From assembly GCA_947652605.1 (NCBI GenBank), contig OX393580.1, positions 20,170,159-20,234,158 of the forward strand: a DNA stretch of 64,000 nucleotides, written 5' to 3'. Position 1 is the first letter of the stretch; each line of letters opens with the position of its first letter. The notes under the pieces are model-generated. The model worked only from the letters and a program-made list of their open reading frames with translations, was not told the DNA's origin and did no database searches. Positions 1 through 64,000 of this stretch are shown here, piece after piece. Source of the DNA: Elmis aenea (taxonomy: Eukaryota; Arthropoda; Insecta; Coleoptera; Elmidae). The translations under genes and the position numbers were made by a program.

Positions 1-661
1 ATTTGGCGTGACAGGATTCACATATATGATCAACTTTTGCCCTTTTCCAAATTCCGACCAAATGATCGGCAAATAATTTATGATAATGGGACGAGACTGA
101 CGTACCTAAATACGAATTTGCTGAATTTTTTCATTTTAAAGTTTTCAAGATTTGCATATTATTTCTTGTAAAAAAGAGGAGCCATTACAAAATATATTAA
201 AGTCTACATGATGCAACGCACAGTTTTGTACATAACTCTTTACACAAGATTTGCTTTGTATTGTAACAAATTTAATACAAAAAGATGTTTTTATTTCATA
301 AAATGTGAGCGATTGTTCCACTAAGTAACTTCAAACCTACAACTTTTCCACAAATACCTCGAAACTTCTACGAACAAAAGAGTTAAAAGCTTGATGCATT
401 TTTTTACTAGTCTTATTGTGTAAGCAAGTATATTCTGTAATTTTTTATGAACTATTTTCATGGTATTAAATAACTGTTTTGTTCTAATATGCACGTGGTT
501 GTCAACACTTTTTGTTATAAAATGCAACTTATAGGTCAACAAATATTATCTCTCGTACTACTTAATTGACACATCAATACCACAAAAAATATCTTAAGAA
601 AAAGCATGTCTTGCTTTACAGTTAACAAAGTAATAACAGGCTTTTAGGTGAACATGTCATC
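1..661. other. intergenic, nothing recognised
   Basis: AT-rich sequence without a convincing coding exon, repeat terminus or RNA gene. The short minus-strand ORF at 321-542 has no recognisable domain and reads like chance. Confidence 0.5.
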
Positions 662-669
662 GAGACATT

Positions 670-1700
670 GCAGGGACTAAAAACGAAAAATATTTCGTTC
701 GTTTTTGATCGAAACGAAAACGAAATATTTCGTTTTCGTTCTTTACGTTCCCACCCATAAAATTTCTTTTTCGTGAACCGAAATTTGATAACGGTCAAAA
801 CCGGTTTTTGTTTTTTTTTTGGACAAGTCGAGGGTCTTTTTTTTTTAGTTACCACCTTATTTTTACACAATTCAGAGCAAAGAACTTTCTAAAGAACGAC
901 CGCCAAATGTCAAAAGGACAGTGTTGGCAACCCCATTAATACGATGAAACCCTAATTATTCGAATATTCGATTATTCAGATTATAACTACTTCGTATGTA
1001 TTTATCTGTAAATCAGCATAGTTCGCCTTTAAATAAGAACAAATTTGGCGTGATTATTTTTTACTTTTGGTAATAAGTTTGAGATATAAAATGTTTGTGA
1101 TAAATTTTTAGTCCATTTACATTTTTGTTCCTATTTCTTAGCATTCGTTGGGCCTCCGCTAAATTGTAAACGGCGATATGTTCGGTTTTGATAATAATTA
1201 TGGACGGCCTAGTTTAAACTAGCGAATCGTTATATTAAATTTACCAAATTGTTAAACACATTTAACATATAACCAAATAAATTTAGTGCATTTTATTTAG
1301 TATTACACGTGTCAGGTGCAAAAACACTACAAGTTTGTCAAACAATGAATCATCGTCAAATGTTTTTTAAACTGTTAAAAATGACCAAAAAACTAGAAAG
1401 AAAAAATATCTGTACTGTTCCTTGTGTTGCAGGAAATTGCAAGTGTTAGCAATAAAGTTGTTAAGACATATTTATGTTTAGAGAGAGAGGTGAAGCTCAC
1501 TTATTTCAAGTGAGATATATTTTACTGCTTTGTGGGAGTCTTGGGTCTTCCCAGCATAAATGGTAAATTCGCGTTTGTGTTCAATGAATAACAATTAAAT
1601 AGTGATAAGACCGGTTAAACCGGGTTTGGGAATTGTTTAGTTCGTTTTAGATTTTATAAAAATTTCCGTTAATTTCGTTTTCGTTCCGTTCTCAGTCTAT
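670..1700. mobile_element. hAT-like non-autonomous DNA transposon
   Basis: The ends are imperfect inverted repeats: GCAGGGACTAAAAACG on the left against ATAGACTGAGAACG read inward from the right. Both continue into related AACGAAA-rich sequence and an inverted ACCGGTT motif. Flanking 8-mers are GAGACATT (662-669) and GAGACGTT (1701-1708), matching at 7 of 8 positions, which fits the 8-bp duplication of hAT elements. No transposase remnant is seen inside. The 670-900 part is itself rich in short inverted AACGAAA/TTTCGTT motifs. The family assignment rests on TIR and TSD form only. Confidence 0.5.
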
Positions 1701-1708
1701 GAGACGTT

Positions 1709-3616
1709 AAGTGTTTTTTGTTTTTTGTTTACATGACGAGAGATCAAAGTTTTAAAAATGATCCAGCACTCCTCCTAGAGATGCGTCGAAAAAATATAAC
1801 TTATTTCTATTAATACACGATTTTCTTAAATGATTCAAGCATTTATTAGGTAAATTTTCATTAAAACTTATTGTTAACCTACAAACATCTGTTGGAAAAT
1901 AAAATTAGGGGTACATTTCGATTTTAGGACGTGTGTTGGTTAGTAAATGAACAGGTGATAACATTTCTTGCAAGTAATTGCTTAAACCAATTTATAATTG
2001 TATTTTCCAACTGCCTGTACCTACTGAGTATCTTCAGCAAACTCTTATTGAAATCATTTAACTTATTATCTAAATCTAGGCTTAATAATAAGACTTGTTT
2101 AAACCAGCAAAGCTCTCTATTATTAGAAAATCTTACTTAATAATAATGTTTATATAAAGTCTACAGCGTAGACCTAGTTTGTTGTATAAAAGTGTCGTAT
2201 CTACATGTACATAAATAATAATTTAGATACCGCGTAACTATTTTAATTTAATTCTGGAATACATGGATCACTATAATAACAGTAAATATATATAGTGAAA
2301 TGGAAATTATTTCTTGATCTTTTCCATGCGTCCTAGAATTCGGAACGAACTTAACTGCCAATCATTGAGATATGTTTTATAACTCTATTTATAGATATTG
2401 CCTAGTATCTGCAGAATAATATTAAAGAAAATATGTCTTAAGGAATATGCTTTTTTTTCCCAAAACTAACTTAGAAGGTTCACGTAAAAAATGAATTTGT
2501 TTTAAAGGTATCTGTATTTATGCTTCGCTACTTGCAAATTTGTTCAAAATTTGTAGCATTCTTAAGACATCAAGATATAATTTCTGAACCCTTTCCAAGC
2601 TATCTGCGGAACTTCAAAATGTATGAGCGTGTGAACGACTGTGTTGTCGCCTTAAAACAACTAAAAGAAACTTTCACGTGCTGAATCTTGATACCCTTCA
2701 TTCCCTAAGGAACACAAACGGATGGCCTTTTAGACGAGACGTACCCTGATGGCAGGTTAAAATATATCGCAAATCAAAATATAAATGTCCTGGTCGGTCT
2801 TAAACTTGGTTTAAGTATTACGGTTGTTTTTAAAATTCATTTTAAAAGCTGTTATTGCCACTTTTTCTGTAATTACAGATGCCTTGTGCCAAAATCCAAT
2901 TAATAACATTTCCTCAGCGTCTCAGAAAATTGTAGCCATCAGTTTTCCAGCAGACGATTAGGTTGTGGTCCTTTTTGTTAATGGGAAGCCCATTGGCGTA
3001 GTTATGGGGGAACTAGGGGGGCTAAGCACCCCTGAGCCTACCATTAGCCCCCCTGGTTTAATTGAATGACTCAAAAAATATTCAATAATTTGTTAATTAT
3101 CAACATTGAAAGTGAAACTAAAAAAACCGAATCCCGAAGAAATTCTTGCTGAATTTGTTCCCAGGGGAATCCGGAAGATAAATTTTAACTTATAAATAAG
3201 TTCAAATTCAAATTGTGCTTTTGTTTGTTTTATAAGAACCCAGTTTAGTAAAGCATTAAGTTTTAAATTTTCTATGCATTAATTTTATTTTGTTTTCTTT
3301 ACTTATAAAACATCTTTTATTACAAAATTATAATAATCAACTTTTTCTTGCAATTAAAATGTAATCAGTACCTACCTAACTAAAAAATATTAGACTTGGG
3401 CTACTTAAGATAACAATAAATAAATATTAAACTAGGATAAATACAACACAACTAGATATTTACTGGGCATCCTTACTAGTTATTGACTATATTTTTTGTC
3501 ACTCTTTAACCGAACGATTTTTAAACGTAATAAATTGTTTTTTTAATAATTTGTAATGATAAATTACCTCTTTTTTGATTTCACATTAAAATTACCTGTT
3601 ATTTTCAGCGTGTTAA
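1709..3616. other. intergenic with one possible transposon-end fragment
   Basis: No gene recognised; the ORF at 1931-2140 has no domain. At about 2991-3055 a GC-rich piece (GGCGTAGTTATGGGGG, then an inverted GGGGGGCTAA motif) resembles the terminus of a hAT-type element, but no partner end or TSD was found. It is probably a fragment. Confidence 0.4.
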
Positions 3617-3754
3617 GGTGCCTGTCCACGTGAGAGTAAACTACTCTCGATAGCAGCGTCGCCAAGGATACAGCCCCTGAGAGTAACTCGCGATTGGCTG
3701 TATCCTTGGCGACGCTGCTCTCGAGAGTTGTTTACTCTCACGTGTACAGGCACC
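3617..3754. repeat. 138-bp near-perfect palindromic MITE, copy 1
   Basis: The whole segment folds on itself. The left half starts GGTGCCTGTCCACGTGAGAG and the right half ends in the complementary CTCTCACGTGTACAGGCACC. In between, AGCAGCGTCGCCAAGGATAC pairs with GTATCCTTGGCGACGCTGCT around a short loop. A second copy of exactly the same length lies at 46535-46672, about 43 kb away. It is a dispersed hairpin MITE; its superfamily is not decided because the flanks show no clear TSD. Confidence 0.8.
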
Positions 3755-4277
3755 ATTAGACGAGATCCCTGCATGACTTGAAACTAAAATTATGCGTTCC
3801 AGTTATGATCTTCTCCGGTTAGTAAAGACATAATGGCCTTAGTTTGAATCGGGCGTGATCTCCAAATAAGCTCGAATATATCAACTGCTATAAATTAGTC
3901 TAAGTCCGTTAAGTCAAGTCTAATTTCCTTAGGTATTTAATGATGCAACTTTTTGTGAAGACTGATAAGGGTCGATTTCATAATTGTGTTTAAGGAATTA
4001 AGTTTACCTTCGTTAAGGGGCTGTTGACAAAGGCGACACTGCGGTTACCAATTATCATGCATATTTATTTGTTTGACTGTAACAAAGAGAAATATTATTG
4101 TGCGCTAGCCGACAGAATAAGTAGGCCAAGCTCAATTTTTTGACGACGTACTCACTAAATACTAAAGATTTAAAAAAAGTCTAAATTTCAGAAAATGTGC
4201 AGCAAATTTTGATGTCTTTAAAAAGTAATGAAATGATCCACTGTGTAATTGTTCAGAAAATGTTTGTTTGGTATAGC
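3755..4277. other. intergenic, nothing recognised
   Basis: AT-rich spacer between two transposons with no exon, repeat end or RNA gene that I can support. Confidence 0.4.
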
Positions 4278-4285
4278 TGATGCAG

Positions 4286-4973
4286 CAGTGGCGTAGCGAG
4301 AGTTTGTGCCGCCCGGGGCGGTCCCTGAATTTGCCGCCCCTAAAAATAAGGGTCGCAAACTTTTTCCAAAACCAAGCAGAGATTGGCAGAAAAATGTGGG
4401 GGGGGGGGAAATGCGCCGCAGGCGAATTTTTTTAAATTTTAGACGTTCAAACGTGTTTTAATGCAAAGCTAGATAATGTAGAATACTTAACCATCTTCCA
4501 AAATTACAGTTTTACAGTAGAACCTTTTCTGATTTTTATTTTCTTTAATCAGATCGCCCCCACTCCTACGAAATTATTTTTAATAAGGGTGAAAAATCTG
4601 TGTTACAATAGAGTTTAAAACTGCATGGAATTTAATGGCTTAAATAAATGAATTGTTTCATAAAATTATTGAATGGTTGGCACGGTATAATAAATTTTAT
4701 TAGGTACTTGGAATTTCTGTCGTTACAAGGGGTCGGGTTTTCAGTGAAGAAAGGTCAAGTAGACCGTTTTATTCTCTAGCTTCGATAAGAATTCCTTTTT
4801 TAAAAATTAATTTTTATGAATTTAATAGCGCCAGTAGTGATTATTATATCTACTATTCCTTCATTACCCCGACAATTTCATTTTGACCCCATTTGGGTAG
4901 ACTAAAAGTGCCGCCCCAAAAAATGTGCCGCCCGGGCGGACCGCCCCCCCCGCCCCCCCTTGCTACGCTACTG
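4286..4973. mobile_element. hAT non-autonomous element with GC-rich ends
   Basis: The left terminus CAGTGGCGTAGCGAGAG and the right terminus, read inward as CAGTAGCGTAGCAAGGGGG, are inverted repeats. They are followed by matching GCCGCCCGGGGCGG/CCGCCCGGGCGG subterminal blocks. A perfect 8-bp TSD, TGATGCAG, flanks the element at 4278-4285 and 4974-4981. The length is 688 bp with no open transposase, so this is a non-autonomous derivative. The GC-rich ends contrast with the AT-rich interior and surroundings. Confidence 0.85.
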
Positions 4974-5127
4974 TGATGCAGAAATAATGGAAGAAATATT
5001 AGAAATTCGTTTTAAACTAGCTTAAATAACTGCATATTTTTGGTAATAAACCATGTCTTTATCCTTAATAATAAGAGATAATCCTTTTTAATCCTATAAA
5101 AAAATGAAGTACTATGTAAATAACATA

Positions 5128-7073
5128 CAGGGTGGTCCAAATTCGATGGGATTGCATGGGTATCTCGGTTAATATTTAAGATAGAGAAACGGTTAAATTA
5201 CCAAAAATGTGCAGTTTTTTAAGACAAACTCAGAACCGTTTTCAAAAATATTCTATCATTTCCGGTTTTCGAGTTATCGAATAAAAAGTGTTTTTTTGTC
5301 ATATTAATAATGTGTCATATCTCCGTTATTGTTGTAAATATCGAAAATATTTATTAAGATTATTTTTAGATATTTTTATGTTTAATTTAATTATACTAAA
5401 AAAAATAATTTTACGCTCGCTGTTAAAAAGTTATGACACAAAATTACCTTTTTTTAAATGGAAGCGATAGTTGGCTATGACATATTTAAATTCCTTATTT
5501 CTTTCTCATTCCAAATATATAAGGGTCGATGTACTTATTTATTTTTAATAATACGCAAGATATGAAGGTTTTTTAGGTTTTTTTTCTAAGAAAATCATAG
5601 TAGGCTTTGAAAACAAAAACCAAACAAGGTGTAAAACCTTACAAAACTCATGTGGTACAAGTAACCAAGGTTTTTTAATTTGTTGTGGAGATAAACATTG
5701 TAAATATTTGAAAATAAGAAAACGATATAGTCGGTATCAGCAGTAATCTTCTATCTATCTATGTATGTATATAAAAGAGCTTGTTTGTGTGTTTGTTTGT
5801 TTGTTTGTTTGTTTGTTCGCTATACAATCCTTTGTCCGTTGACCGATCGGGACCAAATTTTGCACAGCTACTATTTAGGACCTTTCAGATCTAACGCCAA
5901 ACTTTAAGTACAAGCACATATTACCAATTAAAAAAAAAATAAAAATTACTTGGACGGGATTCGATCTTACGTCGGCAAATACCTGGTCATAACACGATAC
6001 GGCGCGGTGTATTTCACAAGTAAAGATTGTTTTGTATACAATTAGTAATAAATGTACATGAAGTATTATTTTTATTAGTACATTTTTAATTGAAACAAGA
6101 CGAAAGAAAATAAATTTGAGTTATTATTCAATTTTTAAGCAATAAATAGTTATTTTTTAATGAATTATAAGAAAATGAAAAAAAGATAGATCAGAGTATG
6201 TCATTTGTGTATGATTTGGAATTATTGGGCTTATTCAAGTTAAAACAGTAATTAAAATTGTAATCGCCCGTGCAACGCCGGGTAAACCATCTTGTGTAGG
6301 ATATTGTTGTTTATCTTTTGTTCAAAAAATTTCGTATTTATCTCAATAAAAAATTAAAAAACCTTGGTAACTTGTACCACATGAGTTTTATAAGGTTTTA
6401 CACTTTGTTTATTTTTTGTTTTCACAGCCTACTATGATTTTCTTTAAAAAAAAAACTAAAAAACCTTCATAACTTGCGTATTGTTGAAAATAAATACATC
6501 AACCCTCATATATTTGAAATGAGAAAAAAATCAGGAATATAAATAGGTCATAGTCAACTATCGTTTCCATTTAAAAAAAGTTAAGTTTGTGTCATAACTT
6601 TTTAACGGAGAGCGTAATTTTTTTTTTTAGTATAATCAAATTAAACATAAAAATATCCAAAAATAATCTTAGTAAATATTTTTGATATTTACAACAATAA
6701 CGGAGATATGACACATTATTAATATGACAAAAAAACACTTTTTATTCGATAACTCGAAAACCGGAGATAAATACATCAACCCTTATATATTTCGAATGAG
6801 AAAAAACTTTTTTTTAATATAATCCAATTAAATGTAAATAATCTTCATAAATATTTCCGATATTTACAACAATAACGGAGATCTGAGACATTATTAATAT
6901 GACAAAAAAACACATTTTCTTCAATAACTCGAAAACCGGAAATTATAGAATATTTTTGAAAACGGTTCTGAGTTTGTCTCAAAAAACTGCACATTTTTGG
7001 TAATTTAACCGTTTCTCTGTCTTAAATATTAACCGAGATACCCATGCAATCCCATCGAATTTGGACCACCCTG
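5128..7073. mobile_element. long-TIR (fold-back) DNA element with TA target site
   Basis: The termini are CAGGGTGGTCCAAATTCGAT and its complement, flanked by TA (5126-5127, 7074-7075). The inverted arms are long: about 5128-5690 against about 6351-7073. The right arm holds an extra internal repeat of about 170 bp, because the block with AACTCGAAAACCGGA occurs twice there. The CAGGGTG-type end and TA TSD suit a Tc1/mariner-type non-autonomous element. No transposase is visible. The short ORF at 5288-5470 lies in the arm and is not a gene. Confidence 0.75.
5741..6290. repeat. unrelated insert in the loop of the fold-back element, Helitron-like tail
   Basis: The loop holds a (GTTT)n microsatellite (about 5782-5818) and ends near 6266-6290 with GCCCGTGCAACGCCGGGTAA. 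That is a small CCCG/CGGG hairpin of the kind found near the 3' end of many arthropod Helitron-like repeats. No Rep/helicase sequence is present and the 5' boundary is not defined, so the family call is weak. Confidence 0.3.
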
Positions 7074-7075
7074 TA

Positions 7076-8189
7076 CAGACAATCCAATAAATTAAATGCA
7101 TCGTTAGATTATTTCTTAAACAATAGCTTATTTTTGTTCATGTTTAAGTTTCAAAAAACTTTATCTTTTTTCCTTTTAACAATTCACGATCAAATAAAAA
7201 ATTAACGAAGCGTAAAAAGCTAACGCAGTACACAAAATAAATAAAATACCTAATTAAAAATTTACCTTTGTATCCCATGTTCAAAAGTTCAAGCAGTGTA
7301 TTAATTTAACCAGTTATGAAGGCTTTTTAGACGCGTCCAATAAATTTCAGCAAATTTAATTTGTTGCTTTAACGACCGAGATTTACAAAGTAAACGATTT
7401 TTTAATCTTTAAACAAAAAAAGTCGCCTTGATATAAGGTGTAGATTGAATATATTAAAAATAAAATCTTTAACAGTGTGTTTATTCCTAATAAACTTTGC
7501 TTGACCTTCCTGCTCCTATAAAAACGGTACATTAGCAATGAAAATTATTTGTGGGTTAAAATAGAATGTAAAACACACCCCATAATGTTTATGTCATGAA
7601 CGTCACAGTTTGTTTAATCAAACCTTCATTTTGATGCTCTGTTTGTATTTCGTTGCGACAGTATTGTTTCAAAGCGATTTTTTCGTATCAGCAAAAATCC
7701 TTTTGTTTTCATTTGCAGGATATTACAAGAATTTTAGTTTGCCATGCCGCAGTATGTGTTGTTTGATTTAGAACGTGTTCCATATACTGCAGGCGAGAAA
7801 TTTTGCACAAATTTGCACCAAACTAGGAAGATTTATATTGCTTTCGACATGTTTATAGCGAGGATATGAGGTCCTGTTGGCAGTTTGTACACAATAATGT
7901 ATTGTTTTGGTAACTTTTTAGAGCTGGGATTAAGGTATACTAGACTTTTGGTCACAACAAATTATTAATATTGTCACCGTCTGTTTTAACGACCGGACGC
8001 TAATGTTAAAATTACTGTCAATTGGCTACTGGCACTGGGCGTAAACTCTAAATTTATTCAAATAAAACACTCAGATGGGAGCACTCGCTTGGCATAAAAC
8101 TTTTTATTAATTAACACTTTAATACTTGGCTTCTACTACAATAATCTAATTATGGGTGTCGATAATAAGAATAAATACACTCCAATCAA
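7076..8189. other. intergenic, nothing recognised
   Basis: AT-rich spacer; no exon, repeat end or RNA gene that I can support. Confidence 0.4.
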
Positions 8190-9267
8190 CCCTTGTCAGG
8201 CGGCATAGGTACAATTGTAACTTTTTAGTTTTTAAATTGCAATAACTTTTCTTCTGGAAACCGTAGAGGACTAAAATTTTGTGACATCTCTACATTTTTG
8301 ATCTAGATTATAAGATGAGCAAAATTTCAGAAAAATATTTCCCCTCTTCCGAGATAAGGGGTCAAGTTGTTTTTCCATTCATAACAGGCGGCATAGGTAC
8401 AATTGTACCTTCATATATTTTGTATGAAATTATGAGGGAAAAAGTATTTTTTAAATAGTATTTTACTGTTAAAAATAGTAAGAAATAGTTGGTTTACATT
8501 TATTTATAAAAGAAAATTTCAGAACATTTTTTAATTCATTTTCTACACAAGTAATGCTACGTCCATCTTTGTTACTTAGTGTGCATCGCAAACAGGTTTC
8601 GCGCATACTACGCAGGACTTCCTAGTCTTACGTTGTTTCCGATTCAGTTCTCAGCAGACATAACAACTGCCAACGAGAGGTGAGGATCCGCGACTACCAT
8701 GAGGTACTTGAGGACCTGCTGCCTCTAGTGCTACCACAATCCGTCGTCCAAGCACCATTCTACTGCACATCGAAGAAAATGGTTTCTCATCGACATCCGG
8801 TTTGTACCACAAGCTTCGATTGCAGGCACATAACTGATTGGCCAAATCTTTCAGGAACGTTTTTCGTTGATCGTTGGCCCTGAGCCGTGGGTTGTGTTCT
8901 CTGTAGATCAACGGTGGGCAACCTCCGGCCCGCGGGCCAACTCCGGCCCGCGTAAAGTTCTAATCCGGCCCGCGAGATCTTTAGAAGAAATAATAAATAA
9001 ATATTTTCAAAAACAAAAATTTGAAAGAAAAGGATTAGGTTAGTACCTAACATAAGGAAAAAGGAGACATCTACAGTTTAATTTTCGATATAATTCGTCT
9101 TATTTAAATTAAACACACATAGGTACATCTTTGTTTATAATTTATTACTAACGTCGTAACATAGAAAGTCGTAACGCAGAAACTTCGGATATGTTCAATA
9201 ATAGTTTAACGTCGGAAATGTTCGACAATTCGTTTTTCGTTTGTGGAATCCCCCGTGTAGTCACGTA

Positions 9268-10585
9268 GGGGAGACCGGGGATAAAAGTAACACGGGTAGG
9301 TTGTAACAGTGCCTATAGTTTCTTTAATTTTTGTTACATGTCGCCCTAAACGCTTTTGCAATGTTAAGTTACATCCAGCTCCCTACCTACATTGCTAGTT
9401 TTCATCTGTCATAGAGGTTAACTTTTTGCCAGCCAGAGTCACTATTTTCCGCTTAAAAGTTACTGCGTTGTCTCATCCGTCGAGTAACTTTTAGGCGATC
9501 TCTAAAATAGGAACAAAAAAGTACCTATATTATTTTGTTCTAAATTTAGTTGGCTATTGGTGGATGCAATACAATTTGACGTTAGATTCGTGGTTAATTG
9601 TGGATTCCCTGAAATTTTTTTTGTGTACACTTGGGGTCAAAAGTAACAAAGTATTACAACCAACCCCAATCAATGTTTTCACTTGCAAATGTTCACTCTT
9701 AGCACATAATTAATTGGTGGCTTTCTTCGTAGATGAGAATATACAAGAGTTGTCGGAATAATTTTCCAGTTTGTTGTATCTTTTTGATTCACATTTTTAA
9801 ATATGTACGTACTTAATATCTTGGCAAACCTGGTAACTGCAGTCCCAAATTATTAAATTATAAAACTCAGTATATCGGTTTAATGATGGAAATGTATGTA
9901 AAGCTAAATCGTTTCTTAAAAAGCATTTTAAATTATAAAACCTATGTAAATTGGTAAGATCTGGTACTTTTGGTTTTCCTACCAGCCGCCATTGTTTTTA
10001 TTCTATTACCTTAATATTTATAACTTAATATAAACAAAGCTTTAACCAACCCAACTTAACCTGACCCTCTTTTACTGATTTAATGAATGACGGTCAGTTT
10101 AAGAGCGGTTACATTTTTTAAAAATAAAACAAACAGTTATTATGATCCAGTATAAATTTAATAATTTGGGACCGCCCTTACCTGGTATGCCATACTGTTC
10201 ACTTATCATTTTGTATTGTACCAAAGATATTTTGTTTTATTTTTTCATTTTACTAATGTGTATTTTTGAATAAAATATTAATTTTGTTGATGAATACTAA
10301 TATGTTTACTCACTACTTATGAGCTGTGTAAATTATTTTGCCGTTACAACTTACCCCAATCATTGTTACTTTTAGCCCCAACGTTGAGGTTGAAAGTAAC
10401 AGCTGTCTTACTAAAGAAATTTTTTTTTTCCATCAGTTGCTTTACGAAACACACGAAATAAATATCTTGGAAGCAAGACAAATGTCCCATCTATCATTAA
10501 ACCAATTTGGATGTAAAAAATTTGTAATAATCTATGAGAAATTAAATAAAAACAAAAAAATGTTACTTTTATCCCCGGTCTCCCC
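9268..10585. mobile_element. pogo/mariner-type non-autonomous element, GGGGAGACCGGGG ends
   Basis: The termini are GGGGAGACCGGGGATAAAAG and its inverted copy, flanked by TA (9266-9267, 10586-10587). The terminal motif recurs inside: GTTACTTTTAGCCCC at about 10367 and GGGGTCAAAAGTAAC at about 9635. The end sequence and architecture resemble the elements at 31184-32540 and 37310-38232, both of which carry pogo-type transposase pieces. No coding piece was recognised here. The ORF at 10338-10598 runs through the TIR and is not a gene. Confidence 0.7.
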
Positions 10586-10733
10586 TAGTGTCAAATAGTC
10601 GCATAGTTTTAAAGTGAAATATTTAATTGAAATTAATACTTATTTATTAAAGGTCATAAAAAAAAATCTCGTATAATTTAAATTTTAAATAAGAAAAATA
10701 ATTATAAATATTTATTTTAGTTCTGAAAGCAAA

Positions 10734-10823
10734 ATGGCATCGAACAACAGTAAAAAACGAAAAGTTGATTTGAAAAACAGAGTTTTTCAAGATAAATGGA
10801 CGTCGCAATATTTTTTTATTAAT
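10734..10823 (+). pseudogene. N-terminal stub of a hAT transposase
   Basis: The ATG at 10734 opens a short frame reading MASNNSKKRKVDLKNRVF, then FQDKWTSQYFFI. I recognise this as the start of a common insect hAT transposase group. The remainder of the gene is missing through internal deletion of the host element, and a stop follows shortly after. No functional product is expected. Confidence 0.6.
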
Positions 10824-11576
10824 GTTTTTATATTTTCAGAAAAAAATTCAAGTAACAAAAATGTGTCCATTAACTACTAAGGCCCGCGGACGAAACGTAA
10901 ATCTTATTCTGGCCCCTGTTATACAAAAGGTTGCCCACCCCTGCTGTAGATGATGCAGGATGCTAACCCAGTGACGTCAAACATGTTATAGAAAAATGCT
11001 AGAGGCCAACGCAATGTTCTTCGTTTCACAGTGTTCTCGCCAACATTTTGTCCATAACATCAACTCCGCCTTTGGAATTGTTGTAATAGTTTATCATTTC
11101 TGGCTTGGGTGCTTGTGTCCCATCGACTTCTCCCGTCATTTGCATGGATGAAAAAAGCACGACTGATTTATTCTTCTTTGTCACATATGAACGGATTGTT
11201 GCATCACGATTTTAGGCAAAATTGGTCGAATTTACAGGCCTTTTTTTGGCAGGTTGCTTGACATAGTAAATCTCTTATTTTTTCTCACTGTACCCACCTC
11301 TTTGTCGTATGATGTTACGAGATCTTTTGTGTACTTAGCAGTGGATCACTATGCTATTGAGTTCCATCCTTAGCAGTCCAAATGTCATCCACACTTTGAG
11401 ATACAGGCTCATTCTCAACGCTTTCTTCTTGTCGTATTCTTTTTCCTGCTCTATGACTATTTCTTGCTCGATGTCTGACTTTTCCTCAGCTGAAACATCC
11501 GCTGGTGGTACATAGTTTTCGTCATCAGATGCAACATATGATTCTTCCTCATATTCAGAATCAGATACTTCAAATA

Positions 11577-12450
11577 CCGTGAAATGGGGCGAAATTGATC
11601 ATATAAAATTTTCAAATTGGTATAACTTTGTAAAACAGTATTGCATAATTGATTTTTTATGTTAATGATGAAGTATATTTGTGTGTTAATACATTTTCAA
11701 TATTGCAAAAATTATATACTGCTTTTTTTTATCAAAAAAAAACGCAATAAACCTCATGATCAACTTTATACTTGGTTTGGGGTCACTTTGATCAGTACTT
11801 GAATTTCAGTGCAAAAACATTGAAAAATGATATACACAGTGAAAAATTCAACCCCTGTTGAAGTTCATTAGCTCAAAAAAGTTATGTTGAATTTTCATAT
11901 TTGGGGTGAAATTGATCACATGTATAAGAGTGATTTTTATGCGATGCTTTCATTATTTTATTAATTGTTTATTTCAATAACATTTAAAACAAATTATCGA
12001 GATATTTCCAAAACCTACTAATTAATTTCTATTAAATATTTTGTTTGTAGCCATTAATTAACATGATAACCGAAATAACTCGAGAAATATCAATTTTAGA
12101 CATAATAGACCTTAAACAAATTTTAAAGATAATTAAATTTTCAATAATAATATGTAAAAATATATAGGGCGTTCAATTTAAAATAATTGTTTTAACCGTG
12201 TTTGAAGTTTACCCAATTGGACCCAGCATAAAAAACACCCCGTGTATTATTTTAAAATTTTAACTAGTCCGCAATCACTATGACTCTATTCTCGAACAAA
12301 GTTTCATAGGAATTTTTTCTGACATAGCCAAGTTGTGAAATATCATTATTTTTTTAAACTCCTGTTTCTGTCAAAATTTTCATAAAAACTTAAATAACTC
12401 AAAAACGACTGAATTTAGATACATAAAACCTATATGTTTTTGAAAGAGAA
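11577..12450. repeat. repeat end with GGGG..AAATTGATC motifs, otherwise unassigned
   Basis: The segment begins CCGTGAAATGGGGCGAAATT (about 11577). Related motifs recur at about 11778 (GGGGTCACTTTGATC) and 11905 (GGGGTGAAATTGATC). This is the layout of the TA-flanked pogo-like elements in the window, but no matching right terminus was found, so it is probably a truncated end. Around 12170-12245, TAGGGCGTTCAATTTAAAAT and AAAACACCCCGTGTA look like ends of a small mariner-type repeat. Confidence 0.4.
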
Positions 12451-12457
12451 TTCAATT

Positions 12458-15001
12458 TTACATGTAAAAATCATAAAATATACTGTAAGCGTCATTAAGA
12501 TATTCACTAACTCCATAGTAAGCTTTAGAGATTAGGACATTTCTTAATATTTTCTTCAAGTCGGGGGTGGGTAGATTTTTTATACTCTCAGGTGATGTAT
12601 TAAATTTGTTATATATTGCAATAATTATAGAGGCAACATTTTTTTGAAGGTAAGTATATTTGAAGCAATCGGGCCTTAGATTTTTTTTATCTCGGGTATT
12701 GGCTGCATGGTTTCTTATATTCATTTCAAACTTCGAACAGATCAAAATTATTTCTTACGAAAAGGATAGCTTCGAGGATGAATAAGCCGTAAAAAGTTAA
12801 TATTTGTTTGTCACGAAAAGTGTCTTTACAGTGATCTCGGTAGTTTAGACCAAAAATAGTTCTTATACATCGCTTTTGTATAATAAAGAGGCGTTCAGAG
12901 TCACTAACGTTACCCCAAAAAATTATAGCATAGCGTAACCTAGATTCAACATACGCATGATATGCAGTTTTGGCTGCGTTTGTACTGACCAATTTGTTTA
13001 GGTTTTTTAGTGCGAAAGGATACCGTGACAGGTTTTGTGACAGGTGTTCGATGTGGTATGACCAGTTCAATCTAGAGTCAATACCTGAACCAAGAAATGA
13101 TATTTTATTAAAAACATTTATAGTTGTGGAATTGTTTTTAAGTTTTAAGTGAACTAGTGTTGGAGTTGGCCTAAGCAGTCAAAGAGTTTTTGTTCAGAAT
13201 TTTTGGAATCCGAGTCACTAATAATAGCAGATGTGTCATCGGCAAATTGTATAGGGGAAGTTTTGGCAAACTCTGGAAGATCATTAGTGTACAGTATGTA
13301 TCATAGGGGGCCTAAGATTGATCCTTGCGGGACTCCTTTTTTAATTTTCTCTTTGTTGGATTTTAGAAATATACCTGACGAGTCTTTTCCGGCAACATAT
13401 TGGTTTCTTTCCGAAAGATAAGATTTTATAAGGTTATGGGCGGTTCCTCGTATACCATGGTGTTCTAATTTCGTTAGCAGTATCTCGTGATCAACACTAT
13501 CGAAAGCTTTTGAGAGATCAACACACATAACCATGGTGTGGTCGTCTTTATTGAGGGATTGAAGTACAATTCGGATTGCCATGTAAATAGCGCGGGTAGT
13601 TGTTTTGCCTTTTCTGAATCCATTTTGAGCGTTGTTTATTAAGCCAAAGTGTTCTACGTAATTTTCAATTCTGTTGTAGATTATTTTTTCAAATATCTTG
13701 CTAATGTTTGTGAGGATGGCTATGGGCCTATAGTTTCCTATGTCACTTAAATCCCCTTTTTTGTGGATTGGTTTGATTTTTGCACATTTAAGTTTGTTAG
13801 GAAATATGCCATTTTTTAATGAGAGATTTATAATGTGACAGAGGCCCGGATATTAAGTCGGCAGTATATTTTAAGAGGTTTGTTGGGATTTCATCTTCTC
13901 CGGTTGATTTTGTGTTTTTAAGTGACATTATGGTTTTATAGACTTCCTCGTAAGAAGTGGGACGTAGATAAATAGACATATTATTATGTTTGAAGTGGCT
14001 GGTTTCAGAAATGGTCCCATCCGTATTGTCGGGGCACATATTTATAAATAGTTCGTTGACGTTGTTTAGTATTTCACATTATGCCTACGACATATCTAAT
14101 GGGTTATCACGTGTATTTTTGACATTGATGATGAAATTGTCTTCTTGTTGCCTTTTTCCTATATAGTTGCCTATTTCCCATGTCGCTTTACTTTTATTTT
14201 TTGCCGTAGTAATGTATTTTTCGTCCGCGAGTCGTTTTGCAAGACGAATGGTGTTTTTTAATATTTTTGAATATGTTTTGAAGTATTTCTCGGATATTCG
14301 ACCTTACTGTAATCTAAATATAGTTGTCGTTTGTTAGAACAGGATGTTTTGACGCCGATAGTGATCCAGTTTCTGTGGTTTAACATTTTTTAAATGGTTT
14401 TCGGTTTGAAAAAGACCCTTGTGGTTATATTTTTAGTGATGTTGTCCTAGTGATGAAATTTCTTAATCTTTACTTCGACTGACTGGCTGTAGTGATCAGA
14501 CAGCGCTGTTTGGATAACTTTCCCACAGCTTTAAGGGTCTGTGTGGTGAAAGTTTTTGATGAAAATGCAATCAATGAGAGATTTTGATTGTTTAGTAACC
14601 CGGGTCGCTTCAAATATTGTTTGTTCATAGTTTTGACTATGGAGTATATCGAGAAACAGTTTACTATTTTTATTTTTATTTAGCAAGCAAATATTGAAAT
14701 CACCTGTGAGTATAATTTTATATTCTAAGAAAGTAACAAAACTTTCTACTAGAAATTTCTCAAGACAATTGAAAAAAATATCAAGACAGCCTAAATTGGT
14801 TCTTTAAATACAAACGATAATAATTTTTAAAATTTTGTTTATGATACAAGAGCACTCGAATTGGCCTTCAATATTGTAAAGTGAAAGATTTTTTAATTCT
14901 CTTAAGTCATTTAGATCACTGAGAACGAATATACATGTTCCTCCGTGTTGCATGGTAGATCTTGCATAATAGGATACTAATGAATATCCTGGTATGTTGA
15001 G
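12458..15001 (-). pseudogene. APE-type non-LTR retrotransposon relic, copy 1 (endonuclease, RT, C-terminus)
   Basis: Read from 15001 downward, the minus strand carries the end of an AP-like endonuclease (GDFNICLL, SLIDCIF, SDHYS) at about 14470-14990. Next comes the RT linker at 13797-14039, the RT core at 13301-13582 (VMCVDLSKAFDSVDHEIL, GVPQGSILGPL) and the C-terminal region at 12458-13070 (ESRLRYAIIFWGN, IIQKRCIRTIFG). Frameshifts and stops separate the blocks, and the 5' part of the endonuclease and all of ORF1 are missing: a 5'-truncated, dead copy. The same family recurs at 27672-28870. Such proteins nick DNA and reverse-transcribe their own RNA. The clade within the jockey/CR1-like group is not decided. 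Confidence 0.85.
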
Positions 15002-17937
15002 GCACTATATTTACTATTAAAATATAAAAAAAAAAACACTGTTTTAAAACAAGTATTATTATACATTTTTATTAACCATGGTTGAATTACGCTATAATAT
15101 TATTTGTGCAATAAATGTTGTAGTAATTGAAAATAATGAGTTTGCATCGCATAAACGATCCAGTAACATTTCAGCTAATATTGACTCGTGTTCTGTGGTA
15201 GTCTGGTTATTGTCAGGTTGAAGAGGGTCCATTTAATAAGACTAGCAACAAATTTCATTACATTTTATCAGCGTAGGTGCAAGACAAACAAATTGGTTGG
15301 TTAAATTCTGTTTGCACAAGTTATTATGTGAAACTATTAAACAACTTACAGGTTTACAAGTCTTCAATGTAATTAGTAATAGTGTAAACAGATTTTAGTT
15401 TTTAAGTGAGTTTTTTGTACTCTTTTATTATTCGATTTCAAATTTTTAATAATCTCTTCATGCGTTTTTGCACTATAGTTAAACCTGCATACTTGCGGGA
15501 TCTGTATTCGCAAATTCGTATTTTAATCAAAAGTATAAAAACATCTAATTTGGTAAAAATACAAGAGTTCTGCAATTGGGTTCATACCTTCTGATAATGT
15601 TTAACAGACCTTAACCAATAATTATTGACCTTTGGCTTGTTCAAAAACCCCACAACACAATTTTTATAGCTCTTGAAATTCTAACATACGCAGCTTTTGC
15701 AACTGCAATACAGCAAATTCCGATAAATGTTAGCTTTCCACGGGTATCTTCTGTTTAATAAATTCGTATAAATAATTGACTTGTAAGCTAGCAGCACTGT
15801 ATCAATTATACAGCATATTACAAATGAGCTAGGACATATAAAGGATTATCCTTTGGTATGAAATTCCATGTTCCAATTTAACGTAGCTGTATGAGGCACA
15901 GAACTTCCGCTCAATAACCGGACTCTGTTGATTAATATATTCCCGGCCACACTTCACAAAGATGGTAACTCACATTTTCACTAAGAACTAGCATAGAATT
16001 TCAAATCAAGTTTATTTAAATATTCTTGTATTAACCATATTTTTGTACGAATTTAATTCACATTCAGTTTGCTGATTCATATAAATCAAAAATGTATGAA
16101 ATAAATGATGAAATTTAAAAAGGTCGTATACATTTTTTAAAATGGTCCTAGATTTCAAAGATGCACAAGTAGATGATATATAGGGTCTTAAAGTTTATTA
16201 ATTTAACTTCAAATTAAAAAATGTAATAACAAAAATTAAGCTTAATCAATAATCTACTTTTGCCAGATATTTTGAAAAGTTTGCAATAATTTAATTAATA
16301 GAAAAATCAGAATTTGTAAAAGTAAGACATGTCTTCCAAAAACTGGTCCTTTTTAAATGCCCACTGATAATTTTTTGAGAGCAAATGGTGCATAATTGGT
16401 TTTGACAGTTAAAGCATAGAAGAGGTAATGATATTTTTAGACTTGTAGCAATATTGGAAAACTGTTGAATTTTGGTTGTTAGATAATGTGGTTGCTTTGG
16501 TAATTGTTATTTCATCGTTGTTTAAATCGCCTTCTGGAATAAACTTGTAAGCTACTAAATGCTTTAACGAACTGTTGTTTGAAGCAGAAGTTGATGTATT
16601 TAGATTGCCATTGTTTTTATATAAGTAAAGAAAATTATAAACAGCAATTATGATTTTATGAAGCAAAGGCTTGAATATATTTTAAAAGCAAAGAGCTATG
16701 ATGGTGATTAATGAAAATGTTTTCTCTAACGAACGTTAGATAATTAAAACTTAAGTTTCAAAAGTGACTTTTGATAAAAGAAAATCCTAATAGAAAACGA
16801 AATGAACAAGAATATTACAAAGATCGTTTTGCACGAACATCTTTTAATTATGAAAAGCAAAGTAGGTTATTAGAGAAACTTTGTTTATAAATATATTATA
16901 AGGTATTCAAATACGATGGCTTTGTTTTAAAACTAAATGAATTAAAAGTTTGCTTGAATTAGTTGCTGAGACGAATATTTTATTATGCATGTATAAAAAA
17001 GCTAGAATTTATTTTAAAGTGGCATTTTAAAGTTTTGAAAAAATGCAAATGTAAACGAAGTACTTCCGATAGTGTTTGATATTCCTAATTTTTTGTGCTT
17101 GAAAGCAAATTACATTGAATTGTAGCTTCGAGAAAACCACTTTCATGTTGAATGAAACGCCTTTGCGACTTGATAAATTTCATCTTGCCTCGAGTCATAC
17201 TAGGTTTTTGTTACTCAAAAAACTTAAACAGTTTTAATAAAGCACACAGTCACATAAAAAGTGTATTTTCAACTCACTCGTTCTCCGAGAAGTCCTCATC
17301 AAATTTTATAAATTAACTGTGATCGGTTTTTCTTCTGATTGGATTGGTATAATAGACTTTGATTCACCAGCCAATAATTTTATATTTATAATGAGATTTA
17401 TCATCTGTGGGGAAGATAATTTGAGCAGAAGTGACGGAGCCTTCGAAATGAAAGCGAATTTTGGGTCAGTGCTAGAATACGAGAGGGTTCGATGAAAATT
17501 TCCTCAGTCACTTGATGAAGCTGTTTGTAAACATTGAGCTTTAAAAACGAAGGTAGAATTATAGAGGAGAATCGGATACTGTAAAGAACTTTTAATTCGA
17601 TATATAGCTTGTGCACAGGGGATTACAATACATTTTTGTTAGTTGCTAATTTTGACAAAGTTCTGCACAATTTAATTTGGTACTAATGTTTTAGAAGTTG
17701 AGTGAGTAAATTGATTAAAAAGTTTAAAAAGATTAAAAGTTAAAATGACTTCTTTAATAACATTTTGAACTATTAAATGCAGACCAAAAAAATTTTTGAA
17801 TTACGAAGGCGATTCATGTTAAATATCTTTGTTGAATTAGCAAATTACATTTCTTATTCTTAGCTACTAAATATCACTTAACAAAAGTTTAAATTAGATC
17901 CTATAAATATTATTTTGTGATCCGATGTATGTCAATG
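15002..17937. other. intergenic, no gene recognised; one curious ORF
   Basis: About 2.9 kb of AT-rich DNA without recognisable transposon ends. The minus-strand ORF at 16409-16666 has a Ser/Asn-rich stretch and no domain I recognise. Its 5' side lacks an obvious acceptor and it could be chance. The ORFs at 15406-15594 and 17401-17616 are likewise unsupported. Confidence 0.4.
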
Positions 17938-18027
17938 TACAAGGGGTGTTTTTTATATTCGTGGAATCAGACTTAAAGATTCAAGTTTTAAATTTTATTT
18001 TTCAATATACTCTTCTCGAACATAACG

Positions 18028-19870
18028 GGTGTAAATGAAGTGTGGTATACCCCTTTTTTTCCCTTTAGTTTTGATTTTAGATAAATGAAATTTTAGACAT
18101 GTGATATGTGCAAAAAACCGGGCATTAGAGCACATGCACACAATTGTTTCACTTCCGGTTTTGCTGGAATTGACCCCAACTTTGTTATTTTAAATGGAAC
18201 ACCCTGTACATTTTTGCATTTTTGGAAAGAGGAAGCGATTTTGGATATAATTGCACTATTTTGGTTAATTTTCATAACCACAAATAACTTTTGAATCAAA
18301 ATTATATTATTTAATAAGTGTGCCGTAACCTGCATAAATTTTATTATGTCAACAATTGTCCAAAAACCGTTTTTGTAAATTTTAAACGACATTTAGGTTA
18401 CTTTAATCGGCTTTGAAGGTTGCGGAATCGGTTTTTTGACAAAAATCAATTTTTTTAAATGAAACTATGGTGGTACTAGCGGTTATTTAAATGAAGCATC
18501 TTCTAACAAACCCATAGATACCAATAACTTGTATTTTTACTAAGAGTCTGCTTCAAAAACTTCAAATTATTGTGAAGATTTATTAAGAGATCCTGTTCAT
18601 CGCAGTGCACTGTGTATAACTGCAACAAAACAAATTATCGTTGTTTTATACTACAGTCATTTAATTAAAAAGTCTAAAAATTTTGGTAATCATTTTTACA
18701 TAATTAGATTCGTCTTTAAATTCTGATTTAATTGGTGTTCAATACTTACAATAATTTACAGCAGGATGATGAACATCAGGGTACCTTTCGGTCAGAACCG
18801 GTCCTAGGGTTTGCGGGGCCGTGTGCGAAAACAAATGCGAGGCCGGATATTTTGATAAAGGGCCGAGTTAAAGTAAAATGTTGCTAAAAAACTGAAAAAA
18901 CAGGCTGGTGATCTAAAAAAAAAAACCCTAGACGGCTAGCGCGGGGCCGGTCTATCCGCGGGGCCGTGTGCGGTGCACACCCTGCCCCCCCTAGGGCCGG
19001 CCCTGCTTTCGGTATACAAAACGCACACTGCCTTAACATTTTTTCTGCATTCACCAAATATTAATAGCACATCCATTTGTTCTGTAGAAGTGTAAAAGTA
19101 ACGTTACATTTTGCAGCACCAATATTTTTAACAATAAATTTAAATTAATAATAAGTTTTAATTTAATGACTGTGTAATAATATTTCCACCACCGTAATGA
19201 CATACAAACACGTAAACAAGCATTTGTTTCCACAGCGATCTTCTATAACATCTTTGTTTTTGTTTTGAATGATTTGTTTTGTTGCAGTTGTGCACAGTCT
19301 ACTGCGATTAATAGGATCTTTTAGAAGTCTCCACAATAATTTGAGGTTTTTGAAGCAGACTCTTAATAAAAATATCTACGAATTCGTTAGAAGATGCTCC
19401 ATTTAAATAACCGCTAGTACCACCATAGTTCCATTTAAATAAATTGACTTTTTGTCAAAAAACCGATTCCGCAACCTTCAAAGCCAATTGAAGTAACCTA
19501 AATGTCAATTAAAATTTACAATAACGTTCTTTGGACAATTGTTGACATAATAAAATTCAATTTATGCAGGCCACAGCACACTTATTAAACAATTTAATTT
19601 TGTTTCAAACATTATTTAAGGTTATGAAAATTAACCAAAATAGTGCAGTTGTATCCAAAATCGCTTCCTCTCTTCAAAATTATAAAAATATACAGTGTGT
19701 TCTATTTAAAATAACAAAGTTGGTGTAATTTCTGGCGAAACCGGAAGTGAAACAATTGTGTACATGTGCTCAAAAAGCCCGTCTTTTTGCACATATCATA
19801 CGTCTAAAATTTCATTTATCTAAAATTAAAACTAAAGAAAAAAAAGGGTTTTCCACACTTCATTTACACC
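18028..19870. repeat. inverted repeat with arms of about 600 bp
   Basis: The left arm (about 18028-18634) begins GGTGTAAATGAAGTGTGG. The right arm (about 19272-19870) ends in the complement of that and mirrors the left along its length, with small differences and indels. Shared landmarks include AACCGATTCCGCAACCTTCA and GAACACCCTGTACA/TACAGTGTGTTC. The spacer of about 640 bp holds a hAT MITE. The structure is a fold-back block; whether it inserted as a unit or arose by inverted duplication is open. The ORFs at 18093-18392 and 18106-18294 lie in the arm and are not genes. Confidence 0.75.
18793..19005. mobile_element. 213-bp hAT MITE
   Basis: The left end CAGAACCGGTCCTAGGG and the right end, read inward as CAGGGCCGGCCCTAGGG, are inverted repeats. 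A perfect 8-bp TSD, CTTTCGGT, lies at 18785-18792 and 19006-19013. The interior repeats GCGGGGCCGTGTGCG. It has no coding capacity. It lies in the spacer of the surrounding inverted repeat. Confidence 0.92.
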
Positions 19871-19889
19871 TGATATTTCAATTTGTAAG

Positions 19890-20475
19890 ATCTTTTAATT
19901 GTTCTTGACCTTTACAAAACTAGTTCTTCGATTTGCCTTCAAAATGCTCATTTATTGCTGCTGGCAATGACTTATCATCGGCTAAATGTTTTCCTTTAAG
20001 ATTCTTCTTCAAATTAGGAAACGGATAAAAATCTCCGGTAACAATCTCGTAGATAACGTGTACCGGAACAGCTCGGCATAGCTCCAATAACTGCTTGTAA
20101 TATTGAACCCGTTGTTCTTTTTGATGCGGTGTAAGATTTCTTGGCACCCAAATGCGATGGCTTTTGTCTGCCGTTGTTTCGGTATTTTGAACCTTTCTGC
20201 GATTTCTCTAAGTATTAGTCGACCTTTTTTTATATGAGCATTCCGCCTTTTATGACCATTTTAAGTGTTAGAACGTCACTTGGTCTATCACTGCAATCAT
20301 CGCCTTTTAATAACCCCTAACGTGTTTAAATAAACTTGTCCACTTATAAACCATGGTTTCAAAAAAAAGCATCTCCATAAACTGCTTGCTTTTCATTTAA
20401 GATGCTTTCCAGACTTTGTCCTTGCTTTGTGAGGAACTTAATTTCTGCGCGGAGCTTAGTATTCAACCGTTTTAG
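19890..20475 (-). pseudogene. mariner transposase pseudogene with internal deletion
   Basis: From 20471 downward the minus strand reads LNTKLRAEIKFLTKQGQSL, a mariner N-terminal helix-turn-helix. After frameshifts, from about 20160, come WVPRNLTPHQKEQRVQYYKQ and then VTGD joined directly to FPNLKKNLKGKHLADD and a C-terminal tail. In intact mariners VTGD begins the catalytic region and FPNLKK follows the last catalytic aspartate. The joining of the two shows that roughly the whole catalytic core was deleted. It cannot be active. Confidence 0.8.
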
Positions 20476-20678
20476 AAATAACGCCTACATAAATTTTGCT
20501 GAATGTCCTTGGACAGATTGCAAAATACTGGGATTTAAAAAAAAAAATTCTTTTGACGACTGTTAATGAATTAATAATATAATCAGTACAAAACTGAGTT
20601 TTTATGTCTAAAAGTGATTGTCTGATACAAAAAAATGTCTTCTGTCACAATCCGCGAATATAAAAAACACCCCTCGTA

Positions 20679-21241
20679 TATTTTCCCGCATGTAGGCCGA
20701 TTTAATAAGCACATAAACTTTAATTTTTTTTAAATAATACGAATCCATTTCTGTGTCAACTATAATTTTTCTTATTAAGATATCTGTTTGTATATATCGA
20801 ACCACAATTAATTCTTATTTATTTATCACATTCCCTCATTCCAAGTGCGCAGCAAAGCAATCCAATTTCGTAAGAACACCTCAAATTTGCATCCAATGAT
20901 AAAATCTCAATTGCTTCTTGTTGGCTTGACGATTTCATCGATTTAAACGTAGTATCAATTGTGCGTTATCAAATGTGCGTAACCCTGAGGTTAACAGTTG
21001 TAATACGTCTCAAGTGGGAGTTGAATTTGAAATCGCGTTAGGGTTAATGCTATTTCAAATTGTGGGGAATATTTGTGGTTGGTAATATGTACTTCGTACG
21101 TGGGCGCGTGAAAAAACCCGATTGAAGCTTTTTCTGCTCGTAACAAATCGCCTAATTTGTTAAAAATCAAGGATGTAGAGGGAAAATACGCAAGATAAAA
21201 TTTATTGGTTTGATTTATTTTATGAATAAGTATAAACATTG
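20679..21241. other. intergenic, nothing recognised
   Basis: No exon or repeat end supported. The minus-strand ORF at 20991-21239 has no recognisable domain. Confidence 0.4.
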
Positions 21242-23180
21242 CTCTAAAAACAACGGAAGATATAGATCAAGCAGCAGAAAATCTAACAAGAACAATACAG
21301 TAATCGGCGTGGGACTTAACCACTGAAATTACTAAGATCCAACAGCAAAATTGTTTCACAGCAGTAAAAGAAGCAATAATCGAAAAGTGGAAGTTGGGAA
21401 AAACGTGGATGAACACTATATATCCTCAAGACAAGAAAAAACTAAACAAAGCAGCCAAAAACCTAAAAAAAAACAAACTATTAAACACGGAGAAAAACCA
21501 AGCAGTTAGAAACTACTTGGAAGGTCTGGACCGAGCAGAAGCAACAGATTTCTCTTTGTGGAAAGCAACGGCTAAAATAAAGAAAACACAAGAACATATT
21601 CCACCCTTAAGAAAAAGTGATAGATCCTGGGCAAAAACTGACATTGAAAAGGCCAGAGTTTGCGGTGAGCACCTAGTATTTCAACCTTATACCTCTGAAA
21701 GCACCCAAGAAGAAGAAAACATTGTTTTTCCTAAGTACACCCCTGCAAATGTCGCTGCCCATACAAACAATTAAAATGCAAGAATTAAAAGCCGTAACTA
21801 AGAGAAATCTCCATCCAAAGAAGGCTGCAGGGTATGATCTTATAACTGGGGTCATAATTAAAAAAATCCCAGATAAAGTACCAACCGTGCTCACTAACAT
21901 ATACAACACTATGCTAAGAATAGGATATTTCCCAACCCAATGGAAAGTAGCTCCGATAATACTTACCAGAAACCGGGAAAACCAGCTGAAGAACCTGCGC
22001 CATACAGACCTATAAGTTTTCTGTCTGTGACTAAACTAAAACCACTACTTGACGTACTTAATGTCATACCAGAGCACCAGTTTGGTTTCAGGCACGTCAC
22101 ACGCCAGCACGCCACAATCGAACATGTGCACAGGGTAGTAGAAATCCTTAATAAAACTTTCGAGAAGAACATATACTGCTCAGCTGCGTTTTTTGGATAT
22201 CAGCAGGCGTTTGACAAAGTTTGGCATCAAGATTTACTGCGCAAGGTAAAACCAAAACTACCAGAAACCTGTTATCGGGTTCTACAGTCATACCTTACAA
22301 ATAGACACTTCATGGTAAAATACCAAGAGGAAGCAGCACAGCTGTACCCTGTAGAATCAGGGGTTTCACAGGGTAGTGTACTGGGACCGATATTACACCT
22401 TGTCTACACCGCAGACATTCCAACCACGTCAAATACTATCACGGCTTCGTTTGCCGATGACACGGCTATTCTGGCAACAAGTGAAGTACCTGCGTATGCG
22501 TCCGAAAAGCTCCAAAGAGCACAGATGATATCCAGAGCTGGTTAAAAAGGTGGCGTATTAAAAAGCTAATGAAACTTAAGTCCCAGAAAGTGACGTTCAC
22601 ATCAAGAAAAGAGACATACACGAGTGTTAGTTTAAATGGAAAACTACCTCCTCAAACAGAAACTGTTAAATACCTAGGGATGCACTTGGATCGACGCTTA
22701 ACGTGGAAACTTCATATTTTTATGAAGAGGAAGCAGTTAGGATTAAAATTTACAAAACTTCTGTGGCTAATCGGCAGAAAGTCAAAACTCTCGTTGGTCA
22801 ATAAAATAATTATTTACAAAACTATCTTAAAACCCGTTTGGACATATGGTGTGCAGTTGTGGGGAACAGCGAGTGCTTCAAATATAGGAATCCTGCAAAG
22901 ATTTCAATCTAAAACACTAAGAACAATAGTAAACGCAGCTTGGTTTGTGACAAATCAAACTCTACACAAGGACCTAAACATTCCTCCAGCATTACAAGAA
23001 GCCTTACATAAGCACCAAATACCTCAGGCGACTGGAACGGCATCCCGATACGTTTGCCATCAGCCTATTAGACAATAACCACTCGTTTGCATTGCAGCAA
23101 GTCCTACTGCCAAAATGCAAAATGTTTAATCAACCGATTATTGCTCTAGGGCAGATCTCGGGAAGAAAGGAGTAAAAAAA
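21242..23180 (+). pseudogene. jockey-like non-LTR retrotransposon, 5'-truncated ORF2 relic
   Basis: The blocks run in order on the plus strand. The pre-RT linker spans about 21300-21770. The fingers region (HPKKAAGYDLITGVIIKKIP) is frameshifted against it at 21722-22015. The RT core at 21940-22545 contains APYRPISFLSVTKL, FDKVWHQDLL, GVSQGSVLGPI and the catalytic FADDTA box at 22450-22464 (the usual Y is F). The thumb and C-terminal part follow at 22569-23078 (KYLGMHLDRRLTWKLH, YGVQLWGTAS). The frame changes at least three times. The 5' end, with ORF1 and the endonuclease, is missing. The 3' end lies near 23180 in an A-rich run, as expected for an incomplete reverse-transcription insertion. 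Confidence 0.85.
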
Positions 23181-23555
23181 TAAATTCTTTTATAAGAATC
23201 TTTATAGCATAACTTTTTTGTATTGGTTCTTTAAAATCAAACGACTTTATGTTAAATCTAGGAACGTAATGCACAAAATGTTATCTACATTTTAGATTAA
23301 ACTTACATTTTGCTCTTTGAATTTTTCCTAATATATACCATTTCTTATCAGGGGTGGGTCACCATCATAGCTATTCTTATTTTTGTCACAGCAGCTCCAA
23401 ATAGATCAAGGGAGCTACCTACATCTAAACTATTTTTTCAAGTTTTTCAACCAGGACATTATTTTCCAAACACATTTCTTTTGGCTTCTCCTCGCTTGAT
23501 GAAAAAGTAGTTTATATTTCTCTGAGTACTATCACAACCCATTAAATTATTTATG
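23181..23555. other. intergenic, nothing recognised
   Basis: No supported exon. The ORF at 23310-23510 has no recognisable domain. Confidence 0.4.
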
Positions 23556-23561
23556 TTATTT

Positions 23562-23840
23562 TTAATAATAATAATAATAATAATATAATAATAATGTAAT
23601 TTATAGCGATTTGCTAATTATGTTTACATTTTATAACTTGTACATATAGGTACTATAAATATATAAAATTTAAAACTTTTCCCTAATATAACTACTGAGC
23701 TTACGTCTACACCTTACAATATTAGTTTCACTTTTAAGTTCACTTGATAGATCATTATAAAATTTCAGTCCTTTATAAAAAAAAGAATTTTGAGTGTAAT
23801 TTCGTGTCCTGAATGGCAATTTAAAGCATACCATACTTCA
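23562..23840 (-). pseudogene. 3' end fragment of a non-LTR retrotransposon with a trinucleotide tail
   Basis: The minus strand reads FYKGLKFYNDLSSELKSE and then RRKLSSYIREKF with a stop at about 23679. This is the typical last segment of CR1/jockey-type ORF2 proteins. An indel in a T run at about 23780 shifts the frame just before it. Below it lies an (AAT)n microsatellite (about 23562-23597), the likely (ATT)n tail of the element. Only the last few hundred bases of the element are present. Confidence 0.6.
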
Positions 23841-23884
23841 AATGCTTCAGGATTTTTAACTTGCTCCTTTTTCATGGTTCACTC

Positions 23885-25318
23885 CTCCACCTCATACAGC
23901 AGGAAACTCTTAGGTCTAACGAGAGATGTTGATTATCGACTTCTTTATTTCTAAAAAAAAAAACACTTCTCTGGTAGTTTCTATTCTGTCTCTTATCTCT
24001 TTGAATGCATTACATTTCGTCGTTTAACTACGTTCTTAGGTGTATTTGTAGTGCTTTACACTTTCCATTTGTGTTAAAGATAGAATTTGAGACGGTTTTG
24101 TTTTAAGTAATCGTTAATAGTTGGTTAATAATCGTTTCTATTTATATTTTTGTAAACAAGTTGTTACTGTAATCAAATTAAGTAATTTTGTCAACATTGT
24201 AACTTTATAATGCTGTCCTCAAATTTCTTGCAAAAACAGTGATTAATTTTATTACTGCAGAAATTTTCTCTGCTATGTTATTTTGACACAATTACCGTAT
24301 TAAAGTTTGTTAGGACACTGATTGTTTTTTGTGTGAAAAGAATGTGAAGACAGCTCGGAAAACAGGTCATACCAAATTCAGCGTAAAATATTGCAAAAAG
24401 CAAAGCTTGTGGCGAACAATGGCTGAAATAATATGCTTCCGGGTATAATGAACCCTTATAATGTTATTTTGTGACAAGAAAAATATTAAATATAATATTT
24501 CAATTATGGATATCTTTTTTCATGTGGTTTCAGCCACCCTTATTTTTATTAACCTAAAGGCTGCATTCAATGAAAGACTTGAATATCCCATTATTTTGGA
24601 GTATTGGCACTTAAAAGCGAACATTTCGAATATCTATGTATTAGATATTTATAAAAATACTTTTAAAGAATATTACCAAAACAATTTTTAAAAACATACA
24701 GGACGAATTTAAAGGGCATATGTAATTTTTTAGGATTTTATAGTTGTTTAAGACAACACAATATTAATTATATGTATATTAGATATTATTATATTAAATA
24801 AATATTGAATTGGCTAAATATCATTTGGCCAATATTTTTAACAATATTTTCCACTGTTTATCAGTTTATAATCTCTCTGAATATATTAAATTTATCAGAA
24901 TTATTTTCATTGGGACATTTCAAGTGGAAAATGATGTATCAAGGCTTATAATTTGCGGCAGTTTCGAATAATTACCATTTTGACTTTAACATAAGTATCT
25001 CTGTTTCTCGAATTGATGTTTATTTGTATGCGTCAGGACTAAAAGCAGTAATTAATCGTCAAGGAAATAGCTTCTAACCACCATTGTCTAAATATTAATG
25101 GGAAATGCACAACATTCGCTCAACTGATTTATTTGTCTGTCAATATTCCACATACAACATGCGAAAGAGGGTGTGAAAGTAAAAATAATGCAGCAACTTT
25201 GTAATTTGGTGCTGTTAAATTTTGCTGAAAATTGTTCAGGAATAAGTCAACAGCTTTTGAAATTATTAATAATTCTTTCCACATAGAAGCAAGTCTTTAT
25301 ATAATAACGATTAGGAAG
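23885..25318. other. intergenic, nothing recognised
   Basis: AT-rich DNA. The plus-strand ORF at 24461-24691 has no recognisable domain and the low-complexity composition expected by chance. Confidence 0.4.
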
Positions 25319-25320
25319 TA

Positions 25321-26222
25321 CAGGGTGCGTTTTAGGTTCCAGGCCGATGTTTTTTTTGAATAACTTTTAAAAGAAACACAATTTTATAATTTATATTTTA
25401 TTGATTGATTATATGGTCTTTAACATTGTGTATGGAATATAATGTTGGTCAGGTGGCCGGCTCCGGCCGTGTCGCAAACGCGAGCTCTTTCGAGCATATT
25501 TTTCATAACATTTTCGCAGACTTCTGGTGTTATTTCAGCAATTTCTTTTCGAATGTTGTCCTTAAGCATCGGGATTGTGGTTGGTTTGTTGGTGTACACC
25601 TTTCCCTTCAAGTACCCCATAGAAAATAATCGGGGGCGGTCAAATCAGGGGATCGTGGAGGCCAGTCGATATCACCACTTTTTGACATTATTCGGCCGGG
25701 GAAAGTTTCTCGCAAAATTTGCATCGTAGCACGAGATGTGTGTGATGTGGCACCGTCCTGTTGAAACCACATGTGCTGTAGGCCCAATCGATCCAATTCG
25801 GGCATAAGAAAGTTTACCAACATGTCACGATAGCGATCACCAGTTACTGTTACAGCATTGCCTCTAGCATCCTCAAAAAAATATGGTCCAATGATGCCAC
25901 CGGCCCAAATGGCGCACCATACAGTCTTTGGCTTTATCTCCCAGTGTATACAAACTTTCAAAACTATTTATTACACGCTGAATGGTTGACTTGCTTGGCA
26001 CATGATTAACACCAAAAAAATCAGGCAGTTTTCTTCGCGTATTTACAATTGAACAATTATTTAAAAAAAAATGTTTTAATAACTTCAACACGTTGTTGCG
26101 GAGATAGATGTTCCATAATAAATTGTTATCGCCCACTCTACACGCCGGTCAAATATGTCAAATGACAGCCAAATTAAAATGGCGGCCGAAGAAAATCGGC
26201 CTGGAACATAAAACGCACCCTG
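25321..26222 (-). mobile_element. DD41D mariner-type element, internally deleted
   Basis: The TIRs CAGGGTGCGTTTTAGGTTCC and, from the right, CAGGGTGCGTTTTATGTTCC continue as AGGCCGAT and are flanked by TA (25319-25320, 26223-26224). At 902 bp it is shorter than an intact copy of about 1.3 kb. The minus strand encodes a broken transposase. The ends are well preserved, so it could have been mobilised in trans. Confidence 0.9.
25420..26136 (-). pseudogene. DD41D mariner transposase pseudogene
   Basis: The start at 26136 gives an N-terminal helix-turn-helix (STIQRVINSFESL), which runs straight into a piece of the catalytic domain (GDKAKDCM, in another frame WEIKPKTVWCAIWAGG). The catalytic domain continues at 25608-25930 with WFQQDGATSHT and SPDLTAPDYFLWG. 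The aspartates of QQDG and APDY are separated by 41 residues. The first catalytic aspartate region is deleted and the C-terminal part (25420-25620) is in a different frame. The DD41D spacing is counted from the sequence; that such families exist in insects is established knowledge. Confidence 0.85.
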
Positions 26223-26648
26223 TATTAAGGGACTAATCGTAAATTTAAACTGATCTGATAGGTTTAATTTTTGCGATAACAGAAAAATTAAGGGCTTTAA
26301 AACCAGGGTTGATAATAATCATGATTAAAATAAAAACATAGATCAAAGACTTAAAACAAAAATCACGATTTAAAAAAATTTCGTTATGCTTAATGACAAA
26401 ACGATTAAATTGTAATTACGTGTACCTACTCCATACACAAAAGAATAGAATACGTAAACACAAGAAAAATTTAAAAAAATTTTAATAATTAAAAAATTTA
26501 AGCTGATCTGATGTTCATATAATCATAGCCTCGTACAGTAACTCTAATTACTAATTTATGTTTGACTTTTCACTTTATTAATAATAGGTAAATTACAATT
26601 AAAGTGACAATAATCAGTTTGTCGCAGCGTAAACGTCAAAATACATTA

Positions 26649-27081
26649 GTCCGCGTTCACAATGAACGTAGTAGATAGTGGTTAGTGGTTAGTGCGTAAT
26701 ACGTAAAAAGTCCGTAACGAAATGTTTACTTGGATAGGTTAGCAACCGACTTGTTTGTAGCATAGCACATAACCTCAATTTAAACGCGGAAGGTTGTTTA
26801 TCAAATTGACACTTCATGTGTTCTACGTATTTATTTCTACATGATGATTTGTGGAGGATTATAAAGGTAATAAGTAGTATTAAACTTCGTTCAAAATTGT
26901 AGTTTCAATTAATTTGAAATATTAAAAACATAGATACTTCATTTTAGTTGCCATAGTTACTACGTAAATCTTACGTTCATTGTGAACACTTGCATTTGAT
27001 TCTATGCATTTCAACTTTAGCTACTAACCACTAACCACTATCCACTATCCACTATCTACTACGTTTATTGTGACCGCGGAC
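26649..27081. mobile_element. PIF/Harbinger-like MITE
   Basis: The ends GTCCGCGTTCACAATGAACG and, from the right, GTCCGCGGTCACAATAAACG continue as TAGTAGATAGTGG with tandem GGTTAGT/GGATAGT units. The flanks are TTA on both sides (26646-26648, 27082-27084). A TTA duplication is typical of PIF/Harbinger elements; that placement is inference. The length is 433 bp and it is non-coding. Confidence 0.8.
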
Positions 27082-27084
27082 TTA

Positions 27085-27660
27085 CACCCGTCACTAACTT
27101 CTACCTAATATGAACATAAACAAACCATGGTAACCGCCAAAATGAATCGTTTTATATTGGAATATTTGATGGTTAATGTTTATTTATTTTATTTTTCATT
27201 AGAAAGACCAGAGAATTTAAATTTTTTTAAAATAAACCAAGCTTTAAAAAAAAAACATTATTAAAAAATTTTAACCCACCAAAAAGTTCTGATAAAAAAA
27301 TTAATTTAATTTTCAGCCCCCTGTGGAGGACGGACATGATTGAAAATATTACGATGGCAAAACATCTGCCAAATATCATTTCTCTACATATTTCCAAATT
27401 TGAGAAATAAAATAAAAACCCAATTTTACCGCTGCCCTTTAGGGGGGTGTAACACCGAAAGGAGACGTCTAAGGAAAAAAATTTATATGAAAGACCCCCC
27501 TTAATTTTTGATAAGAAATCACATCCCGATTTTTTTGCAATTTTTAAGAAACACCCTGCATAAGGCTGCACGTTGAAATTTTAGCTCAGTTTGTCACTAA
27601 ATGTGCTAGTGTACAGGTTTCATCATTTCTAATTTTTATTGATAATAGTAATAAAGGTAT
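27085..27660. repeat. partial mariner-type repeat end and AT-rich DNA
   Basis: The stretch ends with AAAAATTGC...AAACACCCTGCATA (about 27537-27562), whose complement TGCAGGGTGTTT is a mariner-type terminus. A partner end was not found. The minus-strand ORF at 27227-27571 reads through this repeat and is not a gene. Confidence 0.35.
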
Positions 27661-27671
27661 TAGTTCAGTGA

Positions 27672-28870
27672 ATAATAATAATAATAATCTTTATTTGTTC
27701 TGAATATCCCAAAAAAGGTGTAGAACTTGTCACAATAATAATTTACGTACATTACAAATAATATACATAGTTAATAAAAAAGAAGAAAAAACACAGAAAA
27801 ATGATATTTAAATATAACATTTTACAAAGTCAGCATCATTTAAATATTCGCTTACTCCATAGTAAGCTTTAGAAATCAGAACTTTTCTTAATTTCTTCTT
27901 CAATTCGCGGGTGGGAAGATTTATTATACTCTCAGGTGATGTGTTAAATTTATTATATATAGCAATAATTGTGGAGGCTACATTTTTTTGAAGATAGGTA
28001 TATTTGAAACAATCGGGTTTTAGGTTTTTTTTATGTCGCGTATTGGCTGCATGATTTCTTATATTCTCTTCGAACAGATCTACATTATTTTTTACGAACA
28101 TGATGGCTTCGAGGATAAATAGACCGTAAAAGGTTAATGTTTCGTTGTCACGAAAAGTTTCTTTGCAGTGATCTCGGTAGTTCAGGCCAAATATATTTCT
28201 TATACATCGCTTTTGTATAATGAAGAGGCGTTCTGAGTCACTAGCGTTACCCCAAAAAATTACAGCATAGCGTAACCTAGATTCGACATATGCATGATAT
28301 GCAGTTTTGGCCGCGTTTGCATTGACCAATTTTTTTAGGTTTTTTAGTGCAAAAGGGTACCGTGACAGGCTTTGTGACAGGCGTTCGATATGGTATGACC
28401 AGTCCAGTCTAGAGTCAATACATAAACCAAGAAAAGATATTTTATTAACAACATTTATACTTGTGGAATTATTTTGAAATTTTAAGTCGGAGGTTATTTT
28501 ACTTTGTGAAAATTTTATAACTTGCGTTTTATTGACGTTTAAGGTTAGATTATTTAACGTAAACCAATGTTGGAGTTGGCCTAAACAGTCAAAGAGTTTT
28601 AGTTCAGAGTTTTTGGAATCTGAGTCACTAATAATGGCAGAAGTGTCATCGGCAAATTGTATAAGGGAAGTTTTGACAAAATCTGGAAGATCATTTGTAC
28701 AGTATGTATAAGAGGGGGCCCAAGATTGATCCTTGCGGGACTTCTTTTTTGATTTTCTTTTTGTTGGATTTTAGAAATCTACCTGACGTGTCTTTTCCGG
28801 CAACGTATTGGTTTCTTTCCGAAAGATAAGATGTTATAAGATTATGGGCGGTCCCTCGAATAGTTTGTGT
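27672..28870 (-). pseudogene. APE-type non-LTR retrotransposon relic, copy 2 (3' end)
   Basis: The C-terminal ORF is intact at 27808-28329 (ESRLRYAVIFWGNASD, IIQKRCIRNIFGLNYRD) and clearly belongs to the same family as 12458-15001. Above it, broken RT sequence continues to about 28870, where the copy is truncated. Its true 3' end is preserved: AATAAAGATT followed by an ATT repeat on the minus strand (27660-27690). It is inserted within the hAT element 26304-31005. Both copies are partial; this one still shows the 3' terminus that copy 1 lacks. Confidence 0.85.
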
Positions 28871-28889
28871 TCTTCTGTTAGCAATAAAC

Positions 28890-30700
28890 TAATAAGGCAG
28901 ATTATTAATAAGGTCGGGAAGAAAAAACTATGGCATTTGGCAACATTTTGTGGAAATAACTTCAAAGAAAAAAAAACTGGATGTTGAGCCATGTGTAAAT
29001 TATGTGAAAAGGAAATGCAGGGTCTTGTGCACCGATTGAAACAGTACCTCTTAAAGTGCTTGCAGCAAAATGCTTCTAATAGTTTGAGGATCAGTGAAAA
29101 TGTAAGTGATACGGATACAGAAACAACAGTTTCATTTGTAGTCTCAAGCTCAAGATAACTCAAAACAGTATTCATCTGCTGAATTTGTAGAGGAACCTCA
29201 AGCCAGTACTTCAAAAGCTGTAACAATTTCCAAGAAAAGGAAGGTAATTCCTGACAATAAGTTGAATAAATGTAGCTCTGAAAACAAGTCTTCAGTATGT
29301 ACTTCTAAAAATTACAAACACTAAATTGATAAACTAATAGCAAAAGCTGTTTATGCCACGAACAGCAGCTTTAGATGTATTGAACATCTGCAAGTTAAAA
29401 AAGTAATACAAAAGTTACGTCCAGGCTACTACCCACCTTTTAGATTTTGTTTATTTTTAACATTATTAAATGAAATCTATGAAGAGGAGAAAAAGGTTTG
29501 TTTTGGAGAATTGTCGAATTTTTCAGTTTGCATGTCCTTGGATGGCTGGTGAAATATTCATAATGAACTGGTATTCTGTGCAACGGTAACAACAAAAAAT
29601 GGATCTACTTTTTATTTGAAACTATTGATACTTCAGGATATGCACACACAAGTGAGTATTTAACAGATTTGGCAGCTACCTTGATTTAAAAAAAATGCAA
29701 AACAGAATACAACTGCACTGAAACCAGTTTTGTAACTGATAATGCAGCAAATAGGAATAGAATGACAGAGAACATTAAAGAAAAAATTTATTTTTCTGAC
29801 AAAGTTGTTACATATGGATGTTTTGCTCATATTTTAAATTTGCTGTCTAAAGATTTAGAAATTAAAGATGTAAAGGAACATATTGGGCATGTTGTTAAAT
29901 GTTTTCGTAACAATCATCTAGTCAGTGCTAAATATAAAGCAGAAGGTGGAAGAGCGTTAATTTTGACCCAAGATGTACGCTGGAACACTCTTGCAGATTT
30001 TTTAGAAGTATATGTAACGGAATGGCAAAAACTATTAAAAATATGTGAAGAAAACAAAAACGAAATCGACACTATAGTAAGTCAAAAGGTGTCAAACGTT
30101 CATATTAAAAGACTAGCAGGACTTTTTAGCCATTTTAAAACCGATTTACATAGCCTTAGATAGGGTTAAAAAAATTGCCTTTTTATCAAATGCAGTTGAA
30201 GTGTGGAAAGAACAGGAGTCCACTTAACAATAACGATAAACGTAAACCAAAAGCTTACCTATATTTAAAAAAAAGATATAATAAAGCTATGACCCCGTAC
30301 CACTATTTAGCCTTCTTATTGGATCCCACAAAAACAAAATATACATTAACAGTGAGTGAAAAGGAAACCACTTTGCAAGCTGCAGAAGAAAGATATCCTG
30401 ATAACAGCTTATTACCCATAGTAATAAAGAGAACGTGCTTCTAACGTTCTCGTCCATTTATTAAAGTGATGTATTCCGGAAATATTAATAAAAAAATTAA
30501 CAGCAGTTGAGTGGCGAACGCCTGACATTGCAACAATTTTACCTATGGTACAACAATTACTATGCAGTGTCGCTTCATCTGCATCGGTTGAACGAGTGTT
30601 TTCGTCTTTCTGTTTAGTACACTCAAATTTACGGAACCGGCTGGGCATTAAAAAAGCAGGAAAATTTGTATTTCTCTTTAAATATTATAATAATAATAGT
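28890..30700 (+). pseudogene. hAT transposase pseudogene (BED finger to dimerisation domain)
   Basis: The order is that of a hAT transposase. A BED-type zinc finger lies at about 28935-29065 (MCKLCEKEMQGLVHRLKQYL). SLDGW follows at about 29530, then the catalytic block 29762-30163 (GCFAHILNLLSKDL, QDVRWNT). The C-terminal dimerisation domain is at about 30510-30700 (SSASVERVFSS, SNLRNRLGIKKAGKFVFLF). Stops and frame changes separate the blocks, for example in the finger, around 29690 and at 30163-30175. It belongs to the element 26304-31005. The family cuts DNA leaving 8-bp duplications, as seen at the flanks. Confidence 0.9.
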
Positions 30701-31183
30701 GAGGTAATTATTATCGGGATTTTGAAAACCAATTTTATTTTTTTATATTAGTGATAGGTACATATAAAATGTGTGTATGAAATAAAAAATTGGAGCATAG
30801 ACCTATATTTTTAATTTTTAGGGAATTCTTGTTTATGTTTATATTAATAACGAATTTATTATTTTGAATTTGTGGAAAATAAATAATTTTTTCCCTTCAT
30901 GTTGTAATTACTTTGATATGTTGTTTTATACATTTAAAAAATCACTTGATTTAAATTAACAAATCATTTGATTTAAATCGTAATTTAATTTTTAGCTTAA
31001 CCCTGCTTAAAACTCTTAATTAGTTCATAGTATCTAAAACGTAAAAAATGTGACAAAAGTTACTTTTCGAACACGAAAATTAAGATAACGTTTAGTGAGC
31101 GAATGATATGTAGTTTTTTTTTTTGTAGCTATCTTGTAGCGTTCTGCAACCTTGACGGATTTACTATATTTGGTAAATATATA

Positions 31184-32540
31184 AGGTAATTCCAGGACAG
31201 TTGCCCCACCTTAGGTAAAAAAATCACCTTTCAATAATGTTTGACTTTTTAGTCTCCGAAAAAATGGAAATGCATAGCCAATTTAATTGAGAATAACGCA
31301 CGACATTCAAAATTTGAATATTACGACCGAGAGTTTACAAAAAAAAATTAAGCAAAACCATGTTTTTGGCCATCTCTCCCGACAGTGCGGGTGAGATGCC
31401 CCATATAAATGGGAGTGATGCCCCGGCCTTAAACGATCAATGAAACCAAAAATATTTAATCCAAAATATATTTTATTGATATGTTACGAATCGTACGCTC
31501 GACTGATCACATCAAATTAACACACTTACGAGTTACGACGTCGTTATGTACGACGACGATAACGACGGTAAAGGAGGACGAACGTTTCGACACTTAGTCT
31601 GCTTGTTCGTCTTTTTAAAATATTGAGCTCGACGTCGGCGCTCGGAGTTAGAACCCACTGATAATGATAGTCGCTTTAAATTTTTTTAATATAATTTATT
31701 TACAGAACTAAGAAGTTTGTTTAAGATTACAACTTGCCTGGTATTGAATGAGAACTTGTATCGAATTAATGCATGCATTCGAATAACAACTTGAATTATA
31801 ATGTATTTTGCAACTTTACTTACTACCTAGCTATTACAAAAATATTATCCCTTTGCTACGGCTGGTCATTCTAGCTAAGGGATTTGTCCCTGAACTCTGA
31901 ACACATGTTAAAAAGATTTTGGTTTTCTTAATGCTTCCCTCAATTGTTCTGAAGACCATTGCCTTCTGGTTTTACCAGATGTTTTCCTCTTATACGTCAT
32001 AGGTAGGCATCTCTGAGCATAATTTATTTTTCATAAATAATGCCAATATAGTCTTTCTAGGATGATTGTGTTACAGTATTAATTAATTAATTAATTAGTA
32101 GTTGTTGTATTGTGTATAAGGAATAGATGTTCCACAGGGGCATCTGTACTTCGATAAAATGGGGCAACTCTCCTTTTAGTACAGGTTAGATGCCCAGGGA
32201 AAAATATGTATGAAACTTAAAAGATACCGGTGTATTCTATTGCAATAATAACCTTAACAATGTGTTTGAGGAGCTGGCTAAAAGTATTCCATGAAAAATA
32301 ATAAATTTCGAATTGCCGGTATTTTTAAGTTATTACTACATTATAGCGCTATGTTAAAATCGTTGAACTCATCTTTATTTTGTTGAAAACCGCACACCAC
32401 TCGAAATTTTTGCCAACGGCAGTATGCCTTTAAGTTAATACGGAACAATAATACGGTACAAATGTTGACATCTGTCATTAGCATGCGAAAATAGAACAAC
32501 CGAGGCATCTCCCAGTAGGGCAACTCTCCCGGAATTACCT
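31184..32540 (-). mobile_element. pogo-like element with TA target site
   Basis: The TIRs AGGTAATTCCAGGACAGTTG and, from the right, AGGTAATTCCGGGAGAGTTG continue as CCC and are flanked by TA (31182-31183, 32541-32542). GGGGCA/TGCCCC motifs recur throughout (for example about 31389, 31420, 32136 and 32160). The minus strand carries the beginning of a pogo transposase at 31908-32000. At 1357 bp with most of the gene missing, it is non-autonomous. The ORF at 32341-32586 is not a gene. Confidence 0.8.
31908..32000 (-). pseudogene. pogo transposase N-terminal fragment
   Basis: ATG at 32000, stop at 31908, 30 codons: MTYKRKTSGKTRRQWSSEQL and a few residues more. The RQWSSEQLREAL segment is the start of the psq-type helix-turn-helix that pogo transposases use to bind their ends. 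The rest of the DNA-binding domain and the DDE domain are absent. It links the TA-flanked G-rich elements of this window to pogo. Confidence 0.7.
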
Positions 32541-32542
32541 TA

Positions 32543-34058
32543 GGTATAATCTTATGCTTACATTTGTGGTTGATTTTAACCTTCAACCTTTTAACAAATA
32601 TTATTTAGCTTTGTTGTCAAAGCATTATTTTATATTTCAATCCAACTAACTAACTTTTAACAGATAGGTTGCTTTGATTATTTGCTGCTAGGTAAATATG
32701 CGTTTACAAAACCAAGTAAACAATTTAAACAGCTCTCGAATTGTTTGTTAATACATGTCCGACAAGATTAAATCTGTTAATTTAATACAAACTGATAGGG
32801 AAAGCTTAATAATTAACTGTATTTTAAGGGATTTACAAAGTAAACTAATTGTAAGGAATTTAATTACATTTAGACTAAAAAACTTAGCTTAATGTAGAAG
32901 ATTTTGTTGAGCAAAAAATTTATTAAAATACGTTGACTGACAACTGAGTTAAGGTGCCCCAAAATCTTTTCTTGCTAAATTTTATGTTGAATTGTGCGTA
33001 ATTAATTTTTTGAGCTTCCCTGAGTGTGACAGGTTTAACACTGAAATTTTCACCGAAAAATAGTTGGGAAATTGTTGTGTATCAATTGTAAATGCTAAGC
33101 AGCGTATTTCATTTGTTTTGTAAAAATTGATCGCAAAGTGGCCATCAATCAAATATAGCAGACTGATAAATGCTTTGTCAATAGTAGAACGAATTTACAC
33201 ATGACATGCTATATATCAACTATGATAATTCAATTATTATCGATAGACTGGTTTAAATCTTTCGCTTAAAAAAGAATTTTGCTGGTATTATGCTATTTTC
33301 TTGGGCTCCTTGGCTTTATACTTCTACATTTTTTAAACTAAAATTGCATTTTTTATCTTGAAAAACGGTTTATCACATTTTATGTTGTAAATTAAAATGG
33401 CAATTAAATCACAGCAGATATTTGTCACGAGTTATTTAAATTTCCATTATGACTCCGGATTGCAATTTAAAAATTTATTACAATAGCACTTTTTAAATTG
33501 AAATTGCCGTCAAACTGATTACCAATTCGATGCATATAGGAAAATACAGCGACGGAAAACGTTAAGTCTATCCAACCGTAAAATATAATGGCACTTGTTG
33601 CATGTTTTCATTAAATTCTCTCGCAGAATTTGAGCTGCATTCCAATTTCCTTACATCTATTAAGTTAAATCTATTTTTAATTTTGGTTTCGTTCAGCAAA
33701 TTAATGAGAATTTTAACTATTTTTCTTTAATTAAACGGCTAGTATAAATCAAAATGGTTTCTTAAAAAATAAAAACTTGACTATCGCATATTAACAAACA
33801 AACAAAATGTATCGATTTTAATAAACGCATACGACCAAAGCGTTAGTCTAAACTGTGAATACTAATTTCAAATTTCTACTGTTGATAATAAGAAACTTAA
33901 AAATACAATTCGAAGTTGATGTTACATTTTGCAGTATATTTCAGAAACTGCATATTATTCAATTTCTTAGCATATTGAAACATATTTTTCTGCTAGTTTA
34001 ACATAATTTTATCATCTAAACGTTTTACCATTGGGTACGTTGAATTAATAGAAAAGAA
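32543..34058. other. intergenic, nothing recognised
   Basis: About 1.5 kb of AT-rich DNA with no supported exon or repeat end. Confidence 0.4.
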
Positions 34059-34059
34059 A

Positions 34060-34950
34060 ATTAGCGAAGTTCTTCCTTTTAATCTTCTCGTCCATAATAC
34101 TAATTTATCTTCAAAGGCTTGGATCTTTTCTGCAGCCTCTAGTATATGTATTTACGCCTCTTCCTTGAACATACATTCAAAGTGTTCAATATGTCAAACA
34201 CATATGCAAGGTATGCTAAAGAAACAACAGAGTTTGGATCTGTGAAACGTTTAAGCAGGCGATTGCTTTTCCGTCAAAAATAATCCAACTTCTTCGCACA
34301 AAGCTTTGAACACACGACGATTTGCTCGTATGAAATTAACAACCTGGACCACAACAGTCAACACGTCTTACAAGTAAAATGGAAGGGTTTTTGATGTCAA
34401 AGCGTAGGTACCGATGGAACATACGGTGAGTTGAGACTTTTTTTTTACCAAGAGCAGTAAATCCTGAATTTTTTCCCAACATGGCATAAGCTCCATCGGT
34501 ACAAATAGATCCAACAAAAATCCCATGAAAGTCCATTAGCTTCAGAAAAATTGTTTATCATAGAGAAAATGTCAACTGCCTTTGTTGTTGCTTGCAAATA
34601 TTCACAAAACAAAAATTCTTCTTTGATTTCACTTTCATTCACATATCGAACGAACATAAGAAGTTGCGCCCAATTGGAGACATTCGTTGACTCATCTTGA
34701 CCGGACTCTTTTTTATTTGCTCCACCACTATAGTTTTTTTTTGTTATATCTTCCGACAAATCCTTGATTCGATCATGGATGGTATTGTTTAATAATGGAA
34801 TCTGTGCTATTTCTTGTTTTGCATCTTTACCACACATTAGCTCATTTCCATTGCACAGAGCTTAACTAGTGTTTCTGCAACTTTTACGACTTTTTTTCTT
34901 TTGTGATCCGTAATGTCACGCTAGCTTTAAGCGCTGTCTTTTTTGCGAAT
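34060..34950 (-). pseudogene. hAT (Buster/ZBED5-like) transposase fragment
   Basis: The minus strand reads NVSNWAQLLMFVRYVNESEI, then EFLFCEYLQATTKAVDIF at 34445-34837. In a shifted frame come GSICTDGAYAMLGKNSGF (34336-34536) and, further down with stops, NRRVFKALCEEVGLF and KIQAFEDKLVLW (34060-34330). This is the catalytic-domain order of the hAT group that also gave rise to ZBED5/FAM200-type genes. At least three frame breaks occur and both ends are missing. The insertion boundaries were not found. Confidence 0.8.
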
Positions 34951-35199
34951 AAAATCTGTGATTTTGAATGGCTTCTGTTATGAGGTTCGATTTTAAGAAA
35001 AACAAACATTTGGTCTTAACACTTAATTTAAATAAAAATTTTAAAAACCAAAAATATATTTAATGAAACGAAAAAATATTCACAACTAAAAATCAAACTA
35101 GATGTTAAAGGTTAGAAAATTGCTTTTGTAATTGTTGAAATTGAATGTATGATAGAAATAATAAAATATCGACGGGCGCGTGTACCGTGTAGATACCTA

Positions 35200-35640
35200 T
35201 ATTGAAAATTGCAACTTAAGCAAAAATAGGTTATACATTATTGAATTCAGAATAAAATGCTTTACAAATAACGTTAAAATCAGATATAGCGTCCATAAGA
35301 AAAAATGCACCTGATGATAGTTTAATAAAAGCGAAACGTCGTATGGAAAATATAATTGGGGATTTTGATTCCTTGCAAAAAGTGGCCATGAAATGTGTTT
35401 ACAAAAATGAAATTTGACATCAAATGAAAAAGTTACGGGCAAAAAACAAAAATCCATTTTTTACTTTTTTCCCTATAATTCAAAAACTAAAAGAGCTAGA
35501 TAAATTCTGTTTGCGTCAAATTATTAAGCACCTAAATTATACAACTTTGCCCTAATTTAACCGAAGTCGCTACTCTTACCGTTTACGAGATCCCAATAGT
35601 AGCTCTGGAAAAACGAGAACCCTGTATATTACTTTTACTT
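35200..35640. repeat. dispersed repeat, also present at 40405-40796
   Basis: This segment is clearly similar to the right part of the element at 39533-40792: AATTCAGAATAAAAT near the left, GATTCCTTGCAAAAAGTGGC in the middle, and the end GAGAACCCTGTATAT. It is probably a truncated copy of the same DNA transposon with its ACAGGGTT-type terminus at about 35628-35636. The minus-strand ORF at 35197-35457 lies in it and is not a gene. Confidence 0.6.
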
Positions 35641-36393
35641 TTTTTTTTCTTAACTTTTAATTGCTTTAAAAAATTACATCAAATTTTCTTCACGACATTT
35701 AAAAACGAAACTTCTTGTCCTTAATATATTTCACGTCAGAACGTCCTATGTTTTTGACAACTCGCTTAATTGCGACGTTTTTTATTATTTACTTTTAATC
35801 TGACGCGTTAAAAGTTGGTAGTTAAACATTTTAGAGTAGAAAAATTTTAATTAGTGGTGTGTAAATATCGGTAAAGCCATTACGTCTGGAATTACAAGTT
35901 CTGGCGGTGAAGTAACAAATAAAAATGTAGTGTACGTGACTTACTGCATATCTTTTTTGTAAATACGGTTTAAAATATCAGGGTATCAGGGAGTCTATGT
36001 TAAGAGTGACTTATGCCGAATTTACATTGGTATAGTAGCTCATGCAAGTTACTAAATCAAGTAAGGAAATTTAGGTACTTCCAACGTGTAGACAGTTTCG
36101 TTTAGTATTAGTACAAATAAACAATTTAGTAATTTTTTGAGTAGCTAAAGTAAATAGAAATCATTTTTTGTTACTTGAGGACGATATTCCATTTTCTGCC
36201 AATTACTAAATAATTTCAAAAAATTTGGTGTAGACCACATATACAGTGTAGACAAAAAGTAGCGTAACGGATCAATATCTCGTATTGTGACAACTGTACA
36301 ACTTTTAAATAAAATACTCACAAGGGAAGGTCACGATACGTTGTCGCTAGAATTTGATTTCGGCTGTGTTTATTACATCAAGGGCATCAAAAC
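35641..36393. other. intergenic left of the duplicated block
   Basis: No supported exon. ACAGTGTAGACAAAAAGTAG at about 36243-36262 resembles a transposon terminus found inverted at about 43900-43928. The last eight bases, ATCAAAAC (36386-36393), occupy the TSD position of the following hAT element but do not match its right-hand TSD. Confidence 0.5.
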
Positions 36394-37309
36394 CAGGCCC
36401 GGACTGGCCATCTGGCAGTTCGGGCAAATGCCCGAAGGGCCGGTGCCCGAATGGGCCGGTCCAAGCTACGGGCTTAATAAGTTTGGCGCTGAAGTAAAAG
36501 GAGCGCAAAAATTATGATAAAAGGTGGCATTATAACATTTGCCCGTATAATACGGGCCGTATTCAATCTTAACGTTTTTCAGGGGCTCCACAATACGCAA
36601 TAGCGTCGTATGTTTGATCGCGCCACTCGTGTTTCAGAAATAGTCCCGATATTATCCATAACCTGACGCATAGCTATAGATGGCGTGTGCATGTGTATAT
36701 AGTAGTTTCATAATCTACTTATTTTATAAAACACATTGTTTATTAAACAGATTCATAATAAATATATTGATGCGAGTTTATTAAGTCTGCGTAAGTGGTT
36801 ACCATATAAAGCTTTTAGTGGGCCATAGAAGTTGATGCATGGTCTAAAATTAATTTTAAGATGGAAAAATATTATTAAAAATTCATGACACTAGATTTTA
36901 GAGATTTTAGAAATATTCGCAAGAGTAAAGTGCCCGTATTTTAGGTTTTCAAAAAACTTTTTTTGAAACTTTTTTAAAATTCTTAAAATACTAGCACTTT
37001 ACTCTTGCAAATATTTCTAAAATCGCTAAAATCTAGTGTCATATGAATTTTTATTGAATTTTTTTGAAACTTAAAATTAGTTTTAGACCATGCACCAACT
37101 TTTCCTAGGGATAACATTTTTTGAGAAACCTACAATAAAAATCTTTTCCATTTGTTGCAGACTTTTTGAATGTTAAAATTACTTCAAAAATAAAAATTTA
37201 AATTTTAACGTCAAATTTTACATTTTGGTTTTATTATTAATTCTAAATAATCTTTTCCCATGAGTTTTTTTTTGTGTATAGGTAAGTTGTTTTCAATAAG
37301 GGCACATTA

Positions 37310-38232
37310 GGGGAGAGTGGCCTAAAATGATCCCTGCGGGCAAAACGATCCCCACACTTTAATTTTATTACTAATCCTTCTATCTATAAATTTAACACGT
37401 CACTATCACTAATTGAGTCACTTGTGTCAGACTATCAAATGTGAGGGTAAAATATCGCAAGTAGATAGTAAATAAGAAAAAGTGGTTTTTATACGTCGTG
37501 ATTTAAGGTAAGGCCATAGCAGCTATACTAAAAATTGCTTAAAAGTCATAGGGATGCTAAATTGTAATATATTTTTCATAAATACATCCTTTTGTCTATA
37601 ATTCGACGTGTTTGTGAAAAATTCAGGCACGTCCAACATGTTGCTAAAATGACTTGAGTCGAATTATCCACTTTCGGGCAAAATGATCCCCAACACAAAG
37701 TCTAGCAAAAGGCAAAGACTGCAAAAGAAAGAAGGAAGACGAAGATGAGAGAGTGAGTCAGAGGATGTAGAATGCCTTATTTGTTTTGAAACATTTCTAA
37801 GATCTTCTGCGGGAGAAGGATAGGCACAGTGTGTTAAGTGCAAGCGTTAGGCACATGATGAGTGTGCTGAACTTGAGGACGATGACTGCGATCCATACAC
37901 CTGTGATTACTGTGCTGTTGCCCCTTAAGTTCGTAGAAGGGTGTTTGAGTAGTGTTTTATGTAGTAGTCTACTAAATCATTCTGTGATCATTTTACCCTA
38001 CACTGGGGATCATTTTGCCCTACCTGTGAGGGTAAAATGAACCTTTTGCATAGTTTCCTATTATATTAAAAAATATATATTATTTGCTTTTCTCAGACAA
38101 AATGGGATATATGACTTCTGTAGTCCAATGTTTACAGGATTTAATAAAAAAAAGTCTCGATTATTTATGAATCTTTTTCTACATTTTACAACTACTTTGG
38201 TGTTAGGGGGATCATTTTAGGCCACTCTCCCC
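37310..38232 (+). mobile_element. pogo-like element, unit A copy (empty of LTR element)
   Basis: The TIRs are GGGGAGAGTGGCCTAAAATG and its inverted copy, flanked by TA (37308-37309, 38233-38234). The motif GGGGATCATTTT, in either orientation, recurs at about 37326, 37343, 37680, 37988 and 38004 besides the ends. A transposase C-terminal remnant lies at 37761-37928. The uninterrupted site GTAGATAGTAAATA at about 37461-37474 is where the LTR element sits in unit B. Confidence 0.85.
37761..37928 (+). pseudogene. pogo-type transposase C-terminal zinc-finger remnant
   Basis: In frame: EDVECLICFETF, SSAGEG, a TAG stop, AQCVKCKR, another TAG, then AHDECAELEDDD and YTCDYCAVAP before the terminal stop. 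The CxxC...CxxC...H..C...CxxC order is the PHD-like tail found on some insect pogo-type transposases. Both TAG codons sit where tryptophan would be expected (TGG to TAG): G-W-x-x-C and K-W-A-H. I infer this from the family pattern. The copy is dead and lacks the DDE domain. Confidence 0.65.
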
Positions 38233-38696
38233 TACTCTTATGAATATTTCTGATATCGCTAAAATCTAGTGCTGTATGATTATTTTTTTTTTTAAATTTT
38301 ATCTTAAAATTAGTTTGAGGTAATGCACCAACTTTTATCAAGAACTAAAAATTTACAATAAAATTCATGATAAAAAATTATACCATTTCTTGCATACTTT
38401 TTGAATGACGCTGTATAAAGAATATATGTAACGTGAAAAATTAATAAATTAGTTGTGAAACAATAGTCAAGTTTCTTTTAAAAAAATCAAAAACATCAAA
38501 AGTTCTTAGTTTTTTCAATTGAAATCAATTGATTATTGATTTTTTTAAATCAAAATTAAATTTTGACCAACCCTGGCTGTGGGCCTCTATAATCTGAATG
38601 CCCGAGCCGATTTTTTTTCCCAGTCCGTCACTGTTCAAAGCTATCAAAATTTATTTGTGTCCTCCTTTTTTCATTGCTAAAAAGTTGGTCACCTTA

Positions 38697-39532
38697 TTAT
38701 TTTGAGTTTTTATAAGATTCTTAAAAACCATAAAAAATTGTTTGTTGTTTAAATAAAGAAGCAAATTTTAGTCATTACTTAATTTGAAATTTGTATACTG
38801 TACTGTCTACTATATAGAATTCCAAGTTCTTAGAAACTGTCAATAAATAATGAAACTCCTTTTTTTTTTTTATTTAGCACTAAAAAAAAGTATCAATATT
38901 AATATAATAGCTCACATTATAAAGTGTCTGATAATTGTAATGAAGTTATTGTAGTCTTTATTGTGTGTGTCGTATAATACCATGAAGTAATTAGACGCTT
39001 ATTTTTAATTATTATTAATTTTCACCATTAAAACTCTTCCTCTATTATAGTTTTTTTTTTTCATTTTAATCAAAATCGTTAAAGAAATAACTCGCTGATT
39101 TAAAAATTAACATATAATAACAAAAATTAATGAAGACAAATGTCAGATTGACACTCATGGCTACTTATATTTGTAAAATTAATCCAATTTTAAAATATTA
39201 ATTATGAACTCAATATTAAACATTTAAGCTTATTAATGGTCTCAAATGATGCGTAATAAATTTATCTTTCTATTGTTACCATTAATTTTAATATAAATTC
39301 AATTGGGGAGCAGGAATCCGAAAAAACTTAAAACCAATGTTAATTCCCTATGTTCACGGCTGGTGGTTAACACCCGGTATATACATATATATATAATATG
39401 TATAGCAAATTGGTTTTCACAAATTGTGATACTATTCCTGGAATATAAAAATTAATCCTACTTCCTGTCATTAACAAACGTATATCTGCAATTTTTTTTG
39501 TACATACACATATAAAAGGCTGTTGGTATATA
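38697..39532. other. spacer in unit A, nothing recognised
   Basis: Very AT-rich, with no supported exon. The minus-strand ORFs at 39367-39652 overlap the next element's end and have no domain. The same sequence occurs in unit B at 57026-57861. Confidence 0.4.
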
Positions 39533-40792
39533 CAGGGTGTCCCCATTATACACGGCAAAAAAGTATGTGCATATTCCTGAGTGAAAATGATGACCATTTG
39601 TCAAATATTTTGTTATCCGAAAATGCTTCCTTTCAAAGTTAGAGACCTCCAAAGTTGCAAGAAAAAAAATTCAAAAAATCGATTACGTCCTAGCCGTTTA
39701 AGCTAGAGCTATCAAACTTGGCCGAAATGTTTGGGTGTTTCCCATTGACTTTGTGGGATAATTAGAAAGAAAACACGTAATTGGAAGTATGATTTACAGG
39801 CAGGTCATCCGCTTACCATCTTCAGAATTTTTTTCTCTGGGATAAAATAGACAATGTCATTCGTCCATAAGAAAGTACGACTTAAGAGGAAAAAATTCGT
39901 CCCTCTTTGTTTTTTGCTGTAAACGTAGCCGTTTTCGAGAAAATTAGTGCTAAAGATGCATCGACAAACTCTGTTTATACACCTCAAATATTTTTTTTTT
40001 ACTAAACTTAGTTGGCTAATGTCATGCTTGACTTAAGGCTTGTTCATAATAAACTAAGTGAATGTCGGCTAATTCGTTTAGACTCTAAATTGGTGATGAA
40101 ATAAAGGATGATGTGTTACAAGAAGTAAGTTGAGTTACATTCATTTACAAAATAGACCAATAAAAAACTATTAGTAACGATTACGTTTAAAATTATTAGG
40201 TTCAAAATAACCCTAGAGCTTCAACTTCTCAAATTGGTACTACAATAAACATTTCCAAAGATAAAGTATGGAGAGTACTGCATAAAGAAGGCTTTAAACA
40301 CTTTAAAATTCAAGTCACTCATACGCTGCATTTTTTTAAATAAAATATTTGTTTTAGCCATTTTTAACAACAATGGTTTCAAAAAAGTGCCAAGTGTTAT
40401 ACATTTTCGAATTCAGAATAAAATTCTCTACAAACTGGCGTTAAAATCAGAAATAGCGTCCACAAGAAAAAATTGACCTGATGATGGTTTTAAAAAAACG
40501 AAACGTCGCATGGAAAATATAATTGGGGATTCTGATTCCTTGCAAAAAGTGGCCATGAAAAAGTTTTTACAGAAATGAAATTCGACATCAAATGAAAAAG
40601 TTACGGGCAAAAAACAAAAATCCACTTTTTTACTTTTTTCCCTATATCTCAAAAACTAAAAAAGATAAATAAGTTCTGTTTGCGTCAAATTATTAAGCAC
40701 CTGAATATACAACTTTGCCCCAATTTAACCGAAGTCGTAACTCTTACCGTTTACGAGATCCCCATAGTGAGCCGCGAAAAACGAGAACCCTG
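39533..40792 (+). mobile_element. Tc1/mariner-type element, unit A copy
   Basis: The left end is ACAGGGTGTCCCCATTATAC and the right end, read inward, is ACAGGGTTCTCG, each next to TATA. The similarity is limited to the tips, so the boundaries are tentative. At about 40207-40340 the plus strand reads NNPRASTSQIGTTINISKDK and VWRVLHKEGFKHFKIQ, a helix-turn-helix segment of a Tc1/mariner transposase. The right third recurs at 35200-35640. The right end stops directly beside the promoter-like segment at 40801. Confidence 0.55.
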
Positions 40793-40800
40793 TATATATA

Positions 40801-40925
40801 TTTTCGTTGTTGTTTACAGTTTTGTTTTGCAATAATGATTTATGTCTCAAAATTGACGTTGGCATACGACGTGCGTATTTTTCAAAGTAAGCTGTGACTT
40901 TCACAAAATTCGTCTTGCAAAAGCG
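40801..40925 (-). repeat. orphan copy of the saposin gene's 5' flank
   Basis: The segment is closely similar to 45894-46024, the DNA just upstream of the saposin gene's ATG. Shared stretches include GTTGTTGTTTAC and ATACGACGTGCGTATTTTTC. The similarity stops where the ATG should lie (TAT instead of CAT on the plus strand), exactly beside the transposon ending at 40792. It is probably the 5' relic of an older gene copy whose exons are gone. Confidence 0.65.
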
Positions 40926-41121
40926 GTGTGAACTGAACCCAGTGCGTTCGGCTTCAATTTGTTAACCTACTACTCAAGGCTAACAACTAAACATAAACTA
41001 TGTGTATGTACAATGATTGCAAACATTTAAATAACAACATTTAAACAGGAAATGTAATAATCGGTTTAGATGATCAATTGTACAAAATATTTGTTACATA
41101 TCGTTTCTATCATTACGTACA

Positions 41122-44100
41122 TCAAAAATGCAAGAACTTAACTGTAATAATTTTGGTCCAAACCAAAAACAAAATTAAGTTAAAAAAATTAAAGTTCTTT
41201 TCTGACGAGTTCGAGGACGAGTCAGGAGTAGTTGCAGTTTCTGGTTTTGTTTCTTCTTCCATCTTACAATCCTCACCAAAGAAAATATGGAATTTGGTGC
41301 ACACATCGACACCTATTTTGGAAGAAAAAAAGGTGAACTAATAATGTATTGTCATTTTGGTCATAAGCAGCAAACTAAATCGACAAAATAAAACAACTTC
41401 CAACACAACACCAACCAAAATTTGTTAATACAGTAAGAGCTATCCCCTTAGAACCGATGATAAGTAATCAGTAGCGCAAATCAACCGGTTCTAAATAAAC
41501 ACTGATAAAATATTGTGATTTAAAAAAAAATTAATACTAAACAAACAAAAATTTCTATTCGAGAAAACCTTGAGAAGCTAAAAACATTATATAATAATTG
41601 CTTCTCGCCATTTTTTTTTTTTTGTTCACGTTTAATTAATATTTAAAGTCGTGTTACTTCGTTACAATTAAGTTACAATTGAACAAATATTAATCAAGTC
41701 ACCGTAAACAAACGTAATTCCGGTAATTTATCAGTTACTCAAAGTTTCGACGTAGTTTTTAGTCTAATAATAGAAAAATAATTAACATGTACGTCAAAAA
41801 TTATAGCTATCATCTCCATTGGTGCGTCCACGTGCCCTTGGCTTAAAACCTCAATGCAGGCTATTATCACATAATTTTGCACGTACTTACCCCAGTGTTT
41901 CATCACTGTTACATTTGGAACGATTGTGTTGAGGAGTTGATCGCACATCTTTTCTAAGCCTGCCATGCCGCACAAACTAGCAACCTTTTCTTTAATCTTG
42001 TCTGTAAAATTTTGTTCACCACGATCTTGTCTTATGAAATCAGCAACTAAAATAATACGTTAACATAAGTTTTAATAAATTTGTATTTAAAAGCACTACG
42101 CATACAAATCGATAATTGTAAATATTAACTAGAAGTGCACCAAGAAAACCTACAAATAAGAATTTAAAGACATATTTAACAAAGTTATTTGCAGATATCG
42201 TTACGATCTTAATATATATGTGTAAATACTAAAATTAATAATAATGTTGTTTAACATTCATGATTGAGCAAAAAAAAAAGTAATTTCCTTGTATAATCAA
42301 CAATGTCTAGGCTGTAAGCTGGCCCTGTAGATTACACACATAACTAACACAACATGTCTTCTTAGGAGAAATTAATGGCAATTTCGACCTTACTGTATGC
42401 ATTTCTACAATATTCCAGTTTTATTGTTACATTTATCACATAAATAATCTGATTTAATTTAAATATACATCAAAGCCGTGACTTGGTAAAGTAAATGGAG
42501 CTGAAAGTATGAAAGTTGCTATGATTAATATGCTGCAGATATTAATATTAAATCGATTGAACTGCACCCATTTTCTATTTTTATTTAATCTGAAGCGTGG
42601 CTGAATGGCTCTTTTGTAAGATACTGAGATAATTGTAAGGCCTTGTTAATAGTTTTACTCAAGACACTGCTGAATCCAATACCGTTGTGATTGTGCACTA
42701 ACTTAAATATAAAATCATCTTTAAATATTTTTAGCAAGTATGACCAAGAGATCTTAAAAAATGTTTTTTATTTAGTACGTCGAATTTTTGTAGTTCGTTG
42801 CAAATGTTTAAAATCCATAAAAGTTTTTATTTAATTATTGCACTTTTTATAGTTTTAAAGCAATTTACCTATCCATTTTGACGAAGGTACATATTGTCGT
42901 GCCTCGTGCTAGTTAAACCTGTGTACAAATTTAAATGAGGGTAATTTTGCAAGATAGTATATAATTCTTTTGATCTTAAGTTTGCTACATTTTGGAAATT
43001 TTTACATTAAGTTTAGCTTAACTCTATACCTTATAGTTAATATGTAGTTAAAAACTGAACAATATCAAAAGATTGCTCCTGGGATAACTGCACAAGCATC
43101 ATAATGTCATTCTGACGTTTGCTTCGCTTAAATCAATGAATTATACAGAGTGTGAATCACGGTCTACTACACAGGTTGGGAGACTCCCATATAAAAACGA
43201 CTGAGGCCGGTAACTAGTTCCGTAAATTATCCCACAGATGGCGTTATGTCTAAGAACCGTTCGCCATAAATTATTGCTAGATGGCGATACGTCTAAGAAC
43301 CGGTTCGTGTACAATATTTTGACATAGTCAGCGATATTTAAAGGCTTTCGCTTAAAACATTCGCAAAATTCGAATGTAATCAATCAGGGGATGTATATTC
43401 AAATGTTTTTATCGAATTTTTAAGTCAGTTTTGTTCAAAATAAGATCCCACCTAGTGCTAGCTCAAGTTCTTAGACTTATTGCCATCTAACGGATATTTA
43501 TGGCGAATGGTTCTTAGACGTATCGTCATCTAGCGGAAATTTATGTCGAAAAGTTCCTGATTTTTTGACAGGCTTCCCAACCTGTGTAGTAGACCGTGGT
43601 GTGAATACAATTGTGACAATTTAAACGAGATTCACATTAAAATTTGTAATAAAAGGACATACACATATTTAATTTTACCTGTTTAGATTTGGAATTGCAT
43701 GGAACAATTTTGTAAAAGTTTTCTTAGACGTGGACGCTAGATATTAGCACTAATAAAGTCGTAAGAAATTGCATATTGAACAACTTTTTGTAGCCTAATA
43801 CTTAACTATCCTTCAGTCAATAGAGTTGTACGTTGTACCTAATGAGAGTTGTAATAAGAGTTTTGATTTAGAATTGTTCAAAAAATAACGCTACGTTAAA
43901 ATTTTACACCAATTTGTCTACACTGTCTTTATGGAACAAGTTACTTTAACGGACTTTGTCAGAAATTGATAAAATTAAGTAGACTAATAAAACTGGACGT
44001 CCTGTGCTCAAATATGTTAAAATTATTTGGCGCTCTCAATTACTTAGCATAAAAATTCATTTTAAAAGTTCCGTTTGACAGTTAGGTTAGGTTTTTTCAT

Positions 44101-45893
44101 TCGAATTTTCTCATGTTAAGATAGCTAAAATATCTTTGTAAAGTGTACGAATAATGATTATAAGGCATGAATGAAACTATATTTGTATCGATTTTGTGTT
44201 AAAATAAGCTAAAAATAACGTAAATCTTATAACAAACCCAAGTTCACAACTGTCATTTTTTGCAGTCTTGAATTACAATTTCCACCTTTCTTGACCTTTC
44301 TGAGATCGTAATGTGGACTCATTTAGATCTATAAGGATCAGATCAGTTTCAGTTGGAACTAAAATTTTAATTTTAAGCGACCATTGATTTATTATTTTAA
44401 CCATTAACTTGTAAATCGATTCGATTATCACGTTCATTAAAGCAACATCTAGCACTTCAGTTTTTACCCAATAATCAACTGTGTGTACGCGTGTGTGTGT
44501 ATGTTCCAGACGTTAAAATTGAAAAACAGTGTTGCGCACAGCTGCACGTAATCTTATTTTAGCGTTCCCCATTAATCAGCTTTAAAAAAAACTCTTTCCG
44601 ACCTCTAGCCTGACCCTCTGATGACAGTAAACAGAATGCAGATGGAATAGTGTTGCACACAGCTGCACGTAATCTTATTTTAGCGTTCCCCATTAATCAG
44701 CTTAAAAAAAAAACTCTTTCCGACCTCTAACCTGACCCTCTGATGACAGTAAACAGAAAGCAGATGGAATAGTGTTGCGCACAGCTGCACGTCATCTTAT
44801 TTTAGCGTTTCCCATTATTCAGCTACAAAAAAAATACTTTTTCCGACCTCTAACCTGACCCTCCGATGAAAGTAAACACGCTGCCCATGCAATAATTTTG
44901 TCCATTACCAAATAACATGTTGCAGTTGCTGCTTTTTTTTAATTGCACACAGTTTGGCTGAAAATTATTTATTGGAACTAATATTTTTCATTTTATTGCT
45001 AAGATATAAGTTCACAGTTGGTTATTTTGTATAAACTGATGTGTTAGATCTTACTTTAGTTAACGTGATAATCGAATAACCGGCATTATTAACTACCACT
45101 CCCAAATTACAATTTAATGGTTAAAATAATAAATTAATAGTCGCTTAAAATTTAAATTTTAGTTCCAACTGAAACTGATCTGATCCTTATAGATCTAAAT
45201 GAGTCCACCTTACGATCTCAGAAAAGTCAAGAAAGGTGGAAATACAATTTCAAGACGGCAAAAAATGACAGTTGTGAACTTGGGTATGTTATAAGATTTA
45301 CGTTATTTTTAGCTTATTTTAACACAAAATCGATACAAATATAGTTTCATTTATACCTTATAATCAAATTCGTACACTTTACAAAGATATTTTAGCTATC
45401 CTAACATGAGAAAATTCGAATGAAAAAACCTAACCTAAGTGTCAAACGGAACTTTTAAAATGAATTTTTACGCTAAGTAATTGAGAGCGCCAAATAATTT
45501 TAACATATTTGAGCTCAGGACGTCCAGTTTTATAAGTCTCTATAATTTTATCAATTTCTGACAAAGTCCGTTAAAGTAAACTTAAACTTTATTATAAACA
45601 TAAATTGGGGGTCTTACCTGTTTTACAAGTTTTGCACGCCGCCTCCTGTATACCATTATCACGAGCTGATTCACTACTCAAAATAGGAGTTTTATCAGGG
45701 GTTATTTTGTAATTCCACTGGTCTTCAAAACTTTGAATTACAGGATTAGCATCTAAAATAAAATCAAAGTAAAAAATTCGCGCTTTCATTTTTACTTTGA
45801 GTTGGTGTACTTACCTACGACTAATAATAAACTATTAATCACAATTAAAATTTTAACAGTCATTAGAACTTTATTTCTGTTCAAATAACCCAT
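41122..45893 (-). CDS. secreted single saposin-B-domain protein, 4 exons (unit A)
   Basis: Exons in transcript order are 45815-45893, 45618-45752, 41891-42046 and 41122-41312. Introns are 62 bp, about 3.57 kb and 578 bp, all GT-AG and all phase 1. The CDS is 561 bp, giving 186 aa. Residues 9-26 are hydrophobic (signal peptide; Met11 would give a more compact one). The saposin-B domain spans Cys66 to Cys139 with cysteines at 66, 69, 97, 106, 128 and 139, the family's six-cysteine spacing, and includes VADFIRQD and KIKEKVASLCG. N-glycosylation motifs lie at N84, N116 and N158. An acidic, Ser-rich linker (140-163) leads to a hydrophobic tail (164-186), perhaps a membrane or GPI signal. Saposin-B folds bind or disturb lipids; the exact role here is unknown. 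Start: the ATG at 45893, followed by a clean first donor. The structure is predicted from splice sites only. Confidence 0.85.
42047..43150. other. intron 2 of the saposin gene, 3'-side part
   Basis: No exon or repeat end recognised in this part of the intron. The acceptor for exon 3 is at 42047-42050 (TTAG on the minus strand). Confidence 0.5.
43158..43600. mobile_element. MITE in intron 2 (unit A)
   Basis: The termini CACGGTCTACTACACAGGTT and its inverted copy CCACGGTCTACTACACAGGTT (about 43574-43600) bracket a roughly 440-bp element. The interior also contains inverted GATGGCGATACGTCTAAGAACC-type blocks. A TSD was not resolved. The superfamily is undetermined. The minus-strand ORF at 43141-43383 spans it and is not a gene. 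Confidence 0.65.
43942..45578. mobile_element. fold-back element in intron 2 (unit A)
   Basis: Inverted arms of about 480 bp (43942-44420 and 45090-45578) mirror each other base by base with few differences, from TACTTTAACGGACTTTGTCA at the tip to ATTATTTTAACCATTAA inward. The loop of about 670 bp holds a three-unit minisatellite. There is no transposase, and the TSD is not clear. The element ends 39 bp from the donor of exon 2 (45617), so it lies right beside coding sequence. Confidence 0.8.
44528..44880. repeat. 121-bp minisatellite, three units (unit A)
   Basis: Units start at 44528, 44649 and 44771 with AGTGTTGCGCACAGCTGCAC or a close variant and contain CTTTCCGACCTCTA. Periods are 121 and 122 bp; the third unit is the most diverged. 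It sits in the loop of the fold-back element. Confidence 0.9.
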
Positions 45894-46024
45894 TTTGGTT
45901 GTTGTTTACAATTTTGTTTTGGAATAATAATTTGTTTCAAAATTGACGTTAGCATACGACGTGCGTATTTTTCAAAGTGCGCTGTGGCTGTCTTTAACAA
46001 AATTCGTCTTGCAAATAAACTACT
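45894..46024 (-). promoter_or_regulatory. 5' flank / promoter region of the saposin gene (unit A)
   Basis: This is the DNA immediately upstream of the ATG. It is inferred to hold the 5' UTR and core promoter because it is the only part of the flank conserved in the orphan copy at 40801-40925. No convincing TATA box or initiator could be fixed by eye. Confidence 0.45.
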
Positions 46025-46534
46025 GGCGAGTTCGGAGTAAATAAATATGATTTTCAAACATTTTGAATGGTTGTAAAAACATGTCTAGAAAGTTTCTCAA
46101 CAAAATAAAGATAGATTTGCAGTACTAAGAATATGTTTAGCCTTTTTATAAACTTTCGAGACATATGCACAACTATTAAATAATTGCCCAAAGAAAAAAA
46201 CAACCTATACCTTCAGACCATTTTCAAAAATTTCGAAAGACTATAAAAATATTTTTAAAGAGTTTTCGAACGAAATATTGATAGATTAGCGTTGCCAAGA
46301 GCGTGTTTAACATTTTGTTATAATTTTTGGAGACGATAGCACAATTTATCTACAAGTTTTAGATAAATTGTGCTATTAATTTATCTACAAGTTTTTACCC
46401 CTAAAAACGTGCCAGGCTATACTCTTGGAGAATTTTTAAAAAATTTTAACAGCTATAACAATTTTTTAGAGAGTTTTTGAACAAAATAGATCAGTTAAGT
46501 TCTAAGTTGCATTTATTTTTTTCATGAACTTAAT
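46025..46534. other. gene-flanking spacer with a short perfect hairpin
   Basis: Nothing coding. At 46336-46352 and 46360-46376 a 17-bp inverted repeat, ATAGCACAATTTATCTA and its complement, encloses 7 nt. Part of the motif (AATTTATCTACAAG) is repeated directly after it. Confidence 0.6.
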
Positions 46535-46672
46535 GGTGCCTGTACACCTGAGAGTAAAGTACTCTCGAGAGTAGCGTCGCCAAGGATACAGCCCCTGAGA
46601 GTAACTCGCGATTGGCTGTATCCTTGGCGACGCTACTCTCGAGAGTACTTTACTCTCAGGTGTACAGGCACC
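46535..46672. repeat. 138-bp near-perfect palindromic MITE, copy 2
   Basis: Same family and length as 3617-3754. Here the arms pair even better: GGTGCCTGTACACCTGAGAG at the left matches CTCTCAGGTGTACAGGCACC at the right, with GTAGCGTCGCCAAGGATACA pairing inside. It lies about 650 bp upstream of the saposin gene. Confidence 0.85.
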
Positions 46673-48329
46673 ATAAGAGACAATTGCACAACTTTTGAAA
46701 TTTCACCCAAAAAATTGCCGTACTATACATGTGGACATTTTCAAAAAATTTAAACACCTATAAAAATATTTTTTATTATTTTCTGAACAAAATCATATGG
46801 ATTTTGGACGTTTATTAAAAGTAAATGTGAATTGCTTATTCATAAGGTGACCAACCGTCCTCCTTTAGGGAGGACAGTCCTTTTGAGAATCCTGTCCTTC
46901 CTCGAAAAGTGTCCTCCTACATGTCCTCCTTTTCGATACATTGACAAAAAGTATTCGTTCAGTGGAAAAGTACTTATTTAAATAATAATTTAATAGGCAT
47001 GTAAGCATATTTACATGTTACAAATGTCTTTATTATGCGCATTTTTCATATGATAGTGCAGGTATGGCAAACAGGATTTGATCAGTGTGCCAAAATAAGA
47101 TAAAATTTAATCCCCGTGCCAGTACCTAACCTAACCTACCTACCAGAAACGCAGAAACAACCGTTAGTTACTTCGTTCTTCGTTCAGTATTGCCAACGTC
47201 ATGATTGCATGTGTCACTAAATACATACATAAATTTCATACACGAAGGTATTCAAAGCCAGGCCCGGACTGGCCATCTGGCAGTTCGGGCAAATGCCCGA
47301 AGGGCCGGTGCCCGAATGGGCCGGTCCAAGCTACGGGCTTAATAAGTTTGGCGCTGAAGTAAAAGGAGCGCAAAAATTATGATAAAAGGTGGCATTATAA
47401 CATTTGCCCGTATAATACGGGCCGTATTCAATCTTAACGTTTTTCAGGGGCTCCACAATACGCAATAGCGTCGTATGTTTGATCGCGCCACTCGTGTTTC
47501 AGAAATAGTCCCGATATTATCCGAAACCTGACGCATAGCTATAGATGGCGTGTGCATGTGTATATAGTAGTTTCATAATCTACTTATTTTATAAAACACA
47601 TTGTTTATTAAACAGATTCATAATAAATATATTGATGCGAGTTTATTAAGTCTGCGTAAGTGGTTACCATATAAAGCTTTTAGTGGGCCATAGAAGTTGA
47701 TGCATGGTCTAAAATTAATTTTAAGATGGAAAAATATTATTAAAAATTCATGACACTAGATTTTAGAGATTTTAGAAATATTCGCAAGAGTAAAGTGCCC
47801 GTATTTTAGGTTTTCAAAAAACTTTTTTTGAAACTTTTTTAAAATTCTTAAAATACTAGCACTTTACTCTTGCAAATATTTCTAAAATCGCTAAAATCTA
47901 GTGTCATATGAATTTTTATTGAATTTTTTTGAAACTTAAAATTAGTTTTAGACCATGCACCAACTTTTCCTAGGGATAACATTTTTTGAGAAACCTACAA
48001 TAAAAATCTTTTCCATTTGTTGCAGACTTTTTGAATGTTAAAATTACTTCAAAAATAAAAATTTAAATTTTAACGTCAAATTTTACATTTTGGTTTTATT
48101 ATTAATTCTAAATAATCTTTTCCCATGAGTTTTTTTTTGTGTATAGGTAAGTTGTTTTCAATAAGGGCACATTAGGGGAGAGTGGCCTAAAATGATCCCT
48201 GCGGGCAAAACGATCCCCACACTTTAATTTTATTACTAATCCTTCTATCTATAAATTTAACACGTCACTATCACTAATTGAGTCACTTGTGTCAGACTAT
48301 CAAATGTGAGGGTAAAATATCGCAAGTAG

Positions 48330-48333
48330 ATAG
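48330..48333. repeat. 4-bp target-site duplication of the LTR element (left)
   Basis: ATAG here and at 55794-55797. Unit A has a single ATAG at the equivalent position, the preserved empty site. Confidence 0.95.
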
Positions 48334-48964
48334 TGTCACATCAGTATTTTTCCAAATTTATTTTATTCGATTACTTTTATAAGTTCATTACCTTCGCTTA
48401 ATCGTTCGATGATGTACTATAACAGCTCAGCGTAATTCATGCAATTCTGCAAGCGCGACATTCCTGACGCTAGGATTACGCTGAGTTGCCGACCCAAGCG
48501 TGGTAACGCACTCCGGAAATAATACGTCGATCTACAGGCTTGTTGAGTCAGGGAATAAATCAATATAAATAGATCAATTAAATTCTGAGAGGGCAGTCTA
48601 GTTTGGGACTCAAATTGCGAAGTGCCGTTCGCGACCAAAAGAAAAGGCCTCTCAGAATGGAGAAGTCCCTGACCCAGCAAGCGCTGATAACGATTGTATT
48701 ATTGTAAGTAATTTATATATTTAACGTTGCTTCACTTTAAGTTCCGATTTATGTTTTGTATCCTAGTGTATCCTAGTTGTGCTTTAATTTAATAAACGTT
48801 TTAAGTTTACTTATAGGATTTCATTGCATATTCTCTTGAATGTTCCATATTCTCTTACAGATCAGTGCTATTCCATTTCAGATCCGGTCACCTTGCTCCG
48901 TGTTTAATTGACATTGATTATTATGAATAATCAATTAATAATAGTTACGAAGCCAAACGTAACA
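48334..48964 (+). repeat. 5' LTR
   Basis: Starts TGTCACATCAG and ends CCAAACGTAACA. TATAAAT at 48564-48570 is a candidate TATA element and AATAAA at 48791-48796 a polyadenylation signal. Nested inverted repeats are seen: CTCAGCGTAAT (48426-48436) with ATTACGCTGAG (48475-48485), GTCAGGGA (48547-48554) with TCCCTGAC (48666-48673), and ATTCTGAGAGG (48582-48592) with CCTCTCAGAAT (48648-48658). Confidence 0.95.
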
Positions 48965-48966
48965 CG

Positions 48967-48984
48967 TGGTGGAGGCAAGCCGGC
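48967..48984 (+). other. candidate primer-binding site
   Basis: TGGTGGAGGCAAGCCGGC begins two bases after the LTR. A TGG start fits pairing with the CCA end of a tRNA. I cannot assign the tRNA from memory. Confidence 0.45.
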
Positions 48985-49241
48985 TCTATTTTTGGAAATT
49001 CTTCGTAATTTCCTCTTTATTCATTTGGTTTTAAATGCATGTATCTTTATGTGTAACTTTCATAATTTTTTCTTTTAGTTTTGGAACATTATTTCATGTG
49101 TGTTTTACTAATTCTTTTTTTGTTTGTTAATTGTTAATTTTTTAGGGGAGAACAATAATTTCATGTATTTTGTTATAAAATACTGTTTTAGGTAACATTT
49201 GACAGTTATTGTTAAAGGGCCGCTTATGTAATTATTATATT

Positions 49242-50624
49242 ATGCACACCAGGTCAAAAAGTACTGGCAGTTCTATAATCAAAGTTACTCTAACTAACGA
49301 TAGTACATCACCCTCGTTCAGGCCTCAGAACAACAGCACCGAAATACATAGTGAAAACACACCAGGTTGCAGCACTGAAAATCCGAGGACGCCAAGTAGT
49401 GAATTTACAAATTCGAACGGTTTTGAATCCGGAAGAAAATTAACAAGAACCCCTCCAACAAGTCCTATTCCTAGCACCGGCAATCGCGACATAATTACTG
49501 ATCCAGCAACAGATATTCTCATTGTTGCTAACGCTACAGACACAAGAATCCGCAAGATGGACGCTAATACGACAATCCAAGGAGCCGTAGAAGCTGGAAG
49601 ATCAGCTGCAATACCAAAATTCATCTCACCTCCCACATTTGATCCATGCTGTACCAACCCAGTGACGTTTATCAGGAGCTATGAGCGGACAGCTATAGCA
49701 AACGGCTGGGGTAACGTATATAAGATTACGTATTTGGGATCATTTTTAGAAAATGCGGGAAATGTGTGGTATACGAATTATATTAGCAAAGCAGAAAACG
49801 CAAATAATAATTGGGAACAAATTGTAAAGGACTTTTTAACCGAATTTGGAGGAGAAAATCCATTAAGAAAAATGAAGTTCAAGTTAAACACCAGGCGTCA
49901 AGAGGAACACGAAGACATAAAAAGGTATTTTTACGATCTACAAGCACTGGCGTACGAAGTGGACCCCAACACAAGTGCAGAAGCCTTCCGAGAGCGATTT
50001 GAGAACGGACTACATCCCAGGTACTATGATACTTACTACCTTATGAGCAGTGCCAATATGTCTATGGCAGATCTCAAATCTCTGGTACTGAAGCTTAGTG
50101 AACTTAGAGAACGTTCAGAGATGGCGCAGCTAACTCTACAAACATCATTCCTCACCTTGGGCAACAATGGACCAGCCTACCCTGGAAATAGACCAAATAA
50201 CCCCAGAACAAATTCCAACGATTACCGAAGAAACGGAAATCGATGGCGTAATCAACGGTACAGCAGCCCCAGGCTACCACGCACCCGAAGCCGCGATGGG
50301 CGACCTAGGTGTTATAACTGTAACAGAGTTGGACATCAGGCCAATTCCTGCTACCAGGAGTACCGGTCCAACTATCCTCAAGAATGGTCAAATAGAAGAG
50401 ACGCTACACCCCCCAGACCATATCCACGAGATCAAGGCCGCCCAAGGAGTGCGGAAAGAAGAGAATATCGATCTAATAGCCCTCAACCACAGTGGTCCAA
50501 CAGAAGAGATGCCACGCCTACAAGAAACCCACGGGAACTTGACCGTCCAGGAAGTATAAAAAGAAGAGTGTCATTTACACCTAACGAGATGACACCCCCA
50601 AACGCCCCAGGGCAACACGAATAA
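49242..50624 (+). CDS. gag: Gag of the Ty3/Gypsy element
   Basis: 460 aa from the first ATG, at 49242; the open frame reaches further upstream only through a TTG at 49209. A Ser/Thr/Pro-rich N-terminus precedes a capsid-like region (about 49640-50140; NNWEQIVKDFLTEFGG, RRQEEHEDIKRYFYDL). An Arg/Asn-rich nucleocapsid follows with one zinc knuckle, CYNCNRVGHQANSC (CX2CX4HX4C, 50310-50351). Gag forms the particle and packages the RNA. The frame is uninterrupted. Its 3' end overlaps pol by about 40 bases and includes a -1 frameshift signal. Confidence 0.93.
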   Translation: MHTRSKSTGSSIIKVTLTNDSTSPSFRPQNNSTEIHSENTPGCSTENPRTPSSEFTNSNGFESGRKLTRTPPTSPIPSTGNRDIITDPATDILIVANATDTRIRKMDANTTIQGAVEAGRSAAIPKFISPPTFDPCCTNPVTFIRSYERTAIANGWGNVYKITYLGSFLENAGNVWYTNYISKAENANNNWEQIVKDFLTEFGGENPLRKMKFKLNTRRQEEHEDIKRYFYDLQALAYEVDPNTSAEAFRERFENGLHPRYYDTYYLMSSANMSMADLKSLVLKLSELRERSEMAQLTLQTSFLTLGNNGPAYPGNRPNNPRTNSNDYRRNGNRWRNQRYSSPRLPRTRSRDGRPRCYNCNRVGHQANSCYQEYRSNYPQEWSNRRDATPPRPYPRDQGRPRSAERREYRSNSPQPQWSNRRDATPTRNPRELDRPGSIKRRVSFTPNEMTPPNAPGQHE

Positions 50625-53600
50625 AGAAGCCGGATGTTGCCCCCTCCCTCATCCCCCAGACAAACGGCTGTCAAATCTTAACGGTAGAAGGTACAATTAA
50701 TCATAGGTTAACAGATATAGTTTTAGACACTGGCGCCACTAAAAATGTCGTAAGCATGGACTACGTCAAGAATATAAAAGAATTAAGCAAACCTGAGATG
50801 CTACAGACCGCTGGTGGTCATCGAGTCACAGTCCTAGGAGAAGCCCATTTGCAGCTAACAATTGGTGGAATGTATAGTAACTGCAAGGCGTTGGTGATAG
50901 AAAGGTCTCCAAAACCGCTCATCCTAGGCACCCAGTTTTTAAAAGACCACAACGCAGTCATTGATTTTGCTAAAGGTATGCTAGAACTTAGCACCACGTC
51001 CAAAAAAGTTACCCTTAACATTTGGAAAAATGGCCCATATGATAACTGTTACCTAGCGATGGAGCCAACCAATGCCGAAAAAAGTGAAGTCGAAGAATAC
51101 CACAAGCTAATGCTGAAGAAAGACTACATACTTACCAAGGATGTGGAAATCTCCGTCTCATTGATAACCAAAGATACAACCTCCAAGAACACAACTTGGG
51201 AGTTTTTGCCCAATGAAAAATTTTTGGTCCCTAGGGGGCTCGCATTTAGCAGTAAACCGATCCCAAAGGAAGATGGCCTGGAAGTAAAATTAATCTCTAA
51301 ATCAGTGGTACCAAAAGTATTGTTCGCAGGTACAGCACTAGGCTATCTACACCCTCTACCCACAACAAATGAGAACGACGAGATCTTGTGCACAATGAAT
51401 TCGACTAACCCCAAGAAGATAGATCATCAAATAAACAAGGAATTACCAACCCAACAGCATGAACAGCTTAAAGAATTGTTAAATAAGTACGAGGACGTCT
51501 TTGCCGTCACCACTCACGAACTTGGCCTCACCAACGTCACAGAACACGACATTGATGTTCAAAGGGCAGCCCCTGTCAAATCTAGACCATATAAAATCTC
51601 CCACAAAGAAAGAGAACTGGTGAGTGATCAAATAAACGAAATGTTGCAGCACAACATTATAAGACCTAGCCAGTCACCATGGGCCAGTCCAGTGGTACTT
51701 GTCAAAAAAAAGGATAAAGGTACAAGGTTCTGCGTGGACTACAGAAAACTCAACGAAGTTACTAAAAAATCTAGCTACAACAGTTCCAACATAGAAGACA
51801 TGCTTACATACCTCGGAGGAGCAAAATTCTTTTCAGTGCTGGATCTGCAGCAAAGCTATTACCAGGTACCTATCCGAGAAGAATGCAAGGAGTATACCGC
51901 TTTTCTTGCTCAAGGACACGGACTGTACGAGTTCAACGTACTTCCATTTGGCCTATGTAACGCGCCAGCTACCTTCCAGCATCTTGCAGACCAGGTATTC
52001 CAAGGTATGAAATGGTTGGAAGTCCTTGTCTACATGGACGACATCATCGTATTTTCCAACACCTTTGAGGAACATCTTCAACGTCTTCAAAAGGTGCTCC
52101 AAAGACTTCGCTCGGCAGGACTAACCCTAAAGCCCAGTAAATGTACCTATGCTCAGACGGAAGTCAAACTCCTTGGGTTCGTGGTCAATACAGAAGGCAT
52201 AAAGTTGGACGAAGAAAAACTGGAAGCTATCCAGAAGTTTCCTACACCCAAGACAGTGAAACAAATCCAAAGTTTTACTGGTCTTTGTAATTACTATCGG
52301 CGACACATAAATCAGTTTTCAGGAATTGCAAGACCCCTTTTCGAGGCTACAAAGAAAGAAACTGGATTCATATGGGGACCTGAACAGCAGGAGGCGTTTG
52401 AGACTCTAAAACAGAAGATGCTAACCGCACCCGTATTGGCCCACTTTAACCCACACAAAGGATGTGAACTCCGTACAGATGCCTGTACCTCGGGACTAGG
52501 AGCCGTATTACTGCAGGAAGCCAACGATGGAACAATGCATCCAGTCGCCTACGCTAGTCGCAGCCTCACCAAGGCCGAAAAGAACTATACCATTTCAGAA
52601 CTGGAAGCTCTTGCCGCAATCTGGAGTCTGCAGTACCTTCGCCATTTAATTTATGGGCGTCCTGTTAAGATCGTCACAGACCATCATGCCTTGTGTTGGT
52701 TAAAAACACTAAAAGACGTCTCAGGAAGACTTGCGAGATGGGCAATAAAACTTTCCGAGTTCGACTATGGCATAGTGCACAAGAGTGGAAGAACCCACAA
52801 AGATGCTGACTGTTTATCCAGAAACCCTGTACGAGAAGGTACCCCAGCTGACGAAGTAGAAGCTAACGAAATCCCTACGTACCTGCTGGACGAAATTAAT
52901 ATATGCAAACTACAAGAGGATGGCCCGTCGATTAAAATTATTAAAAAAGCCATTCAAGATCCACAAAATCCCACAATTACCATTGGAACTGCGAGAAGAG
53001 CAAAAAATTACCGAATCATAGAAGATATCGTTTATAAGAAAAGTTCCCATCCTTACGGTCTGCCCAAACTGCTCGTGATCCCTCAATCCTTGGTGCCAGA
53101 AATCCTGTTCTCCCATCACAGTGAGCCAACTTCAGGTCACTTAGGCATCACCAAGACACTGAAAAAAGTCAAGGACCGGTACTATTGGGACGGACTTCAA
53201 AAAGACGTAGAGAAATTCGTCAAGGGGTGTCCAGACTGCCAAGCTAGAAAAGGACGAACCAACGTAAAACCCGCTGGTCTCTTGCAACCTATCCGCATCG
53301 CCACCCCATTTGAGAAAATTGGTATTGATCTATTAGGCCCCTTCAGAAAAAGCAAGAATGGAAAAACTATGATCGTCGTAGCAACGGACTACGCCACAAG
53401 ATGGGTTGAAGCCAAAGCCCTTCCGAATGGTAAAGCTGGACCGGTGGCCCAATTCATCTTAGAAAATATTATCACCAGGCACGGCGTACCAAAACATATT
53501 CTTAGCGACAGAGGCAAGGCGTTTCAATCCCAGTTGGTGACTGAGCTGCTCAAAATCATGGGCGTGGTAAGTCAATTTACCACTGCCTACCACCCGATGT

Positions 53601-54223
53601 GTAATGGCCTGACAGAGAGGTGTAATAAAACCATCACCGACATGCTGTCCATGTACACTAATACAGAGCAAACCGATTGGGACCTCTACCTTCCTCATGT
53701 GACGTTCGCCTACAACACCTCAGAACAGGATACCACTAGGTTCTCCCCCTTCATGTTAGTGTATGGCAGGCAACCGATCCTACCACCCGAAACCACCCTG
53801 ATGCCCAGTGAAACTACAACGTCGGTAGATGACATCAGGGAGCGCGCCCTCGCCGTTCGAGCACAGGCAGCTGAAAGGATCCACAAAAAACAAGACAGCG
53901 ACAAGATTAGATTCGACTCCAAGCACAGACATCTCGAATTTGAGCCAGGAGACCAAGTAAAAGTATTCACTCCCGTTAGGAAAGTAGGACGTAGCGAAAA
54001 ACTCATGTTAAGATGGTTCGGCCCGTACTACATTACCAAGAAAATTGGAGAAGTGGACTATATGGTTCAAAAGGGCCCTACTGGCAAATCAAAACAAGAA
54101 GTTATTCACGTGAGTCGAATTCTGCCGTACCACGATCCCTGGTCACCCCAACTCGCCCAAACCAACGTCACACCAGAGTACGAGGACACAAACAACACTG
54201 GACTAGAAACTTTGAACAATTAG
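50585..54223 (+). CDS. pol: Pol of the Ty3/Gypsy element (PR-RT-RH-IN)
   Basis: The frame opens at 50585, in -1 relative to gag, and stays open to the stop at 54221-54223. The first ATG (50756) lies after the protease active site, so translation must enter by frameshift, not at that ATG. The protease motif LDTGA is at 50723-50737. RT runs about 51560-52300 with VYMDDI (YMDD at 52031-52042). RNase H starts with the aspartate of RTDACTSG at 52478. Integrase has an HHCC finger (HHSEP...GCPDCQ, about 53115-53245) and catalytic D at 53327, D at 53507 and E at 53615; 35 residues separate the last two. No chromodomain is seen. All catalytic residues are present. Confidence 0.95.
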   Translation, partial: RDDTPKRPRATRIKKPDVAPSLIPQTNGCQILTVEGTINHRLTDIVLDTGATKNVVSMDYVKNIKELSKPEMLQTAGGHRVTVLGEAHLQLTIGGMYSNCKALVIERSPKPLILGTQFLKDHNAVIDFAKGMLELSTTSKKVTLNIWKNGPYDNCYLAMEPTNAEKSEVEEYHKLMLKKDYILTKDVEISVSLITKDTTSKNTTWEFLPNEKFLVPRGLAFSSKPIPKEDGLEVKLISKSVVPKVLFAGTALGYLHPLPTTNENDEILCTMNSTNPKKIDHQINKELPTQQHEQLKELLNKYEDVFAVTTHELGLTNVTEHDIDVQRAAPVKSRPYKISHKERELVSDQINEMLQHNIIRPSQSPWASPVVLVKKKDKGTRFCVDYRKLNEVTKKSSYNSSNIEDMLTYLGGAKFFSVLDLQQSYYQVPIREECKEYTAFLAQGHGLYEFNVLPFGLCNAPATFQHLADQVFQGMKWLEVLVYMDDIIVFSNTFEEHLQRLQKVLQRLRSAGLTLKPSKCTYAQTEVKLLGFVVNTEGIKLDEEKLEAIQKFPTPKTVKQIQSFTGLCNYYRRHINQFSGIARPLFEATKKETGFIWGPEQQEAFETLKQKMLTAPVLAHFNPHKGCELRTDACTSGLGAVLLQEANDGTMHPVAYASRSLTKAEKNYTISELEALAAIWSLQYLRHLIYGRPVKIVTDHHALCWLKTLKDVSGRLARWAIKLSEFDYGIVHKSGRTHKDADCLSRNPVREGTPADEVEANEIPTYLLDEINICKLQEDGPSIKIIKKAIQDPQNPTITIGTARRAKNYRIIEDIVYKKSSHPYGLPKLLVIPQSLVPEILFSHHSEPTSGHLGITKTLKKVKDRYYWDGLQKDVEKFVKGCPDCQARKGRTNVKPAGLLQPIRIATPFEKIGIDLLGPFRKSKNGKTMIVVATDYATRWVEAKALPNGKAGPVAQFILENIITRHGVPKHILSDRGKAFQSQLVTELLKIMGVVSQFTTAYHPMCNGLTERCNKTITDMLSMYTNTEQTDWDLYLPHVTFAYNTSEQDTTRFSPFMLVYGRQPILPPETTLMPSETTTSVDDIRERALAVRAQAAERIHKKQDSDKIRFDSKHRHLEFEPGDQVKVFTPVRKVGRSEKLMLRWFGPYYITKKIGEVDYMVQKGPTGKSKQEVIHVSRILPYHDPWSPQLAQTNVTPEYEDTNNTGLETLNN
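50597..50669 (+). promoter_or_regulatory. programmed -1 ribosomal frameshift signal, gag to pol
   Basis: The heptamer CCCAAAC (50597-50603) is in the gag phase C CCA AAC, within the only stretch where both frames are open (50585-50624). After a 6-nt spacer, GGGCAACA (50610-50617) pairs perfectly with TGTTGCCC (50635-50642). Inside that loop AGCCG (50628-50632) can pair with CGGCT (50665-50669), giving an H-type pseudoknot. Slippery site, spacing and structure all fit the known -1 signal. Confidence 0.8.
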
Positions 54224-55162
54224 TTAAGTGCTATTAAGTGTTAATTAAGTGTCAGTGGCGCGAGTTAAAGACTAGTTTTGGAAGAAGAAAAAATTAATTT
54301 TTTTTTGACTTATGTGTGTGGAAAAAAACATTTACTAGGTTAAGATAGGTTAGGATCTCTTTTTTTTTCATATATGTTTATAATTTCTATTTGTGTATAA
54401 CTTTCAGGGCAAGCAGTATACAGTTTCTTTTCTTTTTCCTGGTAAGCATGATTCTTACTAAACTTATTTGTTGCAAGATCCAAGGTGAATACATTTAGAA
54501 GTACCAGTCACCAGGTTACACGTTACTGGGAACATCTTCGAGAATGGAGACGGTTTAAAAGACGTCCCGAGCTACTAGCATAATGCACACAGAGAGCAGC
54601 GGTATCAAAACGTAGACGACCAAGACGGCCTTCTGTCCATGCCTCATGGTAAATGGTTTAATATGGTGAAGGCTGGATCGGATTATGTAAAAGAAACATA
54701 ATGCCCACGGTGGGTCCACATGCGGAATCACTCTCTTAGTCCGTGATGCCTGCAAGAGAGTGAGAGCCAGCTTCCGCAGCGTGCCGATTTTTTCTTGTTT
54801 AGGCAGTAGGCAAAATAAGAGGCAAAGGCATCACCACGTAGTTGGGACAGAAGAACCTAGTCGTCAAATAAGGCCTACAGTATGAGCAAATTAATTGCTA
54901 ACGTATTATTGTTTTTTCTCTAAATTTTTTTTTTAACTTGCAACCGTAATAAGTTTATTTTTATTTCATTTAAGTTTCACGTAAGGTTTACTGCTTGTTC
55001 AGATATTGCGATAGGTTAGTCTCTAGGTCAAGTAATTCTATATTCTAATGTTATTGTTTTGTTACAGATAAGGGAATGCGTTACCAAGCATATTCACTTC
55101 ATTGTCCGCGTTTTTTTTTCAAAATTAAAGCTGTGGGTCCAGCTTTTCGAAAGAAGGTGTTA
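54224..55162 (+). other. 3' untranslated part of the LTR element; no env
   Basis: About 940 bases without an ORF of use on the plus strand; the minus-strand ORF at 54555-54755 is chance. It ends with a short purine run, GAAAGAAGG (55149-55157), five bases before the 3' LTR, a weak polypurine-tract candidate. Confidence 0.75.
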
Positions 55163-55793
55163 TGTCACATCAGTATTTTTCCAAATTTATTTTATTCGAT
55201 TACTTTTATAAGTTCATTACCTTCGCTTAATCGTTCGATGATGTACTATAACAGCTCAGCGTAATTCATGCAATTCTGCAAGCGCGACATTCCTGACGCT
55301 AGGATTACGCTGAGTTGCCGACCCAAGCGTGGTAACGCACTCCGGAAATAATACGTCGATCTACAGGCTTGTTGAGTCAGGGAATAAATCAATATAAATA
55401 GATCAATTAAATTCTGAGAGGGCAGTCTAGTTTGGGACTCAAATTGCGAAGTGCCGTTCGCGACCAAAAGAAAAGGCCTCTCAGAATGGAGAAGTCCCTG
55501 ACCCAGCAAGCGCTGATAACGATTGTATTATTGTAAGTAATTTATATATTTAACGTTGCTTCACTTTAAGTTCCGATTTATGTTTTGTATCCTAGTGTAT
55601 CCTAGTTGTGCTTTAATTTAATAAACGTTTTAAGTTTACTTATAGGATTTCATTGCATATTCTCTTGAATGTTCCATATTCTCTTACAGATCAGTGCTAT
55701 TCCATTTCAGATCCGGTCACCTTGCTCCGTGTTTAATTGACATTGATTATTATGAATAATCAATTAATAATAGTTACGAAGCCAAACGTAACA
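55163..55793 (+). repeat. 3' LTR
   Basis: Appears identical to the 5' LTR over its 631 bp by line-by-line comparison. The polyadenylation signal AATAAA is at 55620-55625. It is followed by the right TSD, ATAG (55794-55797). The minus-strand ORF present in both LTRs (55246-55509) is not a gene. Confidence 0.95.
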
Positions 55794-56089
55794 ATAGTAA
55801 ATAAGAAAAAGTGGTTTTTATACGTCGTGATTTAAGGTAAGGCCATAGCAGCTATACTAAAAATTGCTTAAAAGTCATAGGGATGCTAAATTGTAATATA
55901 TTTTTCATAAATACATCCTTTTGTCTATAATTCGACGTGTTTGTGAAAAATTCAGGCACGTCCAACATGTTGCTAAAATGACTTGAGTCGAATTATCCAC
56001 TTTCGGGCAAAATGATCCCCAACACAAAGTCTAGCAAAAGGCAAAGACTGCAAAAGAAAGAAGGAAGACGAAGATGAGAGAGTGAGTCA

Positions 56090-56257
56090 GAGGATGTAGA
56101 ATGCCTTATTTGTTTTGAAACATTTCTAAGATCTTCTGCGGGAGAAGGATAGGCACAGTGTGTTAAGTGCAAGCGTTAGGCACATGATGAGTGTGCTGAA
56201 CTTGAGGACGATGACTGCGATCCATACACCTGTGATTACTGTGCTGTTGCCCCTTAA
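56090..56257 (+). pseudogene. pogo-type zinc-finger remnant (unit B)
   Basis: Counterpart of 37761-37928, with the same two in-frame TAG codons and the CxxC pairs. Confidence 0.65.
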
Positions 56258-57861
56258 GTTCGTAGAAGGGTGTTTGAGTAGTGTTTTATGTAGTAGTCTA
56301 CTAAATCATTCTGTGATCATTTTACCCTACACTGGGGATCATTTTGCCCTACCTGTGAGGGTAAAATGAACCTTTTGCATAGTTTCCTATTATATTAAAA
56401 AATATATATTATTTGCTTTTCTCAGACAAAATGGGATATATGACTTCTGTAGTCCAATGTTTACAGGATTTAATAAAAAAAAGTCTCGATTATTTATGAA
56501 TCTTTTTCTACATTTTACAACTACTTTGGTGTTAGGGGGATCATTTTAGGCCACTCTCCCCTACTCTTATGAATATTTCTGATATCGCTAAAATCTAGTG
56601 CTGTATGATTATTTTTTTTTTTAAATTTTATCTTAAAATTAGTTTGAGGTAATGCACCAACTTTTATCAAGAACTAAAAATTTACAATAAAATTCATGAT
56701 AAAAAATTATACCATTTCTTGCATACTTTTTGAATGACGCTGTATAAAGAATATATGTAACGTGAAAAATTAATAAATTAGTTGTGAAACAATAGTCAAG
56801 TTTCTTTTAAAAAAATCAAAAACATCAAAAGTTCTTAGTTTTTTCAATTGAAATCAATTGATTATTGATTTTTTTAAATCAAAATTAAATTTTGACCAAA
56901 CCTGGCTGTGGGCCTCTATAATCTGAATGCCCGAGCCGATTTTTTTTCCCAGTCCGTCACTGTTCAAAGCTATCAAAATTTATTTGTGTCCTCCTTTTTT
57001 CATTGCTAAAAAGTTGGTCACCTTATTATTTTGAGTTTTTATAAGATTCTTAAAAACCATAAAAAATTGTTTGTTGTTTAAATAAAGAAGCAAATTTTAG
57101 TCATTACTTAATTTGAAATTTGTATACTGTACTGTCTACTATATAGAATTCCAAGTTCTTAGAAACTGTCAATAAATAATGAAACTCCTTTTTTATTTTT
57201 ATTTAGCACTAAAAAAAAGTATCAATATTAATATAATAGCTCACATTATAAAGTGTCTGATAATTGTAATGAAGTTATTGTAGTCTTTATTGTGTGTGTC
57301 GTATAATACCATGAAGTAATTAGACGCTTATTTTTAATTATTATTAATTTTCACCATTAAAACTCTTCCTCTATTATAGTTTTTTTTTTTCATTTTAATC
57401 AAAATCGTTAAAGAAATAACTCGCTGATTTAAAAATTAACATATAATAACAAAAATTAATGAAGACAAATGTCAGATTGACACTCATGGCTACTTATATT
57501 TGTAAAATTAATCCAATTTTAAAATATTAATTATGAACTCAATATTAAACATTTAAGCTTATTAATGGTCTCAAATGATGCGTAATAAATTTATCTTTCT
57601 ATTGTTACCATTAATTTTAATATAAATTCAATTGGGGAGCAGGAATCCGAAAAAACTTAAAACCAATGTTAATTCCCTATGTTCACGGCTGGTGGTTAAC
57701 ACCCGGTATATACATATATATATAATATGTATAGCAAATTGGTTTTCACAAATTGTGATACTATTCCTGGAATATAAAAATTAATCCTACTTCCTGTCAT
57801 TAACAAACGTATATCTGCAATTTTTTTTGTACATACACATATAAAAGGCTGTTGGTATATA

Positions 57862-59121
57862 CAGGGTGTCCCCATTATACACGGCAAAAAAGTATGTGCA
57901 TATTCCTGAGTGAAAATGATGACCATTTGTCAAATATTTTGTTATCCGAAAATGCTTCCTTTCAAAGTTAGAGACCTCCAAAGTTGCAAGAAAAAAAATT
58001 CAAAAAATCGATTACGTCCTAGCCGTTTAAGCTAGAGCTATCAAACTTGGCCGAAATGTTTGGGTGTTTCCCATTGACTTTGTGGGATAATTAGAAAGAA
58101 AACACGTAATTGGAAGTATGATTTACAGGCAGGTCATCCGCTTACCATCTTCAGAATTTTTTTCTCTGGGATAAAATAGACAATGTCATTCGTCCATAAG
58201 AAAGTACGACTTAAGAGGAAAAAATTCGTCCCTCTTTGTTTTTTGCTGTAAACGTAGCCGTTTTCGAGAAAATTAGTGCTAAAGATGCATCGACAAACTC
58301 TGTTTATACACCTCAAATATTTTTTTTTTACTAAACTTAGTTGGCTAATGTCATGCTTGACTTAAGGCTTGTTCATAATAAACTAAGTGAATGTCGGCTA
58401 ATTCGTTTAGACTCTAAATTGGTGATGAAATAAAGGATGATGTGTTACAAGAAGTAAGTTGAGTTACATTCATTTACAAAATAGACCAATAAAAAACTAT
58501 TAGTAACGATTACGTTTAAAATTATTAGGTTCAAAATAACCCTAGAGCTTCAACTTCTCAAATTGGTACTACAATAAACATTTCCAAAGATAAAGTATGG
58601 AGAGTACTGCATAAAGAAGGCTTTAAACACTTTAAAATTCAAGTCACTCATACGCTGCATTTTTTTAAATAAAATATTTGTTTTAGCCATTTTTAACAAC
58701 AATGGTTTCAAAAAAGTGCCAAGTGTTATACATTTTCGAATTCAGAATAAAATTCTCTACAAACTGGCGTTAAAATCAGAAATAGCGTCCACAAGAAAAA
58801 ATTGACCTGATGATGGTTTTAAAAAAACGAAACGTCGCATGGAAAATATAATTGGGGATTCTGATTCCTTGCAAAAAGTGGCCATGAAAAAGTTTTTACA
58901 GAAATGAAATTCGACATCAAATGAAAAAGTTACGGGCAAAAAACAAAAATCCACTTTTTTACTTTTTTCCCTATATCTCAAAAACTAAAAAAGATAAATA
59001 AGTTCTGTTTGCGTCAAATTATTAAGCACCTGAATATACAACTTTGCCCCAATTTAACCGAAGTCGTAACTCTTACCGTTTACGAGATCCCCATAGTGAG
59101 CCGCGAAAAACGAGAACCCTG
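57862..59121 (+). mobile_element. Tc1/mariner-type element, unit B copy
   Basis: Counterpart of 39533-40792, with the same helix-turn-helix fragment (about 58536-58669). Boundaries are equally tentative. Confidence 0.55.
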
Positions 59122-59129
59122 TATATATA

Positions 59130-59254
59130 TTTTCGTTGTTGTTTACAGTTTTGTTTTGCAATAATGATTTATGTCTCAAAATTGACGTTGGCATACGACG
59201 TGCGTATTTTTCAAAGTAAGCTGTGACTTTCACAAAATTCGTCTTGCAAAAGCG
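59130..59254 (-). repeat. orphan 5' flank copy (unit B)
   Basis: Counterpart of 40801-40925. Its presence in both units shows the orphan is older than the block duplication. Confidence 0.65.
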
Positions 59255-59450
59255 GTGTGAACTGAACCCAGTGCGTTCGGCTTCAATTTGTTAACCTACT
59301 ACTCAAGGCTAACAACTAAACATAAACTATGTGTATGTACAATGATTGCAAACATTTAAATAACAACATTTAAACAGGAAATGTAATAATCGGTTTAGAT
59401 GATCAATTGTACAAAATATTTGTTACATATCGTTTCTATCATTACGTACA

Positions 59451-62400
59451 TCAAAAATGCAAGAACTTAACTGTAATAATTTTGGTCAAAACCAAAAACA
59501 AAATTAAGTTAAAAAAATTAAAGTTCTTTTCTGACGAGTTCGAGGACGAGTCAGGAGTAGTTGCAGTTTCTGGTTTTGTTTCTTCTTCCATCTTACAATC
59601 CTCACCAAAGAAAATATGGAATTTGGTGCACACATCGACACCTATTTTGGAAGAAAAAAAGGTGAACTAATAATGTATTGTCATTTTGGTCATAAGCAGC
59701 AAACTAAATCGACAAAATAAAACAACTTCCAACACAACACCAACCAAAATTTGTTAATACAGTAAGAGCTATCCCCTTAGAACCGATGATAAGTAATCAG
59801 TAGCGCAAATCAACCGGTTCTAAATAAACACTGATAAAATATTGTGATTTAAAAAAAAATTAATACTAAACAAACAAAAATTTCTATTCGAGAAAACCTT
59901 GAGAAGCTAAAAACATTATATAATAATTGCTTCTCGCCATTTTTTTTTTTTTGTTCACGTTTAATTAATATTTAAAGTCGTGTTACTTCGTTACAATTAA
60001 GTTACAATTGAACAAATATTAATCAAGTCACCGTAAACAAACGTAATTCCGGTAATTTATCAGTTACTCAAAGTTTCGACGTAGTTTTTAGTCTAATAAT
60101 AGAAAAATAATTAACATGTACGTCAAAAATTATAGCTATCATCTCCATTGGTGCGTCCACGTGCCCTTGGCTTAAAACCTCAATGCAGGCTATTATCACA
60201 TAATTTTGCACGTACTTACCCCAGTGTTTCATCACTGTTACATTTGGAACGATTGTGTTGAGGAGTTGATCGCACATCTTTTCTAAGCCTGCCATGCCGC
60301 ACAAACTAGCAACCTTTTCTTTAATCTTGTCTGTAAAATTTTGTTCACCACGATCTTGTCTTATGAAATCAGCAACTAAAATAATACGTTAACATAAGTT
60401 TTAATAAATTTGTATTTAAAAGCACTACGCATACAAATCGATAATTGTAAATATTAACTAGAAGTGCACCAAGAAAACCTACAAATAAGAATTTAAAGAC
60501 ATATTTAACAAAGTTATTTGCAGATATCGTTACGATCTTAATATATATGTGTAAATACTAAAATTAATAATAATGTTGTTTAACATTCATGATTGAGCAA
60601 AAAAAAAAGTAATTTCCTTGTATAATCAACAATGTCTAGGCTGTAAGCTGGCCCTGTAGATTACACACATAACTAACACAACATGTCTTCTTAGGAGAAA
60701 TTAATGGCAATTTCGACCTTACTGTATGCATTTCTACAATATTCCAGTTTTATTGTTACATTTATCACATAAATAATCTGATTTAATTTAAATATACATC
60801 AAAGCCGTGACTTGGTAAAGTAAATGGAGCTGAAAGTATGAAAGTTGCTATGATTAATATGCTGCAGATATTAATATTAAATCGATTGAACTGCACCCAT
60901 TTTCTATTTTTATTTAATCTGAAGCGTGGCTGAATGGCTCTTTTGTAAGATACTGAGATAATTGTAAGGCCTTGTTAATAGTTTTACTCAAGACACTGCT
61001 GAATCCAATACCGTTGTGATTGTGCACTAACTTAAATATAAAATCATCTTTAAATATTTTTAGCAAGTATGACCAAGAGATCTTAAAAAATGTTTTTTAT
61101 TTAGTACGTCGAATTTTTGTAGTTCGTTGCAAATGTTTAAAATCCATAAAAGTTTTTATTTAATTATTGCACTTTTTATAGTTTTAAAGCAATTTACCTA
61201 TCCATTTTGACGAAGGTACATATTGTCGTGCCTCGTGCTAGTTAAACCTGTGTACAAATTTAAATGAGGGTAATTTTGCAAGATAGTATATAATTCTTTT
61301 GATCTTAAGTTTGCTACATTTTGGAAATTTTTACATTAAGTTTAGCTTAACTCTATACCTTATAGTTAATATGTAGTTAAAAACTGAACAATATCAAAAG
61401 ATTGCTCCTGGGATAACTGCACAAGCATCATAATGTCATTCTGACGTTTGCTTCGCTTAAATCAATGAATTATACAGAGTGTGAATCACGGTCTACTACA
61501 CAGGTTGGGAGACTCCCATATAAAAACGACTGAGGCCGGTAACTAGTTCCGTAAATTATCCCACAGATGGCGTTATGTCTAAGAACCGTTCGCCATAAAT
61601 TATTGCTAGATGGCGATACGTCTAAGAACCGGTTCGTGTACAATATTTTGACATAGTCAGCGATATTTAAAGGCTTTCGCTTAAAACATTCGCAAAATTC
61701 GAATGTAATCAATCAGGGGATGTATATTCAAATGTTTTTATCGAATTTTTAAGTCAGTTTTGTTCAAAATAAGATCCCACCTAGTGCTAGCTCAAGTTCT
61801 TAGACTTATTGCCATCTAACGGATATTTATGGCGAATGGTTCTTAGACGTATCGTCATCTAGCGGAAATTTATGTCGAAAAGTTCCTGATTTTTTGACAG
61901 GCTTCCCAACCTGTGTAGTAGACCGTGGTGTGAATACAATTGTGACAATTTAAACGAGATTCACATTAAAATTTGTAATAAAAGGACATACACATATTTA
62001 ATTTTACCTGTTTAGATTTGGAATTGCATGGAACAATTTTGTAAAAGTTTTCTTAGACGTGGACGCTAGATATTAGCACTAATAAAGTCGTAAGAAATTG
62101 CATATTGAACAACTTTTTGTAGCCTAATACTTAACTATCCTTCAGTCAATAGAGTTGTACGTTGTACCTAATGAGAGTTGTAATAAGAGTTTTGATTTAG
62201 AATTGTTCAAAAAATAACGCTACGTTAAAATTTTACACCAATTTGTCTACACTGTCTTTATGGAACAAGTTACTTTAACGGACTTTGTCAGAAATTGATA
62301 AAATTAAGTAGACTAATAAAACTGGACGTCCTGTGCTCAAATATGTTAAAATTATTTGGCGCTCTCAATTACTTAGCATAAAAATTCATTTTAAAAGTTC

Positions 62401-64000
62401 CGTTTGACAGTTAGGTTAGGTTTTTTCATTCGAATTTTCTCATGTTAAGATAGCTAAAATATCTTTGTAAAGTGTACGAATAATGATTATAAGGCATGAA
62501 TGAAACTATATTTGTATCGATTTTGTGTTAAAATAAGCTAAAAATAACGTAAATCTTATAACAAACCCAAGTTCACAACTGTCATTTTTTGCAGTCTTGA
62601 ATTACAATTTCCACCTTTCTTGACCTTTCTGAGATCGTAATGTGGACTCATTTAGATCTATAAGGATCAGATCAGTTTCAGTTGGAACTAAAATTTTAAT
62701 TTTAAGCGACCATTGATTTATTATTTTAACCATTAACTTGTAAATCGATTCGATTATCACGTTCATTAAAGCAACATCTAGCACTTCAGTTTTTACCCAA
62801 TAATCAACTGTGTGTACGCGTGTGTGTGTATGTTCCAGACGTTAAAATTGAAAAACAGTGTTGCGCACAGCTGCACGTAATCTTATTTTAGCGTTCCCCA
62901 TTAATCAGCTTTAAAAAAAACTCTTTCCGACCTCTAGCCTGACCCTCTGATGACAGTAAACAGAATGCAGATGGAATAGTGTTGCACACAGCTGCACGTA
63001 ATCTTATTTTAGCGTTCCCCATTAATCAGCTTAAAAAAAAAACTCTTTCCGACCTCTAACCTGACCCTCTGATGACAGTAAACAGAAAGCAGATGGAATA
63101 GTGTTGCGCACAGCTGCACGTCATCTTATTTTAGCGTTTCCCATTATTCAGCTACAAAAAAAATACTTTTTCCGACCTCTAACCTGACCCTCCGATGAAA
63201 GTAAACACGCTGCCCATGCAATAATTTTGTCCATTACCAAATAACATGTTGCAGTTGCTGCTTTTTTTTAATTGCACACAGTTTGGCTGAAAATTATTTA
63301 TTGGAACTAATATTTTTCATTTTATTGCTAAGATATAAGTTCACAGTTGGTTATTTTGTATAAACTGATGTGTTAGATCTTACTTTAGTTAACGTGATAA
63401 TCGAATAACCGGCATTATTAACTACCACTCCCAAATTACAATTTAATGGTTAAAATAATAAATTAATAGTCGCTTAAAATTTAAATTTTAGTTCCAACTG
63501 AAACTGATCTGATCCTTATAGATCTAAATGAGTCCACCTTACGATCTCAGAAAAGTCAAGAAAGGTGGAAATACAATTTCAAGACGGCAAAAAATGACAG
63601 TTGTGAACTTGGGTATGTTATAAGATTTACGTTATTTTTAGCTTATTTTAACACAAAATCGATACAAATATAGTTTCATTTATACCTTATAATCAAATTC
63701 GTACACTTTACAAAGATATTTTAGCTATCCTAACATGAGAAAATTCGAATGAAAAAACCTAACCTAAGTGTCAAACGGAACTTTTAAAATGAATTTTTAC
63801 GCTAAGTAATTGAGAGCGCCAAATAATTTTAACATATTTGAGCTCAGGACGTCCAGTTTTATAAGTCTCTATAATTTTATCAATTTCTGACAAAGTCCGT
63901 TAAAGTAAACTTAAACTTTATTATAAACATAAATTGGGGGTCTTACCTGTTTTACAAGTTTTGCACGCCGCCTCCTGTATACCATTATCACGAGCTGATT
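59451..64000 (-). CDS. saposin-B-domain protein, unit B copy, cut by the window end
   Basis: Exon 4 is 59451-59641, exon 3 is 60220-60375, and exon 2 runs from 63947 past the window end. Exon 1 lies outside. Splice sites and phases equal unit A. The one coding difference seen is at 59488 (A; C at 41159 in unit A), which turns Trp175 into Leu in the hydrophobic tail. No disabling change is visible in the part present, so this copy looks as intact as the first. Confidence 0.8.
61487..61929. mobile_element. intron 2 MITE (unit B)
   Basis: Counterpart of 43158-43600 with the same inverted termini. Confidence 0.65.
62271..63907. mobile_element. fold-back element (unit B)
   Basis: Counterpart of 43942-45578, including the loop with the minisatellite (62857-63209). 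Confidence 0.8.
62857..63209. repeat. 121-bp minisatellite, three units (unit B)
   Basis: Same three units as 44528-44880. No change of copy number between the two blocks. Confidence 0.9.

Follow-up and report, generated by a model that had tools for sequence, protein, structure and literature searches.

Organization of the locus

The sequence analysed here, called the window, is a stretch of 64,000 nucleotides of Elmis aenea (C5:20,170,159-20,234,158). It was compared with a genome of 516 Mb in 302 contigs, and the counts from whole-genome searches are those among the best 40 candidates scored. The right part of the window holds the beginning of a tandem array, array 1, which was followed into the stretches to the right: it consists of five hAT copies (A to E) and four spacers, over 75,127 bp (C5:20,206,552-20,281,678). 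The copies C, D and E lie beyond the window, at positions 65445, 83631 and 101817 of the window scale. Spacers B, C and D are repeats of spacer A, and the similarity stops at the right end of hAT E. The exact copy number depends on the assembly; the picture of two units given in the preliminary description is too small, since the array runs past the window. The features of array 1 are collected in Table 1.

Table 1. Features of array 1 and of its left border (window positions)
Feature	Position	Strand	Remarks
Left piece of target repeat T	36311..36393	+	palindromic dispersed repeat that holds array 1
Outer left target-site duplication, ATCAAAAC	36386..36393	+	partner at window-scale 111521-111528
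hAT copy A	36394..38633	+	non-autonomous, 2240 bp, nested MITE inside, without LTR element
Nested TIR element (MITE) in hAT	37308..38234	.	27-bp perfect inverted repeat; common to the array-1 hATs
Inner (donor) duplication, TTCAAAGC	38634..38641	+	right of hAT A
Spacer U of unit A	38642..47250	+	gene, preceded by the right half and followed by the left half of the host TIR element
Predicted secreted-protein gene	41125..45893	-	four exons, own splice model; signal-peptide-like start
CTGGCGAG	46023..46030	+	uninterrupted in the window; site of E2 insertion, with 8-bp duplication, in array 2
Palindromic MITE	46534..46673	.	in spacer A; absent from spacers B-D
Host TIR element, left half	46842..47258	+	ends in TTCAAAGC (47251-47258)
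hAT copy B	47259..56962	+	9704 bp with the LTR element that splits it
Ty3/gypsy LTR retrotransposon in hAT B	48334..55793	+	gag/pol domains
TTCAAAGC and spacer of unit B	56963..64000	+	cut by the window end; runs on to hAT C at window-scale 65445

The termini of hAT A are CAGGCCCGGACTGG and CAGTCCGTCACTG, and the terminal inverted repeats (TIRs) of the family, CAGGCCCGGACTGG / CAGTGACGGACTGG, are short and start with CAGG. Target duplications of 8 bp and short TIRs starting with CAGG are marks of the hAT superfamily, to which the element that bounds array 1 presumably belongs on these grounds. Elsewhere in the genome, the duplications of the family are perfect over 8 bp in nine of the ten copies read, and in the tenth the duplication is shifted by one base. 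The element is a dispersed repeat, with 23 copies outside the L-hAT-S context (L and S being the sequences to the left and to the right of the hAT) among the best 40 candidates scored. The nested MITE is found in 3 of 19 sampled copies outside this context, and in a fourth, unsampled copy (C2:46.85 Mb) the alignment reaches into it.

Other transposon remains lie to the left of the array. The ORF at 29690-30163 (+) is a candidate piece of hAT transposase, which we take it to resemble, and it matches no Pfam family at E<=0.001. Three ORF fragments of reverse transcriptase, of the non-LTR type by appearance, are at 13301-13852 (-), 21898-22545 (+) and 27808-28770 (-); RVT_1 was detected in all three frames searched, the third match being below the Pfam cut-off.

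The spacer and its predicted gene

The order of the elements in spacer U is identical in the four spacers of array 1 and in the units of array 2 (see below) that were read. The host TIR element, whose halves are separated by the hAT, has its ends ATAAGGTGACCAAC at 46842 and GTTGGTCACCTTAT at 38684 and 57013. A copy elsewhere that lacks the hAT (L047) joins GAAGGTATTCAAAGC to TATCAAAATTT with a single TTCAAAGC, and hAT B has TTCAAAGC on both sides. The preliminary description is thus correct in that hAT B has perfect duplications and sits inside an older TIR element, both halves of which flank it. A further copy, at C4:37,983,197-37,983,610 (L046), differs in its right flank and has a hAT footprint, TTCAAATCAAAGC, distinct from that of array 2; these features suggest that the host element has itself been mobile.

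The predicted protein has no match at E<=0.001 in a search of a protein collection, and no Pfam family was found, apart from two weak matches below the cut-off for a shorter version. Related DNA is present on C2 and C6, with 75-92% identity. When unit A is compared with a unit of array 2, 20 of the 29 substitutions fall in the 659 bases of the exon model, out of 7,396 bases in total; the gene model was drawn before the differences were counted and the exon limits used for the count were set afterwards, loosely for exon 3. Most of these substitutions fall around 41262-41292 or 45618-45653 in the predicted gene, where they form two tight clusters and alter several residues. They would reflect either diversifying selection or gene conversion, and clustered conversion would look like selection.

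The spacer also contains an inverted repeat (43938-44414 and 45107-45583, arms of ~479 bp with 95% identity) with a short tandem repeat between its arms. A tandem repeat of ~110 bp at C8:29,297,754-29,301,416 has in its unit ~70 bp that are like the 5' region of the cargo gene, and this satellite may have grown from that stretch. The junction which first made the unit tandem was not found in the sequence analysed. Two pairs of similar stretches, 35230-35636 with 40396-40804 and 45892-46015 with 40800-40921, were considered as ends of this junction; they were rejected because the alignment, and further copies of the first pair to the left of the array, correspond to a dispersed repeat beside a shared promoter-like stretch.

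The borders of array 1

The left edge of unit A, placed in the preliminary description at a hAT terminus with mismatched duplications, has this structure at the base level: hAT A is preceded by ATCAAAAC and followed by TTCAAAGC. The identity between units A and B starts at 36387, with a single mismatch inside the 8-bp flank, at 36392. The two units have 3 differences from 36387 to 37469, and 3 from 37465 to the end of the window (45671 in A). The break in unit A is the hAT end, apart from the likeness of the 8-mers ATCAAAAC and TTCAAAGC (6 of 8 positions), a degree of likeness that is reached by 2 of the 45 pairs formed by ten unrelated duplications of the family. The left flanks have TCAAA.C in common at the break, as could be expected if a plain tandem duplication, once larger, had lost its left part by microhomology-mediated deletion (TCAAA); this scenario is hardly credible, for it predicts neither a ATCAAAAC at the right end nor an empty target, both of which are described below.

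On the right of hAT E, ATCAAAAC (C5:20,281,679-20,281,686) is a perfect match to the left flank of hAT A, and the remaining eight hAT flanks in array 1 are all TTCAAAGC. The probability that a given 8-mer of the composition of ATCAAAAC matches by chance is p ~4e-5. Both outer ends of the array are complete elements of the same family in direct orientation (hAT A and hAT E, CAGGCCC...GTCACTG). What appeared in unit A as a mismatched duplication thus reads as one side of a perfect duplication, the other side of which borders hAT E, at the opposite end of the array. It had been proposed that the inner A/B junction is ancestral and the outer left one derived, and indeed the inner hATs keep TTCAAAGC while the array ends in ATCAAAAC. 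A matching ATCAAAAC to the right of the element, which the preliminary description would have taken as evidence against its reading, is present, but at the far end of the array, beyond the window, as the partner of the outer duplication.

The sequence in which array 1 lies, T, gives the state of the target before insertion. When the outer flanks are joined with one ATCAAAAC, they align to the opposite arm of T at 237 of 257 positions, with an uninterrupted junction. The left part of T has 39 other copies among the best 40 scored, and ATCAAAAC is single and uninterrupted in the five copies of T that were read (5/5) and in the other arm of T. Since ATCAAAAC is at both outer ends and the target is contiguous in the other copies read, array 1 as a whole can be regarded as one insertion with its own 8-bp target duplication. 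The mismatched flanks of unit A would then record two events, the old insertion of the hAT (TTCAAAGC) and the insertion of the array (ATCAAAAC).

The matching outer ATCAAAAC and the empty target are not explained by a plain tandem duplication, which the preliminary description had already found inadequate for unit A. Of the three explanations offered there, a rearrangement mediated by hAT ends fits these data and recombination between hAT copies is a rival, discussed below. The third, an assembly misjoin (or haplotypes joined at the repeated hAT), is extremely improbable: the right end has the same 8 bp, so that two separate outer junctions agree on one target, the site is empty in the other arm of T and in 5/5 other copies, and a second array follows the same logic. 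What speaks for it is that the units are only a few bases apart and that repeats of 10-18 kb are hard to assemble, which could make the copy number wrong.

If only the window is considered, alternative transposition using reversed ends would also predict two hATs of which the first has a matching duplication and the second matches on a single side; this process makes a tandem direct duplication beside the donor, as in maize Ac (PMC3744419, in the part that deals with such products). As described there, this process gives no new 8 bp shared by both outer ends. Both ends of array 1 are in a foreign repeat, and this origin is very unlikely.

Order of events within array 1

The two LTRs (631 bp) of the retrotransposon in hAT B have 0 differences, and the element is flanked by a 4-bp duplication, ATAG. 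It is found at the same site, with the same duplication, in hATs B, C, D and E, and is absent from hAT A. Within each copy the two LTRs are identical, and the insert differs from that of B by one base in C, in D and in E. The simplest order would be the insertion of a hAT-U-hAT segment, the entry of the LTR element into one hAT and then the multiplication of the unit that bears it. Position 38571 is C in hATs A and E and A in hATs B, C and D; the base A is probably derived, because the three outside hATs read have C, like hATs A and E.

A second array bounded by another transposon

Array 2 consists of four near-identical copies of the spacer on the minus strand, 0.6 Mb from array 1 (C5:20.89-20.93 Mb). 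It covers 42,791 bp, starts at the left end of a 1583-bp transposon, E2, and ends at the right end of an E2. The inner copies of E2 have CTGGCGAG on both sides. The hAT is gone from array 2, and the footprint TTCAAAG-AA-TCAAAGC is left in four units of four. The same spacer thus occurs at two places, in two circularly permuted forms, the ends of each form being those of the transposon that it carries.

The outer flanks of array 2, ...GAGTTGTTTT and TTGTTTTGTTCC..., overlap by 7 bp (TTGTTTT/TTGTTTT). One base was likely lost at this junction, because E2 makes duplications of 8 bp in 10/10 other copies read. As for array 1, an empty target can be read: among at least 39 other copies of the right flank, the seven that were read (7/7) have GAGTTGTTTTGTTCC uninterrupted. 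These copies are alike over only ~10-20 bases to the left of the junction, and on the side of array 2 a MITE lies near it. The palindromic MITE that interrupts spacer A is also present in the target of array 2, a few bases beyond the edge (C5:20,931,431).

Origin of the arrays

Array 1 was probably founded by the insertion of a composite ("macro") transposon, through macrotransposition from an older tandem array, and then grew in place. In an older L-hAT-S tandem array, the hAT transposase would act on the left end of one hAT together with the right end of its downstream neighbour, and the resulting hAT-U-hAT segment (~13 kb) would move into T. Unit A would start exactly at a hAT end, without the left half of the host element, because the segment was moved by its outer hAT ends. 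After the entry of the LTR element into one hAT, multiplication in place, most likely by unequal exchange, would give five hATs. At 20.9 Mb, a like event would have placed a sister unit between the ends of E2, the unit having already lost its hAT.

A donor-like array with the order L-hAT-S is present on the unplaced contig C118. Its five hATs are in tandem and point the same way; L with TTCAAAGC lies to the left of each hAT and S begins, by coordinates, 67 bases past each right end. Its hATs are at 11089-13331, 41979-44221, 62271-64513, 93553-95795 and 113089-115331, so that the five L-hAT units form a higher-order pattern of ~51 kb by coordinates; three stretches of 3.5 kb that were compared are mutually identical.

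The footprint in 4/4 units of array 2 and TTCAAATCAAAGC on C4 indicate that the hAT was mobile. The event which founded array 1 may even have left the footprint of array 2 as its donor scar. A donor site bearing a matching scar could not be assigned in the sequence covered, which reaches neither the edges of the arrays on C118 and C109 nor the stretch to the left of the 18.56-Mb copy; this counts against macrotransposition.

The main rival to macrotransposition is recombination into a hAT that was already resident in T, with ATCAAAAC on both sides, by means of a U-hAT circle or of break repair templated by the array, followed by expansion. It would leave outer and inner duplications like those from macrotransposition, a single hAT on the circle would be enough, and the hAT is a dispersed repeat, as its 23 copies outside the L-hAT-S context indicate. 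The resident hAT would need ~99.9% identity to the hAT of the unit. hAT A differs from hAT B at 3 positions of 2240 and from hAT E at 2, whereas the closest copy outside the L-hAT-S context, among the best 40 scored, is 98% identical over its length. The outer hATs, near-identical to the inner ones, do not look like diverged foreign copies. The resident hAT would also need the same nested MITE, which 3 of the 19 outside copies sampled have. Both demands would be satisfied if the unit's own hAT had recently jumped into T.

Further observations count against macrotransposition. The private bases 36658-9 of hAT A are in its left part, where resident sequence is expected in the rival scenario; they are found in none of the five hATs read outside the arrays, nor in the copies read on C118, on C109 and at 18.56 Mb. 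These bases may be new, and they are also compatible with a resident hAT. The outer duplication of array 2, 7 bp, is one short of the 8 of the E2 family, and the likeness between the copies of its target is short on the left of the junction. Recombination into a resident element is supported by the fact that the leftmost element is odd in both arrays: hAT A has its two private bases, and the first E2 of array 2 has two single-base indels relative to the second and last copies, which are identical to each other. The rival appears stronger for array 2 than for array 1, because of these two indels and because a near-identical E2 is present on C6; a resident E2 at the target of array 2 is plausible. 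Such recombination would be needed twice, with two families, and we consider it somewhat unlikely for the origin of array 1.

If macrotransposition is the right reading, a cut-and-paste transposon that is copied within the unit of a tandem array makes each pair of adjacent copies a ready-made macrotransposon, and the array becomes mobile. That the unit was relocated in this manner at least twice here, by two unrelated families, is a tentative proposal, which falls a little short of being probable.

Comparison with known systems

The spread of tandem gene arrays to new places is usually credited to recombination or to circular DNA. Both arrays of the gene unit described here have the form of complete insertions: they have transposon ends and target duplications, and their empty sites can be read. 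They would be, provided that the proposed mechanism is true, a testable case, outside the maize examples considered here, of ordinary cut-and-paste transposons that move and seed gene arrays. A literature search retrieved no tandem gene array in an animal that has macrotransposon ends as its borders, which is weak evidence of absence.

In a fungus, a hAT has multiplied the histone H3 gene by transduplication, with 8-bp duplications (PMC6710886); in the part of that work which concerns the element, the gene is inside one transposon, whereas here two whole transposons bracket genomic DNA. Macrotransposition is named as a possible origin of a MITE in the passage of a study on the P elements of Anopheles (PMC1562414).

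The tandem direct duplications made by reversed-ends transposition have a hAT end as their exact starting point, next to a flank without a match, in the examples given in PMC3744419. In contrast, the outer ends of array 1 match each other, which points to an insertion and not to a duplication beside the donor. The Ac macrotransposons of maize consist of DNA between hAT-type termini (5' and 3' ends), make 8-bp duplications and excise with a footprint; those of 10.3 and 28 kb are described in a section of PMC9910405. Like array 1, they contain genomic DNA between hAT-type ends with duplications of 8 bp. They come, according to the same section, from maize genetic stocks, whereas array 1 is a 75-kb array in a reference genome, has ends without transposase and is known from its sequence alone.

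The White Cap (Wc) locus of maize, for which the primary paper is reportedly that of Tan et al. 2017, is the case closest to array 1 among those covered here. At this locus, the insertion of a macrotransposon was followed by tandem duplications that amplified a gene, as summarized in PMC6553525, which is also the course of events proposed for array 1. Its repeats are of 27 kb, with 13 intact copies in the line A188, according to the lines devoted to it in PMC8188678. Unlike in White Cap, the unit here is circularly permuted about the hAT, and one segment is present at two places, between copies of a different transposon family at each. Compared with the maize cases, what differs is that a natural array is permuted and that the pattern recurs with a second transposon family.
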